From Verrucomicrobiota bacterium (GTDB taxonomy: Bacteria > Verrucomicrobiota > Verrucomicrobiia > Opitutales > Opitutaceae), in the NCBI GenBank assembly GCA_016222805.1, contig JACRQG010000007.1, positions 124,001 to 188,000 on the forward strand: 64,000 nucleotides of DNA, in the 5' to 3' direction. Positions 1 to 64,000 of this stretch are shown here, one piece after another (position 1 is the stretch's first letter; each line of letters starts with the position of its first letter). Under the pieces are notes generated by a model, which had not been told where the DNA came from, ran no database searches, and saw nothing but the letters and a program-made list of their open reading frames with translations. A program made the translations under genes and the position numbers.

Positions 1-952
1 GTTGCACCGTGTCAGTGGCGGCGCCGCCGAAGGTCGTCGCCATCGGGACTGGCCGCGGCAGGAACACATCCAGCGTCCACGGCCGCACCTCGGGGGCGGC
101 TCCGCCAAGGCTGGGTTGCGCGGTGGACAGCGTGAGGGAGACGCCCTTCCAGTCCTCGCCGGTGTTCTGGCGGACGAGACCCTGATAGCCGAGGGCGACC
201 GTCTTGTCGTTGGAATTGACGCGGGCGTCGTAACCCGGGGTCCAGGAGGCGCCGGGCACGGCGTAGCTCAGCGAGAGCTCGAGCTTGCCGGTGGAGGTGA
301 CGTCGAGGCGCACGGCGACGCGTTTGAAGGTGCGGCCGCCGGAGCCGCGCAGTTCGTTGAGCGTGCGCTGGGCGGCGTCAATCCTGGCGGCGACTTCCTC
401 GATCTGGGCGTCGAGGGCCTGGCGGTCGGAGGCGAGCTTCCCCCGCTGTTCCTCGAGGAAGGCCAGCAGCTTGGTGGATTCGTCGAGGGAGAGGCGGGGG
501 GCGCTGTCCTTGGTGGGCGGGGTCGTGGCGGCGTTTTCGAGGCGGCCCAGCGTGGTTTCCTGGGCCTTGAGCACGGAGGCGCGGTCGTCGAGTTGCCGGC
601 GCTGGCGGGCCAGGTTGCGGAGCTCATCTTCCAGACCCTTCACCCGTTCGTTGGGGGAGAAGTCGACGTGGGCGGCGCGGGCAGTGACATCCAGGATGGT
701 GACGCCGGCGGCGCCGCGTCCGGACACCTGGAGCGAGGCGTCGACCAGGGTGGCTGGCAGGCGGTCGAAGATGACTTCGGTCGGTCCGGAGCCGGCGAGG
801 TCGAGGGAAGCGGTGCGGGTCACGACGGCGCGATCAGTGTAGACCGTAACTGCGGTAATCGCGGACGCGGCAGACAGCGCCTGGGCGGCGAGGGACACGC
901 CCGGCGCGAAGAGAGTGACGACCAGGCCGGCGGCGAGGAGGCGAGGGTTCAT
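1..952 (-). CDS. MuiA-like DUF4139 protein, 3' part beyond window
   Basis: This frame is open on the minus strand from the ATG at 952 to the left edge (about 317 codons). The ORF track misses it because no stop lies inside the window. The start MNPRLLAAGLVVTLFAPG is a signal peptide. It is followed by an N-terminal domain with AITAVTVYTDRAVVTRTA, typical of the DUF4140 region of mucoidy-inhibitor MuiA family proteins. A coiled-coil stretch comes next (about residues 105-200, LEDELRNLARQRRQLDDR). The start of the DUF4139 beta domain follows (LSYAVPGASWTPGYDARV). The family is widespread and poorly understood; a periplasmic or envelope role is inferred. It lies 151 nt downstream of the PSCyt1 gene on the same strand, so it may be co-transcribed. 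The large plus-strand ORF over it is a shadow. Confidence 0.85.
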   Translation of the reverse strand, partial: MNPRLLAAGLVVTLFAPGVSLAAQALSAASAITAVTVYTDRAVVTRTASLDLAGSGPTEVIFDRLPATLVDASLQVSGRGAAGVTILDVTARAAHVDFSPNERVKGLEDELRNLARQRRQLDDRASVLKAQETTLGRLENAATTPPTKDSAPRLSLDESTKLLAFLEEQRGKLASDRQALDAQIEEVAARIDAAQRTLNELRGSGGRTFKRVAVRLDVTSTGKLELSLSYAVPGASWTPGYDARVNSNDKTVALGYQGLVRQNTGEDWKGVSLTLSTAQPSLGGAAPEVRPWTLDVFLPRPVPMATTFGGAATDTVQ

Positions 953-1103
953 GGAAGAGCAGAATGAGACTGCACGAACCTTCAGACGTGCCAACCGGCA
1001 AAAACTTGGCCTGGCGCCCGCTGGCCCGATGCCGGCGATCGCCGCTTCAATGCGGCCTCGCGAGGCCGACCATCGGCACGAGAGGACCTCCGGCGATTTC
1101 CCC

Positions 1104-3737
1104 TTAGTTGTAGAACACGGCCTCGTTGGTCTGAAACAGGGCGTGGGCGAGCTTGGTCCAGGCGTCGAGGGGATGCCGGGTTTCGTAGGCGCCTCCGACC
1201 TGGGTGGCAAAGCGCCCCTGTTGCTTGGGAGGCGGAGCCTTCTTCTTGGCGGCGCGCGGTCCGGCCTTCTCCGGAGGCAGGTCGGCGGTGAGGACGACGT
1301 CGGTGCCGCTGGGATTGGATTTCACGTACTTCAGGCCGAGCTCCACCTCCCGTTTCGTAGGCCACCGCTGGAAGATCGCGAGATAGAGCAGCGTCACCCG
1401 CTCCTCGTCCGATTTCAGCTCGGCGAAGGCCGGGCGGTCGACGAGCTTGCGGGCCGTCTCGATGACCATCGGGCTGTTCATGAGAAACAGCGCCTGCTGC
1501 GGCACGGTGGTTTCGTAGCGGCGTCCGGAGGCGACGTCGGGGTTGGGAAAATCGAACTGGGTCAGGAGTTCCGGCGGGCTCGTGCGATCGATGATGGTAT
1601 AGATGGCGCGGCGCTTCGCAAAGCCCTCGCTGCTGATCGCGACCGGCTTGCCGCCGTAGGTCCGGTCGAGCTCTCCGGTGATCGCGAGCAGCGAGTCATG
1701 CATCTCCTCGAATTCCATGCGCCGGAGATTGTACCGCCAGAGGAACTTGTTGTTGGGATCGATCTCGGCGTAGCGCGGGTTGTTTTGGCTGCTCTGCTGG
1801 TAGGTGGCGCTCAGGACCATCAGGCGGTGGAGGGATTTGATGGACCAGTTGTTCTCCACGAAAGTCGCCGCCAGCCAGTCGAGGAGTTCGGGATGCGTCG
1901 GGGGGGACGACATGTTGCCGAGATCGTCGGGCGTCTCGACAAATCCGGCGCCCCAATGCTGCTGCCAGAGGCGGTTGACAAGGACGCGCGCGGTGAGGGG
2001 GTTCTTGGGATCCGCGATCGCGAGCGCGAGCTGCCAGCGCCCGGAACCCTCCCGCCATTCGGGGCGCTTCTTGGGATCGGGGGAGAGAATCTCGAGGAAG
2101 CGCCGCGGCACGATCTCCCCGCGGTTGCCGGCTTCGCCGCGGAGCAGCACCGGAAAGTCGCGGGAGCGGGGCACGTCGTGGACGGTATTGGCGCGAGCCG
2201 GGGCGCCGGGATGCTGGGTCTCGAGGTTGGTGATGTCGCGCTGCAACTCGCGCTCCATGCGCTGCAGTTGTTGGCGCAGCTTGGGGTCGATCCGCGGGGA
2301 GGATCCGGCCTCCTTGGTCTTGGCCTTGCCCCCGGTCGCCCGGACGGCGCGCCGGAGTTCCTCCTGTTTCTCCTTCAGTTCGGCGGCGCGTTTGTCGAGG
2401 GCGGCGGATTTCTCCAGATAGTCGAGAAAGGTGGCGGTCGACGGCACCGTCGTCTGCACGGTGGGAAGCACCGTGGGCTGCACGCTGTTGGCGAACACGC
2501 CGTACAGCGAATAGTAGTCCTTGGTCGGAACCGGATCGAACTTGTGGTCGTGGCAGCGGGCACAGGCGACCGTGAGGCCGAGAAACGCCTTGGTTGTGAC
2601 GTCAATCTGGTCGCCGATGATGTCGTCGCGCCGCCCGTTGAACTGGTTGCCCAGGGTCAGGAAGCCCAGCGCCGGCAGCATGGTGCGCTTTTCGGGCGTT
2701 GGGAGCTTCTTTTCGGCGGCCTTCTTGTCGATGGCGGATTGGAGGCGATCGCCGGCGAGTTGGGCGATGATGAACTGGTTGTAGGGCAGGTCGGCGTTAA
2801 ACGCGTCGATCACCCAGTCGCGATAGGTCCAGGCGTGCGGATAGCGGTTGTCATCCTGTCGCGGGGCATCGCCCTTGGTGTCCGAGTAGCGCGCGACATC
2901 GAGCCAGTAGCGGGCCCAGTGTTCGCCGTACTGCGGAGAACTGAGCAGGCGGTCCACGACCTTGGCGTAGGCGTCGGGCGACTCGTCCTTCACGAAGGCG
3001 AGGACGTCACTCGGGTGGGGAGGAAGCCCGATGAGGTCGAAATAGACGCGGCGGATGAGAGTGGCCTTGTCGGCGGGCGCATTGGGCGAGAGACCGTTGG
3101 CCTCGAGCTTCGCGAGCACGAAGTGGTCCACGGGATTGCGCGCCCAGGCGCTGTTCCTGGTTTCGGGCACCGCCGGCTTCTTCACGGGCTGGAAGGCCCA
3201 GTGGTTGCGGCCGACGCCGCCGTAGGACTTGGCCACGCCGGGAGCGGTGGCGGTGCGGGGATCGGGGGCACCGCGTCGCACCCATTCGACCAGGTCGGCA
3301 ATCTGCTGGTCGGAGAGTTTCTCCCCCTTGGGAGGCATCTGGAGATCCTCGTCCTTGTAGCGGATGGCCTGGATCAGCAGCGATTCGTCGGGCTTGCCGG
3401 GCACCAAGGCGGCGCCGGTGTTGCCGCCGGCGAGCAGGCCTTCGCGTGTGTCGAGGAGCAGGCCGCCGCGGACCTTGTCCGCCTGCCGGCTGTGGCACTG
3501 GTAGCACTTGTCGGCAAGGACCGGACGGATCCTGGACTCGAAGAACTGCAGATCGGCGGACGAGAGCTTGGCGGTCGCGGCCGGCGCGGCGGCAAAGGAC
3601 GAGATGGCGGTCAACAGGGCCAGCGCGGATGCGAAAACGCCGCGGCGCCGGCGGGGACCATGTGGCGATCGCGTCGCGGAATCCGGTCGGGAGCGTGTGG
3701 CCGGTGAAAGCGAGAAGCGGGGAAGGACGGCGGGCAT
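1104..3737 (-). CDS. PSCyt1 / DUF1549 / DUF1553 (PSD1) cytochrome c-domain protein
   Basis: This 877-residue protein is typical of Planctomycetes and Verrucomicrobia. A hydrophobic export signal (FASALALLTAISSFAAAPA, about residues 34-55) is followed by a PSCyt1 domain with a CYQCH heme motif near residue 78. The DUF1549 domain carries a second CARCH motif near residue 390. The C-terminal DUF1553 contains the usual NRLWQQHWGAGFVETPDDLG segment. Family members are probably secreted c-type cytochromes linked to breakdown of complex carbon, but no reaction has been proven. It begins 6 nt after the DUF1501 gene, so the two are translated from one message. The start at 3737 places about 30 basic residues before the signal; a later start is possible. 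Confidence 0.93.
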   Translation of the reverse strand: MPAVLPRFSLSPATRSRPDSATRSPHGPRRRRGVFASALALLTAISSFAAAPAATAKLSSADLQFFESRIRPVLADKCYQCHSRQADKVRGGLLLDTREGLLAGGNTGAALVPGKPDESLLIQAIRYKDEDLQMPPKGEKLSDQQIADLVEWVRRGAPDPRTATAPGVAKSYGGVGRNHWAFQPVKKPAVPETRNSAWARNPVDHFVLAKLEANGLSPNAPADKATLIRRVYFDLIGLPPHPSDVLAFVKDESPDAYAKVVDRLLSSPQYGEHWARYWLDVARYSDTKGDAPRQDDNRYPHAWTYRDWVIDAFNADLPYNQFIIAQLAGDRLQSAIDKKAAEKKLPTPEKRTMLPALGFLTLGNQFNGRRDDIIGDQIDVTTKAFLGLTVACARCHDHKFDPVPTKDYYSLYGVFANSVQPTVLPTVQTTVPSTATFLDYLEKSAALDKRAAELKEKQEELRRAVRATGGKAKTKEAGSSPRIDPKLRQQLQRMERELQRDITNLETQHPGAPARANTVHDVPRSRDFPVLLRGEAGNRGEIVPRRFLEILSPDPKKRPEWREGSGRWQLALAIADPKNPLTARVLVNRLWQQHWGAGFVETPDDLGNMSSPPTHPELLDWLAATFVENNWSIKSLHRLMVLSATYQQSSQNNPRYAEIDPNNKFLWRYNLRRMEFEEMHDSLLAITGELDRTYGGKPVAISSEGFAKRRAIYTIIDRTSPPELLTQFDFPNPDVASGRRYETTVPQQALFLMNSPMVIETARKLVDRPAFAELKSDEERVTLLYLAIFQRWPTKREVELGLKYVKSNPSGTDVVLTADLPPEKAGPRAAKKKAPPPKQQGRFATQVGGAYETRHPLDAWTKLAHALFQTNEAVFYN

Positions 3738-3743
3738 CTCGAT

Positions 3744-5201
3744 TCAGGCGAGGACGGACTTGACGACGTTGCCGGCGACGTCGGTGAGGCGGAAATCACG
3801 GCCGTTGAAGCGGTAGGTGAGCTTCTCGTGATTGAGGCCAAGGCAGTGGAGGATGGTGGCGTGCAGGTCGTGCGGATGCACCTTGTCGTGAATTGCCGCG
3901 GAGCCGAGTTCATCGGTGGTGCCGTGGACGGTTCCGCCCTTGATGCCGCCACCGGCGAGCACGACCGAGAAGGCCTTGGCGTTGTGGTCGCGCCCCGGGT
4001 CGTCGAAGCCGTTGCGATCGCGGGTGGATTTGCGCCCGAACTCACCGCCCCAGATAACGAGGGTGGAGTCGAAGAGCCCCCGTTGCTTCAGATCATGGAT
4101 TAGGGCGGCGAGGGGTTGGTCGATTTCGCCGGCCTTCTGGGAAAGACGAGTCTGCAACTGCTGGTGGTGATCCCAGCCGGTGTGCCAGACCTGCACCATG
4201 CGCACGCCGCGCTCGACCAGGCGGCGGGCGATGAGCAGTTGTTTGCCCTGTTCGCTGCTGCCGTAGGCGGCGCGGGTGTCGGCGGATTCCTTGTTGAGGT
4301 CGAAGGCGTCGAGCGACTCCGCCTGCATGCGGAAGGCGATCTCGTAACTCTCCAGGCGTGTCTCGAGGGCGGCGTCACGCTGCAGGTTCTTCGCGTGGAG
4401 TTCGTTCAGCTGGTGGATGAAGTCGAGTTGGCGGCGTTGCTCCTTGGGCGAGACGTAGGTGTTGCGGATATTCTGGATCATCTGCGGCACGGAAGGTGCC
4501 TGCGTGTTGATCGAGGTGCCCTGAAACACCCCCGGCAGGAAGGCCGCCTGGTAGTTGGCCGCGCCGCCCGGAGGAAGGCCGCCGCCACGCAGCGCGATGA
4601 AGCCGGGCAGGTTCTGGTTCTCGGTACCCAGGCCGTAAACCAGCCACGAACCGAGGCTGGGTTTGGCGATGCGCAGGGAGCCGGTGTTCATGAACACCGT
4701 GGCAACCTCGTGGGCCGGGATGTCCGTCCACATGGAGCGGATGACGGCGAGATCGTCGGCATGGGCGGCGGTCTTGGCAAAGACACTGCTGACCTCCAGG
4801 CCGCATTGGCCGTACTTCTTGAACTCGAAGGGAGAGCCCAGCGCGATCTCTCCGTTGGCGATCGACTTCCCGTTCATCCGCGTGAGGGTCGGCTTGGGAT
4901 CCCAGGTATCCAGATGAGAGGGGGCGCCCTGGGCGAAGATATGGATGACCGCCTTGGCCTTGCCCGGAAAGTGCGGGGGGCGAGGGCTGAGCGGGCTGCC
5001 CGCCGCCGCCGTTTTCGCCGGGGCCGCCGCCAAGGCCGCGGGTTCCAGGAGATGGGCCAGGGAGAGGGCGCCCATGCCCATGCCGACCCGGTTGAGGAAC
5101 TGGCGGCGGGTGAGGAAGTAGTCTTCGAGATTGGTGGAATGCCCGCAGCACGGGTGCAGGTCGCGGGCGTGATCGTCCGAAGGCGGATGCGCAGTGGGCA
5201 T
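3744..5201 (-). CDS. DUF1501 family protein with Tat-type signal
   Basis: This is a 485-residue DUF1501 protein, a sulfatase/phosphatase-like alpha-beta fold of unproven activity. The N-terminus contains a twin-arginine motif (TRRQFLNRVGMGMGALSLAHLL, from about residue 31), so export in the folded state is likely. Family landmarks include HIFAQGAPSHLDTWDPKP, VQVWHTGWDHH and VIWGGEFGRKSTRDRNG, followed by GRDHNAKAFSVVLAGGGIKGG. It is the first gene of a pair with the PSCyt1 gene. The commoner order elsewhere is the cytochrome gene first. The 239 nt upstream, shared with divergent dctA, must hold both promoters; I see no clear operator there. Confidence 0.93.
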   Translation of the reverse strand: MPTAHPPSDDHARDLHPCCGHSTNLEDYFLTRRQFLNRVGMGMGALSLAHLLEPAALAAAPAKTAAAGSPLSPRPPHFPGKAKAVIHIFAQGAPSHLDTWDPKPTLTRMNGKSIANGEIALGSPFEFKKYGQCGLEVSSVFAKTAAHADDLAVIRSMWTDIPAHEVATVFMNTGSLRIAKPSLGSWLVYGLGTENQNLPGFIALRGGGLPPGGAANYQAAFLPGVFQGTSINTQAPSVPQMIQNIRNTYVSPKEQRRQLDFIHQLNELHAKNLQRDAALETRLESYEIAFRMQAESLDAFDLNKESADTRAAYGSSEQGKQLLIARRLVERGVRMVQVWHTGWDHHQQLQTRLSQKAGEIDQPLAALIHDLKQRGLFDSTLVIWGGEFGRKSTRDRNGFDDPGRDHNAKAFSVVLAGGGIKGGTVHGTTDELGSAAIHDKVHPHDLHATILHCLGLNHEKLTYRFNGRDFRLTDVAGNVVKSVLA

Positions 5202-5440
5202 GGGCAGCGTGGGAATTCCGGCGAGGTGGGTGGACCGGGTGGTTCGCCCGAGAGACGGCGCGCGAGGCGGCCGGTTTCAGGCGAAGTGACCGACCCTGTT
5301 GGGGGTGCCGGGGAGGAAATGCAACCGCGGTCGCGTGGCAACGGGGAACGCTGCGTAGCCGGGCCGCACCACCACGCTCTTCGCGGGCTCAGCATGGCTG
5401 CGGTTGACGGGCGTGGATCGCCTGCCCAGCGTCGACCGCG
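5202..5440. other. divergent intergenic region, DUF1501 gene / dctA
   Basis: This 239-nt region lies between two divergent starts. A TTGACG hexamer occurs near 5406 but has no convincing partner -10 element. I see no hairpin, riboswitch or credible small ORF. The long ORFs crossing it are read-through shadows of the flanking genes. Confidence 0.5.
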
Positions 5441-6748
5441 ATGCATCCTACCCCCGAGTCGGCGGCAGCAGCCGACGCGCCCCCCAAACGCAACACCCTT
5501 TATCTCCAAGTCCTCGCCGGAATCGTCCTCGGAGGGCTGCTCGGCTATTTCAAGCCGACGTGGGGAGTGGAGCTTCGTCCGCTGGGCGATGCGTTCGTGA
5601 ACCTCGTCAAGATGCTCATCGGACCGATCGTATTTGCGACGGTCGTGGTCGGAATCGCCGGGATGGGGGACCTGAGGAAGATCGGACGGGTCGGGGCGAA
5701 GGCCCTGATCTACTTCGAGATCGTGACGACGTTTGCGCTCATCATCGGCCTGGTGGTGGCCAACGCCTTCACGCCTGGGGCGGGATTCCACGCCGACCCG
5801 TCAAAACTCGAGACCGGCGGCCTCGCCCGGTACACGGGAGCCGCCAAGCAGATGAGCACCGTGGACTTCCTGATGCACCTCATCCCGAAGACCTTTGTGA
5901 GTGCCTTTTCCGAGGGGGAGATCCTGCAGGTGCTGCTCCTCGCCATCCTCTTCGGGCTGGCGCTCGGGCGGTGTGGCGAGCACGGGCGGCCGGTGCTCAA
6001 TCTCGTCCACGAGATTGCCCGGGTCTTCTTTGGCATCGTGAGCATCGTCACGCGCTTTGCGCCCCTCGCGGCGGGTGGGGCGATGGCATTCACGATCGGG
6101 GAGTACGGCGTGGGCAAGCTGGCCCAACTGGGTTATCTGATGCTCTGCGTCTACCTCACGTGCTTCCTCTTCATTGTGGTGGTGCTTGGGCTGATCGCGC
6201 GGCTCTTCGGCTTCAGCCTGTGGAAGGTGATCAAGTACACGCGGGAGGAACTGCTGTTGGTGTTGGGTACGTCGTCGTCCGAGTCGGCGCTCCCCGGCCT
6301 GATGGAGAAGATGGAGAAGGCGGGCTGTGCCCGGCCGGTGGTCGGCATCGTCGTGCCCTCGGGGTATTCCTTCAATCTCGACGGCACCTGCATCTACCTG
6401 ACGATGGCGGCGCTTTTTGTCGCGCAGGCGACGGACGTGCACCTGACCATGGCCGAGCAACTGGGGCTGCTGGGCGTCCTGCTGTTGACCTCGAAAGGGG
6501 CGGCGGGCGTCACGGGCAGCGGCTTCATCGTCCTCGCCGCCACCCTGGCCGCGACAGGCAAGATCGATGTGCGCGGCATGGTGCTCATCCTGGGGGTGGA
6601 CCGCTTCATGTCGGAGGCGCGGGCGATCACGAACTTCATCGGCAACACGGTGGCCACCCTCGTGGTCGCGAAGTGGGACGATGCGTTCGATCCGTCCAAG
6701 GCGGCGGAAATCCTGGCGCATCCTCCGAAGCCACCGGTCACGGGCTGA
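5441..6748 (+). CDS. dctA: DctA-type dicarboxylate:cation symporter
   Basis: This 435-residue protein belongs to the DAACS (SDF) family. The N-terminal [20 protein letters not shown] and the serine-rich/reentrant block [20 protein letters not shown] are diagnostic. So are the C-terminal [20 protein letters not shown] and [19 protein letters not shown] segments, which follow E. coli DctA almost residue by residue. It should import C4-dicarboxylates (succinate, fumarate, malate) with protons or sodium across the inner membrane. An aspartate/glutamate substrate is possible, but the helical motifs favour DctA. It is monocistronic and converges on the M48 gene 42 nt downstream. Codon 1 is the first ATG in frame after the stop-free upstream region. 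Confidence 0.93.
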
Positions 6749-6790
6749 AGGACGGGGTCGGGGCGGTCCGCGACGGTACACGGCGCCGGT

Positions 6791-8755
6791 TCAGCCGGCG
6801 GCAAGCGGAGGCATCGGACAGTCGAGGGCGGCGGCGATGGCGCGCAGCAGTTCCGCTTCGCTCACGAGAATCCGGCCATCCGCTCCCACCGTGTGTGCGG
6901 CCGCGGTTAGGGTGCGCTGCTTGATCGGTCCGCTCGCCCGCGCGAGTTTCTCCAGGGCGGTGTCGAGATGGGCGAGGCTGGCGGCGGCGGGTTCCAGGAA
7001 CTGAAGCCGCGGTCCGGCGAGGGGAAGTTGCGCGGCACCCGCCGCGAATGCGCGATTCACATCGCCCGGATCGGAGGTCGCAGCGCGAGCCACGACGGAA
7101 AGGACCACGGAGAGTTCGGGCGCCACTGCCGGGAAGGCATGGAAATCCGCCCGGACGGCTCCCGGAGCCTCGCCCAGCGAAAGGGTTCGGACCAGGAGCT
7201 TCTGCAGCGCGAATTCGAACGGAGACACCTCGGCGTCGGCGTGAACGAGTTCGTCGAGGATTTCGAGAAACAGGGTCAGCGAGGCGCGGGGAATACCGCG
7301 GAGCACCGGCAGCGCCAGGTTGAGAAGGGGCAGGTGCTGGCCGGGTTGGAGCTGCCGCAGGGACGGGTCCAAGGCGGCCAGCTGCCGGGCGACATCACTA
7401 CCGGCGCGGCTGGAGACGATCTCCACTTGGCGGGCCCGCAGGACGTCGTGCGGAGAAAGCAGCAGTCCGTAGACCAGGACGGGGGCGAGATCCGGATGGT
7501 AGGCGGCATCGCGCAGCGGGCCTGGCACCGAGTCGAGCAGCACTTGGGCGTTGGCGAGTTGCTCCCGGGTCAACGACCCCACCTGCGCCACCGCCTGGGT
7601 GGCCGCTGCGGGCGCCAGGATGGTCGGAGCGGCCGAACGGCGGGGAGCGAGGCCGGCGGACGCAAACGACTCCCGCTCGACGTCCACCACCGTCTCGGGC
7701 TCGTACATTTCGCCGTCGAAGCTGGGCTCGATGGCCCGGACGCGTTCGTCCAAGGGCGGATGAGTGGCCCAGAGACCGCCGAAGAAGGAACGGAACCCCT
7801 GCGCAAAAAAGAAATGGCCGATGGTGGCGGCCTGGTCGGATTGGATGGCGGATCCCAGGGCATAGCCGCCGATCTTCTTGAGGGCGCCGGTCAGGCCCGA
7901 GGGGTTGCGCGTGAACTGCACCGCGGAGGCATCGGCGAGAAACTCGCGCTGCCGCGACACCGCCGCCTGCAGGAGCCGGCCGAAGAAGTAGCCCACATAA
8001 CCGATGATCATCAGGGACAGGCCGACCAGGAACAGCCCCGCCACGACCCCGCCGCCTTTCCGGTCGCTGCTTGAGCGCACCCGCACGCGGGAAAGACCAC
8101 GCAGGACGGTCCGGCCGATGAGGCCGATCAGGAGGATGCCGAAGATAATCGCCGACAGCCGGACATTGAGCCGCATGTCGCCGTTGAGGATGTGGCTGAA
8201 TTCATGGCCGATCACGCCCTGCAGTTCGTCGCGGTTCAGCTTCTCGAGGGTGCCGCGGGTCACCGCCACGACCGCATCGTGGGTCGTCAGGCCGGCGGCG
8301 AAGGCGTTGATGCCGGCTTCCTCCTCCAGCACGAAGGTGGCGGGCACCGGGAGCCCCGAGGCGATGGCCATTTCCTCGACCACGTTGAGCAGGCGGCGCT
8401 CGGCCAGATTCGTGGTGCGCGGATCGACGCGCCGCGCCCCGACGCTTTCGGCGACCGCGGACCCGCCGGTGCGGAAGCGGTTCCATTGATAGAGCGAGCC
8501 GAGCCCGACCACCGTCAAAGTGCCGAGAGCCACGGGCACCAGGATTTCCGGACGCCAGTAACGGGCGAGGTCCGCCTCCGGGGAGCCAAACGAGGCACGG
8601 TGGTTCGAGGGGGAGGATTCCTCGCTGAGGTTGACGGCGAAGGCGACCGCCACGGCATACGTGGCGAGGATCGTGCCAAGAACCGCCAGGGCGAAGAGCG
8701 CCACCAATCGGGACGTCCGCTGGCGGGCGCGAGCCTGCGCTTCAAAAAAATCCAT
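6791..8755 (-). CDS. M48 family membrane metalloprotease (HtpX-like)
   Basis: This 654-residue zinc metalloprotease has two N-terminal membrane helices (about residues 18-42 and 70-90). The catalytic HEFSH motif is at about 184-188. A glutamate-containing helix follows (AVSRQREFLADASAVQFTRNP), giving the third zinc ligand of M48 peptidases. Another helix pair lies around 200-250. The last 280 residues (from about 370) are an alpha-rich extension absent from HtpX, of unknown function. It probably degrades damaged membrane or periplasmic proteins. The gene lies downstream of lemA and a small conserved gene on the same strand. LemA/M48 neighbours are common in bacteria and suggest a functional link. 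Confidence 0.92.
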   Translation of the reverse strand: MDFFEAQARARQRTSRLVALFALAVLGTILATYAVAVAFAVNLSEESSPSNHRASFGSPEADLARYWRPEILVPVALGTLTVVGLGSLYQWNRFRTGGSAVAESVGARRVDPRTTNLAERRLLNVVEEMAIASGLPVPATFVLEEEAGINAFAAGLTTHDAVVAVTRGTLEKLNRDELQGVIGHEFSHILNGDMRLNVRLSAIIFGILLIGLIGRTVLRGLSRVRVRSSSDRKGGGVVAGLFLVGLSLMIIGYVGYFFGRLLQAAVSRQREFLADASAVQFTRNPSGLTGALKKIGGYALGSAIQSDQAATIGHFFFAQGFRSFFGGLWATHPPLDERVRAIEPSFDGEMYEPETVVDVERESFASAGLAPRRSAAPTILAPAAATQAVAQVGSLTREQLANAQVLLDSVPGPLRDAAYHPDLAPVLVYGLLLSPHDVLRARQVEIVSSRAGSDVARQLAALDPSLRQLQPGQHLPLLNLALPVLRGIPRASLTLFLEILDELVHADAEVSPFEFALQKLLVRTLSLGEAPGAVRADFHAFPAVAPELSVVLSVVARAATSDPGDVNRAFAAGAAQLPLAGPRLQFLEPAAASLAHLDTALEKLARASGPIKQRTLTAAAHTVGADGRILVSEAELLRAIAAALDCPMPPLAAG

Positions 8756-8782
8756 GCGAAGGGCGGGGTCTCCCCGCGGCGG

Positions 8783-9175
8783 TCAGGACATCTGACGGAC
8801 GAAGAGGGGAATGCCGCCTTCGTGCCGTCCGTCGATCGCCAAATCGATGGAATACTCGCCGAAGGCGTCGAACTTCAGGCCGGCGATATTGGCGACGACC
8901 TGGATGGCGTTGGTGTGGGCGTCGGGAGGCATCCCGACGCGGATCGGAATCTCCATCTGCGGAAGGACCGGATGGCCGTCGTCGTCCGTGATGGAAAGGC
9001 GCAGCGTCTTGGCGCCCTCCTCGACCCGCTCGAAGCGCAGCTTGACTGCGATGCAGCAGTGGGCGTGCACCGCCGGGACTTGGCGGGCATAGATGCTGTC
9101 GAACGCACCCACGACTGTCAGCTTGCCGGCATAGTCGGCGGCGAAGTCGCAGAGGGAGAGAATTTCCACCTGCAT
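8783..9175 (-). CDS. small conserved protein between lemA and M48 gene
   Basis: This is a 130-residue soluble protein without signal or membrane segment. It starts MQVEILSLCDFAADYAGKLTVVGAFD and contains alternating beta segments (CCIAVKLRFERVEEG, TLRLSITDDDGHPVL, FGEYSIDLAIDG), so a beta-sandwich is likely. It resembles the short DUF6941-type proteins that begin with a similar 'state of the cell / cost' strand, but I cannot confirm the family without a search. It sits 9 nt after lemA and 27 nt before the M48 gene, so the three form one operon. Confidence 0.8.
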   Translation of the reverse strand: MQVEILSLCDFAADYAGKLTVVGAFDSIYARQVPAVHAHCCIAVKLRFERVEEGAKTLRLSITDDDGHPVLPQMEIPIRVGMPPDAHTNAIQVVANIAGLKFDAFGEYSIDLAIDGRHEGGIPLFVRQMS

Positions 9176-9184
9176 GGCGCCGGG

Positions 9185-9787
9185 TCAGGAGAAGCTCACC
9201 TTGGGGGCGTTGCGCTCGGACGGGTCCTCGATCTTGAACAGCTCGGCGGGTTGGAAGCCGAAGGCGCCGGCGATGACGACCGTCGGGAAAGTCTCCCGCG
9301 TCGTGTTGTAGACCATCACGCTGTCGTTGTAGGCCTGCCGGGCAAAGGCGATCTTGTTCTCGGTCGAGGTGAGCTCCTCGGTGAGCTGCAGCATGTTCTG
9401 GTTGGCCTTCAGATCCGGGTATTGCTCGGCCACCACCATCAGGCGGGAGAGGGCGCCGCCCAGTCCGGCTTCGGCGGCGACGAGATTCTTGATCGCACCG
9501 GCATCCGACGGATTGGCCGCGGCCGACTGGGCCGCGGCGGCCGCGATGTTGCGGGCCTTGATCACCGCCTCGAGCGTCTCCCGCTCGTGTTTCAGATAGC
9601 CCTTCGCGATCTCCACCAGGTTTGGGATCAGGTCGTACCGGCGTTTCAACTGCACGTCGATCTGCGAGAAGGCGTTCTTGAACCGATTGCGGAGGTCGAC
9701 GAGGCGGTTGTAGATCGAGGCGAGCCAGAAGCCCAACACGAGGGCGACGACGAGCAGGAGGCCGAGCACGACAATCAGGGAGATCAT
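9185..9787 (-). CDS. lemA: LemA family protein
   Basis: This 200-residue protein has an N-terminal membrane anchor (MISLIVVLGLLLVVALVLGF). The family signature is YNRLVDLRNRFKNAFSQIDV followed by LKRRYDLIPNLVEIAKGY, then a long helical domain. LemA proteins are membrane-anchored with a cytoplasmic or extracytoplasmic helical bundle and often partner M48 proteases; their activity is unknown. The ORF track begins at 9958, but the extra 57 residues are unlike a signal and the family starts right before the anchor, so I chose the ATG at 9787. It is divergent from the TPR gene. Confidence 0.92.
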   Translation of the reverse strand: MISLIVVLGLLLVVALVLGFWLASIYNRLVDLRNRFKNAFSQIDVQLKRRYDLIPNLVEIAKGYLKHERETLEAVIKARNIAAAAAQSAAANPSDAGAIKNLVAAEAGLGGALSRLMVVAEQYPDLKANQNMLQLTEELTSTENKIAFARQAYNDSVMVYNTTRETFPTVVIAGAFGFQPAELFKIEDPSERNAPKVSFS

Positions 9788-9914
9788 GGCGATGGAGGCG
9801 GTGAGTGCGGAAGACGAAACGGCTTCACCTTGCCCCCTGCAGGCGACCCCGGCGAGACGGAACTGATTACAACGCGGTTGATTGTTTCCGCGGCTGCCGC
9901 AACGTGGATCGCCG

Positions 9915-12635
9915 GTGAGACCCTTCTGGACAGTCCTGCGTTTCCTGGCTGGTGGCATCGCCGCCGGCGGGGTGGCGCCGGCACAGGAGCCGCTGAATCC
10001 GCCGGCTCCGCTGGTGGCCGTGACGGGCGGGCCGTCCGCGGGTGGCGAAGCGGTGGCGGTGGCGGCGGCGCAGCGGGCGCAGACCCTCGGGCTGCCCGGG
10101 GTCGCCGCGGATCTGTTCCGGCGGGCGCGGGACAGTGCCGGCGTCGACCGTGATCGGCTCTCGCTCGCCCTGGCGACGGCCCTGCTTGATTCCGGACAGC
10201 CGGAGGAGGCGGAAAAGGTACTGAACGAGATTACGGGGCCGCGCGGATCCGCCTGGCAACTGCGGGCCGGGCTGGCGGCGGCACAGCTGCGCCGGTTCGA
10301 GGCCGCCCGGGCGGCGGCGGCGCAGGTGCGGGAAACCGAATTGTCTCCGGGCGATCTGCCGTGGCACTGGTTCCTGCAGGGAGAACTGATGCTGGCGCAG
10401 ACCTCGGAGTTTTCTCGGGCAAACGAGTTCTTCCGGAAGGCCGAGGAGGCCGCGCGAACCGAACTCAGCCGGGCGCGATTCCAGCTGGCGGCGGAGATGC
10501 TGCGGCTCCGGATGAGCGCGCCTCGCGATGCGGACCTGAAGGCGATGCGGGAGAACTACGAAAAGCTGCAGGGCACGCCGATTGGGTACGGCTTCGCGCA
10601 GAACTACGCGGTGGCGCTGGAGGCGGCGGGGCAAAAGGGACAGGCGGTTGCCTTCCTTCAGGGCGTGCTGGTGGCGCTGCCCCGGCGTGAGCGGATCTGG
10701 TGGGATCGCCTTCGCCTGCTCCTTGGGCTGATCGGCGACAAGTCCCGCAACGGAGCCGGGCGCAATGCCCTGGGCCAGCTCCTGGAAACGGGCAGCGATC
10801 CACTGCTGCAGCGCCAGGCGCTCCAGATCCTCGCGGCGGAATCCGGGGCCGAGCCCGAGCGCCTGCACTTCCGCACCTTGCTGACGCGGTTGATCGACCT
10901 GCAGCCCGATCACCCGATCAAGGAGAACCTCCTGCTGTTCCGGGCGCAGCTGGTCCTTGGCGAACAGTTGTTTGCGGCGGCCGAAGAGGACGCGAACGCG
11001 TTGTTGAAGCAGTTTCCGCTTTCGCCCCTGCGCGCCCATGCGCTCGGAATCCTGACCCAATCGGCGTGGGAGCAGCGGCGTTACCGTCTGGCCGCGGACT
11101 TTGCCCAGAAGACCCGCACGGAATTGCGGGCGCTGGCGGCGGCCGCGCCGGCCGACGGGCCGGCGGTGGAAAGCGCGAATCGCCGGGCGCAGGCGGTGCT
11201 GGGCGTGCTGGAGGCGGAGGCCTGGTTTCGCGCCGGGCTGGCCGCCGGGGATCGCAGCGATTTCCGGAGTGCGGCGGACGCCTATGGCGCGGTGTTGCGC
11301 GAACGGCCCGCCGAGCTGCCGGTCGGGCGCGTGGGCGCGCTGATGTTGCAGCGCGTGCTGGCCGAGATTCGCGCCGGTTCCAAGGAGGTGGGCCGCATCC
11401 TGGACGAGCTGGCGCGGGATCCCGCCTTTGACCTGGAAAACCGCTGGCAGGCCGAGTGGAGCCTGGCGCGGTCATTGCAGCTGCAGGGGACCGAGGGCGT
11501 GCGGGAGGCCTATTCCCGGGTCAACCAGCTCCTGGCCGCGGGAGAGGCTGCGGGCGCCGGACTGCGGCCGGAGCTGCGCGCCCGCATGGCGTGGTTGCAG
11601 GCCCGGCTGTCGTTCGACAGCGGCGACCTGGCCCGGACGCTGGAGCTGGTCGAGAACCTGTTGGGGCAGGGCGGGGGAATCGCCCCGGCGCTGCGCGCGG
11701 AAATCGCGAGCACCGCCATCCTGCTCCGGGCGCGGGCGGAGTTCGCCCTGGGGCGCGAGGCGGGGGCGCTCGAGACGTTGAAGCGGCTGCGGGCGGAGTA
11801 CCCCACCAGTGATGCCGCCGCGTCGTCGTTTCTCGTCGAATCCGAGCACTTCGCCGAACAGGAGAAGATCGACGAGGCGCGGACCAGGCTCATTCAACTG
11901 ACCGACAACCCCGCCTTCCGGACGAGCGAGTACGTGCCGTACGCCCTCTTTCGGCTGGCCACCCTCGCCGAGCGGCTGGGCCGGCCGGAGAACCTCGAGG
12001 AGGCCTACCGCCGCGCCGAGGAACTGGTGAAGCATCCGTCCGCCGCCGGGCAGGTCGATCTCATCTTTGCCGCGCGGATGAAGCAGGGGAATCTCCTCCG
12101 CAAGCGCAACGACTTCGCCGCCGCGCAGCGGATCTACGAATACCTCGTCAACACGTATCCGCTCCGGCCGGACGTCGTGCTCGCCCAGCTGGCCCTGGCG
12201 GAATGTCACAACGCCCAATCCGCGGCGCGGGACCCGGCCGCCACGGGGTCGGCGCACGCGGAGAGTGCCCAGCTGATCTTCGAGCAGCTGCGGGATCGGG
12301 TGGACGCGCCCAGCGACGTGCGGGTGGAGGCGGGCTACAATCTCGGCCTCCTGCTCGTGCGGCGGGGCAAGCCCGAGGAGGCCGTGGTCGTCTGGTCGCG
12401 GGATGTGGTGCTGCCCTTCCTGGAGAAGGAGACCCGGCCGTTCGAGTCGGATGCCAAGCGACCGTACTGGCTGGCCCGGACCCTGCGGGATCTCGGCGAT
12501 CTGCTCGAAAAGCTCGGCCGGATCGAGGAGGCCAAGGCGGCTTACCAGCTCCTGCTCGAGAAACGACTCCCCAATGGCGAGGCGGTGGCGCGGGCCCGCC
12601 TGGAGCAATTGGGCGTGCTGGGACCCCGGCGATGA
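9915..12635 (+). CDS. large TPR-repeat exported protein
   Basis: This protein has about 906 residues. I prefer the GTG at 9915, which gives a clean signal (MRPFWTVLRFLAGGIAAGGVAPAQ); the ORF track uses a TTG at 9882. The rest is almost wholly alpha-helical. It has degenerate tetratricopeptide repeats rich in Ala, Leu, Arg and Glu (for example RRYRLAADFAQKTRTELRAL and FAAAQRIYEYLVNTYPLRPD). The last third resembles outer-membrane assembly/Tol-associated TPR proteins such as YbgF/CpoB. The gene is followed 58 nt later by exbB-like and exbD-like genes, so it is a plausible periplasmic partner of a Tol/Exb-like motor. The function is inferred from context only. Confidence 0.85.
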   Translation: MRPFWTVLRFLAGGIAAGGVAPAQEPLNPPAPLVAVTGGPSAGGEAVAVAAAQRAQTLGLPGVAADLFRRARDSAGVDRDRLSLALATALLDSGQPEEAEKVLNEITGPRGSAWQLRAGLAAAQLRRFEAARAAAAQVRETELSPGDLPWHWFLQGELMLAQTSEFSRANEFFRKAEEAARTELSRARFQLAAEMLRLRMSAPRDADLKAMRENYEKLQGTPIGYGFAQNYAVALEAAGQKGQAVAFLQGVLVALPRRERIWWDRLRLLLGLIGDKSRNGAGRNALGQLLETGSDPLLQRQALQILAAESGAEPERLHFRTLLTRLIDLQPDHPIKENLLLFRAQLVLGEQLFAAAEEDANALLKQFPLSPLRAHALGILTQSAWEQRRYRLAADFAQKTRTELRALAAAAPADGPAVESANRRAQAVLGVLEAEAWFRAGLAAGDRSDFRSAADAYGAVLRERPAELPVGRVGALMLQRVLAEIRAGSKEVGRILDELARDPAFDLENRWQAEWSLARSLQLQGTEGVREAYSRVNQLLAAGEAAGAGLRPELRARMAWLQARLSFDSGDLARTLELVENLLGQGGGIAPALRAEIASTAILLRARAEFALGREAGALETLKRLRAEYPTSDAAASSFLVESEHFAEQEKIDEARTRLIQLTDNPAFRTSEYVPYALFRLATLAERLGRPENLEEAYRRAEELVKHPSAAGQVDLIFAARMKQGNLLRKRNDFAAAQRIYEYLVNTYPLRPDVVLAQLALAECHNAQSAARDPAATGSAHAESAQLIFEQLRDRVDAPSDVRVEAGYNLGLLLVRRGKPEEAVVVWSRDVVLPFLEKETRPFESDAKRPYWLARTLRDLGDLLEKLGRIEEAKAAYQLLLEKRLPNGEAVARARLEQLGVLGPRR

Positions 12636-12693
12636 GAAGACGCCGCCGCTTTCGGGTTTGCCGCCGTTCCGGTTAATCCAACGCTGCCCCACC

Positions 12694-13356
12694 ATGCCCG
12701 GTTTCGAACTCAGTCTCTTCGCGCGGGGAGGACCCATGATTTGGGTGCTGGCCGGCCTCGCGGTGCTTTGCCTGACCCTCTTCGTGGAGCGGATGCTCTT
12801 TCTCCACCGCGGCCAGATCCGGGCCAAGGCGTTCCTCGACGGGATCAAGAACATCCTCGCCAAACGGCGTCTCGTCGAGGCCCTGACGGTGTGCGAGGAG
12901 ACTCCGGGACCGGTCGCCGCCGTGGTGAAGGCGGCGCTGCTCCATGCCGAGGCGCCGGCCGAGGTCATGCGGTTTCACGTGCAGGAGGCGGCGGTGGTCG
13001 AACTGCCGGTGCTCGAGCGGCGCATCGGCGCGATCGCCGCCATCGCCCAGGTCGCGCCCCTGGTGGGGATCCTCGGCACCATCCTCGGGATGATCACCAC
13101 CTTCGTGGCGTTCGAGAAGGGCGGGAACTATGCGATGGCGGCCGCCCTCTCCCGCGGCATGTGGCAGGCGCTGCTGGCCACCGCCGGCAGCCTGATGCTG
13201 GCCATCCCGGCCCACCTCGCCCACCACCTGCTGGCCGCGCGGGTGCGCTCGATCGTGCGCGACGTGGAATGGTCCGGCAACGAGATCATGAAGTATCTGA
13301 CTACCGAATACCGCAGCGCCCCGGGGGAGGGGCGGGAGTCCGGCGCCGGTCACTGA
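12694..13356 (+). CDS. MotA/TolQ/ExbB-family channel protein
   Basis: This protein has 220 residues from the ATG at 12694 (the ORF track begins far upstream inside the TPR gene). It has three membrane helices, at about residues 13-33, 115-140 and 150-175. The family core is IAQVAPLVGILGTILGMITT and QALLATAGSLMLAIPAHLAH. Relatives form a pentameric stator that couples proton flow to ExbD/TolR. The threonines of the core (GT, LLAT) are kept. The position of the ExbB TM3 glutamate (EALLAT) is Gln here; this also occurs in other family members. It is followed after 1 nt by the exbD-like gene. Confidence 0.9.
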   Translation: MPGFELSLFARGGPMIWVLAGLAVLCLTLFVERMLFLHRGQIRAKAFLDGIKNILAKRRLVEALTVCEETPGPVAAVVKAALLHAEAPAEVMRFHVQEAAVVELPVLERRIGAIAAIAQVAPLVGILGTILGMITTFVAFEKGGNYAMAAALSRGMWQALLATAGSLMLAIPAHLAHHLLAARVRSIVRDVEWSGNEIMKYLTTEYRSAPGEGRESGAGH

Positions 13357-13357
13357 C

Positions 13358-13807
13358 ATGCTCACCCGTCCGCTCGAGCTCTCCTCCCGCCTGCGGCCGG
13401 CGCCCCGCGGCCTGGCTTGGCCCTTCCTGGTGAACGCCGGGTTGCTCGTGCTCTTCTTTTCCCTGTTCGGATCGCGTTTCGTGCTGGCGCCGGGGCTGGG
13501 GGTGGATTTCCGCCTGCCGACGGTGGCGGGCGCGAACGCCAGCGCCCGGCCCGCGACGCATGTGATCAGCGTGATCAACTCGGGCCAGATCTTCACCCAC
13601 GACGGCTTGCACAAGCTCTCCGAGCTGGGTTCGTGGCTGAAAAGGGAGGCGGCGCGTACCCAGGGGCCGCTCCTGCTGGTCCGGGCGGGGGCCGACGTGC
13701 CGACTTCGGTTCTGGCCGAGGTGGCCAGTGCGGCGCGGGAGGCGGGTTTCGAAATGATCTGGGCGGCTGGGGAGGCGGGAGGGACGGCGACGCGTCCGAA
13801 CTCCTGA
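13358..13807 (+). CDS. ExbD/TolR-like protein
   Basis: This 149-residue protein has one membrane helix (PFLVNAGLLVLFFSLFGSRFVL, about 22-44) and a periplasmic alpha-beta domain (THVISVINSGQIFTHDGLHK; GPLLLVRAGADVPTSVLAEV). That is the ExbD/TolR plan, with the last part matching the 'D...V...V......AG' pattern. The aspartate that ExbD and TolR carry in the membrane helix (PFIDVMLVLL-type) is not present. The closest position is Val/Asn. It is one nucleotide from the exbB-like stop, so the pair is translationally coupled. Whether it can use proton motive force is uncertain. Confidence 0.85.
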   Translation: MLTRPLELSSRLRPAPRGLAWPFLVNAGLLVLFFSLFGSRFVLAPGLGVDFRLPTVAGANASARPATHVISVINSGQIFTHDGLHKLSELGSWLKREAARTQGPLLLVRAGADVPTSVLAEVASAAREAGFEMIWAAGEAGGTATRPNS

Positions 13808-13813
13808 GGCAAG

Positions 13814-14560
13814 ATGGCTGCGAATGGCACCAAGCGAACCTGGGGAATCGCCGCCGCCGCGGCGATCGTGGTGGTGGGTGGGTTGGCGGCACTCTTCCGG
13901 GCGCCGGAGGCCGGCACTCCGGGCCGGATTTCGGGCCAGAGGCCGCCAACTGTCCAGCTGGCACGGCCGACGGAGGCGGATGCGGTGCTCAAGGCCGAGG
14001 CGGAGATGCGGGATCTTCGTCCGCTCTTCCTCCCCACCAAGTTCAACGTGGCCCTGGCAGAGCCGCGACGCGAACCGGGTCGCACGCTCCTTGACGAAGA
14101 GCGGCCAACTTGGGCGTTTATTGAAACCGATCCCGGCTTGGGCCGGGAACTGCCCCCGGTCGCGACCTTGAACGGAAAACCCGCCGACAAGGCGCAACCA
14201 ACGGATACGCTGGCATCTGCGATGGCAGGAGTCGGATTGGTGGGGTTTGGACGAGCGGACCGCAAGGTGGCCCCGGCCCCGGCCCGGGCGGGCTTCCTCG
14301 AAGTCGTCGCCGTTTCAACCGGCAGGACCGTCCTGGCGGAGCCGCTGCCGGCATCAATGGCGGCCCCCGCTGGGAAGCCTTGGGAACCGCTGGAATTGTT
14401 CGCTACGATCGACGCGGCGGGACTGGCCGCGCCACTGGTGGTCACCGAGGGATCGCGCGTTGAAGACGTGGACGTTCACTTCAAGAAAGCCCTCGCGCAA
14501 ACCTATCGAATCGGTGAGCGTTTGAGCCCCGGATTTTACCGGATTGTCGTCGGTCCGTAG
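13814..14560 (+). CDS. unknown single-pass membrane protein of the Exb-like operon
   Basis: This 248-residue protein is one I do not recognise. It has an N-terminal membrane helix (WGIAAAAAIVVVGGLAALF, about residues 10-28). A Pro/Ala-rich linker and a periplasmic region follow without clear repeats. The C-terminus is DVDVHFKKALAQTYRIGERL followed by SPGFYRIVVGP. The topology resembles TonB or TolA (short cytoplasmic tail, anchor, periplasmic part), and it is the last gene behind exbB-like/exbD-like genes. I do not see the TonB C-terminal YP motif. An energy-transducer role is only a contextual guess. Confidence 0.75.
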   Translation: MAANGTKRTWGIAAAAAIVVVGGLAALFRAPEAGTPGRISGQRPPTVQLARPTEADAVLKAEAEMRDLRPLFLPTKFNVALAEPRREPGRTLLDEERPTWAFIETDPGLGRELPPVATLNGKPADKAQPTDTLASAMAGVGLVGFGRADRKVAPAPARAGFLEVVAVSTGRTVLAEPLPASMAAPAGKPWEPLELFATIDAAGLAAPLVVTEGSRVEDVDVHFKKALAQTYRIGERLSPGFYRIVVGP

Positions 14561-14652
14561 AATTTTGATCGAAGCTTCGAATTTGCTGTTGACGGTGCCT
14601 TGGGCGGGCTGCACGGTTCTCGGCTCTTTTCGTTTTTTGGCACTCCTTTTCT
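14561..14652 (+). promoter_or_regulatory. presumed tRNA-Thr/tuf promoter region
   Basis: This 92-nt gap ahead of tRNA-Thr must contain the promoter of the tRNA-tuf transcript. A 12-nt palindrome (TCGAAGCTTCGA, about 14569-14580) is followed by TTGACG at 14589, but the expected -10 about 17 nt later is weak. The call rests on position plus one good hexamer. Confidence 0.35.
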
Positions 14653-14728
14653 GCCCAGATAGCTCAGTTGGTAGAGCACCCCCTTGGTAAGGGGGAGGTC
14701 GACGGTTCAAGTCCGTTTCTGGGCTCCA
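14653..14728 (+). tRNA. tRNA-Thr (anticodon GGT)
   Basis: This is a 76-nt cloverleaf with acceptor stem GCCCAGA/TCTGGGC and an encoded CCA. The D arm is AGCTCAGTTGGTAGAGC and the anticodon stem is CCCCC/GGGGG around loop TTGGTAA, giving anticodon GGT. The T arm is GGTTCAAGTCC. It directly precedes tuf, the arrangement seen in many bacteria. Confidence 0.97.
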
Positions 14729-14810
14729 GGGTCAGAAGACACGTCGACTCAGGCTTCTACGACGCAAATCAAGAGGTCAATTTTCACTATCACCCAAACA
14801 TCCGTCTCCC

Positions 14811-16001
<1,191 letters not shown>

Positions 16002-16027
16002 TCTCCCTACAATTGCCACGGCGACGT

Positions 16028-16055
16028 GCCGAGGCCCCTTCGGCGGGGCCTCGGC
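16028..16055 (+). terminator. hairpin between tuf and tRNA-Trp
   Basis: An 11-bp GC-rich stem (GCCGAGGCCCC ... GGGGCCTCGGC) with a 6-nt loop lies 26 nt after the tuf stop. No T-run follows, so it is not a classical intrinsic terminator. It may be a processing or stabilising hairpin between tuf mRNA and the tRNA-Trp/secE part. Confidence 0.55.
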
Positions 16056-16080
16056 TATGTCGTCTAAAGGACCAAACTAC

Positions 16081-16156
16081 AGGCGTGTAGCTCAATTGGT
16101 AGAGTAGCGGTCTCCAAAACCGTCGGTTGGGGGTTCGAGTCCCTCCGCGCCTGCCA
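16081..16156 (+). tRNA. tRNA-Trp (anticodon CCA)
   Basis: This is a 76-nt cloverleaf with acceptor stem AGGCGTG/CGCGCCT and encoded GCCA. The D arm is AGCTCAATTGGTAGAGT. The anticodon stem is GCGGT/ACCGT around loop CTCCAAA, so the anticodon is CCA (Trp). The T arm is GGGTTCGAGTCCC. It lies 10 nt before secE, as in many bacterial secE operons. Confidence 0.97.
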
Positions 16157-16166
16157 GCACTTTCGA

Positions 16167-16370
16167 ATGAAAAACCCGTTCCGCAGCACCCGCATTTTTC
16201 TCGGCGAGATGGTCGGCGAGCTTCAGAAGGCGACCTGGCCCACCAAGGCGGAGTTGCGCGATTCCACGATCGTCGTGATCGTGGCGGCGATCATCCTCGG
16301 CCTCTTCACGAGCATTAGCGACTTTTCGCTCACGCAGGTGGTGATCCTCTTCACGGATCTGGTCAACTGA
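16167..16370 (+). CDS. secE: preprotein translocase subunit SecE
   Basis: This 67-residue single-span SecE has the conserved cytoplasmic amphipathic helix (FLGEMVGELQKATWPTKAEL). The hinge and one membrane helix follow (TIVVIVAAIILGLFTSISDF). It stabilises SecY in the SecYEG channel. It is the short one-helix form common outside enterobacteria. It is followed 19 nt later by nusG. Confidence 0.96.
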   Translation: MKNPFRSTRIFLGEMVGELQKATWPTKAELRDSTIVVIVAAIILGLFTSISDFSLTQVVILFTDLVN

Positions 16371-16389
16371 GGCCGGTCCCCCCCGCATC

Positions 16390-16968
16390 ATGCCCGCTCC
16401 TTCGACCGCCCCGGCTGGCGCCCAGTGGTTTGCGCTTCACACACTCTCCGGACAGGAGAACAAGGTGAAGTTGTATATCGACAAGTTCAAGAAGGCCGAG
16501 GAACTCGACGAATACATCTTCGAGGTGCTTTTGCCGACGGAGGTCGTGTCCGAGGTCAAGGGCGGGAAGAAGTCCACCAAGGTGCGCAAGCTGTACCCGG
16601 GTTACGTTTTTATCCAGGCAAAGCTCTACGGTGAGGACGGCAAGTTGATCAACAAGCCCTGGTATTTCGTGAAGGAGACGACCGGCGTGATCGGCTTCGT
16701 GGGCGGCGACCGTCCCGCGGCCCTGCGCCAGGCCGAGATTGACGAAATCTACTCCCGGATCGAGGCGGCCAGCGGCAAGGAAGTGCCGAAGGTGCAATAC
16801 TCGGTCGGTGAAGAGGTGAAGATTACCGACGGGGCCTTCGCCTCCCTGAGCGGCCGGATCGACGAAATCGATCCGGAACGCGGCAAGCTCAAGGTCTCCG
16901 TTTCCATCTTTGGCCGGTTCACGCCGGTCGAACTCGAGTACTGGCAGGTCCAGCGCATGACCGAATAG
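16390..16968 (+). CDS. nusG: transcription termination/antitermination factor NusG
   Basis: This 192-residue protein has an NGN domain starting WFALHTLSGQENKVKLYI with the KLYPGYVFIQ segment. A linker leads to a C-terminal KOW domain (GEEVKITDGAFASLSGRIDE, about 137-160). It binds RNA polymerase clamp helices and links to Rho or ribosomal S10. It is in the standard secE-nusG-rplK order, 45 nt ahead of rplK. Confidence 0.97.
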   Translation: MPAPSTAPAGAQWFALHTLSGQENKVKLYIDKFKKAEELDEYIFEVLLPTEVVSEVKGGKKSTKVRKLYPGYVFIQAKLYGEDGKLINKPWYFVKETTGVIGFVGGDRPAALRQAEIDEIYSRIEAASGKEVPKVQYSVGEEVKITDGAFASLSGRIDEIDPERGKLKVSVSIFGRFTPVELEYWQVQRMTE

Positions 16969-17013
16969 GTCCCTCCTTTCCGCCACCGTTTCCCTTTTCC
17001 GCCTTCCTTTCCC

Positions 17014-17439
17014 ATGGCCAAGAAGATTCAAGGATACATCCGCCTTCAGCTCCCTGCCGGCGCCGCCAATCCGGCGCCGCCTGTTGGACCCGCCCTTGGC
17101 GCCCAAGGCGTCAACATCATGGCGTTCTGCAAGGAGTTCAACGCCCGGACCAAAGACCAGAACGGCATGATCCTCCCGGTGGTCATCACGGTCTTTTCCG
17201 ACAAGAGCTTCACTTTCATCCTGAAGTCTCCGCCGGCCTCGGTCCTGCTGAAGAAGGCGGCGAACATCGCGAGCGGTTCGGCCAAGCCGAATCAGGACAA
17301 GGTCGGCAAGGTCACGAAGAAGCAATTGCTCGAGATCTATAACATCAAGAAGAACGACCTGAACGCGACCAATCCCGAGGCGGGCATCAAGGTGATCGCC
17401 GGGACCGCCCGCAACATGGGCATCGAGGTCGTCGACTGA
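17014..17439 (+). CDS. rplK: 50S ribosomal protein L11
   Basis: This 141-residue protein has the standard length. It has the Pro-rich N-terminal domain ([20 protein letters not shown]), which is the thiostrepton-region contact, and a C-terminal rRNA-binding domain ([15 protein letters not shown]). It forms the GTPase-associated centre with L10/L7/L12. Confidence 0.98.
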
Positions 17440-17555
17440 ACTTTTCCCGGGCGGGGGAGGGTCGCCGCGCCATCGCGCCCGGCCCGCTCGCGCACTGGAA
17501 TCCGAAACCCATCCCGCGGGAGTCCTTCCGGACGCACGCACCGCCAGGAGCCAAC

Positions 17556-18254
17556 ATGCCAAGAAAACACAGCAAGCGATACAACAGCGCCGTCAAGGTC
17601 GCTGACCTCACCAAGGATTATCCGCTCAAGGAAGCGGTTGAAATCCTCTCGAAGTTCCCCAAGGCCAAGTTCGACGAGACCGTCGAGCTCTCGTTCCGGC
17701 TCGGGGTCGACGCCACCTCCGGTGAGCAGAATGTCCGTGGCACCACGCCGCTGCCCAATGGGTCCGGCAAGAAGGTGCGCGTCCTCGTTTTTACCGATGA
17801 TCCGCAGAAGGCCCTTGGCGCCGGCGCTGACTTTGCCGGCCTGCAGGACATGATGCAGAAGATCAACGAGGGCTGGCTCGACTTCGACGTCGCGATCGCG
17901 ACGACCGAGGCGATGAAGCAGGTCCGCACGCTGGCGCGGGTGCTGGGTCCGAAGGGCCTGATGCCCAACCCGAAGGCCGGGACGGTCACCGACGACATCG
18001 CCGGTGGCATCAAGGCGGTGAAGGCCGGTCGCGTGGAGTTCAAGATGGACAAGACCGCCAACATCGGCGTGGGGGTGGGCAAGCGCTCCTTCACGCCGGC
18101 CCAGATCCTCGAGAACGCCGCGGCGGTGCTCGAGGCCGTGGGCAAGGCGAAGCCGAACACCTTCAAGGGCGGTCAGTTCATCAAGTCCGTCACGATTTCC
18201 TCGAGCATGAGCCCGAGCGTGCGGATCGCGTCCACCGAATTCAGCAAGTACTGA
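17556..18254 (+). CDS. rplA: 50S ribosomal protein L1
   Basis: This 232-residue protein begins MPRKHSKRYNSAVKV and has the L1 signature LARVLGPKGLMPNPKAGTVT. A strong AGGAG Shine-Dalgarno lies 6 nt before the ATG. It forms the L1 stalk at the ribosomal E site. In many bacteria L1 also represses its own operon. The 116-nt rplK-rplA gap is GC-rich, but I could not fix an L1-binding fold in it. Confidence 0.98.
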   Translation: MPRKHSKRYNSAVKVADLTKDYPLKEAVEILSKFPKAKFDETVELSFRLGVDATSGEQNVRGTTPLPNGSGKKVRVLVFTDDPQKALGAGADFAGLQDMMQKINEGWLDFDVAIATTEAMKQVRTLARVLGPKGLMPNPKAGTVTDDIAGGIKAVKAGRVEFKMDKTANIGVGVGKRSFTPAQILENAAAVLEAVGKAKPNTFKGGQFIKSVTISSSMSPSVRIASTEFSKY

Positions 18255-18265
18255 GGAGTCCGACC

Positions 18266-18784
18266 ATGAGAGCCGAAAAACAATACCTGATTTCCGAGGT
18301 CGAGACCCACCTCAAGAAGAGCGAATACGTCATCCTGGCGAATTTCACCGGCGTGTCGGTGGCCGACACCGCGGACCTGCGCAAGAAGCTCGCGGTGGAG
18401 AAGGCGGAGTTCCACGTCGTCAAGAACAGCTCCCTGCGGGTGGCGGCGAAGTCGCTGGGCCTGCCGGAGTTCGAGGCCTCGCTCACCGGCCCGACCGCCA
18501 TCGTCGTGGGTGGCAAGAACTCCCCCGGCGTCGCCAAGGTCCTGAAGACCTTCTTCAAGGAGAAGCAGAAGCTGCAGGTGAAGTCCGCCGTGCTGGGCAA
18601 GAAGCTGATTTCGGCCCAGGACGTCGAGGCGCTCGCCGAGATGCCCTCGCTCGATTCGCTCCGCGCCCAGCTGCTCGGCCTGCTCAACCAGCCGGCGGGC
18701 ATGTTCGTGCGCGTCCTCAACGCCGCGCCGAGCGGCCTGGTCAACGTGCTCCAGGCCAAGGTGCGCGCCGCGGAGGCCAAGTAA
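18266..18784 (+). CDS. rplJ: 50S ribosomal protein L10
   Basis: This 172-residue protein opens with the N-terminal rRNA-binding domain (MRAEKQYLISEVETHLKKSE; VVKNSSLRVAAKSLGL). It ends with the helix that docks L7/L12 dimers (about residues 135-165). It starts only 11 nt after rplA with a GAGGAG ribosome-binding site, so there is no room for a classic L10 leader upstream. Confidence 0.97.
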   Translation: MRAEKQYLISEVETHLKKSEYVILANFTGVSVADTADLRKKLAVEKAEFHVVKNSSLRVAAKSLGLPEFEASLTGPTAIVVGGKNSPGVAKVLKTFFKEKQKLQVKSAVLGKKLISAQDVEALAEMPSLDSLRAQLLGLLNQPAGMFVRVLNAAPSGLVNVLQAKVRAAEAK

Positions 18785-18791
18785 CCGCGAC

Positions 18792-18826
18792 GGAGGGTGC
18801 GTCCTGCGCGCCCTCCTCCCTCTTTT
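18792..18826 (+). terminator. hairpin plus U-rich tract between rplJ and rplL
   Basis: The sequence GGAGGGTGCG-TCCTG-CGCGCCCTCC forms a 10-bp stem with one G-T pair and is followed by TCCCTCTTTT. It resembles a weak terminator or attenuator that would tune rplL and rpoBC expression relative to rplJ. The remaining 140 nt before rplL hold no ORF. Confidence 0.55.
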
Positions 18827-18966
18827 CACCCACCAACCATTTCAGTGGCGCCCCGTCGTTCCGGCGGGCGCCCGTGAAAGCCCAACATCAATCGTCCAGC
18901 GCTAGGGGATACGTCTCTTAAACGTGCGGCATTCCCGCCGTCGCTAGCGCCGGTCAGGAGATCATC

Positions 18967-19359
18967 ATGAGCAACATCACCAAGGAACAAGTCATCGAGT
19001 GGCTCTCCAGCCAGTCGGTTCTCGAAATCGCCGGTCTCGTCAAGGACCTCGAGGCCAAGTGGGGCGTCTCCGCCGCCGCTCCGGTCGCCGTCGCCGCGGC
19101 TCCCGCCGCCGGGGCCGCTGCCGCCGCCGCTCCCGCCGCCGAGGCCCAGACCGAGTTCACCGTCATCCTGAAGGAAGCCGGAGCGAACAAGATCGGCGTC
19201 ATCAAGGAAGTCCGCGCCATCACCGGCCTCGGCCTCAAGGAGGCCAAGGACCTGGTCGAGGGTGCGCCGAAGCCCGTCAAGGAGAATGCTCCCAAGGCCG
19301 AGGCCGAGGACATCAAGAAGAAGCTCGAGGCGGCTGGCGCCAAGGTCGAGCTCAAGTAA
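18967..19359 (+). CDS. rplL: 50S ribosomal protein L7/L12
   Basis: This 130-residue protein has an N-terminal dimerisation helix ([20 protein letters not shown]). An unusually Ala-rich hinge (about 38-58) follows. The C-terminal domain has [20 protein letters not shown] and [20 protein letters not shown], which recruit translation GTPases. A good AGGAG site lies 7 nt upstream. It is separated by 182 nt from rplJ, consistent with its higher stoichiometry. Confidence 0.98.
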
Positions 19360-19409
19360 TCCAGCCGAGAAGCTTGGCGACTTCGCTCGCACAACTTCCC
19401 GCTTTGCCG

Positions 19410-19450
19410 GGACAGGCCGCGCCGGGGCGTGGCCTGTCCTTTGCCTTTTC
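19410..19450 (+). terminator. rplL-rpoB attenuator-like terminator
   Basis: GGACAGGCCGCGCC / GGCGTGGCCTGTCC forms a near-perfect 13-14-bp stem with a tiny loop, followed by TTTGCCTTTTC. Its position 50 nt after rplL and 100 nt before rpoB matches the partial terminator known in other bacteria, which lowers rpoBC relative to ribosomal protein expression. Confidence 0.75.
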
Positions 19451-19549
19451 TAGTTTCAACCCCGGGGTGGGCCGCCCCGCCCGATCCTCCGCCCGCTGAG
19501 GGCACTGCCGCGTCCTTTCCTGTCTCCTAATCTCCACTGGGAATTCCTC

Positions 19550-23329
<3,780 letters not shown>

Positions 23330-23378
23330 GCCGCGGCGCGTCCTGTTCACCTTAGGAAATCAGCAGGGAGACCACACC

Positions 23379-27521
<4,143 letters not shown>

Positions 27522-27547
27522 TCGCAAAATCCTGGCATCCACTTCAA

Positions 27548-27580
27548 GGCCGCGGGCTGGTCCCGCGGCCTTTTTCTTTT
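27548..27580 (+). terminator. intrinsic terminator of the rpoBC operon
   Basis: GGCCGCGGG-CTGGT-CCCGCGGCC forms a 9-bp GC-rich stem followed by TTTTTCTTTT. It is 26 nt after the rpoC stop and is the clear end of the operon. Confidence 0.95.
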
Positions 27581-27655
27581 ACCCGCGGGGCCACCAACGC
27601 AAACCGCTGGTTTTTGTGCTCTCTCTGCAATTTGCCCTTGTGTTGGCGAGGCAAG

Positions 27656-27749
27656 TTGACACGTTTTTCATCCCTCCCGCCAAAAACCGAATGTCGAGCC
27701 TAGCTCCATTCGGTTTTACGCCCGCTCGAAAGAGCGGGCGGTTTTTTTT
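27656..27749 (+). ncRNA. candidate small RNA: two hairpins with terminal U-tract
   Basis: A TTGACA hexamer at 27656 lies ahead of an inverted repeat AAACCGAATG-13 nt-CATTCGGTTT. A second stem follows directly, GCCCGCTC-GAAA-GAGCGGGC (27720-27739), and then TTTTTTTT, an excellent intrinsic terminator. It lies after the rpoC terminator, so this second terminator must belong to something else. No ORF with a start fits. A -10 element is not obvious, so transcription is unproven. Confidence 0.45.
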
Positions 27750-28080
27750 GGGGGTGAGCCGAGTTCTGGAGCTACTCGGTTGGCGCAGATCAGTTGGGAA
27801 TAAGGGATGACGTCGGTTGGTGGCGCGTGTCCCACAAGGCAGTCCAAGATGGCCACCGGCCCGTTGCTCTTCCAGCTGCTTGGGTATCTTCGCCATGACC
27901 CCGCACCCCTTGTTGCTGGTCGAAGACCAAACCGTCGTAACGGTAGCGGGCCGGTTCTTGGTTTGCTGACGCGAAGCAGGCATCACCGAAGGCGGTAGCC
28001 GGCACAGGCCCACGCCAACTGAGGGGGGAACCGGACTCATGTCTGTGCCGTGGACTCCATGCGTTGGTGCGGACCGGCCG
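27750..28080. other. non-coding stretch with extensive pairing potential
   Basis: I found no gene here. The 153- and 71-residue minus ORFs lack ribosome-binding sites and recognisable domains. Several inverted repeats are visible: CCGAGT/ACTCGG (27759-27779), ACCGT-CGTA-ACGGT (27931-27944), ACCAA/TTGGT flanking it, CACCG-AAGG-CGGT near 27990, and CCGGTTC (27951) pairing with GAACCGG (28028). It may be the structured 5' region of the downstream cytochrome-porin transcript or a decayed element. Confidence 0.4.
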
Positions 28081-28108
28081 GATTACAAAGATGTAATCAC
28101 GCGGTCAC
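28081..28108 (+). promoter_or_regulatory. OmpR-type response-regulator operator ahead of the cytochrome-porin gene
   Basis: GATTACA-AAGA-TGTAATC is a perfect 18-nt dyad at 28081-28098. Its right half continues as TGTAATC-ACG-CGGTCAC. The same TGTAATC-N3-CGGTCAC string recurs at 31746 upstream of the 4Fe-4S gene. The two-component system encoded between the two copies is the obvious candidate binder. Confidence 0.65.
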
Positions 28109-28184
28109 GAAGTCGTGCGCTGCCTGGGCGCATAGTCGGGGGGTTACGTCACCCGAACCTGACAACCTCAACCTAGAAAATGTA

Positions 28185-29459
28185 ATGAAATCCTGCCGTT
28201 TCCTGCTCGTGGCCACGCTCGGAGGGCTCGCTGCGACTTCCGCCCACGCCATCCCTGCATGGTCCCGCTCCGAAGCCACCGCGTGTTCGAGCTGTCATGC
28301 AACGCCCACGTGGCAACTCACCAATGTCGGTCTCGACTTCCTGAAGAACGGGCACCGCAACGATCCCTTCAAGCACAACAACAACGCGATGAAGTGGGAC
28401 AACTACTTCAGCCTGCTGTGGAAGGCCCGGGCTTGGAACGATCGGCTTGACGACGCAAGGACCGGCAACGCCAACACGCAGCGGCCGAGCACCAACTTCG
28501 AGCAACACTCCTTTGCGCTCTATACCGGCGGCTCCCTCGCTGAGCGGTTCTCTTACTTTACCGAGATCTACCTGAGTGAAAACACCGGAGCTACCTCCGG
28601 TGGAAACATCGGGCAGGGCGACGCCGCGCGCAAAAAACTTGCCGAGGCGTTTCTCCAATACAATCACCCGATCGCACCCGACACGTTTCTGGCGGTGCGC
28701 GGTGGCGAAATTCTCCCGGCGATTCTCCACGTGTTCGGGGTGGGGGCCCGCTCAATCGAACAGCGCCCGGTGGTGTTGAACGACGCACTGGCCGGCAGCC
28801 TCAATACGTACCGCCCCTTCAGCCGCCAGCAGGGCGTCGATGCGACCCTGACCGGCAAGCACTACGAGGTCAGTGTCGGCATGGTCAACGGTTCGGACAC
28901 CTCGACCACGAATTCCTGGGATGCAGACAGTCACAAGGATCTCTACGTGTCCGGCATCTACAACTTCGATGAACACGAGTCCGGCGCGGGCGTCTTCCAC
29001 TACGACGGCCAGTTTACCAACTACACGGTAAAGCAGGATTTCAGCACGCCGATTCTGTTCCGAAACGACTTCTATCGCACGGGATTGTTGGGCCGCTTCA
29101 TCCGCGACAAGTGGCGGATCGTCGGCACCTACTTCGTGGGAGAGGAGATGATTTCCGCGGCGAAGGCCAAGGCAAAGAACGTCGGCTACTATCTGCTGGC
29201 CGACTACAATTTCTCGGATCGGATCGGTATCTTCGGCCGCTATGATCGACTGGATCCCAACAAGGACCTGAGCCGGAACGAAACCTCCCAGGTCATTTTC
29301 GGTGGCAACGGCCTCCTCTACGCCACCCTGAAGAGCGCCGCCCGGCTCTCGATCGAATACTCGATTCGCGAGACCTATCTCGGTGGCACGATCTCGGCGG
29401 CCGGCACAACGAAATACAAGGACCACCGGATTTACACCCAGCTCACCTGGGGGTTCTGA
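28185..29459 (+). CDS. Cyc2-like fused cytochrome c - outer-membrane porin
   Basis: This protein has 424 residues from the ATG at 28185, chosen because it opens a signal peptide (MKSCRFLLVATLGGLAATSAHA). The mature N-terminus is IPAWSRSEATACSSCHATPT, carrying one heme c motif CSSCH. WQLTNVGLDFLKNGHR follows. This matches the pattern of Cyc2-type iron-oxidising cytochrome-porins (APxFARQTGxxCxxCHxxxxPxLxxFGRxFKxxGY). The remaining ~370 residues alternate short amphipathic strands (RFSYFTEIYLSENTG, HYEVSVGMVNGS, KWRIVGTYFVGEEM) and end in LTWGF, a typical beta-barrel C-terminus. It probably moves electrons across the outer membrane. The substrate (Fe(II), copper or another donor) is not predictable. 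A terminator follows, and a dyad operator lies about 90 nt upstream. Confidence 0.75.
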   Translation: MKSCRFLLVATLGGLAATSAHAIPAWSRSEATACSSCHATPTWQLTNVGLDFLKNGHRNDPFKHNNNAMKWDNYFSLLWKARAWNDRLDDARTGNANTQRPSTNFEQHSFALYTGGSLAERFSYFTEIYLSENTGATSGGNIGQGDAARKKLAEAFLQYNHPIAPDTFLAVRGGEILPAILHVFGVGARSIEQRPVVLNDALAGSLNTYRPFSRQQGVDATLTGKHYEVSVGMVNGSDTSTTNSWDADSHKDLYVSGIYNFDEHESGAGVFHYDGQFTNYTVKQDFSTPILFRNDFYRTGLLGRFIRDKWRIVGTYFVGEEMISAAKAKAKNVGYYLLADYNFSDRIGIFGRYDRLDPNKDLSRNETSQVIFGGNGLLYATLKSAARLSIEYSIRETYLGGTISAAGTTKYKDHRIYTQLTWGF

Positions 29460-29495
29460 GCCGCTCCCTTTGTCGCAGGTCAGGTTGTATGGTCT

Positions 29496-29528
29496 GCCAG
29501 CGCGGTTTGGTCACCGCGCTGGCTTTTT
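29496..29528 (+). terminator. intrinsic terminator after the cytochrome-porin gene
   Basis: GCCAGCGCGG-TTTGGTCA-CCGCGCTGGC is a perfect 10-bp stem followed by TTTTT. It separates the cytochrome-porin message from the two-component genes, so the latter need their own promoter or read-through. Confidence 0.93.
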
Positions 29529-29626
29529 GCTGAACCGCTTTCCGCGGCCCCCGTCGAACAAGAAATGCGATGGAATTCCCAAGGACGGAAAACCCTTCCT
29601 CGTCGCCAACGTCTGGCCTTCCATCC

Positions 29627-30310
29627 ATGGCTAACGCGATGCGCATCCTGGTCGTCGAAGATGAGCGCAAGGCTGCCGACTACCTGAAGAAGGGACTTTC
29701 GGAGTCAGGCTTCGTTGTCGACATCGCCCATCGCGGAGAGGACGGGCTGCATCTGTCGCTGACCGAGTCCTATGACCTGATCGTGCTGGATGTGATGCTT
29801 CCAGGCTGCGACGGCTGGTCGATCCTGACCGCGTTGCGCACGTCCGGCCGGACGACCCCCGTGCTTTTCCTGACGGCGCGCGACAGTGTGCCGGACCGGG
29901 TGAAAGGCTTGGACCTGGGGGCCGACGATTACCTGGTAAAGCCCTTCGCCTTTTCCGAGTTGCTGGCGCGGATTCGGACCATCCTCCGGCGCGGCCCCAG
30001 CCGGCAGAGCGACGTTTTTCAGATCGCGGATCTCGAGATCAACCTCCCGCGGCATCGAGCCTCCCGTGGCGGTCAGCGACTGGATCTGACTCCGAAGGAG
30101 TTTGCCCTGCTGGCGCTGCTGGCCCAGCGCAAAGGAGAGGTGCTGTCGCGAACCCTCATCGCCGAGCAGGTCTGGGAAATGAATTTCGATAGTGACACCA
30201 ACGTGGTCGATGTCGCCATCCGCCGCCTACGGGCAAAGGTGGATGACGGCTTTCCGCGACCGTTGCTGCATACGGTGCGCGGAGTCGGTTATGTCCTTGA
30301 AGAACGCTGA
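29627..30310 (+). CDS. OmpR-family response regulator, heavy-metal (CusR/CopR) type
   Basis: This protein has about 227 residues from the ATG at 29627; a second ATG 12 nt later (MRILVVEDE) is equally plausible. The receiver domain has the acidic pair (VEDE), phospho-acceptor Asp at about residue 55 ([10 protein letters not shown]), and the switch Thr/Lys ([16 protein letters not shown]). The winged-helix output domain includes [20 protein letters not shown] and [19 protein letters not shown], the CusR/CopR/CzcR subtype. It overlaps the kinase gene by 20 nt. It is the likely reader of the TGTAATC motifs on both sides. Confidence 0.93.
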
Positions 30311-31742
30311 AGCTACTCCACGTCCGCCCGCCTGGTCGTTGGCGAACCGACTTACCCGGCACTATGTTTTGTCTGCGGTGATCATTCTGGGGCTGGCGGT
30401 GTTCACGCTGCATTGGACGCTGGAACGCTCCCTCGATGCCCGGGATCGGGCACAAGTACTGAGCAAGGTGCAGGTGCTGCAGACGCTCTTGCGGGAGCAC
30501 TTTGACAAGCCGGAAATCCTGATCAGCGAGATCGAGCACGAGGCGGCGGAGAATCAGGCGCTCAGGTACTATCTGCGCATCCTTGATGCGCAGGGGGTGA
30601 CCTTAATGGAAACGACTGGAATGAGGCAGGTTCTGCCGCCTTCCATCTTTCCGCCGGCGGCTCCTGTGGCCATAACGCGATTTGCTGGCGGGAGTGGCGC
30701 CTTGTTCGAGCACCAGACCTTTCTACTTGCATCGGTCGAGGCGATTGCCGGTGGAGGACCTTCGCGGAAGCGTAGTCTGCAGGTGGGCTTGGAACTCACG
30801 CCCACGATCGTCTTGATTGAGAGCTACCACCGCGTGTTGCTGGCGGTGCTGGTGGGGGGCGCGGCGCTGATGGGATTGGCCGGCTGGGTGATCGCCCGTC
30901 GAGGCGTCCGGCCCCTGTGGGATCTGGCGGACGCGACGCGGAGAGTCACCGCCAGCCGGCTGAGCGAGCGGGTGAGCGGCCAGCAGTGGCCCGCTGAACT
31001 CGGCCACCTGGCCGGTGCCTTCGACGAAATGCTGGTTCGTCTCGAGGATTCATTTCGGCGCCTGACGGACTTTTCCTCCGACCTTGCGCACGCGTTGCGC
31101 AATCCCATCAACAACCTGCGGGGAGAAGCTGAGGTGGCGCTGGCGCGCGCACGTAGCACCGAGGAGTACCAACAGGTGCTGGCCTCAAGTCTCGAGGAAC
31201 TCGAGCGACTCTCTCGGATGATCGACGGACTGTTGTTTCTGGCCCGGTCCGATGATGCCCGCGTCGCCATCCAGCGGGTAACGCTCAAGGCCCGGCGCGA
31301 ACTCGAAGCGGTGCGCGAGTTCTACGACGCCGTGGCTACAGAGGGAAAGGTGACGCTGCGTTGCGAAGGCGAAGCGGCGTTTCAGGGCGATCCGATGCTG
31401 GTTCGACGGGCGGTGAGCAACCTCGTGGGCAACGCACTTAAGCACACCCCGCCTGGAGGGAACGTCGTCGTAACGGCTCGGGAGGAAGAAGGGGGAGGCG
31501 CGGAGATTTCCGTGCGCGACGATGGGGCTGGCATTCCTGCCGAGCTGCTGCCGCGAGTATTCGAGCGCTTCTTCCAAGTGGACAAGTCCCGCGACCTGAC
31601 CGCGAAAGGAGCGGGTCTGGGCCTCGCCATTGTCCAGTCGATCATGCGGCTGCACGGTGGAGAAGCCAGGGTGGAGAGTGTCCTCGGCCGCGGGACTACC
31701 GTCACGTTGCGTTTTCCAGGGTCCAGGCATCCGGTGTCGTGA
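30291..31742 (+). CDS. heavy-metal-type sensor histidine kinase
   Basis: This protein has 483 residues from the ATG at 30291, inside the last codons of the regulator gene. It has TM1 ([18 protein letters not shown], about 23-40), a periplasmic sensor of about 125 residues, and TM2 ([20 protein letters not shown]). A HAMP domain ([20 protein letters not shown]) comes next. The H-box [17 protein letters not shown] has the phosphorylated His near residue 267, and N, G1 and G2 boxes follow ([36 protein letters not shown]). The H-box and HAMP are of the CusS/CopS heavy-metal sensor subfamily. The periplasmic domain has no obvious Cys/His cluster, so the signal may not be copper itself. Confidence 0.92.
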
Positions 31743-31745
31743 AAT

Positions 31746-31762
31746 TGTAATCTGTCGGTCAC
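31746..31762 (+). promoter_or_regulatory. second copy of the TGTAATC-N3-CGGTCAC motif
   Basis: TGTAATC-TGT-CGGTCAC lies just after the kinase stop and 34 nt before the start of the 4Fe-4S gene. Fourteen of seventeen bases agree with the copy at 28092-28108. The left GATTACA half-site of that copy is missing here, so this may be a direct-repeat type site. Confidence 0.55.
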
Positions 31763-31795
31763 CCTCTGGCAGGCTTGTGCTGCTAGGATGGCTGC

Positions 31796-33202
31796 ATGAA
31801 GGCGCATACCGGAGCTGGTGAAGGGGAAGGTGGCATGGAGTCAGGAGACATTGACTTGATGCGTCGGCCGGCCGTATCGGCCCTGTTGCGTGCGGCGTGG
31901 TTCCCGCGGATCGTGCAATGGCCACTGCTGGTGTTGTTCCTCTCCTTCATCGTGGTGGGTTGGGGGCTGCTTCCGCCCGCTGGCGTGAACGACAAGCTGT
32001 ATGCCCGTTCCAACCTGGTTACCCTCGTGGTCTGGGGAATCTGGTGGCCCTTGATGGTCTGGGGAGCCTTTTGGTTGGGGCGGGCATGGTGCCTGGTCTG
32101 TCCGCTCGAACTGGTCAACAACCTTGGCGAGCGCGCGGCCTCGCGGACCGGGCGGAGCGCGCCGTCTCTGCCGCGGCACCTGGCCGGCGGAGCGGTCATC
32201 CTCGTGCTCTACTTCGGCCTCCAGATGCTCGTACCCGGGGCGGGCCTGCACCGCACGCCGGCGTACACCGCATGGTTCCTTCTCGGCTTGGTGACGTTGG
32301 CCCTGACGGTCGGGTTTGTCTGGCGTGACCGGGCGTTTTGTCGCGGGTTCTGCCCGGTGGGACTGCTCCTCGGAACCTACGGTCGCGGCGGCATGGTGGC
32401 CGTACGTCCGGCACCCCACCAACCTGCCGGGGCTCCTGCTGGTCCCGATGTCCGAAGCTGTCCAAGCCTGCTTCATCCTTCGCGGCTTTCTGACAATGCC
32501 GACTGTCTCGTCTGCACGCACTGTTTCAAGCAGGCTCCCGCGGGTTCGATGCGGTTATTGCTGCGCCGGCCGTTCTCTGCGACTGACCAGCGGGAGTCGC
32601 TCGCCTCCTGGCCTGTCACGGGATTCGTGATGGTCGCGTCCGGCTTTGTCAGCAGCGAGCTCTGCTCCGAGTGGGCGGCGGCCAAGAAGGTGTATCTCGC
32701 CGCTCCCAAATGGGCGACGGCGCAGGCTGGCTGGCAGGCCGGTGCCGGCTGGATCGAAGGCGTCTGGACGCTGCTGGTCGTGCCGGGGTTGATCTGGCTG
32801 GTGCTGGGCGGAATACTGCGACTGGCCGGAGAGAAGGCGCCGCTGCCGGAGCTGTGGCGGCGCATTGCCCTACCGGTGGCGGTCGTGGTGGCGGCCGGGC
32901 ATTTGAGCAAGGGACTCGCGAAACTCATCTCCTGGGTACAGTTCCTTCCAGGCGCGATCAGCGATCCGGCGGGCAGGGAAACCGCGCGGGCGATCACACA
33001 CCACAAGGTCACGGCGCCGGCTCCCGTACTCAGCGTGCAGACGGCCTCTTGGGCGGGTGTGGCCCTGGTGGCGCTGGCGCTAATCGTAGCGGTGCGGGAG
33101 TACCGGCTGGCCCGGCCGGAGGCCCCTGGGATTCAGCGCGGTGCCTGGCCGCTCGCCACCTTGGCCGGCGGCTACGGCTTCGTCATCGCGGGTTGGAATT
33201 GA
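31796..33202 (+). CDS. NosR/CcoG-like multi-span membrane 4Fe-4S protein
   Basis: This 468-residue protein has about ten membrane helices. An N-terminal GRAWCLVCPLELVNNLGERA and a central DRAFCRGFCPVGLLLGTYGR form the CxxCP / CxxxCP pairs of the NapH/NosR/CcoG superfamily. A cytoplasmic loop follows with SCPSLLHPSRL and DCLVCTHCFKQAP. In the last motif the fourth ligand position is Ala, and the preceding SCP cysteine may replace it. The CxxCxxKxC stretch expected after 'VAVRP' in relatives reads APHQPAGAPAGP. It probably passes electrons between quinol or a cytochrome and a periplasmic partner. Both ATG 31796 (AGGA at -7) and ATG 31835 (GGAAGG) have ribosome-binding sites. Confidence 0.8.
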   Translation: MKAHTGAGEGEGGMESGDIDLMRRPAVSALLRAAWFPRIVQWPLLVLFLSFIVVGWGLLPPAGVNDKLYARSNLVTLVVWGIWWPLMVWGAFWLGRAWCLVCPLELVNNLGERAASRTGRSAPSLPRHLAGGAVILVLYFGLQMLVPGAGLHRTPAYTAWFLLGLVTLALTVGFVWRDRAFCRGFCPVGLLLGTYGRGGMVAVRPAPHQPAGAPAGPDVRSCPSLLHPSRLSDNADCLVCTHCFKQAPAGSMRLLLRRPFSATDQRESLASWPVTGFVMVASGFVSSELCSEWAAAKKVYLAAPKWATAQAGWQAGAGWIEGVWTLLVVPGLIWLVLGGILRLAGEKAPLPELWRRIALPVAVVVAAGHLSKGLAKLISWVQFLPGAISDPAGRETARAITHHKVTAPAPVLSVQTASWAGVALVALALIVAVREYRLARPEAPGIQRGAWPLATLAGGYGFVIAGWN

Positions 33203-33249
33203 TTGCCGACGCTCGGTCGCAGGGACGCAAGAGGAGCCGTTGAACCAGG

Positions 33250-33570
33250 TCAGCGACGGTGAATTTCTCCAGTCAGCTCCCGCAGACGCGCTTCGACTTC
33301 TGCCAAGACTTTCCGGCCGGCGGCGGTGGTCCGGTAGGGGCAGGCCTCCTTGGAGGCGCGCCGGGCATGCTTCTTCACCCGGGCGAGCCAGCCGAGTTTT
33401 TCCATCCGTGCCAGCAAGGGGTAGAGCGTGCCGGGACTGACCCGGTAGCCGTGTTCCCGCAGTTCCTCCAGCATCCAGTGGCCGACAATCGGGCCCTCCT
33501 CCGCATGGTGCAGGATGTGCACCTTCCAGAGTGGGCGGAGGATCTCGCGTTCCAGGGCTTGCTCGTTCAT
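33250..33570 (-). CDS. PadR-family transcriptional regulator
   Basis: This 106-residue winged-helix protein has the PadR core: VGHWMLEELREHGYRVSPGT, then LYPLLARMEKLGWLARVKK, then YRTTAAGRKVLAEVEARLRE. It is short, lacking the long C-terminal helical domain of PadR-s1, so it is the s2-like type. It is divergent from an RND efflux operon. The long palindrome at 33579-33609, between its start and the pump genes, is an obvious operator, so it probably represses itself and the pump until an effector binds. Confidence 0.9.
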   Translation of the reverse strand: MNEQALEREILRPLWKVHILHHAEEGPIVGHWMLEELREHGYRVSPGTLYPLLARMEKLGWLARVKKHARRASKEACPYRTTAAGRKVLAEVEARLRELTGEIHRR

Positions 33571-33578
33571 CGATGTCG

Positions 33579-33609
33579 GAGACAGATTACGACAGTCGTA
33601 ATAGGTCTC
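33579..33609. promoter_or_regulatory. PadR operator palindrome
   Basis: GAGAC-AG-ATTACGAC-A-GTCGTAAT-AG-GTCTC is a 31-nt dyad with 13 of 15 base pairs symmetric around one central base, and a perfect 17-nt core. It begins 8 nt upstream of the padR start codon and 121 nt before the RND gene, and fits a dimeric winged-helix regulator. Confidence 0.75.
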
Positions 33610-33729
33610 TGTGCGGAGACGGGAAGGAAAATGCGTCGTCTGGGCAGGAACTGCTTGTCTTCACGGTCTCCCGTGTAACCAATCCGGCACGCGTTCGTCT
33701 GTGCCCCGACCCCCGTCCAGCCTCCCGGC

Positions 33730-36700
33730 ATGAATTTCCTGCAACTCGCCCTGCGTCGTCCCCTCACGGTTCTCGTCCTAGTCATCGCAGTCGCCCTGGC
33801 GGCCGGGCTCGCCGTCCAGCGGATGTCGCGCGACATCTTTCCGCCGCTCGGCGTCCCGACCATCTATGTCGCGCAGCCCTTCGGCGGCATGGACCCGGCC
33901 CAGATGGAGGGATACCTGACTTATCGGTACGAGTACCACTTCCTCTACATCGCGGGCATCTCGCACGTGGAGTCGAAGTCCATCCAGGGGGCTTCGATCA
34001 TGAAGCTCCAGTTTCACCCGGGCACCGACATGTCGCAGGCGCTTTCCGAGGTGATCGCCTACGTCAACCGCTCCCGCGCCTTCATGCCGCCGGGCACACC
34101 CGCGCCGTTCGTCACCCGCTTCGATGCCGGCAGCGTCGCCGTCGGTTACCTGGTCTTCTCGACCACCAATCCCAACCGCACGCTCGGAGAGATGCAGGAT
34201 CAGGCGCTCAACCGCGTCCGCCCGTCCTTTGCGACGCTGCCGGGCGTGTCGGCCCCGCCGCCCTTCGGCGGCAGTTCCCGCGGCATCATCGTCAACGTCA
34301 ACCCGGAGCGCATGCGCTCCTACGGCCTCTCGCCCGACGAAATCGTGCAGGCCCTGGCCGAAGCCAATCCCATCAGTCCCTCGGGCAACATGAACCTCGG
34401 GGACAAGTATCCGATCGTGGAGATGAACTCGATCGTGAAGAACCCGAAGGACCTTGAGGCCGTGCCGCTCAAGCGCGGGGCCGGCGGCGCCGTGTTTGTC
34501 CGCGATGTGGCCACGATCGAGGATGCCTCCGACGTTGTCACCGGCCACGCGCTCGCCAACGGACTCCGCACGGTCTACCTGCCGGTCACGAAACGCGGCG
34601 ACGCCTCGACGCTCGAAGTGGTGCGCCTGGTGAAGGAGAACATCCCCGAGTTCCAGAAGATCCTGCCCGACGATATCAAGGTCAGCTACGTCTTCGACCA
34701 GTCGCCGGTGGTGAATCGCTCGATTCAGGACGTGCTCAAGGAAGGCGGCTTTGGCGCCCTGCTGACCGGCCTGATGGTGCTGCTCTTCCTGCGCGACTGG
34801 CGCAGCGCCTTCATCGTGGTGATCAACATTCCGTTGTCGCTGCTCGCCGCGGTCTTCGCCCTCTGGATCACGGGGCAGTCGATTCACCTGATGACGCTGG
34901 GCGGACTGGCGCTGGCGATCGGCATCCTGGTCGACGAGTCGACGGTCGCGGTGGAGAACATCCACGCGCACATCGCCCGCGGCGATTCGGTGGCGCGGGC
35001 GGCGCTCGAAGGCACGCGCGAGACGGCGCTGCCGCGGCTGCTCGCGATGTTGTGCATCCTGGCGGTCTTCATCCCCGCCTTCTTCATGGTGGGTTCCGCG
35101 AAGGCGCTCTTCGTGCCGATGGCGCTCGCGGTCGGCTTCTCGATGATCGCGTCGTACCTGCTGTCGAGCACGCTGGTGCCGATCCTGTCGGTCTGGTTCC
35201 TGCGCGGCCACGGCGCGGAGATTCACGAGGCCTCCTATTTCGGCCGCATGCAGCGGGCCTACGCCGGCCTGCTGCGCGGATTCGTGACCCTGCGCTGGCC
35301 GCTGGCCATCCTCTACCTGGCGGTCTGCGGCGGGGTCATCTGGGGCGTGGGCGGCCGGCTCGGCACGGAGATCTTCCCCAAGACCGACAACGGCCAGTTT
35401 GCCCTCCGTCTGCGGGCGCCGAGCGGCACGCGGGTCGACAACACCGAGGCGCTCGCCAAAAAGGTGCTGGAGACCATCGCCCGCGAGGCGGGCGGGGTCG
35501 ACAGGATCGAGGTCTCCATCGGCATGGTCGGCGTGCACAATTCGAGTTTCCCGGTGAACCTCGTGCATCTCTGGAACGGCGGCCCCGAAGAGGGCTGGCT
35601 GGCGGTGCAGTTCAAGCCGGGCACCGGCCTCCGCATCGAGGCGTTCAAGGAGAAGTTGCGCGGCATCTTCGCCCGGGAGTTTCCCGACGTGCGTTTTTCG
35701 TTCGAGCCGCAGGACATCGTGGCGCGGGTCATGAGCTTCGGCTCCCCGACGCCGATCGAAATCGCCATCAGCGGCTCTTCGCTGCCGGTCAGCAAGGAGT
35801 ACGCCGACCGCATCATCGAGCGCCTGAAGGCGATTCCGTACCTGCGGGACATTCAGATCGCGCAGACGCTCGATTACCCGACGGTTGCGGTGAACGTCGA
35901 TCGCGAGCGCGCCGGCCTGCTCGGGGTGCGCATCTCCGACGTGACGCGCTCGCTCGTCGCCGCGACGACCTCGAGCCGTTTCACCACGCCCATCTTCTGG
36001 GCCGATCCGGGCTCCGGCATCAGCTTCAACGTGCAGGTGCAGATTCCGGAGGCGAAGACGACCACGCTCGAGGATCTCGGCAACGTGCCGGTCAAGGCGG
36101 CCGCCGGCGAGGACGCCGTGCTCCTGCGCAACCTCGCCACGATCACCCAGGGAACGGCGCCGGGCACCTACGAGCGTTACAACGTCGCCCGGCTTCTGAG
36201 CATCACCGCCAACATTCACGGTTCCGACCTTGGCACGGCGTTGCGCGGCATCCGGCAGGCGGTGGCGCAGGCCGGCGCGCCGCCCGAGGCGCGGACGAAG
36301 GTCGACTACCGCGGCCAGGCGATTCCACTCGGTCAGCTCATGGACGGTTTTCGTTCGGGTCTGATCATCGCCGTCGTCGTGATTTTCCTGATGATCATGG
36401 CGAACTTCCAGTCGGTGCGCCTGGCGGTCGCGGTCATCTCCACCGTGCCGGCCGTGTTGTCGGGTGTGGTACTGACGCTCTGGTTCACCGGCACGACGCT
36501 CAACATCCAGTCGGCGATGGGCGCCATCATGGCGGTGGGGGTCGCGGTCGCGAATTCGATCCTGCTGGTGACCTTCGCCGAACAGACGCGCGTCAAACGG
36601 GCCGATCCGGTGGCCGCGGCCATCGAGGGTGGCAGCAGCCGGCTGCGGCCGATTCTCATGACCAGCTTTGCCATGATCGCCGGCATGATGCCGCTCGCCC

Positions 36701-36897
36701 TCGGCCTCGGCGAGAGCGGCGACCAGACGGCTCCGCTCGGTCGTGCCGTCGTCGGCGGGCTCGCCTTCGCGACGGTGGCCACCCTCCTGGTGCTGCCCAG
36801 CGTCTTCACCCTCCTGACGTCCCGGACGGTTCGCTCTCCGTCCCTGGATCCGGATGACCCGGCGAGTTCCCACTATTCCCAGTCCCGCACTTCTTGA
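33730..36897 (+). CDS. RND efflux pump permease (AcrB/HAE-like)
   Basis: This 1055-residue inner-membrane transporter has twelve helices in the RND plan. TM1 is PLTVLVLVIAVALAAGLAVQ. Two large porter loops are interrupted by TM4 with the proton-relay region ILVDESTVAVENIHAHIARG. The second half has a matching MAVGVAVANSILLVTFAEQ and GMMPLALGLGESGDQTAPLG. The opening MSRDIFPPLGVPTIYV is the usual RND start, though the HAE 'QNPLPG' variants are absent, so the drug spectrum is unknown. Its stop overlaps the adaptor start by one base. Confidence 0.95.
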   Translation: MNFLQLALRRPLTVLVLVIAVALAAGLAVQRMSRDIFPPLGVPTIYVAQPFGGMDPAQMEGYLTYRYEYHFLYIAGISHVESKSIQGASIMKLQFHPGTDMSQALSEVIAYVNRSRAFMPPGTPAPFVTRFDAGSVAVGYLVFSTTNPNRTLGEMQDQALNRVRPSFATLPGVSAPPPFGGSSRGIIVNVNPERMRSYGLSPDEIVQALAEANPISPSGNMNLGDKYPIVEMNSIVKNPKDLEAVPLKRGAGGAVFVRDVATIEDASDVVTGHALANGLRTVYLPVTKRGDASTLEVVRLVKENIPEFQKILPDDIKVSYVFDQSPVVNRSIQDVLKEGGFGALLTGLMVLLFLRDWRSAFIVVINIPLSLLAAVFALWITGQSIHLMTLGGLALAIGILVDESTVAVENIHAHIARGDSVARAALEGTRETALPRLLAMLCILAVFIPAFFMVGSAKALFVPMALAVGFSMIASYLLSSTLVPILSVWFLRGHGAEIHEASYFGRMQRAYAGLLRGFVTLRWPLAILYLAVCGGVIWGVGGRLGTEIFPKTDNGQFALRLRAPSGTRVDNTEALAKKVLETIAREAGGVDRIEVSIGMVGVHNSSFPVNLVHLWNGGPEEGWLAVQFKPGTGLRIEAFKEKLRGIFAREFPDVRFSFEPQDIVARVMSFGSPTPIEIAISGSSLPVSKEYADRIIERLKAIPYLRDIQIAQTLDYPTVAVNVDRERAGLLGVRISDVTRSLVAATTSSRFTTPIFWADPGSGISFNVQVQIPEAKTTTLEDLGNVPVKAAAGEDAVLLRNLATITQGTAPGTYERYNVARLLSITANIHGSDLGTALRGIRQAVAQAGAPPEARTKVDYRGQAIPLGQLMDGFRSGLIIAVVVIFLMIMANFQSVRLAVAVISTVPAVLSGVVLTLWFTGTTLNIQSAMGAIMAVGVAVANSILLVTFAEQTRVKRADPVAAAIEGGSSRLRPILMTSFAMIAGMMPLALGLGESGDQTAPLGRAVVGGLAFATVATLLVLPSVFTLLTSRTVRSPSLDPDDPASSHYSQSRTS

Positions 36898-37964
36898 TGC
36901 CTCCCGTGACCACCCCCGCCATGACTTCCTCCCGTTCTCTCGCGCTCAGCGCGGTCGTGCTTTGCGCTGCGGTCGCCCACGGCGCCCAACCCGCTCCCGA
37001 GGTGCCGGTCACCAGCCCGCGGCGTGGCGACATCCACCGGTTCGTCACGCTGCCCGGTTCGCTCCGCGCCAACCAGCAGGTGACGCTGCACGCGAAGGTC
37101 CCCGGCTATCTCAAGGCGATCAAGGTCGACAAGGGCGACGCGGTGAAGGCGGGCCAGTTGCTGGCGGAACTTGATCTGCCGGAAATCACCGCCGAACGCG
37201 CCCGCCACGACGCCGAGGTGCGGCTCGCGCAGGCCGAGTTGAATCGCATCAAGGCGGCCCAGGCCAAGGCCCCCGACCTTATCACGCCGCAGGCGGCCGA
37301 TACCGCCAACGCGCGGCTCGCGATGGCCCAGGCGGCCTTGCGCCAGAGCGACGCGCTCCTGCGGTACGGCCGGGTCACGGCCCCGTTCGCCGGCGTCATC
37401 ACAGCACGGTTCGCCGACCCGGGCGCGTTTGTCCCGGCGGCGACGGCGGGCGGCAATCCGGCGGCGGCGGCAGTGGTGGCGCTTTCCGATTACTCCGTCG
37501 TGCGTGCGCAAGTCGCGGTGCCCGAGATCGAGGCTGCGCGCATACAGCTCGGCCAGCCCGTGATCATTGGCTCGGATGCCCTGCCCGGGCGCACCTTCCG
37601 TGGCGTCGTGGCGCGCCACGCCGGCGCACTCGACGAGAAGACGCGCACACTTTCGGTCGAGGCCGATTTTCCCAATGCCGACGGCACCTTGCGCCCGGGC
37701 ATGTATGTGAACGCCCGCGTCGGGGTGGAACTGCATCGCAACACCCTGCTGGTGCCGGCGGCGGCGTTGGTGCGGGAGAAGGCGGCGGGTTTCCTGTTCC
37801 TGCTGGTCGATGGCAAGGCCAGCCGGGTGCCGGTGAAGTACGGATTCAACGATGGCACGTCGGTCGAAATCCTGGAGGGCGTCGCCGAAAACGCGCGCGT
37901 GCTGGTCCCGGGCAAGATCGCGCTGACCGCGGGTCAGGCCGTGACGGCGGTGGAGGCGAAATGA
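36897..37964 (+). CDS. RND periplasmic adaptor (membrane fusion protein)
   Basis: This protein has about 355 residues. An ATG at 36897 overlaps the pump stop; the ATG at 36921 gives a tighter signal peptide (MTSSRSLALSAVVLCAAVAHGAQ). The lipoyl half-motifs are QVTLHAKVPGYLKAIKVDKG with GDAVKAGQLLAELD, and YGRVTAPFAGVITARFADPG. Between them lies a short coiled-coil hairpin (ERARHDAEVRLAQAELNRIK). Beta-barrel and membrane-proximal domains follow. There is no lipobox. It bridges the pump and the TolC-like channel. Confidence 0.93.
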   Translation: MPPVTTPAMTSSRSLALSAVVLCAAVAHGAQPAPEVPVTSPRRGDIHRFVTLPGSLRANQQVTLHAKVPGYLKAIKVDKGDAVKAGQLLAELDLPEITAERARHDAEVRLAQAELNRIKAAQAKAPDLITPQAADTANARLAMAQAALRQSDALLRYGRVTAPFAGVITARFADPGAFVPAATAGGNPAAAAVVALSDYSVVRAQVAVPEIEAARIQLGQPVIIGSDALPGRTFRGVVARHAGALDEKTRTLSVEADFPNADGTLRPGMYVNARVGVELHRNTLLVPAAALVREKAAGFLFLLVDGKASRVPVKYGFNDGTSVEILEGVAENARVLVPGKIALTAGQAVTAVEAK

Positions 37965-39325
37965 AGGCCATGAGCGTGATCGGTTTCCCCTGCGGCTTTC
38001 GACTGGAGGGCGCGGCGAGGGCCTTTGGCCTTCGCGCAGGACTGGCGTTGCTGGGTGCGGCCGCGGGGTGGGCCGGCGAACCCACGCCGACCAATATCGA
38101 CCTGGCGACCGCGCTGAAACTCGCCGGCGGCAGCAACCTCGAGGTGGAGATTGCCCGGGCCAAGGTCGCCGAGGCCAGGGCGGCCAGCGAGTCAGCCCGT
38201 TCCCGCTTCTTGCCCTGGCTGGCGCCGGCGATCGTGGTGCGCCGGCACGACGCCAATGTCCAGGCGGTGAACGGTCCCGTGATCGATGCGGACAAGCAGT
38301 CCTTGTCGGCGGCCATCGGGGTCAACGCGCAGTTTGATCTGGGGGAAACTTACTTCCAGAACCTCGTGGCCAAGCAAGTGGTGCGCAGCAGCGAGGCCGC
38401 GCTGGCGGGGCGCACGCGAGAGACGGTCCTGCGGGCCGCCACGGCGTACTTTGAGCTGGCGCGCCTGCGGGCGGCAGTGACGGCGGCGGAGGAATCGGCC
38501 CGGGTCGTGGCGCGGCATCTGGAGCAGGTGACGGCGACGGTGACGGCAGGACTGACCTTCCAGGGCGATGCGGCCCGCGTGCGGGCGGCCTACGAACGGG
38601 CGGAGTTGACGACCACGCGGTTGCGCGCGGAACAGCGGATCGCGGCGGCGCGCCTCGCCGAAATCCTGCGGCTCGATCCTGCGGTGGATCTCGTGCCGGC
38701 GGAAACCGAACTGGCGCCGATCGTCCTTCTGGACAGCGGGGATTCGCCCGGGCCCCTCATTTCCCGGGCCCTGGCGGTCCGACCTGAATTGGATGAAGCC
38801 GCGGGGCGACTCGAGGTCGCCCGCACGCAGCGGCGCAGTGCCACGGTGGGACCCTGGATTCCGACGGTCGGAGCCCAGGCCACGTTGGGCGGCCTCGGAG
38901 GCGGCCCCTCCGGTTCGACCGTGACCCGTGATTGGGGCTACAGTGGCGACTACGGGATTGGCCTCAGTTGGCGGGTGGGCCCGGGTGGTTTGCTGGATGA
39001 GAACCGAAAGCGCGAGACGGCGGCCCGGGAAAGGCAGGGGGAACTCGACCTCGAACGCGTGCGGGATGCGATTCGACGCCAGGTGGTGGAGCAGCACACG
39101 CGGGTGCGCGCGCTCAAGACCCAGGTCGATTTCTCCCGAAAGGCCCTCGAAGCGGCGGAAATGACCGCTCGCCTCTCGCGGCAGCGCCGGGAAGTAGGGG
39201 TCAGCCAGGTGCTGGAGGATTTGCAGGCGGAGGAGGAACTGGCGAGGTCGCGACGCGAGTACCTGACGATGCTGGCTGAGCACAATCAGGCGCAGTACGC
39301 CCTGAAGTTCGCGGTCGGAGACTGA
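37961..39325 (+). CDS. TolC-family outer-membrane efflux channel
   Basis: This 454-residue protein starts in an ATGA overlap with the adaptor. It has a signal-like N-terminus (LRAGLALLGAAAGWAGE) and the tandem OEP helical repeats, with NIDLATALKLAGGSNLEVEI in the first half and a second set near LISRALAVRPELDEAAGRLE. It forms the outer-membrane duct of the tripartite pump. No lipobox is seen. It ends 92 nt before hemN. Confidence 0.92.
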   Translation: MKAMSVIGFPCGFRLEGAARAFGLRAGLALLGAAAGWAGEPTPTNIDLATALKLAGGSNLEVEIARAKVAEARAASESARSRFLPWLAPAIVVRRHDANVQAVNGPVIDADKQSLSAAIGVNAQFDLGETYFQNLVAKQVVRSSEAALAGRTRETVLRAATAYFELARLRAAVTAAEESARVVARHLEQVTATVTAGLTFQGDAARVRAAYERAELTTTRLRAEQRIAAARLAEILRLDPAVDLVPAETELAPIVLLDSGDSPGPLISRALAVRPELDEAAGRLEVARTQRRSATVGPWIPTVGAQATLGGLGGGPSGSTVTRDWGYSGDYGIGLSWRVGPGGLLDENRKRETAARERQGELDLERVRDAIRRQVVEQHTRVRALKTQVDFSRKALEAAEMTARLSRQRREVGVSQVLEDLQAEEELARSRREYLTMLAEHNQAQYALKFAVGD

Positions 39326-39417
39326 GGGAGCTTCCCGCAAAGTTTGCGCGGAGCTTGGCAAGTGCTGCGCAGCGGCATAGACTGGCGTTTGCCATAGTTT
39401 CTCCGGCCCCCACAGCC

Positions 39418-40824
39418 ATGATTCTTCCCACTGAACCTACCGTTTCCAGTCGCGCCGCCCCCCTCGCGCTGGATCTGATCCGCAAGTACTCGATTCCCGG
39501 GCCGCGCTACACCTCCTACCCCCCGGCGACTCAATTCACCGCCGACCTCCCGACGGTGCGACTGGAAGATGCTATTGCGGAGGATAATGCGCCGGGAGCG
39601 GGTCCGGTCTCCCTGTATTTTCACCTGCCGTTTTGCGAGACCCGGTGCTGGTTTTGTGGGTGCAACACCGTGATCACGCGGCGACGGGATGCCGCCGGGG
39701 AGTATCTCGACGACTTGGCGCGGGAAGTGAAGCTGACCGCGGCGCGGATGGACCGGACGAGACCGGTGACCCAGGTTCACCTGGGCGGTGGCACCCCGAC
39801 CTTCTTTCCCCCGGATCAACTGCGGCGCCTGGGAGCCCTGCTCCGGGAGTACTTCCAAATCGCCCCGGACGCGGAGTTCAGCGTGGAAGTGGACCCGCGG
39901 CGACTGACGGAAGAGCACGTGGTGGCCCTGCATGAGATTGGGGCCAACCGGGCTTCACTCGGGGTTCAGGACACCGATTCCCGGGTGCAGTTGGCCATTC
40001 ATCGCTTCCAGCCGCACCACCTGAACCAGCGGGCGTTCGAGTGGATGCGGGGCCACGGTTTCGAGTCGGTCAATGTCGACCTGATCTTCGGGCTGCCGTT
40101 GCAGAAAGCCGAGGGCTTCTCGCGGACGATCGAGGATGTGCTGGCGCTCAGCCCGGACCGGCTGTCGGTGTTCAGCTATGCGCATGTGCCGTGGATCAAG
40201 CCGGCCCAGCGGATCTTCGATGATCGCGGACAGCTGCCGACGGCGGAGGAGAAGCTCGCGATGTTCGCGCTGGCCCACGAAAAGCTGACGGCCGCCGGGT
40301 TTGTGGACATCGGGCTCGATCATTTTGCCCGGCCGGACGACTCGCTGGCGGTGGCGCAGCGTTCCGGGACCCTGCACCGGAACTTCCAGGGATATACGAC
40401 GCAGGCGGGGGCGTCGCTCTACGCCTTTGGGATCTCCTCAATCTCGTCCACGGCAAACACCTACCGGCAGAACCACAAGGCGCTGTTGGAGTGGCGGGCC
40501 TCGCTCACGGCCGGGGAGCTCCCGGTGGAGCGAGGGCTGCGTCTGACGGAGGAGGACCAGCGCCGGCGCACGATTATCATGCGTCTGATGTGCGATCGCC
40601 GCCTGGACTATTCCGTGCTGTCACGATTGCTCGGATTGGACTTCGCGGCGACCTATGCCGCCGACCTCGGCCGCCTGGAGGACTTGCGAGAGGACGGGCT
40701 GATTCGCTTTTCGCCGCAGGGCCTCGAGGTGACGCCGGTGGGCATTCCCCTGCTGCGCGTGATCGCGATGCGGTTCGACCCGTTGTTTACCGCCGCCCCG
40801 CGGCGTCACGCGCAGGCAATCTAG
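39418..40824 (+). CDS. hemN: oxygen-independent coproporphyrinogen III dehydrogenase
   Basis: This radical-SAM protein has 468 residues from the ATG at 39418 (the ORF track adds 21 residues). The N-terminal trip-wire YSIPGPRYTSYPPATQF and the cluster motif FCETRCWFCGCN (Cys near 73/77/80/82) are those of genuine HemN, not HemW. The HLGGGTPTFF and RASLGVQDTDSRVQLAIHR segments follow. It decarboxylates coproporphyrinogen III to protoporphyrinogen IX without oxygen. I see no FNR box upstream. Confidence 0.95.
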   Translation: MILPTEPTVSSRAAPLALDLIRKYSIPGPRYTSYPPATQFTADLPTVRLEDAIAEDNAPGAGPVSLYFHLPFCETRCWFCGCNTVITRRRDAAGEYLDDLAREVKLTAARMDRTRPVTQVHLGGGTPTFFPPDQLRRLGALLREYFQIAPDAEFSVEVDPRRLTEEHVVALHEIGANRASLGVQDTDSRVQLAIHRFQPHHLNQRAFEWMRGHGFESVNVDLIFGLPLQKAEGFSRTIEDVLALSPDRLSVFSYAHVPWIKPAQRIFDDRGQLPTAEEKLAMFALAHEKLTAAGFVDIGLDHFARPDDSLAVAQRSGTLHRNFQGYTTQAGASLYAFGISSISSTANTYRQNHKALLEWRASLTAGELPVERGLRLTEEDQRRRTIIMRLMCDRRLDYSVLSRLLGLDFAATYAADLGRLEDLREDGLIRFSPQGLEVTPVGIPLLRVIAMRFDPLFTAAPRRHAQAI

Positions 40825-40842
40825 GACCGGTTTGCTTTTTCG

Positions 40843-40879
40843 GTAGCCGCGCTTCAGCCGAAGGCAAAAGCGCGGCTAC
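40843..40879. repeat. REP-like palindrome between hemN and the Cu ATPase
   Basis: GTAGCCGCGCTT-13 nt-AAGCGCGGCTAC is a perfect 12-bp inverted repeat in the convergent gap. A shorter relative (GTCGCCGCG...CGCGGCTAC) occurs at 54665-54688. This is the usual setting of dispersed extragenic palindromes; it could also act as a bidirectional terminator. Confidence 0.65.
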
Positions 40880-40897
40880 GGAAGCACGGAGAGCGTC

Positions 40898-43009
40898 CTA
40901 CGTCAGTGACAGGCGCCGCAGCCGAAGCGCGTTGGCGACGACGGTGATGGAGCTGAGGCTCATCGCCACCCCGGCAAACATCGGGTTGAGCAGCCAGCCG
41001 GTGAAAGGAAACAGGGCTCCGGCCGCGAGCGGCAGGCCGGCCAGATTGTAGGCGAAGGCCCAGAAGAGGTTCTGCTTGATGGTCCGCAGCGTCGCCCGGC
41101 TCAGGTGCACGGCACGCACGAGGGCGGCCAGATCGCCTTGGACGAGCACAAGGCCGGCACTGTGCATCGCCACATCCGTGCCGGTGCCCATGGCGATGCC
41201 GACGTCGGCGGCGGCGAGTGCCGGCGCGTCGTTGAGCCCGTCCCCGGCGAAGACCACCCCGTGCTCGTCCGAGCGATGGCTGCGGACGAGTTCCTGCTTT
41301 TGGGCCGGGGTGACCGCGGCATGGTAGCCGTCCAGCCCGAGCTGGGTGGCCACCGCCCGGGCCGTCGACTCCCGGTCGCCAGTGACCATGATCACCCGGA
41401 ACCCCAGTCGCTGGAGTTCGCGAATCGCCGCCGGGGTGGTGGCCTTGACCTCGTCGGCGAGCGCAATCGTGCCGATTCGTTCTCCCTCGACGGCGACGGC
41501 CACCAGCGTCGCGGTGGCAAATGCTCCGACATCATGGACGGCCCGGGACACCTCCACCAGGCGACCCTCGATCCGCGCACGCACCCCGAATCCGGGCTCC
41601 ACGGCGAAATCGGTCGCGATGGGAAGAGCCAGTCCCCGCTCCTGGGCGGCGCGGACGATTGCGCGGGCGAGAGGATGTTCGCTGGCGGATTCCGCTGCCG
41701 CGGCGTAGGTCAGCAGTTGCGCCTCCCGTGCCGATGCGGCCGGGCTGGAGGCCGGAGTTTCGCCCGTGCCGGAGAGTTCAAGTCCGACCACCCGGGGATG
41801 TCCGGCCGTGAGCGTGCCGGTCTTGTCGATCAGCAGGGTGCGCACCCGGGCAAGGCGCTCAAGGGCAGCGGCGTCCTTGACCAGCACGCCAGCCTGGGCG
41901 CCGCGGCCGATGGCGGTTACCAAGGCGACCGGCGTGGCCAAGCCAAGGGCGCAGGGACAGGCGATGATCAGAACGGCGACGGCGTTGATGAGGCCGAAGA
42001 CCCAGCCGGGTGCCGGCCCGGCGATCGTCCACACCAGGAAGGTGACGGTGGCAATCGCGAGGACGATGGGAACGAACACCGCGGAGACCCGATCGGCGAG
42101 GCGCGCGATCGGCGCTTCGCTTTCTTGGGCTTCCTCGACCAGGCGCACGATCTGCGCGAGCAGGGTGTCGCGGCCAATCCGTTCGGCCCGGAAGGTCAGG
42201 GTCCCGGTGGTGTTCAGGGTGCCCGCATGGACCGGGCTGCCGCTGGCCTTCTCGACCGGCTCAGGCTCACCGGTGAGCATCGATTCATCGACGCTCGTGG
42301 CGCCCTCGAGGACGGAGCCGTCGACCGGGATTTTCTCGCCCGGGCGGACCCGAAGGGTGTCGCCGACCTTCACCTCTGCAACCGGGATGTCGGTTTCGAC
42401 TCCCGTCTGATCGAGGCGGTGGGCGATTTTCGGTGCGAGATCCATCAGCGCCCGGATGGCGAGGTCGGTCCGGGCGTGTGCCCGTTGTTCCAGAATCTGA
42501 CCAAGCAGAACAATCGTGGTGGTGACCGCTGCGGCCTCGAAGTAGAGCGGGACGCCGTGGGCGCTGCGGAACGCCTCCGGAAAGCGCGCGGACAGCAGCA
42601 GGGCCGCGGTGCTGTAGAAGTAGGCGGCCCCGGTGCCGGTCACGGTCAGCGTGAACATGTTGGTGTCACGCTCCCGGATGGAGGTCCACCAGCGCCGGAT
42701 AAACGGGGCGCCACTCCAGAAGAACACCGGCGTGGTCAGCAGGAACTGGAGCCAACCCGACAACTGCGGGTTCACGTGGTGAGCCAGGGAAGGCCAGACC
42801 ATTTCGCCCATGGAAAGGACGAGCACCGGCAGGCTGAGGGCGGTGGCGGCGAAGAACCGCGGTCGAAGGTACCGCTCGTGTGGCAGGCCCATGTAGACCG
42901 GTTCGGAGGCCGACTCCGCTGAGGCGCCGGAGGCCTGGGCTCCATGGTGGTGACCGTGGGCGTGGCCGGGATGGTCGGGAAGAGAAGGAGAAGGGGACGG
43001 TTTCATCAC
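40898..43009 (-). CDS. copper-translocating P1B-type ATPase
   Basis: This 703-residue ATPase has a His-rich tail at the N-terminus ([12 protein letters not shown]) in place of CxxC metal-binding domains, and eight membrane helices. The actuator motif is [11 protein letters not shown]. The translocation motif is [13 protein letters not shown] (CPC near residue 351). The phosphorylation site DKTGTLT is near 395, followed by SEHPLA and [20 protein letters not shown]. The CPC motif indicates Cu(I) (or Ag(I)) export. The His-rich tail recalls CopB/SilP. It lies downstream of the CorE-like sigma gene after a 242-nt gap, so it may be a target of that factor. Confidence 0.92.
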
Positions 43010-43251
43010 TCAGGAGACGGAGCCGAAGCGCGGATCTTACAGCTTCCCACCCAGAGGGTCGTGCGGGAGGGGAAACACTCTGGCGCCGCCCGACGGCGAT
43101 TCACAACGCCAGATGTCCGAAGGCGGACGGGAGGCGCACACCGAGGACCGGCGACGCGAGAGCACGCCGACGGCGCGGTCGCCCGGTCGCCGTCGTTTTT
43201 GCCCGCCTTCACGGTACGACCGCCGAGGCAGGTAATCCGCCTCGCTGGCCT
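43010..43251 (-). other. gap between CorE-like sigma gene and Cu ATPase
   Basis: This 242-nt gap presumably holds the promoter of the ATPase gene. A small inverted repeat CGAGGC-9 nt-GCCTCG lies at 43224-43244, right after the sigma stop, without a T-run. I see no credible ORF and cannot assign -35/-10 elements by eye. Confidence 0.4.
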
Positions 43252-43872
43252 TCACGGGGGCGGAACCCTCGGTCGCCGGGACGCGGATTGCGTAGCCTTC
43301 GCGGTGGTCGCAGGCTGGCGGGGGTTTTCCGGAGGACAATCGCAGTCGAGGCACTTGCCGCGGGCGCATTCCCCGCAGAACTCCAGCAGCTTTCGGCGGA
43401 GTTCCTGCCGAGCGCGGTGGAGGGCGACGCTGGCATGGTTGGGGGTGAGACCGAGTTCGGCCGCTGCCGCCGCCACGGAGGCGCCCTGCCATTCCACCAG
43501 ACGCAGAAGGTGCGCCTGACTGGGCTTCAAAGTGGAGATGACGTGATCGAGACAGGCGCAGACCGCCCGGGCGGCCGTGGCATCGTTTGCAGACAACGCC
43601 ATGAAGTCCTCGGTCCAGGCCTGCTCCCGGCGTCGGGCAGCGGTGCGACTCCTTCGGAAATCCACCGCAGCGCGGCGCAAGATCTGGTAGAACCAGGCGA
43701 CCGCCTTTTCCTCCTCCTTCAGCTCCGGCGCCTGGCGGAGGGCTTTCACCAGCCCGTGCTGCAGCAGGTCATCGGCATCGGCGGCATTGCCGAGGCGGGC
43801 GGCCAGAAAGGATCGAAAGGCCTGGCGTTGCGCCAGCAGTCGACGGGCCAGGGTGGACGCGGAGGCAGGCAT
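43252..43872 (-). CDS. CorE-like ECF sigma factor with Cys-rich C-terminal tail
   Basis: This protein has 206 residues from the ATG at 43872; the ORF track start lies inside the previous gene. It has sigma region 2 (ADADDLLQHGLVKALRQA; VAWFYQILRRAAVDFRRSRT) and region 4 (LKPSQAHLLRLVEWQGASVA; TPNHASVALHRARQELRRKL). The tail is CGECARGKCLDCDCPP (C-x2-C-x4-C-x2-C-x-C). This tail is the hallmark of CorE-type factors (ECF44/ECF238), in which copper bound to the cysteines directly switches DNA binding and no anti-sigma is needed. Its ATG overlaps the stop of the PepSY gene by one base. It is probably a cytoplasmic copper sensor for the neighbouring export genes. Confidence 0.85.
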   Translation of the reverse strand: MPASASTLARRLLAQRQAFRSFLAARLGNAADADDLLQHGLVKALRQAPELKEEEKAVAWFYQILRRAAVDFRRSRTAARRREQAWTEDFMALSANDATAARAVCACLDHVISTLKPSQAHLLRLVEWQGASVAAAAAELGLTPNHASVALHRARQELRRKLLEFCGECARGKCLDCDCPPENPRQPATTAKATQSASRRPRVPPP

Positions 43873-44516
43873 CAGGGGGAGAACCACTGCAAGCCCAGGG
43901 CGAACCACGCGCAGAGGACGAGGCCGCTTCCCAACGCGATGCCTCCCTGCCAGCGCAAACGGGAGCGGAGCAACCAGGAGACGATCCCGGTTCCCACCAG
44001 CGCGATGATCCCGAGCGAGAGCGCGTCCATCGTCCAGACCCAGAGGGAGGTCAGCCACCAATCCCGATCGTTCAAGGAGTCGTTTGCGCGCACGCCCGAA
44101 AAGGTGTGCAGCGCCCGGCTGACGCCCCAGCCATTGACCGTGGTGGTCTGGAGCACCACCCGGCCCGCGCGGAGGTCAGCCTTCACTTCCACCTGCCGGC
44201 CCGGGCGCTGGACCCGGAAATCAAGGCGCGTGGCGTCCGCGGGGGTGACGAGCCAGTGCACCTCGCCGGTCAGCCGGAGCTGGTGCAGGAGGTGCCTGGC
44301 CTGTTCGAGAGGGGAACCCGGCGGCGGAGCGACGACGGCCACCTCGGTCGTTTCCACCCGTCGCTTCGACCAGAACTCGGCGAAGCCCCAGGCGTGGTTC
44401 AGCAGCAGTCCTGTCAGGGCGAACAACCAGAGAGCGAAAAAGAAGTACAGTCCCAGCAGGATGTGGATGCGACGCATCCACGATGTGGCGACACCTTCGG
44501 CTTGTGGGGAGTTCAT
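43872..44516 (-). CDS. PepSY-type membrane protein, second of a pair
   Basis: This protein has 214 residues from the ATG at 44516. It has an N-terminal helix (LLGLYFFFALWLFALTGLLL), a periplasmic domain of about 120 residues, and two C-terminal helices (DALSLGIIALVGTGIVSWLL; GSGLVLCAWFALGLQWF). This is the PepSY-associated TM layout common in metal uptake/efflux clusters. It shares ATGA overlaps with its neighbours on both sides (4 nt upstream; 1 nt with the sigma gene). A redox or metal-reductase role is possible, but no heme or flavin motif is clear. Confidence 0.75.
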   Translation of the reverse strand: MNSPQAEGVATSWMRRIHILLGLYFFFALWLFALTGLLLNHAWGFAEFWSKRRVETTEVAVVAPPPGSPLEQARHLLHQLRLTGEVHWLVTPADATRLDFRVQRPGRQVEVKADLRAGRVVLQTTTVNGWGVSRALHTFSGVRANDSLNDRDWWLTSLWVWTMDALSLGIIALVGTGIVSWLLRSRLRWQGGIALGSGLVLCAWFALGLQWFSP

Positions 44517-45139
44517 CGCACCAGGGCCCCGACCAGGCCGGCCAGGGTGCAGGCTCCGACGGCGAAGAAGATCACGCCGGAGCGGCGCAGGGTGTGAGAC
44601 CACCACCACCAGAGAAGGCCGCTGACGGTGACGCCCAGCACCAGCACGACACTGGCATCAGCCACCCAACGCCAGGCCTGCATGAAGCCGGAGTTGCCAC
44701 GGATCGCGACGTTGTGTGGTCCCGGCATGCGATGCAGGTAGATCAGGGCGTCCGCCAGGCCGGTGCGGCGGGTCGTGAGGTCGGCCGTGCGGGCCTCGAG
44801 GTGCAAATCCACGGTCGTTTCCCGGCCGGGAAGGCTGACGGGCAGGACCATCCGTCGTTCCCGCGGCACGTAGCGCACGTGGCCGATTTCTCCGCTGACC
44901 TGCAGCTGCGCCAGGAGGCCGCGCAGGGCCGTCAGTTGGTCGGCGAGGGGGCGCTTTTCCAGGTCGGGAGGAACGGGGAGATCGGACACGGTTCGCTTCT
45001 CGACGGCGCCGGCGGTGCGCGGCGCCCAGCCGTGAACAAGGAGGATCGCGCTGACGGCGAAGAGCAGGAGCAGGGGACTGACAAAGAGGCCGGCCAGCAC
45101 ATGCAGGTCGCGCACGGTGCGCTGGACGCGGGCGTTCAT
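44513..45139 (-). CDS. PepSY-type membrane protein, first of a pair
   Basis: This protein has 208 residues from the ATG at 45139. It has an N-terminal helix (LHVLAGLFVSPLLLLFAVSA, with the HVLAG start of PepSY-TM proteins). A periplasmic part contains LIYLHRMPGPHNVAIRG. Two C-terminal helices follow (VVLVLGVTVSGLLWWWWSHT; VIFFAVGACTLAGLVGALV). The HRMPG/HRWLG-like histidines resemble positions binding heme in related reductases, but this is not certain. It overlaps the CusA-like stop and the next start by 4 nt each, so it is co-translated. Confidence 0.75.
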   Translation of the reverse strand: MNARVQRTVRDLHVLAGLFVSPLLLLFAVSAILLVHGWAPRTAGAVEKRTVSDLPVPPDLEKRPLADQLTALRGLLAQLQVSGEIGHVRYVPRERRMVLPVSLPGRETTVDLHLEARTADLTTRRTGLADALIYLHRMPGPHNVAIRGNSGFMQAWRWVADASVVLVLGVTVSGLLWWWWSHTLRRSGVIFFAVGACTLAGLVGALVR

Positions 45140-48100
45140 GCGGATTCCGGCGCAACGATGGCTGGGCCCGGCGGGACGGGTTGCGTTGCGGGGGCGCGGG
45201 CGAGCTTCCTCTCCCAGTACCAGGTGAAGAAGACCGGCACCGAAAAAAGCGACACGACGTCGAAGAGCATCCCGCCGACGACGGGAAGGACCATGGGCTG
45301 CATGAGCTCGGACCCGCGCCCGGTCGACCACAGGACGGGAATGAGGGAGAGCATCGTGGTGGCGTTGGTCATGATGGCCGGCCGGCGGCGGCGAAGACCG
45401 GCGTAGAAGACGCGCCGGTGGACCTCGGCGACGTCGCGTGGCGGTGTCTTGAACTGCTCCTGGATATAGGTGCCGAGGAGGATGCCATCGTTGAACATCA
45501 CGCCGAGCAGGACAATGAAGCCGACGATCACGGCCGTGGTCATCTCCGCTCCCCACCACCAGACGAAGAAGAAGCCCCCGGCAGTGGTGACACTGGCGTT
45601 GCAGAGGATGATGATACTGGTGATCAGCCAGGAGCGCGTGCCGACGTAGATCAGGACCACCATCACCGCCATCGAGGCGGCGATGATCCAGCGCAGTGCC
45701 TCATCGGCCTTCAACTTCTGCTCGTAGCGGCCCACCCAGCGGTACGTGGCGCCGGGCGGCAGGGTGAGCCGGCCGTCGGCGAGCGCGGCGCGCAGCCGGG
45801 CCTCGGCGTCCTGCACCACCTCGACTTCCCCGCGACCGCGGGCATTCAGGAGCACGTACTGGGTGCGTTTGCCGCCTTCGGAGCGGATGGCCATCGGCCC
45901 AATCGTATAGGTCAGACCCGCTTCACTGGGACGCTGGTCGACGACCGAGAGCGAAAGCGTGGGGGTGAGGGCGAAGGTGAGGCCCGTGCGGCCGGGCGGT
46001 GACGGGCGAGCCGAAGGGGCAAAGGGCAGCGGATCACCGGCCGGGATGGTCAGTTCGGCGCGGGTCGGCGAGAGGATTGTCAGGTTGCGTTGGTGAGCCA
46101 GCGGCAGGGCAGCCAGCAAGGCGGCGGTATCCGAGGTCTCGAGGGTATACACCGTCGGCGTTGCGAGCAGGTTCCAGAGGGGAATGGCGCCCATGCCGGA
46201 TGTGACCGGCACCCGCAGTTGGATCCACTCATCGGCGTCGTCCCGACGTTCGCGGAGGTAGCGGATCCGCACGGGATACCGCAGCGCGCCCTCGACGGAG
46301 TAGGTCACTGCCATGCCGCCGAGAGCACTTTCGACGGCGCGCATCACCTGCTCGTTGGTGAGCCCGAACCGCGCGAGTTTCTCCGGTTCAAGCCGGATTT
46401 CGGCGTAGGGCTTTCCGCCTTCGCGCTGCATCTGCACGTCCGCAGCACCCGGCGTGGGCTGAATGATCTTCTCGGCCGCCTCGGCAAAGCGCTCCAGGGC
46501 GTCCGAGTCGTCGCCGAGCACCTGCAGGGCAATAAGGCTGCGGATGCCGGTGGAGAGCATCACGACGCGCGTCTCGATCGGTTGAAGCCAGCTCGGGGCC
46601 ACGCCGGGAATGTCGGTGATGGCCGCGAGGGCGCCGCGCACCTCGGCCAGCGTGCGTGGGCGGCGCTCGGTGGTGCCGTCGTCGCGGCTGAAGTCATGGG
46701 TCGGCCATGCGGCATACGGCTTCAGGAGGACGACGGTCTCGATCATGCCGATCGGAGCGGGGTCCAGGGCGGTTTCCGCCCGTCCCATCTTGCCCATCAC
46801 TCCGGCCACCTCGGGGATCGATTCAATCCGCCGGTTCTGTTCCAGCATGATCCGCTGCGTTTCGCCGAGGCCACCCGTCGCCGGGATCGAGGGCATGAAC
46901 AGCAGGCTGCCTTCGTCGAGCGGCGGCAGGAAACTCGACCCCACCCCGGGAAACCAGCGGGTCATCGCCTGATCGAGGCGAGTCGTCGCGAGATCTCCTC
47001 CGGCGGCGGCGATGACGTGCCGCAACGGTGCACTCAACGTCTGCCAGCCGAGGCCCAGCAGGTAACCGCCGCCGGCGAGAATGCTGATGGCGAGCGTAAA
47101 GGCGACCTTGTGGCGCTGGATGCGCTGGTAGGCCCACTCGTAGGCGACGTGGATCGCGTGGCTGGCCGGATTTTCCTCATAATTGACCAACTCCTCGCGC
47201 CCCAGCCGCCAGACGGTGAAGGCGACAAGTCCGCCGAAGATCGGCGCAAACAACCAGCCCGGTACGGTCACGGCCCAGCGCCCATAATCCATCGGGAGGC
47301 TCCAGCCATCGCGGAGGAACCAGCCGAACGCCAAGCCCCCCGCCAGGCCTGCGAGGCACACCAGAAGGCCGCGACGCAGGTGCCACGGCGGGAGCAACAG
47401 GCGGCAGAGCACCGGCACCAGGAAGACCCCGAAGAGCACCGCGCCGCTGATCGCCAGGGATTTGGTGAGCGCGAGAGGTTCGAAGAGACGGCCGGCCTGA
47501 TCCTGCAGGGCGAAAATGGGCAGGAAGCCGATGACCGTGGTGGCCGCCGAGGTCAGCAACGGCCGGGCGACTTCCTCCGCGGCGGTGACCACGGCGGCGG
47601 TGATTTCGGGATCGAACGGCGAGGTGGGCATCGGGCGTCCCTCGCGCCGGCACCTGGCCTGCAGATCCACCAGGTGCTGGGTGATGTTTTCGGTCATGAT
47701 GATGCCGAAATCGACCATCACGCCGACGGCGATCGCGATGCCCGCGAGGCTCATGATGTTCGCCCCGACACCGACTCCCCACATCACCAAGAACGTGAAG
47801 AGCATCCCGAGGGGCAGGCTGATGGCGACCGCCAGGCTGGCGCGGACGTGGAGGAGAAACGCCACGACCACGACGACCGTGGTGACCACGGCTTCGACCA
47901 GGGTCGAAGACAGCGTCGCGGTCGTCTCCTGGATCAGCTGGGAACGATCGTAGAAAGGCACCGCGGAAATCTGTTCGCGGGCGAGCGTGGGACCGAGGTC
48001 GGCGAGCCGCCGCTTAACGGCGTTGATGACGGTCTTGGGGTCCTCGCGGACGCGCATGCCGACGATGGCACCGACATGCTCCTGATGGCCGTCGGCGAGA

Positions 48101-49038
48101 AGCCCCTGGCGAAACTGTCCGCCGAGCCGAACCTGGGCGACGTCGCCCAGGCGGAGTCCGGCACCCTTGGCCCGACTGCCCCGGAGGATGATGTTCTCGA
48201 CATCGCTCACCGAGCGGAGGAAGCCCACGCCGCGGATCATTGTTTCCACGCCGCTCTGCTCGACGCTCATCGCCCCGACGTCGCGCCCGGCTTGCTGCAC
48301 CGCCATCATCAGCATGTCGAGCGTCAGCCCCTGCGCCTCCAGGCGGTTGGGATCGACATCGATTTGGTACTCGCGCACGACTCCGCCGGCCGGGGCCACT
48401 TCGGCCACTCCGGGAACGGCCCGCAGGGCTGGCACCACGACCTGATCCAAGAGGTAGCGTTTCGACTCCGGATCGCGCGGTCCCTGCAGGGTAAAGGCGT
48501 AAACCTGGCCCATGGCCGTGGCGTCGGGACCGAGCCGTGGGTTCACCCCGGCGGGCAGCAGACCCTGGACTTGGGACAGTCGTTCAAGGACGCGCGTGCG
48601 GCACTCGTACAGATCGCGCCGCTCGTCGAAGATGACGTAGAGGTAGCTGGCTCCATAGAGGGACATGCCCCGCACCGTTTGGACGCCGGGAAGTCCCTGC
48701 AGTTCGCGCGCGAGTCGGGAAGTCACCTGCTGGTCCATGTCCTGCGGGCTCTTGCCCGGCCACTCCGCCCAGACGATTACCTGGTTGTCGCTAAGATCGG
48801 GGATGGCATCGACCGGGACGTGCCGCCACGCCCAAAAGCCTGCGAGCGCCAGGGCAAACGCGGAGGCGAGGGTGAGAAACGGATTGCGGATGGCGAACGA
48901 GAGCACGTGAAAGACGAAGAACAGGTGGACGTGGGTCCAATCAGGCTCGCTGAGCCACGTTTGTGAGGGCGGTGCGACTTTGCCCGGTTGGTACCGCTCC
49001 ACGCGGGTCCATTTTCGGGGCGAGGGCGCCCCGCCCAC
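45136..49038 (-). CDS. oversized CusA/CzcA-type heavy-metal RND pump
   Basis: This protein has 1300 residues; CusA/CzcA are usually about 1020-1070. Landmarks: AEWPGKSPQDMDQQVTSRLA, LPAGVNPRLGPDATAMGQVY, the proton-relay helix AVGVMVDFGIIMTENITQHL (Asp near 443), and PPLDEGSLLFMPSIPATGGL. Two stretches look inserted. One is at about 550-645, with two extra hydrophobic segments (LLVCLAGLAGGLAFGWFL; TVPGWLFAPIFGGLVAFTVW). The other is a beta-rich stretch at about 963-1069, before the conserved GATYRWVGRYEQ. It exports Cu(I)/Ag(I) or a divalent metal from the periplasm or cytoplasm. The first 38 residues before the membrane helix are atypical, so the start may lie downstream. Confidence 0.92.
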   Translation of the reverse strand: MGGAPSPRKWTRVERYQPGKVAPPSQTWLSEPDWTHVHLFFVFHVLSFAIRNPFLTLASAFALALAGFWAWRHVPVDAIPDLSDNQVIVWAEWPGKSPQDMDQQVTSRLARELQGLPGVQTVRGMSLYGASYLYVIFDERRDLYECRTRVLERLSQVQGLLPAGVNPRLGPDATAMGQVYAFTLQGPRDPESKRYLLDQVVVPALRAVPGVAEVAPAGGVVREYQIDVDPNRLEAQGLTLDMLMMAVQQAGRDVGAMSVEQSGVETMIRGVGFLRSVSDVENIILRGSRAKGAGLRLGDVAQVRLGGQFRQGLLADGHQEHVGAIVGMRVREDPKTVINAVKRRLADLGPTLAREQISAVPFYDRSQLIQETTATLSSTLVEAVVTTVVVVVAFLLHVRASLAVAISLPLGMLFTFLVMWGVGVGANIMSLAGIAIAVGVMVDFGIIMTENITQHLVDLQARCRREGRPMPTSPFDPEITAAVVTAAEEVARPLLTSAATTVIGFLPIFALQDQAGRLFEPLALTKSLAISGAVLFGVFLVPVLCRLLLPPWHLRRGLLVCLAGLAGGLAFGWFLRDGWSLPMDYGRWAVTVPGWLFAPIFGGLVAFTVWRLGREELVNYEENPASHAIHVAYEWAYQRIQRHKVAFTLAISILAGGGYLLGLGWQTLSAPLRHVIAAAGGDLATTRLDQAMTRWFPGVGSSFLPPLDEGSLLFMPSIPATGGLGETQRIMLEQNRRIESIPEVAGVMGKMGRAETALDPAPIGMIETVVLLKPYAAWPTHDFSRDDGTTERRPRTLAEVRGALAAITDIPGVAPSWLQPIETRVVMLSTGIRSLIALQVLGDDSDALERFAEAAEKIIQPTPGAADVQMQREGGKPYAEIRLEPEKLARFGLTNEQVMRAVESALGGMAVTYSVEGALRYPVRIRYLRERRDDADEWIQLRVPVTSGMGAIPLWNLLATPTVYTLETSDTAALLAALPLAHQRNLTILSPTRAELTIPAGDPLPFAPSARPSPPGRTGLTFALTPTLSLSVVDQRPSEAGLTYTIGPMAIRSEGGKRTQYVLLNARGRGEVEVVQDAEARLRAALADGRLTLPPGATYRWVGRYEQKLKADEALRWIIAASMAVMVVLIYVGTRSWLITSIIILCNASVTTAGGFFFVWWWGAEMTTAVIVGFIVLLGVMFNDGILLGTYIQEQFKTPPRDVAEVHRRVFYAGLRRRRPAIMTNATTMLSLIPVLWSTGRGSELMQPMVLPVVGGMLFDVVSLFSVPVFFTWYWERKLARAPATQPVPPGPAIVAPESA

Positions 49039-49079
49039 AGGGAGTGCCTGGGTCTGGTTTGGGAGACGGCATGGTGGGA

Positions 49080-50405
49080 CTAGTGGGAGTGGCCGGACGC
49101 CGGGGCGGCGGCGCCGCGGGTGAAGAGGAGGCTCGCCGTGCCGGCGAGCTGGGCCTGGGCGTCAATCAGGAACGCGCCCTGGGCGGCCACTTCGTCTCCG
49201 GGGCGCAGGCCGGCGCGGACGACCAGCAGGTCTTGTCCCGCTTCGCTCTCCAGGCGCGGCCCAAGGGCGAGTGGGACGAGTTCGAAGCGCAGCCTTCCGT
49301 CGGTCAGACGTTCGGCGACGCGCCAGGCCACGTGGCGAACCCCGGTGGACAACACCGCGGCCTTCGGGACGAGCGTGAAGGTGCCTGCGGCTCCGGCGAG
49401 CGAAGGATCAACCGGGTTGCCGTCGGCACCGAGGGCAGCGGCGAGGCGGGCCTGGACGAGACTGCCGGCCAGCAGGCGGCGGGCAGGATCCTGGAGATGC
49501 AGATGGACCTCACGGGATCGGAGCTCGGCGTTCAATTCCGGTGAGATCCAGGAGATGGAGGCGGTCACTTCCGGCAGCTCCCCGCGGTCGTCGGAGGCCA
49601 GGTGGGCGGGTTGCCCCACTCGCAGCCAGTGCGCGCGCGCCTCCGGCACTTGCAGGGTGATCATGAACGACCGTGGCTCGACCAGCCGAAGGAGGACCGT
49701 ATCGGCCATGACCTCCTGTCCAACTTGGGGCAAACGGGTGGCATCCATGGTGCCGCCCTCGGGACCTGGCACCACGAGTCCGGAAAAGGGCGTGGTGAGG
49801 GTGAGGGTGTCGACCGGTGCCTTGCCTTCCACAATCGCGGCCGCGACGGCCGCGAGGTTCCAGCGCATGAACCGTTCGACCAGGGCGTGGATCGTGTGGG
49901 CATCGCCCAGTTTCACGGCGGCGGCCAGTTCGCCCTGGGCGGCAAAGGCCTCCGGGCTGTAGAGATCGACCACGGGGGCGCCCGCGCTGACCTCGGTGCC
50001 GAAATGGAGGGCGGCCGGGTGGCGGCGCACGATGCGCCCGGGAACACGGGGGACGACAACCTGCAGGGTCCGGTCGTCATAGCGCACCGTGCCGTAGGCC
50101 CGGAGGGTGGCCACGGCGGGACCGGAGCTCACTCGCACCAACTCCACGCCCATGCGGCGCTGCTGCTCCCGCGTCAGCTCACCCGCGGTGACCTTGGTCA
50201 TCTTCATTCCGCAGACGGGGCAATCGCCGGGTTTGTTGCCGATGAAGTCCATCATCGGGCACGCGTAACGCGCTCCCGTGACCGCAGCATCCTCGGATGC
50301 GTGGTCGGCATGCGGCGCAAAGAGCGTTTGCTCCGGCAGGGTCAGAATGAGCACGGCTCCCGCGGTGAGACCGACCGTGGCGGTCATCCAGTTGGTCCAG
50401 CGCAT
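49080..50405 (-). CDS. CusB-type adaptor with heavy-metal-binding domain
   Basis: This 441-residue membrane fusion protein has an N-terminal anchor (MTATVGLTAGAVLILTL). A heavy-metal-binding domain follows (YACPMMDFIGNKPGDCPVCGMKM, residues ~48-70). The lipoyl and barrel parts come next (VPRVPGRIVRRHPAALHFGT; LTTPFSGLVVPGPEGG; GLRPGDEVAAQGAFLIDAQA). It ends in GHSH. The Met/Cys/His ligands fit copper or silver. It lies between the TolC-like channel and pump genes, completing a CusCBA-type system. Confidence 0.92.
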   Translation of the reverse strand: MRWTNWMTATVGLTAGAVLILTLPEQTLFAPHADHASEDAAVTGARYACPMMDFIGNKPGDCPVCGMKMTKVTAGELTREQQRRMGVELVRVSSGPAVATLRAYGTVRYDDRTLQVVVPRVPGRIVRRHPAALHFGTEVSAGAPVVDLYSPEAFAAQGELAAAVKLGDAHTIHALVERFMRWNLAAVAAAIVEGKAPVDTLTLTTPFSGLVVPGPEGGTMDATRLPQVGQEVMADTVLLRLVEPRSFMITLQVPEARAHWLRVGQPAHLASDDRGELPEVTASISWISPELNAELRSREVHLHLQDPARRLLAGSLVQARLAAALGADGNPVDPSLAGAAGTFTLVPKAAVLSTGVRHVAWRVAERLTDGRLRFELVPLALGPRLESEAGQDLLVVRAGLRPGDEVAAQGAFLIDAQAQLAGTASLLFTRGAAAPASGHSH

Positions 50406-50414
50406 GGCGGGTAT

Positions 50415-50792
50415 TCAGCGGCTGAGGACTTCGTTCCGCAGGTAAAGCGGACCGTATTTTTCAGGCTCCGCCTTGAACTTCGGCGGGCACATCTTGCAGC
50501 CAAATCCGATGGTCTTGCCCTGGTAGGTCGCCGTGGGGAGCTTCGGATCGACCGGCATTCCGCAGATGGCACAGACGGTGTTGACAGGTGTGGCCGAGGT
50601 AGGGGAGGTGGAGGGGACAGCCGAACTGGCGTGCCCCGCGTGGTCGGGAGCGGTCGCCGCCTGGGTCCGGGACTCGGGCGCGGGAACGTCCGCGGCTTTC
50701 CCGTGCGGTTGGTGCCGGGCGGTCCGGGCGCCGAGGGCAAGCAAGGCGCCCACGAGAAAGGTACCGAGGAAGAGGAAGACGTGTCGGGTCAT
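50415..50792 (-). CDS. small anchored metal-binding (YHS-like) protein
   Basis: This 125-residue protein has a signal/anchor (VFLFLGTFLVGALLALGA). A His/Pro/Ser-rich linker (DHAGHASSA) leads to a C-terminal YHS/TRASH-like domain with CAICGMPVDPKLPTATYQGK and FGCKMCPPKFKAEPEKY. The CxxCGM and CxxC pairs suggest binding of Cu or another soft metal in the periplasm, perhaps handing it to the adjacent adaptor. It is 9 nt ahead of the cusB-like start on the minus strand. Confidence 0.78.
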   Translation of the reverse strand: MTRHVFLFLGTFLVGALLALGARTARHQPHGKAADVPAPESRTQAATAPDHAGHASSAVPSTSPTSATPVNTVCAICGMPVDPKLPTATYQGKTIGFGCKMCPPKFKAEPEKYGPLYLRNEVLSR

Positions 50793-50813
50793 GGCGGGAG
50801 GAGGCCGGGAGGT

Positions 50814-52055
50814 TTAGTGCGCCAGGCGGAGTATCCGGACGGCGGGGACATGTCTCCAGAGTTCCGCGCGTGCCACTCGCACGGCGATCTCGGCCTCGAT
50901 GATTTGCATCTGGAGTTCGGTGGACTTGTCGAGGATGTCGATGGCGTGCAGCACGGCGGAGTCCCCGCCCATTCCGGCGGCGGCGCCGGCGCTGATGGCG
51001 CGGTTGAGCGAGTCATGCTCGGCGTCGAGGCGGGCCTGGGTGTCGGCGGCGAGCCGGCGCGCCGTGGCCGCCACGCGTTCCGCGCGTTCCACCCGGCTGA
51101 TCACGCCGGTCGTTCGGTGCCGGGCGGCGTCGGCGTCGGATTGGGCGGCAGTCCGGGCCAGCTCGGCGGCCCGGCTTTCGGCCCGGGCATACCGGCGGGT
51201 GCGCCAGGGGATTTCAGACGAGACGGCCAGGCCGACGGTGTCCTGGTTGCCCATGCTGCTGCGTTCCCGTTCAAAGCGCAGCCCGACCGCAGTCATCGGG
51301 TTGGCGCTGGCGCGGGCCATCCGCCCCATGGCGTTGGCTTCGGCGACCCGGGCCGAGGCGAGGGCGACGGAGGAGGTTTCCGCCGGCCTGATATCGATGA
51401 CTGCGGGGGCGGAAAAGGCCGGGAGGCCGTTCGCCGGATCCAAGCCGATGCGGCTGCGGGCCTCGGCCCGCGCGTTTTCCGCCGTGCGTCGGACCTCCGC
51501 CACGGCAAGTTGCAGGGAAGCCAGGCGTGACTGCACGGTCAGACGGTCGGCCACGCGGGCCGGAAGCCCGGAAGCCAGGCGGGTGTCCAGGCTTTGCAGA
51601 GCGGCGGCGAGCCGGCCGATCTGCTGTTCGAGGAGGCGGGCCTTTTCATCTGCGCCGTCGGCCTCGGCGAGCGCCATGGCGACGTCAGCGGCGAGGTCGG
51701 CCACGGTCATGGCAAAGTCGGCCTCGGCCATGGTCACACCGGCGGCGGCGCGCTCCCGATCTGCGGCGCGTTCGCCGCGGCGCGGGAGCGGCTGCCGGAG
51801 GGAGACTTCCCACATGTCGCGATTCTCCCCCATTGCGTCGGCGTTGATGCGCGAACCCATCGCTTCCACCTCGGGATCCGCCAGCCGGCCGGAGGCCTCG
51901 ACCCGGACGCGGGCGGAGTCGATGCGACGCCGGGCCGCTTCCGCCGCGGGCGCCCGCGCCACCTCTGTGAGCAGGGGGACGGCGGGCTCCGGCTGCGCGG
52001 GCGCGAGACCGCCGCAGGCGGCGAACAGGGCCCAGGTGATGGCGGGGCGGAACAT
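50814..52055 (-). CDS. TolC-family channel of the metal efflux system (CusC-like)
   Basis: This 413-residue protein has a signal peptide (ITWALFAACGGLAPAQP). Long alpha-helical hairpins are rich in Ala/Arg/Glu, with the OEP pattern in two halves (LADPEVEAMGSRINADAMGE; ASANPMTAVGLRFERERSSM). No lipobox cysteine is placed as in CusC, so it may not be lipidated. As second gene of the operon it provides the outer-membrane duct for the pump. Confidence 0.88.
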   Translation of the reverse strand: MFRPAITWALFAACGGLAPAQPEPAVPLLTEVARAPAAEAARRRIDSARVRVEASGRLADPEVEAMGSRINADAMGENRDMWEVSLRQPLPRRGERAADRERAAAGVTMAEADFAMTVADLAADVAMALAEADGADEKARLLEQQIGRLAAALQSLDTRLASGLPARVADRLTVQSRLASLQLAVAEVRRTAENARAEARSRIGLDPANGLPAFSAPAVIDIRPAETSSVALASARVAEANAMGRMARASANPMTAVGLRFERERSSMGNQDTVGLAVSSEIPWRTRRYARAESRAAELARTAAQSDADAARHRTTGVISRVERAERVAATARRLAADTQARLDAEHDSLNRAISAGAAAGMGGDSAVLHAIDILDKSTELQMQIIEAEIAVRVARAELWRHVPAVRILRLAH

Positions 52056-52067
52056 GAGACGGCGGAC

Positions 52068-52427
52068 TTACTTGGCCGGGGCGGACTTGGCCTTGGCGGC
52101 GTCGATCTTCTTGAGGAACTTCGCGGGTTCGGCCTTGAAGTCGTCGATGCAGCCTTCGCAGCAGACGAAGATCACGCGGTCGGGCTGCCCGGCTGCCCGG
52201 TAAACATAGCCGGCGGCCTCTCCCATGCTGCCGAGCGGTTCATCCGAGACCAGGCAGGTCTTGAGCGGATAGCTGGCCCGCGCCTTGGCGATAATCTCGG
52301 CGTCGGCGGGGGTGGTGGCCTTCTTTTCGGCGGCGCCGTGGCCGGCGTGTTTGTCCGCCGCGAGGCCGGAGGCGGCCGGGAAGGTCAGGGCGAGAACAGT
52401 GAGGGAGAGGAGGAGGTTGGATTTCAT
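52068..52427 (-). CDS. small periplasmic Cys-rich metal-binding protein
   Basis: This 119-residue protein has a signal peptide (LLLSLTVLALTFPAASGLA). A His-containing segment (DKHAGHGAAEK) follows. A YHS/TRASH-like unit comes last (YPLKTCLVSDEPLGSMGEAA; FVCCEGCIDDFKAEPAKFL). The C...CCxxC set and histidines suggest metal capture. It is the first gene of the efflux operon, directly downstream of the symmetric promoter region, so it is likely the most strongly expressed component. Confidence 0.8.
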   Translation of the reverse strand: MKSNLLLSLTVLALTFPAASGLAADKHAGHGAAEKKATTPADAEIIAKARASYPLKTCLVSDEPLGSMGEAAGYVYRAAGQPDRVIFVCCEGCIDDFKAEPAKFLKKIDAAKAKSAPAK

Positions 52428-52445
52428 GAGGAGAGTTCGGGGGCA

Positions 52446-52509
52446 ATAACCCCGGGCGAAGAAAATCCCTCGGAAAATTTTCTGCGGGATTTTCGCGCGA
52501 GTGGGTTAT
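52446..52509. promoter_or_regulatory. symmetric divergent ECF-type promoter region
   Basis: This is a 64-nt interrupted palindrome: ATAACCC-N8-GAAAATCCC-N3-GAAAATTTTC-N3-GGGATTTTC-N8-GGGTTAT, with all spacers equal on both sides. It lies between the efflux operon (minus) and the CnrYXH-like cassette (plus). Each direction therefore shows GGGATTTTC followed by GGGTTAT, which could be -35 and near -10 elements of back-to-back promoters read by the same ECF factor. TATAGTC follows on the plus strand. Confidence 0.6.
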
Positions 52510-52529
52510 AGTCAGCAGTCCCTCCTTTC

Positions 52530-52835
52530 ATGGATTCACCTCGCTCTCCCGATTCCCTGTCGCGTCTGCTGGCTTCCTGGCGTGTCAACGCGCCGCGCGA
52601 CCCGCTCTTTCGGACGGCGGTGAGGGAGCGACTGCTCGCGAGGGCGGCCAACCCGTCGTGGATCGGCTATGCGCGGCGTCATGCCGCGGGGGTCGGAACC
52701 GCATTGGTGCTGGCCGTCGTGGCCGGCGCGATGACCGGTCATGAGCGGGCCCGGGCCCGGGTTGCGGCAGACAGCGCCCGGCTGGCGGCGGCCTATGTGG
52801 AAGGCCTGGATGCCCGGGCGATGTCGGGACGTTGA
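52530..52835 (+). CDS. small single-pass protein, probable anti-sigma (CnrY-like)
   Basis: This 101-residue protein has a cytoplasmic N-terminal half (SLSRLLASWRVNAPRDPLFR). One membrane helix follows (AAGVGTALVLAVVAGAMTG, about 52-70), then a short periplasmic tail. Size, topology and position (first of three, before a metal sensor and an ECF sigma gene) match CnrY/NccY anti-sigma proteins. Sequence similarity cannot be judged by eye. It would hold the sigma factor at the membrane. Confidence 0.7.
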   Translation: MDSPRSPDSLSRLLASWRVNAPRDPLFRTAVRERLLARAANPSWIGYARRHAAGVGTALVLAVVAGAMTGHERARARVAADSARLAAAYVEGLDARAMSGR

Positions 52836-52890
52836 GCCGACCGCAAGCCCGACATCGCGACCACGGGTGACCGAGCGAAGTGCCTTGGCG

Positions 52891-53319
52891 ATGAAGAACC
52901 TGCTGATCACGCTCGCGGTGGTGGTGGCGGCCTGTGGGGCCGCCTTCGGCGTTTCCTACCTGGCGGGAGGAAATGCCGAGATGCGGGCGGCCGCCCGGGA
53001 CGGGGATGCCCTAGCCTGGCTGCGGGTCGAGTTCCAGCTCAGCGAGGCCCAGTTCTCCGCGGTGCGGAAGCTGCACGAGGACTTCAGTGTCGAATGCAGC
53101 CGACACTGCGCGGCCATCATGGAGGCCCGGGAGCGGAAGGCGCCGGCGGCCGAGATTGCGACCCTGGAGAAGTACTGCGTCGACCAGATGACGGCTCACT
53201 TCCGGCGCGTGGCGGCCCAGATGGCGCCGGCGCAGGGCGAACGTTACCTGGCGATGATCCTGCCTCGGATTGCAGGTTACGCGCACGAAGGTGCGCCCAA
53301 CGTGCGGGTGGGACCGTGA
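52891..53319 (+). CDS. periplasmic metal sensor (CnrX/Metal_resist-like)
   Basis: This protein has 142 residues from the ATG at 52891; the ORF track begins upstream. The N-terminal anchor (NLLITLAVVVAACGAAFGV) precedes a four-helix-type domain. Candidate ligands are H62 (KLHEDF), C69, H72 and C73 (ECSRHC), C96, M100 and H103 (YCVDQMTAHF). CnrX binds Ni/Co through a His/Glu/Met set in equivalent helices. Here Cys and Met replace His, suggesting copper or another soft metal. Its last codon overlaps the GTG start of the sigma gene. Confidence 0.78.
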   Translation: MKNLLITLAVVVAACGAAFGVSYLAGGNAEMRAAARDGDALAWLRVEFQLSEAQFSAVRKLHEDFSVECSRHCAAIMEARERKAPAAEIATLEKYCVDQMTAHFRRVAAQMAPAQGERYLAMILPRIAGYAHEGAPNVRVGP

Positions 53320-53930
53320 GGGCGGAACCGGAGGGTAGTTCCGGGGATGCGGCGGCGGAAGTCGAAGATCGGGCCCTGATGGCGCGCGTCCAGGCCGGTG
53401 ATGAAACCGCCTTCGGCCGGCTAATGGAGCGCTGGGAGTTGCCGGCAAAGGCCGTGATTGGGAGGCTGGTGCTCAACGCCGTCGAGGCGGAGGAGCTGGC
53501 CCACGAGGCCTTCGTGCGGGTGTGGCAGCAGCGGGAGAAGTACCGCCCGGGAGCGGATTTTCGTCCGTGGCTGTTCGCGATTGCCGTCAACCTGGCGCGG
53601 AATCGTCTGCGATGGTGGCGACGGCGCCCGACCGTTTCGTTCGAGGCATGGAGTGAAGCCGAGGGGCGCGGGGGCGGCCAGTCCGACCGGATTCAAGCCT
53701 CGTCCGAAGGAGGCGACGGCCTCGAGGCGAAGGAACGCGCCGAGGCCGTGCGCGACGCGATCGCCGCCCTGCCGGTCGAGCTTCGGGAGGCGATCGTCCT
53801 TTTCGAATACGAGGGAATGGCCCAGGCGGAAATTGCCGCCATCGTGGGAGCCACGCCGAAGGCGGTCGAAACCCGGATTGCGCGGGCGCGCGAGCGCCTG
53901 CGGGTGGCGCTGCGGCGCTGGGAGCGGTAG
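53316..53930 (+). CDS. ECF sigma factor (CnrH-like)
   Basis: This protein has 204 residues from a GTG overlapping the sensor stop (GTGA); the ORF track extends into the sensor gene. Region 2 includes ALMARVQAGDETAFGRLMER and the promoter-melting helix FRPWLFAIAVNLARNRLRWW. Region 4 is LPVELREAIVLFEYEGMAQA with an AEIAAIVGATPKAVETRIAR helix-turn-helix. The order anti-sigma, sensor, sigma repeats cnrYXH. It should activate its own cassette and the divergent efflux operon when metal releases it. Confidence 0.88.
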   Translation: MRAEPEGSSGDAAAEVEDRALMARVQAGDETAFGRLMERWELPAKAVIGRLVLNAVEAEELAHEAFVRVWQQREKYRPGADFRPWLFAIAVNLARNRLRWWRRRPTVSFEAWSEAEGRGGGQSDRIQASSEGGDGLEAKERAEAVRDAIAALPVELREAIVLFEYEGMAQAEIAAIVGATPKAVETRIARARERLRVALRRWER

Positions 53931-54006
53931 GGGCAACCGCGCCAGTTCGGCGTTTCACCGGCAGGCGAAGGCCGGCAGCGGATTCGCCGTGGATCCGTTC
54001 GAATCC

Positions 54007-54531
54007 TCAGGGAGAGAGGACCACGTCATCCGAGGTCCAGGGCCGCCGATCCGGACCTGCGCTGCGAATCTCCATGCGGGTCGCGCTCTCGGCATGGAAG
54101 AAGAAGGGAGTTCCCCAGCGATCACAGAGCTCACCCTCGCGGTTGAGTGCGGGGTGGGAGGGCGGGATGACCGCGAAGCGCAGGCGGTTGCGCCCGGTGA
54201 GCGCGGCGGTGATCTCGGCGTTGCTGCCGACCGGATTGCCGTCCCGGGGAAAGTTCGAGCGGTAGGTATCGAGGCACGAATGGAGAATCCGGAGGTCGGC
54301 GTGAATGTCACTGGCCGGAGAATTCAGGTCCCTGGCCTGGTCGGAGGTTTCCAGCGGAGGCAGGGCACTGGTGGCGGAGGGCACCGCGACCTGCCCGGGG
54401 AGCCGCGGGAGCGGCGGAGCGGCCACGGTCGGCGCGGTTTCGTCCGTCCCGTCTTCCCGGCTTGGCCAAAGGAACCAGACCGCAACCCCGAGACAAAGCG
54501 CGGCGATCAGGAACAAGGAACGGCGATTCAT
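54007..54531 (-). CDS. membrane-anchored protein with pseudopilin-like C-terminus
   Basis: This protein has 174 residues from the ATG at 54531. A single N-terminal helix (SLFLIAALCLGVAVWFLW) precedes a Pro-rich linker. The C-terminal part is DIHADLRILHSCLDTYRSNF, LCDRWGTPFFFHAESATRME and IRSAGPDRRPWTSDDVV. The DxWGTPFFF and SAGPD...DD pattern is that of major pseudopilins (GspG). The pilin-type cleavage site with Glu5 is missing, so it is not a classical pilin. It is last in an operon with DUF1501 and DUF1800 genes. Confidence 0.75.
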   Translation of the reverse strand: MNRRSLFLIAALCLGVAVWFLWPSREDGTDETAPTVAAPPLPRLPGQVAVPSATSALPPLETSDQARDLNSPASDIHADLRILHSCLDTYRSNFPRDGNPVGSNAEITAALTGRNRLRFAVIPPSHPALNREGELCDRWGTPFFFHAESATRMEIRSAGPDRRPWTSDDVVLSP

Positions 54532-54664
54532 GGGTGGCGGAACCCGGAACTCGGGCGGGGTCGAGAGCACCGCCCGGTAGCGTCGCCGGGCTGGCGAAGC
54601 TGCCGTGGTCGCCTCAGCGGAGGCGAAAGTGGCGGGAGAGCGTGGACGTGCATGGGGCCACGTT

Positions 54665-54688
54665 GTCGCCGCGCTCCAACGCGGCTAC
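54665..54688. repeat. second REP-like palindrome
   Basis: GTCGCCGCG-CTCCAA-CGCGGCTAC forms an 8/9-bp stem related in sequence to the repeat at 40843. It is intergenic, between the DUF1501 stop and the pseudopilin-like start. Confidence 0.5.
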
Positions 54689-54718
54689 GCGGGAGGCAGA
54701 AGCGATCTTCCCGCCTCC

Positions 54719-56161
54719 TCAGAGAAACCCGAGATTGGGCGTCTTGAACCGGCCGATATTGGGGAGGACCGTCGGCAGATCGGTGCTGCTGACGCCAAAC
54801 CAGGTCGCGAGGGTTGCCGCGTATTCGTCCACGCTGGTGGTGGGAATCCACCGTCCGAGCGACGTATCGTCCGGCCCGCCGACCGTGAGGGTGGGCATCT
54901 TGCCGTAGATGTCGCCACCCTTGACCGCGCCGCCGAGGATGAAGGCATGGCTGCCCCAGCCGTGATCCGAGCCGTCGCCGTTGGAACGATACGTGCGGCC
55001 GAAATCGGACGCGGTGAACAGCGTGACCTGGTTGGGGACTCCCAGTTCGACCGTCGCGCGGTAGAAGGCGTCGACCGCTTCCGAGATCTGGTTGAGGAGG
55101 TTGGCGTGGTTGTCGGCGGCGGCGTTGCTGGTGTTGATCTGGGAGGCGTGGGTATCCCAGCCACCGAGCTGGACGAAAAAGACCTGGCGCTTGAGCCCCA
55201 GCGTCGGAGAGGCGCCGATCAGCCGGGCGGCCATCCGCAGTTGGTTACCGGCGGTGGTGGTGGGGAACGTCGTGGCCAGGGCCGGAGCGGCCGCGAGCAC
55301 GGTATTGAGAAGGTCCGCAGAGACGATGGCGTCGCCGGAAACGGATCCGAAGGCGGCCTCGATCAGGCCGGGCTGGCTGGCGGCGAAGAGGTCCTTCTGG
55401 GCGCGGAAGCGGATCCCGTCGGTCGAGGTGGCGCTGCTGGTGGAGCCGGCGAGGGTGGTCGCACCACCGGTGCCGATGGCGTATTGGGAGACGATGTTGC
55501 CAACCTGGAACGTGTTCTTGCCGGCGATCGAGACCGACATCGAAATGTCGTTGCTCGAATTCAGGTTGTAGAGGAGGTCGGCGATGCGGCCGCCCCAGCC
55601 GGTGGCCGTGGGCTTGTCGGGCACGCTGTGTTGCCACTGCACTTGCTGGTCGGCGTGGGAGAAGAGCTGGGGGGGGAGAGGCACCGTGGCCCGGGTGTAT
55701 TGATCCCGGGTGGTGGGATACACGAGGGTGCCGACGTTACCGAGCAGGGCGAGCCGACCCGCGGCAAAGTGGGACTGCAGTTCGGTCAACGAGCCGTGCA
55801 GGCCCCAGGTGCGACCATCGGAGGTTTTCGGGGAGAGTGGCAGGAGGGAGGAGGAGGGCAGCGCGAGGTTGGAGCGGGCCGTGGCGTAGGAGGCGTAGCC
55901 GGAGCCGGTGGGCACGATCATGTTGTTGGCGTCGTTGCCGCCGTTGAGGAAAAGGCAGACGAGCGCCTTGTAGTCGGAGGCGATGGCGGCGGAGGTGTTG
56001 GGGAGGCGGGGGCCGTTGTCGGGGCTGGCGGCTCCGGCCATGAGGCGCAGACTGCCCAGGGTGGAGAGGAGGCCGGTGTAACCGACGGCGGCACAACAAG
56101 CGGAACCGAGGAAGTCGCGGCGGGTGACGTCGGCGCGGAAGTGGGACTTGGTCTTGCTCAT
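54719..56161 (-). CDS. DUF1501 family protein, partner of DUF1800 protein
   Basis: This 480-residue protein has a Tat-like N-terminus (VTRRDFLGSACCAAVGYTGLL). Typical segments of this DUF1501 subtype are VCLFLNGGNDANNMIVPTG, WQHSVPDKPTATGWGGRIAD, FVQLGGWDTHASQINTSNAA and FGRTYRSNGDGSDHGWGSHA, then FILGGAVKGGDIYGKMP. It belongs to the alkaline-phosphatase-like fold and is nearly always encoded next to a DUF1800 gene. The pair's function is unknown. It lies 147 nt after the DUF1800 stop. Confidence 0.93.
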   Translation of the reverse strand: MSKTKSHFRADVTRRDFLGSACCAAVGYTGLLSTLGSLRLMAGAASPDNGPRLPNTSAAIASDYKALVCLFLNGGNDANNMIVPTGSGYASYATARSNLALPSSSLLPLSPKTSDGRTWGLHGSLTELQSHFAAGRLALLGNVGTLVYPTTRDQYTRATVPLPPQLFSHADQQVQWQHSVPDKPTATGWGGRIADLLYNLNSSNDISMSVSIAGKNTFQVGNIVSQYAIGTGGATTLAGSTSSATSTDGIRFRAQKDLFAASQPGLIEAAFGSVSGDAIVSADLLNTVLAAAPALATTFPTTTAGNQLRMAARLIGASPTLGLKRQVFFVQLGGWDTHASQINTSNAAADNHANLLNQISEAVDAFYRATVELGVPNQVTLFTASDFGRTYRSNGDGSDHGWGSHAFILGGAVKGGDIYGKMPTLTVGGPDDTSLGRWIPTTSVDEYAATLATWFGVSSTDLPTVLPNIGRFKTPNLGFL

Positions 56162-56235
56162 GGGAAGGTCAGGAAGGGAGGAACTCGGGAAACGGCAGAA
56201 AGAAGAAACAAGAAACGGTGAAGGGGGGAGAGGGT

Positions 56236-56299
56236 CGTTCCTCTTGCTCTTTCCTCTTCCGGCAGTGGTTGGGGAGAAAGAGGAAGAGAAAGAGGAACG
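56236..56299 (-). repeat. polypurine/polypyrimidine inverted repeat between DUF1800 and DUF1501 genes
   Basis: CGTTCCTCTTGCTCTTTC and its near-complement further right form an 18-bp stem with one mismatch and one wobble around 28 nt. It starts 9 nt after the DUF1800 stop. It lacks a T-run and may stabilise or partly separate the two messages. Confidence 0.5.
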
Positions 56300-56308
56300 A
56301 GAAAGATC

Positions 56309-59300
56309 CTACTTTTGCACGGCGGCGGCCGGCGAAGTGAGGGTGAGGAGGATGGCGGTGTTGACCCGGTCGACGGCCGACGTGGTGGCGGCCAGCGAAG
56401 TCAGGGCGGTGGTGATCCTGGTCCGGGTGGCGGCCGGCATGTTGCCCGCGCACAAGACCAGGTTGAGCCGGTCGAGCAGCGCCGGCACATTGGACACGAG
56501 CGCCTGCTCCGCGGAGGTGTTGAGGGTGATGGCGTAGTCGCGCGCCGTGGTGTTGGGCAGGGTCGCGATGACAAACGTGCGGAAGAAGTTGGGCACCGAG
56601 ATGGCGTAGTTGTCGTCGGTGATCTCGAACTCCGGCACGACGAGGCCGGCCCGGGCGAGGGTGCCGGGCAGGACGTAGTCGGGATGATAGAAATTGAACA
56701 CCGTGGGTGAGCGCAGCGCGGCCTGGGCGAGGCTGCCCTGGACGCCGTCGAGCCGCGTCGGGGCGCCGGCGGTCAGGACGAGCGACTGCGTGCCCGGGTT
56801 GGCGGTGGCAGGCGTCACATACTCGCTGCCGACCATGTGCCGATAACCGGAGAAGCGGCCGCTGATCGAGCTGGCGCCGAACGAACGCAGCAGGCCGGAA
56901 AGCCGCAGGATGGGCTCCTTGAGCTTGCCGAAGGACTGCGTGGCGGCGACGTCCGGACTGCGGGCCTCGTAGTCGGTCAGGATCGCGCGGACGACCGACG
57001 CGAGTTGGGTGGGGCTGGACTTCTGATCCTCCCAGACCTTGGCCACGCGATAGACGTACGCCGGGCTTGGGTTGGAGGTCACCAGCCGTTGGATGAGTTG
57101 CTTCGAGATGAAGGGAGCGGTGTTGGGATGGGCAAACAGGGCATCCAGCGCGAGACGGAGGTCGACCACCCCGCCCTGGTTCGCCGGGATGGGGGTGACC
57201 AGCACCGGGTTCAGATCCTTGGTCCCGGTATCGTGGTTGGCGGGGAAAAGGATCATCGGGTTGGTGAAACCTGCGAGGTTGGTGCCACCGGAGCGGAAGG
57301 ACGTCGTGCCAAAGTAGGACCAGCCGGTGAACACCTTCGCCATTTCCGTGATGGTGTTCTGATTGTAGGTGGCGATGGGCAGCCCGTCATTGCCGAGCTG
57401 CAAGGTGCCGTCGGGCTGCAGCATGTTCAGGCCGATGCTGAAAAGCTGCATCACCTCACGAGCGTAGTTCTCGTCGGGCGTCTGGCCGGTCACGGGATCC
57501 GCCTTGGAGTTGCGCAGGGAGGAGAGGTAGTTGCCCATCATCGGGTGCAAGGTGACATTCTCCAGCAGCGTGCGGTAGTTGCCGAAGGCCCCGTTGCCGA
57601 GCATGTCGTAGTAGTGGGCGAGGGGCTCGGTCTGATTGTCGCCGCCGAGCGAGACATCCGAGATCACCAGGATCTGGCTGAGCGCGAAGGCGACGCGCTG
57701 GCGCAGTTGGTCCGGCGCGGTCAGGACGGTCTTCCACCAGGCGTTCTGCCGGTTGGGGGGGTGGATGGCCTGCCAGTTGGTGACGCTGCTGCTGCCGCCA
57801 AAGGTGTTGCGGTCCTCCAAGGTGGCGGCGCGGTGGGACGTGAAGGGGAGGGCAAGCTGGGCGTCGACCCACGTGGCAAGGCTGCCTCCGGTGAGGGCGT
57901 CGATCTCGGCCTTGGTCGGACCGAAGGTGGCCTGGGTGAGCAGGCGCGCCGCGTCGTTGGCCGTGACGTTGGTGAGGGAAACGGCGGGCGGGGCGGGCGG
58001 TGGGGAAAAGACCCGGGCGCCGGCGGCCTGGATGAAAGTTCCCTTGACCTCGCCGGTCGGGTACTTGGCGGTGTCAATCCGGATGGAGATGTTGCCGCTC
58101 TTGAGTGCGTCGAGGAGCTGGGCGCTCGTGTAGTTGGCGATGGGGGTGAAGAACCACTGGTTGCCGATCACCTGGCCGACGGGGAGCCGCAGGACGAAGT
58201 CTTCATTGGCACCGATGGTGAGGTAAGCGGTGTTCTGCGTGGAGCTCAGGTTGGAAAACGTGACATTCACCGCGGCCACCGTGCCGCTGGCGCTCAGCAG
58301 AATCGTCGCCGTGCCGGACGCCGCCGTGCCACCCGTGGCGGTGGTCGTGGGCCGCACGGAAGCGATGTAAAGCGTGGCGGGATTGTCGGCGATCGTGGCC
58401 GTGGCGCTGGCGGCGGAACCCGCGGTGTAGTTGGCCGTGCCGATCACCGTCACCACAACGGTGTCGGTGCCCTCGTTCTGGAGGTCGGGATTGGGGAGAA
58501 GCGGCAGTTTGACGGTGCTCTCGCCGGCGGGAAAAGTGATGGTCCCGGGCAGGTTGGCGTAGTCGAAGCTGTTCACGGCCGAACCGCCGACGCCGTAGGA
58601 AATCGTGAGGGGCGTCAGGGTGTCCCCGGTCCGGGTGAACAGGAATTCCGCGTTATTGTTGCCGGATTCGTCGGCTGTCGCCTTGGTCGCGGTCACGGTG
58701 ACAACCGGCGGAGTCGCCTGGGTGGTGTCGTAGACCTCGACGATGGCGACACCGCTGGCGCCACTCCCGCCGCCGACCTGGATGCCGTAGTTACCTGCCG
58801 CGACTTCCACCAGCATCGCGGCGTCCCGACTGTTGGAGGGAAACGCGAAGGCGCCGAATTGGCTGAAGGCCGCCGTCAGCGTGGCGCCGGTGGCCGCCGA
58901 AGAGTTGGCGGGGGTGCCCCAGTCGTTGTTGCTGGCCACCGCGGTCGTGGTGCCGGTGGTGCGGTTAAGGGTCATGGTCGGATCCGCCAGGGTGCCTGAA
59001 ACACCGAAGGCCGCCAGGGCCGGTCCGGCCGTACGGGCGAGGAAGCGGCGGGAACTCGCCCCGGGCGACACCACGAAGCCGATGATCGGGCTGAACGTGC
59101 TCGAAACCTGGAGCCGGGTGGAAAGGTTGACCAGCTTGGCCCCGGTATTGCCGACTTCATAGACCTCGACCAGCGCGATTCCGGTGCCGTTGTTGGCTCC
59201 GGTGACCTGGGCGGTGTAGCTCCCGCTCGCCAGCGTGGTGACGATGGCGGAATCCCGGCTGTTGGCCGGGAGCGCGAAAGCCCCGACAGAGCTGAAAGTG

Positions 59301-59611
59301 GAGGCGTCGGAGGAGATCCAGTTGTCGTTGGTGGCAACCACGGTGCCGGTGCTGCTCACCAAGGTGAGTTGCGGGTCAGCCAGCGCCCCCGTGATGCGGA
59401 ACGGCGCGGCTCCCAGGGTGGGGCCGACGGCACGCACGAGGATGCGCTTGTCCGCCCCGGGTCCAATCACGAAGCCCGCGGTGAGGATGTTGTCCCCCGT
59501 CCCTGCCTGGCCGAGCGTCGACAGGTTGGAGAGACGCGGCTCCTGGGCACGCAGGCTGGCAAAGGGCAGTCCGACGAGCACCAGGGCGCAGGCGAAGAGC
59601 TTGGTTTTCAT
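56309..59611 (-). CDS. DUF1800 protein with Calx-beta and CHRD domains
   Basis: This protein has 1100 residues from the ATG at 59611, which opens a signal peptide (MKTKLFACALVLVGLPFASLRAQ). Two tandem N-terminal repeats of about 125 residues follow (FVIGPGADKRILVRAVGPTL and FVVSPGASSRRFLARTAGPA). A Calx-beta-like domain lies at about 300-405 (DYANLPGTITFPAGESTVKL) and a CHRD-like domain at about 413-540 (ISIRIDTAKYPTGEVKGTF). The catalytic-looking DUF1800 core runs from about 545 to the end (AARLLTQATFGPTKAEIDAL; NYAREVMQLFSIGLNMLQPD). It is a large secreted or surface protein. Its multi-domain N-terminus suggests binding to polymers or the cell surface. Confidence 0.92.
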   Translation of the reverse strand: MKTKLFACALVLVGLPFASLRAQEPRLSNLSTLGQAGTGDNILTAGFVIGPGADKRILVRAVGPTLGAAPFRITGALADPQLTLVSSTGTVVATNDNWISSDASTFSSVGAFALPANSRDSAIVTTLASGSYTAQVTGANNGTGIALVEVYEVGNTGAKLVNLSTRLQVSSTFSPIIGFVVSPGASSRRFLARTAGPALAAFGVSGTLADPTMTLNRTTGTTTAVASNNDWGTPANSSAATGATLTAAFSQFGAFAFPSNSRDAAMLVEVAAGNYGIQVGGGSGASGVAIVEVYDTTQATPPVVTVTATKATADESGNNNAEFLFTRTGDTLTPLTISYGVGGSAVNSFDYANLPGTITFPAGESTVKLPLLPNPDLQNEGTDTVVVTVIGTANYTAGSAASATATIADNPATLYIASVRPTTTATGGTAASGTATILLSASGTVAAVNVTFSNLSSTQNTAYLTIGANEDFVLRLPVGQVIGNQWFFTPIANYTSAQLLDALKSGNISIRIDTAKYPTGEVKGTFIQAAGARVFSPPPAPPAVSLTNVTANDAARLLTQATFGPTKAEIDALTGGSLATWVDAQLALPFTSHRAATLEDRNTFGGSSSVTNWQAIHPPNRQNAWWKTVLTAPDQLRQRVAFALSQILVISDVSLGGDNQTEPLAHYYDMLGNGAFGNYRTLLENVTLHPMMGNYLSSLRNSKADPVTGQTPDENYAREVMQLFSIGLNMLQPDGTLQLGNDGLPIATYNQNTITEMAKVFTGWSYFGTTSFRSGGTNLAGFTNPMILFPANHDTGTKDLNPVLVTPIPANQGGVVDLRLALDALFAHPNTAPFISKQLIQRLVTSNPSPAYVYRVAKVWEDQKSSPTQLASVVRAILTDYEARSPDVAATQSFGKLKEPILRLSGLLRSFGASSISGRFSGYRHMVGSEYVTPATANPGTQSLVLTAGAPTRLDGVQGSLAQAALRSPTVFNFYHPDYVLPGTLARAGLVVPEFEITDDNYAISVPNFFRTFVIATLPNTTARDYAITLNTSAEQALVSNVPALLDRLNLVLCAGNMPAATRTRITTALTSLAATTSAVDRVNTAILLTLTSPAAAVQK

Positions 59612-59783
59612 GCAATAGAAAGTCTGTCCTTGGGGGAGGCGAGAAGGCTGGATTGGGGAACCCGCCACAAGAGCGGGTGGCTGAGGTAACTGATTGGCGT
59701 TATGAATGGCCTAGAAAGACCGGGTTGTCGCGGAAAATCTTCCACGGCAACTACGCCCGAACGGCTGGGAGATGGGCGTGAAA
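59612..59783. other. gap upstream of DUF1800 operon and downstream of pyk
   Basis: This 172-nt gap must hold the promoter of the DUF1800 operon and the end of the pyk message. A weak inverted repeat ACCCGC-7 nt-GCGGGT lies at about 59659-59679. Nothing more certain was seen. Confidence 0.4.
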
Positions 59784-61220
59784 CTACCGGATGGTGCGGA
59801 GCTGGACGCTGTCCACCAGCCGGTCGGAGGCGACGATGTCGGTGGCAATTACGACCTTGTCGCCGCTGTCCACGCGCCCGGTGCGCTTCAGGAGGGCGAG
59901 GGCGCTTTCGATGGTCTCGTTGGGGTCGGAGGCGAAGACCAGTTGGATCGGATCAACCGCCCGGAGCAGGCGGAGCTGCCGCAGAACCGCCAGGGAGGGC
60001 GTGAAGGCCAGGATCGGGGCGCGGGCCGGACGAAGCAGCGCGAGCCCCTGCGCCATGAAGCCGTGGCGGGTGAAGGTGACCAGCTTGGCGTCGGGAATCT
60101 GGTTGGCGAGGACGACGGCGGACTTCAGCACCTTCATCCGGTCGCCGGTGCCAACGGTGGGTTCCGTCCAGGTCTCGGCGGCTTCGCGCTCGATGCGACG
60201 GGAGATGGCGTCGAGCATTCGCACACATTCGAGCGGGTATTTTCCGATCGTGGTTTCGCCGGACAACATGACGCAGTCGGCCAGTTCATAGACCGCATTC
60301 GCGACATCGGTGATCTCCGCCCGCGTGGGCACGGGCTGGGTGATCATCGACTCGAGCATGTGGGTGGCGACGATGACCGGTCGCCCCTGGGCCAGGCACT
60401 CGCGGACCGCCCGGCGCTGGATCACGGGTAGTTCCTCGAAGGGACATTCGATGCCTAGATCGCCGCGCGCCACCATCAGGCCGTCGCAGCCGGCGATGAT
60501 GGCGGCGAGATTGGAGATGGCGGATTGATCTTCGATTTTGGCGATGATGCGAACCTTGGAGCGCTTTTCCTCCAGAAACGCCCGGAGGAGCTCGATGTCG
60601 GCGGCTTCCCGGACGAAGGAAAGGGCGATGAAGTCGATGCCCTCCTCGAGTCCCACGGTGGCATCGGCGCGGTCCTTTTCGGTGAACGACGGCAGGTTTA
60701 CCTTCACCCCGGGGAGGTTGATGTGCCGGCGCGACTTCAGCTCGCCGGGGATGACGACCCGGCAGCGGATCCGGGCGTCATTCTTCTCCAGCACTTCGAG
60801 GCGGAGCAGGCCATTGTCGACCAGGACCTCGTCACCGACCTGGATGTCGTGGACGAGGCCCTGGTAGTTGACGTCCACCGAGCGGACCTCCTCGCCGCTG
60901 ATTCCCGATGAACCGGGGCGGACGGTGAAGTCGAAGATCTCGCCCGCCTTGAGGGCGAGTGGCACGGCCACGTCGCCGGTACGAATCTCCGGGCCCTTGA
61001 TATCCATCATGATCGCAACCTCGCGTTCGGCGCGGAGGCTGGCCGCCCGGATGCGGCGGATGACCGTGCGGGTCCAGTCGTGCCGGGCATGCGCCATGTT
61101 GAGGCGGATGACATCGACGCCGGCGCGGATGAGGTGTTCGAGCATGGCCTCGCTCTCGGTGGCGGGACCGAGGGTGGCGACGATCTTGGTGCGACGGAAA
61201 GTGGAAGCGGCTTGCGACAT
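59784..61220 (-). CDS. pyk: pyruvate kinase
   Basis: This protein has 478 residues from the ATG at 61220 (the ORF track adds 78 unlikely residues). TKIVATLGPATESEAMLEHL and RLNMAHARHDWTRTVIRRIR are the opening. IMMDIKGPEIRTGDV, the active-site IDFIALSFVREAADIELLRA, IIAKIEDQSAISNLAAIIA and MVARGDLGIECPFEELPVIQ follow. TMLESMI-type and DVANAVYELADCVMLSGETT segments are present. It converts phosphoenolpyruvate and ADP to pyruvate and ATP in glycolysis. The length is normal, including the allosteric C-terminal domain. Confidence 0.97.
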   Translation of the reverse strand: MSQAASTFRRTKIVATLGPATESEAMLEHLIRAGVDVIRLNMAHARHDWTRTVIRRIRAASLRAEREVAIMMDIKGPEIRTGDVAVPLALKAGEIFDFTVRPGSSGISGEEVRSVDVNYQGLVHDIQVGDEVLVDNGLLRLEVLEKNDARIRCRVVIPGELKSRRHINLPGVKVNLPSFTEKDRADATVGLEEGIDFIALSFVREAADIELLRAFLEEKRSKVRIIAKIEDQSAISNLAAIIAGCDGLMVARGDLGIECPFEELPVIQRRAVRECLAQGRPVIVATHMLESMITQPVPTRAEITDVANAVYELADCVMLSGETTIGKYPLECVRMLDAISRRIEREAAETWTEPTVGTGDRMKVLKSAVVLANQIPDAKLVTFTRHGFMAQGLALLRPARAPILAFTPSLAVLRQLRLLRAVDPIQLVFASDPNETIESALALLKRTGRVDSGDKVVIATDIVASDRLVDSVQLRTIR

Positions 61221-61417
61221 GACGACCTTGTGGGTGCCGGAAACGCCCGGGGGGCGCAAGTGTGCGGCGAGGTGCGTCGGGGATGGCCCGTTGGGCTGTC
61301 GACCGGGGGCGCGTGGCGCCCTGACCTTTGGCGCCGGGCGGAGTTGGGCGGCCGGCCCGCGGGTCCCCGAGGGGAATTTCCGTGCACCGGGCGGGGGATT
61401 CGGTACAACGCCGGCGC

Positions 61418-62767
61418 ATGAGTTCGTCTGCCGTGCCCGCTGCCGAGGAATCAAAGCCGACCAAGCCGGTCCTGCCTCCGGGCTATGGCGCGCGACGCGG
61501 CCTCAACTGGAGCATCGTGGGTTTCCTGTACACGAGCTTCTACATGTGCCGGTACAACATCTCGATCGCGAACAAGCCGATGTCCGACGAACTCGGCTTT
61601 TCGAAGGGCGACATGGGCGATATCCTGGCGGGTTTCTTTTACGCCTATGCGTTCGGGCAGGTGCTCAACGGCTTGTTGACGGATCGGATGGGCGGGAAGA
61701 AGGCGATGTTGATCGGGGCCGTCGGCACCATTGCCGCAAATCTGGCCTGCGGGGTGGCCTCCTTCTGGGGCATGCTTTGGCTTTTTATCCTGCTGCGGGC
61801 CATCGACGGGTATTCCCAGTCCTTCGGCGCCCCGGGCTTCATCAAGATCAACGCCTCCTGGTTCAGTCAGAACGAACGCGGGACGTTTGCCGGCGTCTTC
61901 GGGTTCATGATCAACCTGGGGCGGGTGGCGATCAACCAGCTGGGGCCCGCGATCCTGGCCGGTTTCGTGTTCGTGGGGTTGTGGCAGATTCCTCCCCTGC
62001 ACTGGCGCTGGCTGTTCTGGGTGCCGGCGGGGATCGCGGCTGCGGTGGCGGTGGTGTTGTCGCTGGTGGTGAAGGACACGCCGGAGGAGGCGGGTTTTAG
62101 CGGGATCTACAAGGGCGAGGCCGACCACGACGGGGATCCGCACGGAAACCTGAAGGACGTGTTCGTGCAGATTGTGACCAACAAGTACGTGTGGATCATG
62201 GCGGCGGCGTATTCGTGCACGGGCGCGGTGCGGCAGACGATCGACCAGTGGTTTCCGCGGTACATGCAGGAGGTGCACAAGATCGACCTCGATTCGGGAC
62301 TGTTCCTGGTCGTCGGCTTCCTGATTCCCTTCGTGGCGTCGGCGGGTTCGTTCATTTCGGGCGTGGTCTCCGACAAGCTGTTCGGGGGGCGCCGGGCGCC
62401 GGTGGCCGCGGGAATCTACTGCCTGGAGATCCTGGTGATCCTCGTGGCTTCGCGGGCGGAGGGTGCGGTGCCGATCGCGATGGCGTTTGTGATGGTGGCG
62501 TTCACGGCCAACTCGACCCACTCGTTGCTGGGCCCGGCGGCGGCGATGGATATCGGCGGACGCAAGGCGGCGGGCTTCGCCTCGGGCTGCATCAATTCGT
62601 TTCAATACATCGGTTCCGGGGTGGCGATGCAGTTGCTCGGCCGGCTCCTGGATCGCACCGGCTACACGTATTTCTTCTACTTCATGATCCCGTGGGCGAT
62701 CATCGGGGCGACGCTGATGTTCAGCATGGCCAAGCAGAAGGATCTGCGGAAGCGGCCGCGCGGCTGA
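61418..62767 (+). CDS. OPA-family (GlpT/UhpT-like) MFS transporter
   Basis: This protein has 449 residues from the ATG at 61418. It has twelve helices, with the OPA family opening FLYTSFYMCRYNISIANKPM and the Asp-rich loop GLLTDRMGGKKAMLIGAVGT. QSFGAPGFIKINASWFSQNE is the family signature with the RxxDGxxQ-type helix before it. OPA members exchange organophosphates (glycerol-3-phosphate, hexose-phosphates, phosphoglycerates) for phosphate. The exact substrate is not decidable; a three-carbon phosphate would suit the neighbouring pyk. It is divergent from pyk and converges with the MBL gene 9 nt away. Confidence 0.9.
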   Translation: MSSSAVPAAEESKPTKPVLPPGYGARRGLNWSIVGFLYTSFYMCRYNISIANKPMSDELGFSKGDMGDILAGFFYAYAFGQVLNGLLTDRMGGKKAMLIGAVGTIAANLACGVASFWGMLWLFILLRAIDGYSQSFGAPGFIKINASWFSQNERGTFAGVFGFMINLGRVAINQLGPAILAGFVFVGLWQIPPLHWRWLFWVPAGIAAAVAVVLSLVVKDTPEEAGFSGIYKGEADHDGDPHGNLKDVFVQIVTNKYVWIMAAAYSCTGAVRQTIDQWFPRYMQEVHKIDLDSGLFLVVGFLIPFVASAGSFISGVVSDKLFGGRRAPVAAGIYCLEILVILVASRAEGAVPIAMAFVMVAFTANSTHSLLGPAAAMDIGGRKAAGFASGCINSFQYIGSGVAMQLLGRLLDRTGYTYFFYFMIPWAIIGATLMFSMAKQKDLRKRPRG

Positions 62768-62776
62768 CCGCCGGAA

Positions 62777-63580
62777 TCAGGTCAACTCGTACCACGGCGT
62801 GCCCTGGCCGGGTTCGACGATGGAGAACTCGCAGCCCGCGAGGGCGGCGCGCAGCTCGACCAGGGCGAGTTCCACGGCCGCCCGCGAATTGCAGTCGCGC
62901 GAGAGGTGCGTGAGGTAGACGTGCCGCCAGCGCGGGCTGGCCACCGAGGCGAGCAGCTCGCGCGCGGCCTCGTTGGAGAGATGACCGTGGCGACCGGCGA
63001 TGCGCTGTTTCGTGGCCCAGGGGCGCTTCGCATCCGCCTGCAGCAGCCGCGGGCAATGGTTGGACTCCACCACGACGACGTCGCATTCGCGGATGCACTC
63101 GCGGATGTTGAGCGGCGCGTGTCCGAGATCGGTCAGCCAGGCAAGCGAGCGCCGCGGGGCGACGAGGTCGTCGTCGTGCCCGTGGGTGAAACGGAAACCG
63201 ACGGGATCCTGCGCATCGTGCGGCACCGCGAACGACTCGACCTGCAGGTCGCGGAACCGGAACCGCGCTCCGGTCTCGAAGACCTGCCAGTCGGCGCGCC
63301 AGGAAAGCCCGGCCTGCACCGCGCGGCGGGTGGAGTCGTTGGCGAAGATCCGAATGTGGGGAAACTTCTTCAGCCCCTCGATGCCGGCGGCGTGGTCGCC
63401 GTGCTCGTGCGTGAGAAAGACCGCGTCGATCTTCTCCAGCGACTCGCCCAGCAGGGCGAGAAGCTGACCCAGCTTGCGGGCGGAGAACCCGGCGTCGACG
63501 AGCACCCGGGAATTCTCGGTCACGAGCAACGCCGCGTTGCCCGAACTGCCGCTCCCGAGAATGCTGAAACGCATCGCCAT
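62777..63580 (-). CDS. MBL-fold hydrolase, YycJ/WalJ type
   Basis: This protein has 267 residues from the ATG at 63580 (MAMRFSILGSGSSGNAALLV). The metallo-beta-lactamase motif is LTHEHGDHAAGIEGL, with downstream ligands in TDLGHAPLN and VESNHCPRLL and a C-terminal HGHLSNEAARELL and YLTHLSRDCNS. This is the pattern of YycJ/WalJ, probable 5'-3' exonucleases or phosphodiesterases linked to DNA repair or cell-wall signalling. No partner walR/walK gene lies in the window. Confidence 0.92.
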   Translation of the reverse strand: MAMRFSILGSGSSGNAALLVTENSRVLVDAGFSARKLGQLLALLGESLEKIDAVFLTHEHGDHAAGIEGLKKFPHIRIFANDSTRRAVQAGLSWRADWQVFETGARFRFRDLQVESFAVPHDAQDPVGFRFTHGHDDDLVAPRRSLAWLTDLGHAPLNIRECIRECDVVVVESNHCPRLLQADAKRPWATKQRIAGRHGHLSNEAARELLASVASPRWRHVYLTHLSRDCNSRAAVELALVELRAALAGCEFSIVEPGQGTPWYELT

Positions 63581-63694
63581 GGCGGGAGTCATGTGGCGCC
63601 CACCGCGGCGGGCGCCAGAAAAAAACACCGGCAGGCGGGCGCTGGTCGGACCCCGCAAGGAGGGCGGGTTCTGCGGGCGTCGGCCGCGCCGCGA

Positions 63695-64000
63695 TCAGCC
63701 GCGGTTCTTCTTCGCCTTCCGCTTCTCGCCCTTCGCGGCGCCCGGCTCCGGGCCGTCGTTGTCACCGCCGCCGCCGCCGCCCCAGAGAGGCGCGACGTTG
63801 GCGGCATTCCAGGCGCGCCATCGGGCCTCGAGGTCCTTCACCTTGTCCGGCATGGCCTCGGCGAGGTCGCGGGATTCGCCGACGTCGTCGCGCAGGTTGT
63901 ACAGCTTGGTGGCGGTCACCCCCTGGTTGCGGCCGCCGGTGAGGGTGTCGGCGTTCTTGTCGTAGCGCACGAGCTTGTAGTCGCCCACGCGGATCGCCAT
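63695..64000 (-). CDS. sulfatase, C-terminal fragment at window edge
   Basis: The last 101 codons of a gene enter from the right. MAIRVGDYKLVRYDKNADTL and KLYNLRDDVGESRDLAEAMP are the C-terminal signature of arylsulfatase-type (S1) enzymes. The Met at the edge is internal, not the start. The tail is Gly-rich then basic (GEKRKAKKNRG). The catalytic Cys/Ser motif lies outside the window. Confidence 0.85.
   Translation of the reverse strand: MAIRVGDYKLVRYDKNADTLTGGRNQGVTATKLYNLRDDVGESRDLAEAMPDKVKDLEARWRAWNAANVAPLWGGGGGGDNDGPEPGAAKGEKRKAKKNRG

Follow-up and report, generated by a model that had tools for sequence, protein, structure and literature searches.

A predicted cytochrome-porin family sister to Cyc2 and linked to a CusRS-like two-component system in Opitutaceae

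Cyc2 serves as a genetic marker of iron oxidation by microbes. The Cyc2 proteins of Acidithiobacillus, Mariprofundus and Gallionellaceae combine a signal peptide, one CXXCH near the mature N-terminus and a 16-strand porin (PMC8406198), and Keffer et al. (2021) warn that distant homologues may function otherwise (PMC8406198). In the Mtr/Pio/Mto systems a large, separate barrel is paired with a decaheme cytochrome. The phosphate-selective OprP/OprO porins (Porin_O_P, PF07396) also form a 16-strand barrel, but OprP is devoid of a heme domain. The targets of CusRS-class systems (CusRS/CopRS/CzcRS) and of HprRS are an efflux pump or MsrPQ, and the E. coli CusR/HprR box is CATTACAAAATTGTAATG (PMC9302797).

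We analyzed a 64,000-nucleotide stretch (the window) of the genome assembly GCA_016222805.1 (contig JACRQG010000007.1, positions 124,001 to 188,000). The host is an opitutacean, in agreement with the verrucomicrobial-type genome deduced in an earlier sequence-only reading. That reading also proposed an extracellular electron-transfer unit not described for this lineage. The latter statement was too strong, because Cyc2 homologues had been listed in bog-lake Verrucomicrobia MAGs by He et al. (2019) (PMC6344600), although no such unit appears there. A description of the present cytochrome-porin family, or of its pairing with a regulator, was not found in the open-access literature.

Cytochrome-porin and its relation to Cyc2

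The gene and its immediate features are as follows:
28185..29459, + strand: cytochrome-porin, 424 aa, ATG start; signal peptide (residues 1-22), heme domain (23-58) and predicted 16-strand barrel (75-423)
28284..28298, + strand: CSSCH heme c attachment site (residues 34-38); Cys34, Cys37 and His38 are invariant in a 19-row alignment
29496..29523, + strand: intrinsic-terminator-like hairpin 3' of the porin gene, 11 pairs followed by a TTTTT tail

The open reading frame encodes a signal peptide, the mature N-terminus IPAWSRSEATACSSCH and ∼350 barrel residues thereafter. The proposal that a CSSCH motif at the mature N-terminus is joined to a beta-barrel region was borne out. As in Cyc2, a single CXXCH follows the signal peptide, and the length of 424 aa lies above the Cyc2 threshold of at least 365 aa. 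The gene is single-copy in its own 7.9 Mb genome. Sequence searches against Pfam, NCBIfam and the PDB returned nothing significant, and neither viral contigs nor plasmids, the latter searched with the whole protein as query, contained a relative. The 18 homologues share 47-76% full-length identity with the window protein. The flanks ATPTxQL and GHR are invariant among them, together with the heme Cys, Cys and His.

A structure prediction with a 16-strand barrel as the expected outcome had been set beforehand, and the absence of a barrel would have spoken against the proposal. AlphaFold2, run with the window sequence and the 18 homologues, modelled exactly 16 strands between residues 75 and 423 (pLDDT 72, pTM 0.75). 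The loop that connects strands 5 and 6 contains short helices, a feature of classical porins. The best Foldseek matches were the 16-strand porins VhChiP, PorB, Omp32, OprP (2o4v) and OmpF, with E values of 1e-11 to 1e-8. These predictions point to a 16-strand porin fused behind the heme domain, as in Cyc2. The heme domain itself (residues 23-58) was modelled with low confidence and without heme; by analogy with the published Cyc2 model (PMC8406198), the heme would sit in the mouth of the barrel. The protein differs from the Mtr/Pio/Mto systems in having one heme and a fused barrel, and no further CxxCH reading frame was found in the surrounding 22 kb.

To compare the protein with Cyc2 we used five Cyc2-type plasmid proteins whose sequences show the published motif or a near variant of it (hosts: Caballeronia, Methylocystis, Ideonella, Polymorphobacter and Acidithiobacillus ferrooxidans), none of which is a characterized Cyc2. 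The heme-domain profile of the family aligned with the Cyc2 profile over 40 columns (hhalign probability 97.8%, E 7e-13); the reversed control gave 2.6%. With an unrelated monoheme CxxCH protein only the heme pentapeptide region aligned (11 columns). In the whole genome, the profile of the five proteins matched the window gene alone (E 2.4e-5). The best pairwise E value, obtained against only these five proteins, was 8e-4, where the blastp threshold for Cyc2 is 1e-5 or better. By profile comparison, therefore, there is a clear relationship between the window heme domain and the Cyc2 heme domain, which share the pattern A-P---R ... CxxCH ... L ... G--F---G. In contrast, a profile comparison of the two barrels detected no sequence similarity (0.3%).

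The residues that flank the heme site had been read as following the Cyc2 pattern, which proved to be a resemblance only. In place of the upstream motif AXPXFAR[QK][TY], the window protein has AIPAWSRSE, which keeps A, P and R, but not F, A, Q/K and T/Y. The PXL motif four residues after CXXCH is replaced by ATPTWQL, with a one-residue insertion; P is at H+3 and L at H+7. The Bdellovibrionales members come nearest to the published motif (AVPAFGRT). A GY pair is invariant in the five Cyc2-type proteins, whereas GHR stands in its place in all 19 members of the window family, which makes His57 a candidate second heme ligand. Of the Cyc2-like identity first proposed, the architecture and the related heme domain stood. 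Since the motifs differ and the barrel has no detectable Cyc2 similarity, we did not assign the protein to Cyc2 proper, and we conclude that it belongs to a family sister to Cyc2, with Cyc2 architecture.

A two-component system and a promoter palindrome linked to the porin gene

The window family further differs from Cyc2 in its dedicated two-component system and its promoter palindrome:
28081..28098, no strand assigned: palindrome GATTACA-AAGA-TGTAATC, predicted response-regulator site, ∼85-105 bp before the porin start; the only exact copy in the genome
28103..28108, + strand: third half-site GGTCAC, 11 bp after TGTAAT, with an OmpR-family-like 11-bp period
29627..30310, + strand: response regulator, CusR/CzcR/CopR subfamily (TIGR01387, 347 bits; cut-off 279)
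30291..31742, + strand: sensor histidine kinase, CusS/CzcS subfamily (TIGR01386, 407 bits; cut-off 293); overlaps the regulator gene, open frame from 30192

A two-component pair adjoins the cytochrome-porin gene in 15 of 18 loci, the exceptions being L012, L023 and L024. In all Opitutaceae loci except L012, the porin gene is followed by the response regulator of the window (74-84% identical) and by a kinase. In Holophagaceae, a 51% identical regulator and a kinase lie in front of it, and two Bdellovibrionales loci (L025 and L026) have a more distant pair behind it (regulator 36% identical). The conserved unit is therefore the cytochrome-porin plus the two-component system. The periplasmic domain of the kinase contains a conserved EIEHE-type motif and no conserved Cys.

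The sequence GATTACAAAGATGTAATC is situated ∼100 bp upstream of the window gene. The pattern GATTACA-N4-TGTAATC, with its 14 positions exact, occurred once in the 7.9 Mb genome, and the reversed control pattern did not occur. All ten Opitutaceae loci that possess the two-component pair show the palindrome ahead of the operon, at 9-12 of 12 positions; because the window supplied the consensus, it is the remaining loci that test it, and several of these are related and not fully independent. It was absent from L012, the Opitutaceae locus without the pair. A search of 316 kb, made up of the window and the related loci, for sites matching 10 or more of the 12 positions gave hits ahead of the porin operon in nine Opitutaceae loci, the window included (the L017 site has 9 of 12), and five hits elsewhere, four of them in AT-rich Bdellovibrionales loci. 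Where a small cytochrome gene stands in front of the porin gene, the site is at -351 to -463, upstream of that gene in most loci.

For OmpR-family regulators an 11-bp half-site period is expected. The third half-site (GGTCAY-like) is present as GTCA in the same place in 9 of 10 loci, and as GTCC in L011. The window palindrome resembles the E. coli CusR/HprR box CATTACAAAATTGTAATG (PMC9302797), and both the regulator and the kinase score above the subfamily cut-offs. It is thus predicted that the adjacent response regulator binds GATTACA-N4-TGTAATC. Those near-matches (one or two mismatches) whose surroundings were inspected fell in or near seemingly unrelated genes, and no wider regulon was seen. 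In contrast to CusRS-class systems and HprRS, the apparent single target here is the cytochrome-porin. No comparable palindrome common to the whole group was recognized in Holophagaceae or Bdellovibrionales; in two of the three Holophagaceae, repeats of the CCTGAT-N6-ATCAGG type precede the porin gene.

The TIGR matches, the synteny and the conserved palindrome support the postulated link between a metal-type two-component system and the porin gene. A third partner had also been postulated, and the window contains the corresponding gene, followed by a regulator gene on the opposite strand:
31796..33202, + strand: membrane protein with CxxxCP 4Fe-4S-type motifs, weakly NapH-like (sub-cut-off Fer4_5/NapH matches)
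33250..33570, - strand: PadR-family regulator (PF03551), common to L019/L004 only, 74% identical

The CxxxCP motifs of the membrane 4Fe-4S protein are present as described, but its family matches are weak and below the cut-offs. In a synteny survey of the three genes, the porin gene and the two-component pair mostly stayed together, while a homologue of the 4Fe-4S protein was not detected at E 1e-6 in any related locus. The three-gene unit was therefore abandoned, and the 4Fe-4S protein was ruled out as a partner. By eye, an in-frame stretch before PadR in L004 (11492-12148) and L019 resembles the C-terminal part of this protein.

Distribution and neighboring genes

A family scan of ∼85,000 species genomes returned 17 loci: ten from Opitutaceae or unclassified Opitutia/Verrucomicrobia, three from Holophagaceae (Geothrix fermentans, G. 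limicola and a MAG), one from a gemmatimonadete and three from Bdellovibrionales contigs, one of which has the porin gene in tandem. Behind this tandem duplicate, in a Bdellovibrio MAG (L025, 7974-10784), lie genes for a regulator, a long kinase and a diheme protein. Among 26 genomes of the genus, 2 others contain the porin gene, against none of 68 other relatives in the family and order; a 388-genome sample of the phylum yielded one further carrier, from the same family.

The tree clusters the sequences by phylum (Bdellovibrionota 100/100, Acidobacteriota 94/94) and places the window protein beside that of Opitutaceae bacterium F1-140 (100/97). The end of rpoC precedes the porin gene in both the window and F1-140 (L010). 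The gemmatimonadete copy forms a long branch next to the verrucomicrobial sequences. The patchy occurrence across four phyla suggests that the family has undergone transfer and loss.

Six Opitutaceae loci (L013-L018) carry, directly upstream of the porin gene, a gene for a small monoheme protein of ∼90-100 aa (KLAWNKKA..CxxCH..EKPKK..LSERGQWL..WLKDYP), which is likely the periplasmic partner of the porin in these loci. Two members scanned against Pfam gave no match, and a counterpart was not found elsewhere in the window's genome. In L012, a cytochrome c and a NapC-like multiheme protein lie next to the porin, and NrfHA is found near two Holophagaceae copies. In the gemmatimonadete L023, a DmsE/MtrA-like decaheme cluster adjoins the porin. 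Cytochromes with 4, 7, 10 and 16 hemes stand beside this porin (5215-12371), and the 10- and 16-heme genes flank the gene of an unannotated 500 aa protein, an arrangement that is possibly an Mtr-like conduit. In the host genome, a contig other than that of the window encodes a NapC-like 6-heme protein (L044; G000 contig C36, 80-91 kb), in a cluster whose ortholog adjoins the porin in L012. It also encodes an 11-heme protein, part of which is formate-dehydrogenase-gamma-like, and probable genes for cytochrome c biogenesis lie next to the two.

A metal-homeostasis stretch (33250-52055) begins with PadR in the window and continues with:
33730-39325: tripartite RND pump
39355-40824: HemN
40898-43009, - strand: copper-type P-type ATPase
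45136-49038, - strand: CusA/CzcA-type RND
50814-52055, - strand: outer-membrane efflux protein

The neighborhood of PadR in L019/L004 includes two chromate transporters as well as a second two-component system.

Possible roles of the cytochrome-porin

A heme-bearing pore that is a distant cousin of Cyc2 and is usually paired with a sensor system probably serves electron passage. At a probability of roughly 0.6, the cytochrome-porin is an electron gate in the outer membrane that acts on dissolved metal ions under the control of a sensor. The 16-strand porin would provide the entry from outside for a small, dissolved solute with redox activity, and at its N-terminal, periplasmic mouth the single heme would exchange electrons both with this solute and with periplasmic c-type cytochromes; the most likely step would be oxidation of a reduced metal ion at the cell surface. 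Upon perceiving a presumed signal, the adjacent CusRS-class kinase and regulator would switch the porin gene on via the upstream GATTACA-N4-TGTAATC. In this way the protein probably passes electrons between dissolved extracellular metals and respiratory proteins. Besides the predicted barrel, the kinship of the heme domain, the adjoining two-component pair and the palindrome, the electron-transfer proteins encoded next to family members in other loci speak for this reading. The lack of barrel similarity and of the Cyc2 motifs, the low-confidence model of the heme domain and the failure to find the small monoheme partner in this genome speak against it.

Should the porin be a functional Cyc2, it would be a respiratory Fe(II) oxidase, taking electrons from dissolved Fe(II) and supplying them to the respiratory chain. 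The Cyc2 architecture, the related heme domain and the origin of several family members from groundwater metagenomes are consistent with this role, as is the Fe(II) oxidation by Cyc2 proteins of three clusters (PMC8406198). However, PXFAR[QK][TY] and PXL are lacking, GHR replaces the GY of the five Cyc2 compared, CusRS-type regulation was not found in the Cyc2 literature searched, and the family carrier Geothrix is known as an Fe(III) reducer (PMC6344600) and has been termed an electrogen (PMC12285243). We regard a functional Cyc2 as somewhat unlikely. A role in metal or redox stress (e.g., copper), in which a surface oxidoreductase is induced by the CusRS-like system and is not respiratory, would fit the CusR/CzcR-class regulator with its CusR/HprR-like box (PMC9302797), the RND pumps, copper-type ATPase and CusA/CzcA pump further along the window, and the position of the L019/L004 copy between the chromate transporters. 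However, metal-resistance genes were not recognized beside the unit in most other Opitutaceae loci, several members adjoin respiratory-type cytochromes instead, and both the regulator and kinase subfamilies are broad; we place this role on the unlikely side.

Electrons could also flow outward, with a monoheme conduit reducing small extracellular acceptors (humics, quinones or chelated Fe(III)) in anaerobic respiration. The family is present in G. fermentans and G. limicola, and NapC-like, NrfHA or multiheme neighbors occur in L012, L021, L022 and L023; yet the Holophagaceae and most L023 cytochrome neighbors lie on the opposite strand and may be unrelated. One heme is unlikely to span the membrane, so that solid acceptors are improbable, and outward flow is itself an unlikely reading. 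An ordinary solute porin with a merely structural or sensing heme is very unlikely: the family profile does reach a heme-less, OprP-like porin and one member matches Porin_O_P (PF07396, 5e-4), but overall sequence similarity to OprP is marginal, conservation within the family is among the highest at the heme site and its flanks, and cytochrome genes frequently adjoin the porin gene.

A more specific and somewhat unlikely reading goes beyond the electron gate for dissolved metal ions: the lineage sister to Cyc2 would have turned into a sensor-controlled surface electron valve that handles a non-iron metal or stress rather than iron respiration and that is, in Opitutaceae, the sole target apparent for a dedicated CusRS-like system. 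With Cyc2 architecture, a related heme domain and metal-type control of its own, a sister family found in Geothrix, an iron reducer, and in Opitutaceae tests whether Cyc2 architecture implies iron oxidation or a general surface electron gate. Because G. fermentans and G. limicola are cultured, this question is directly testable.
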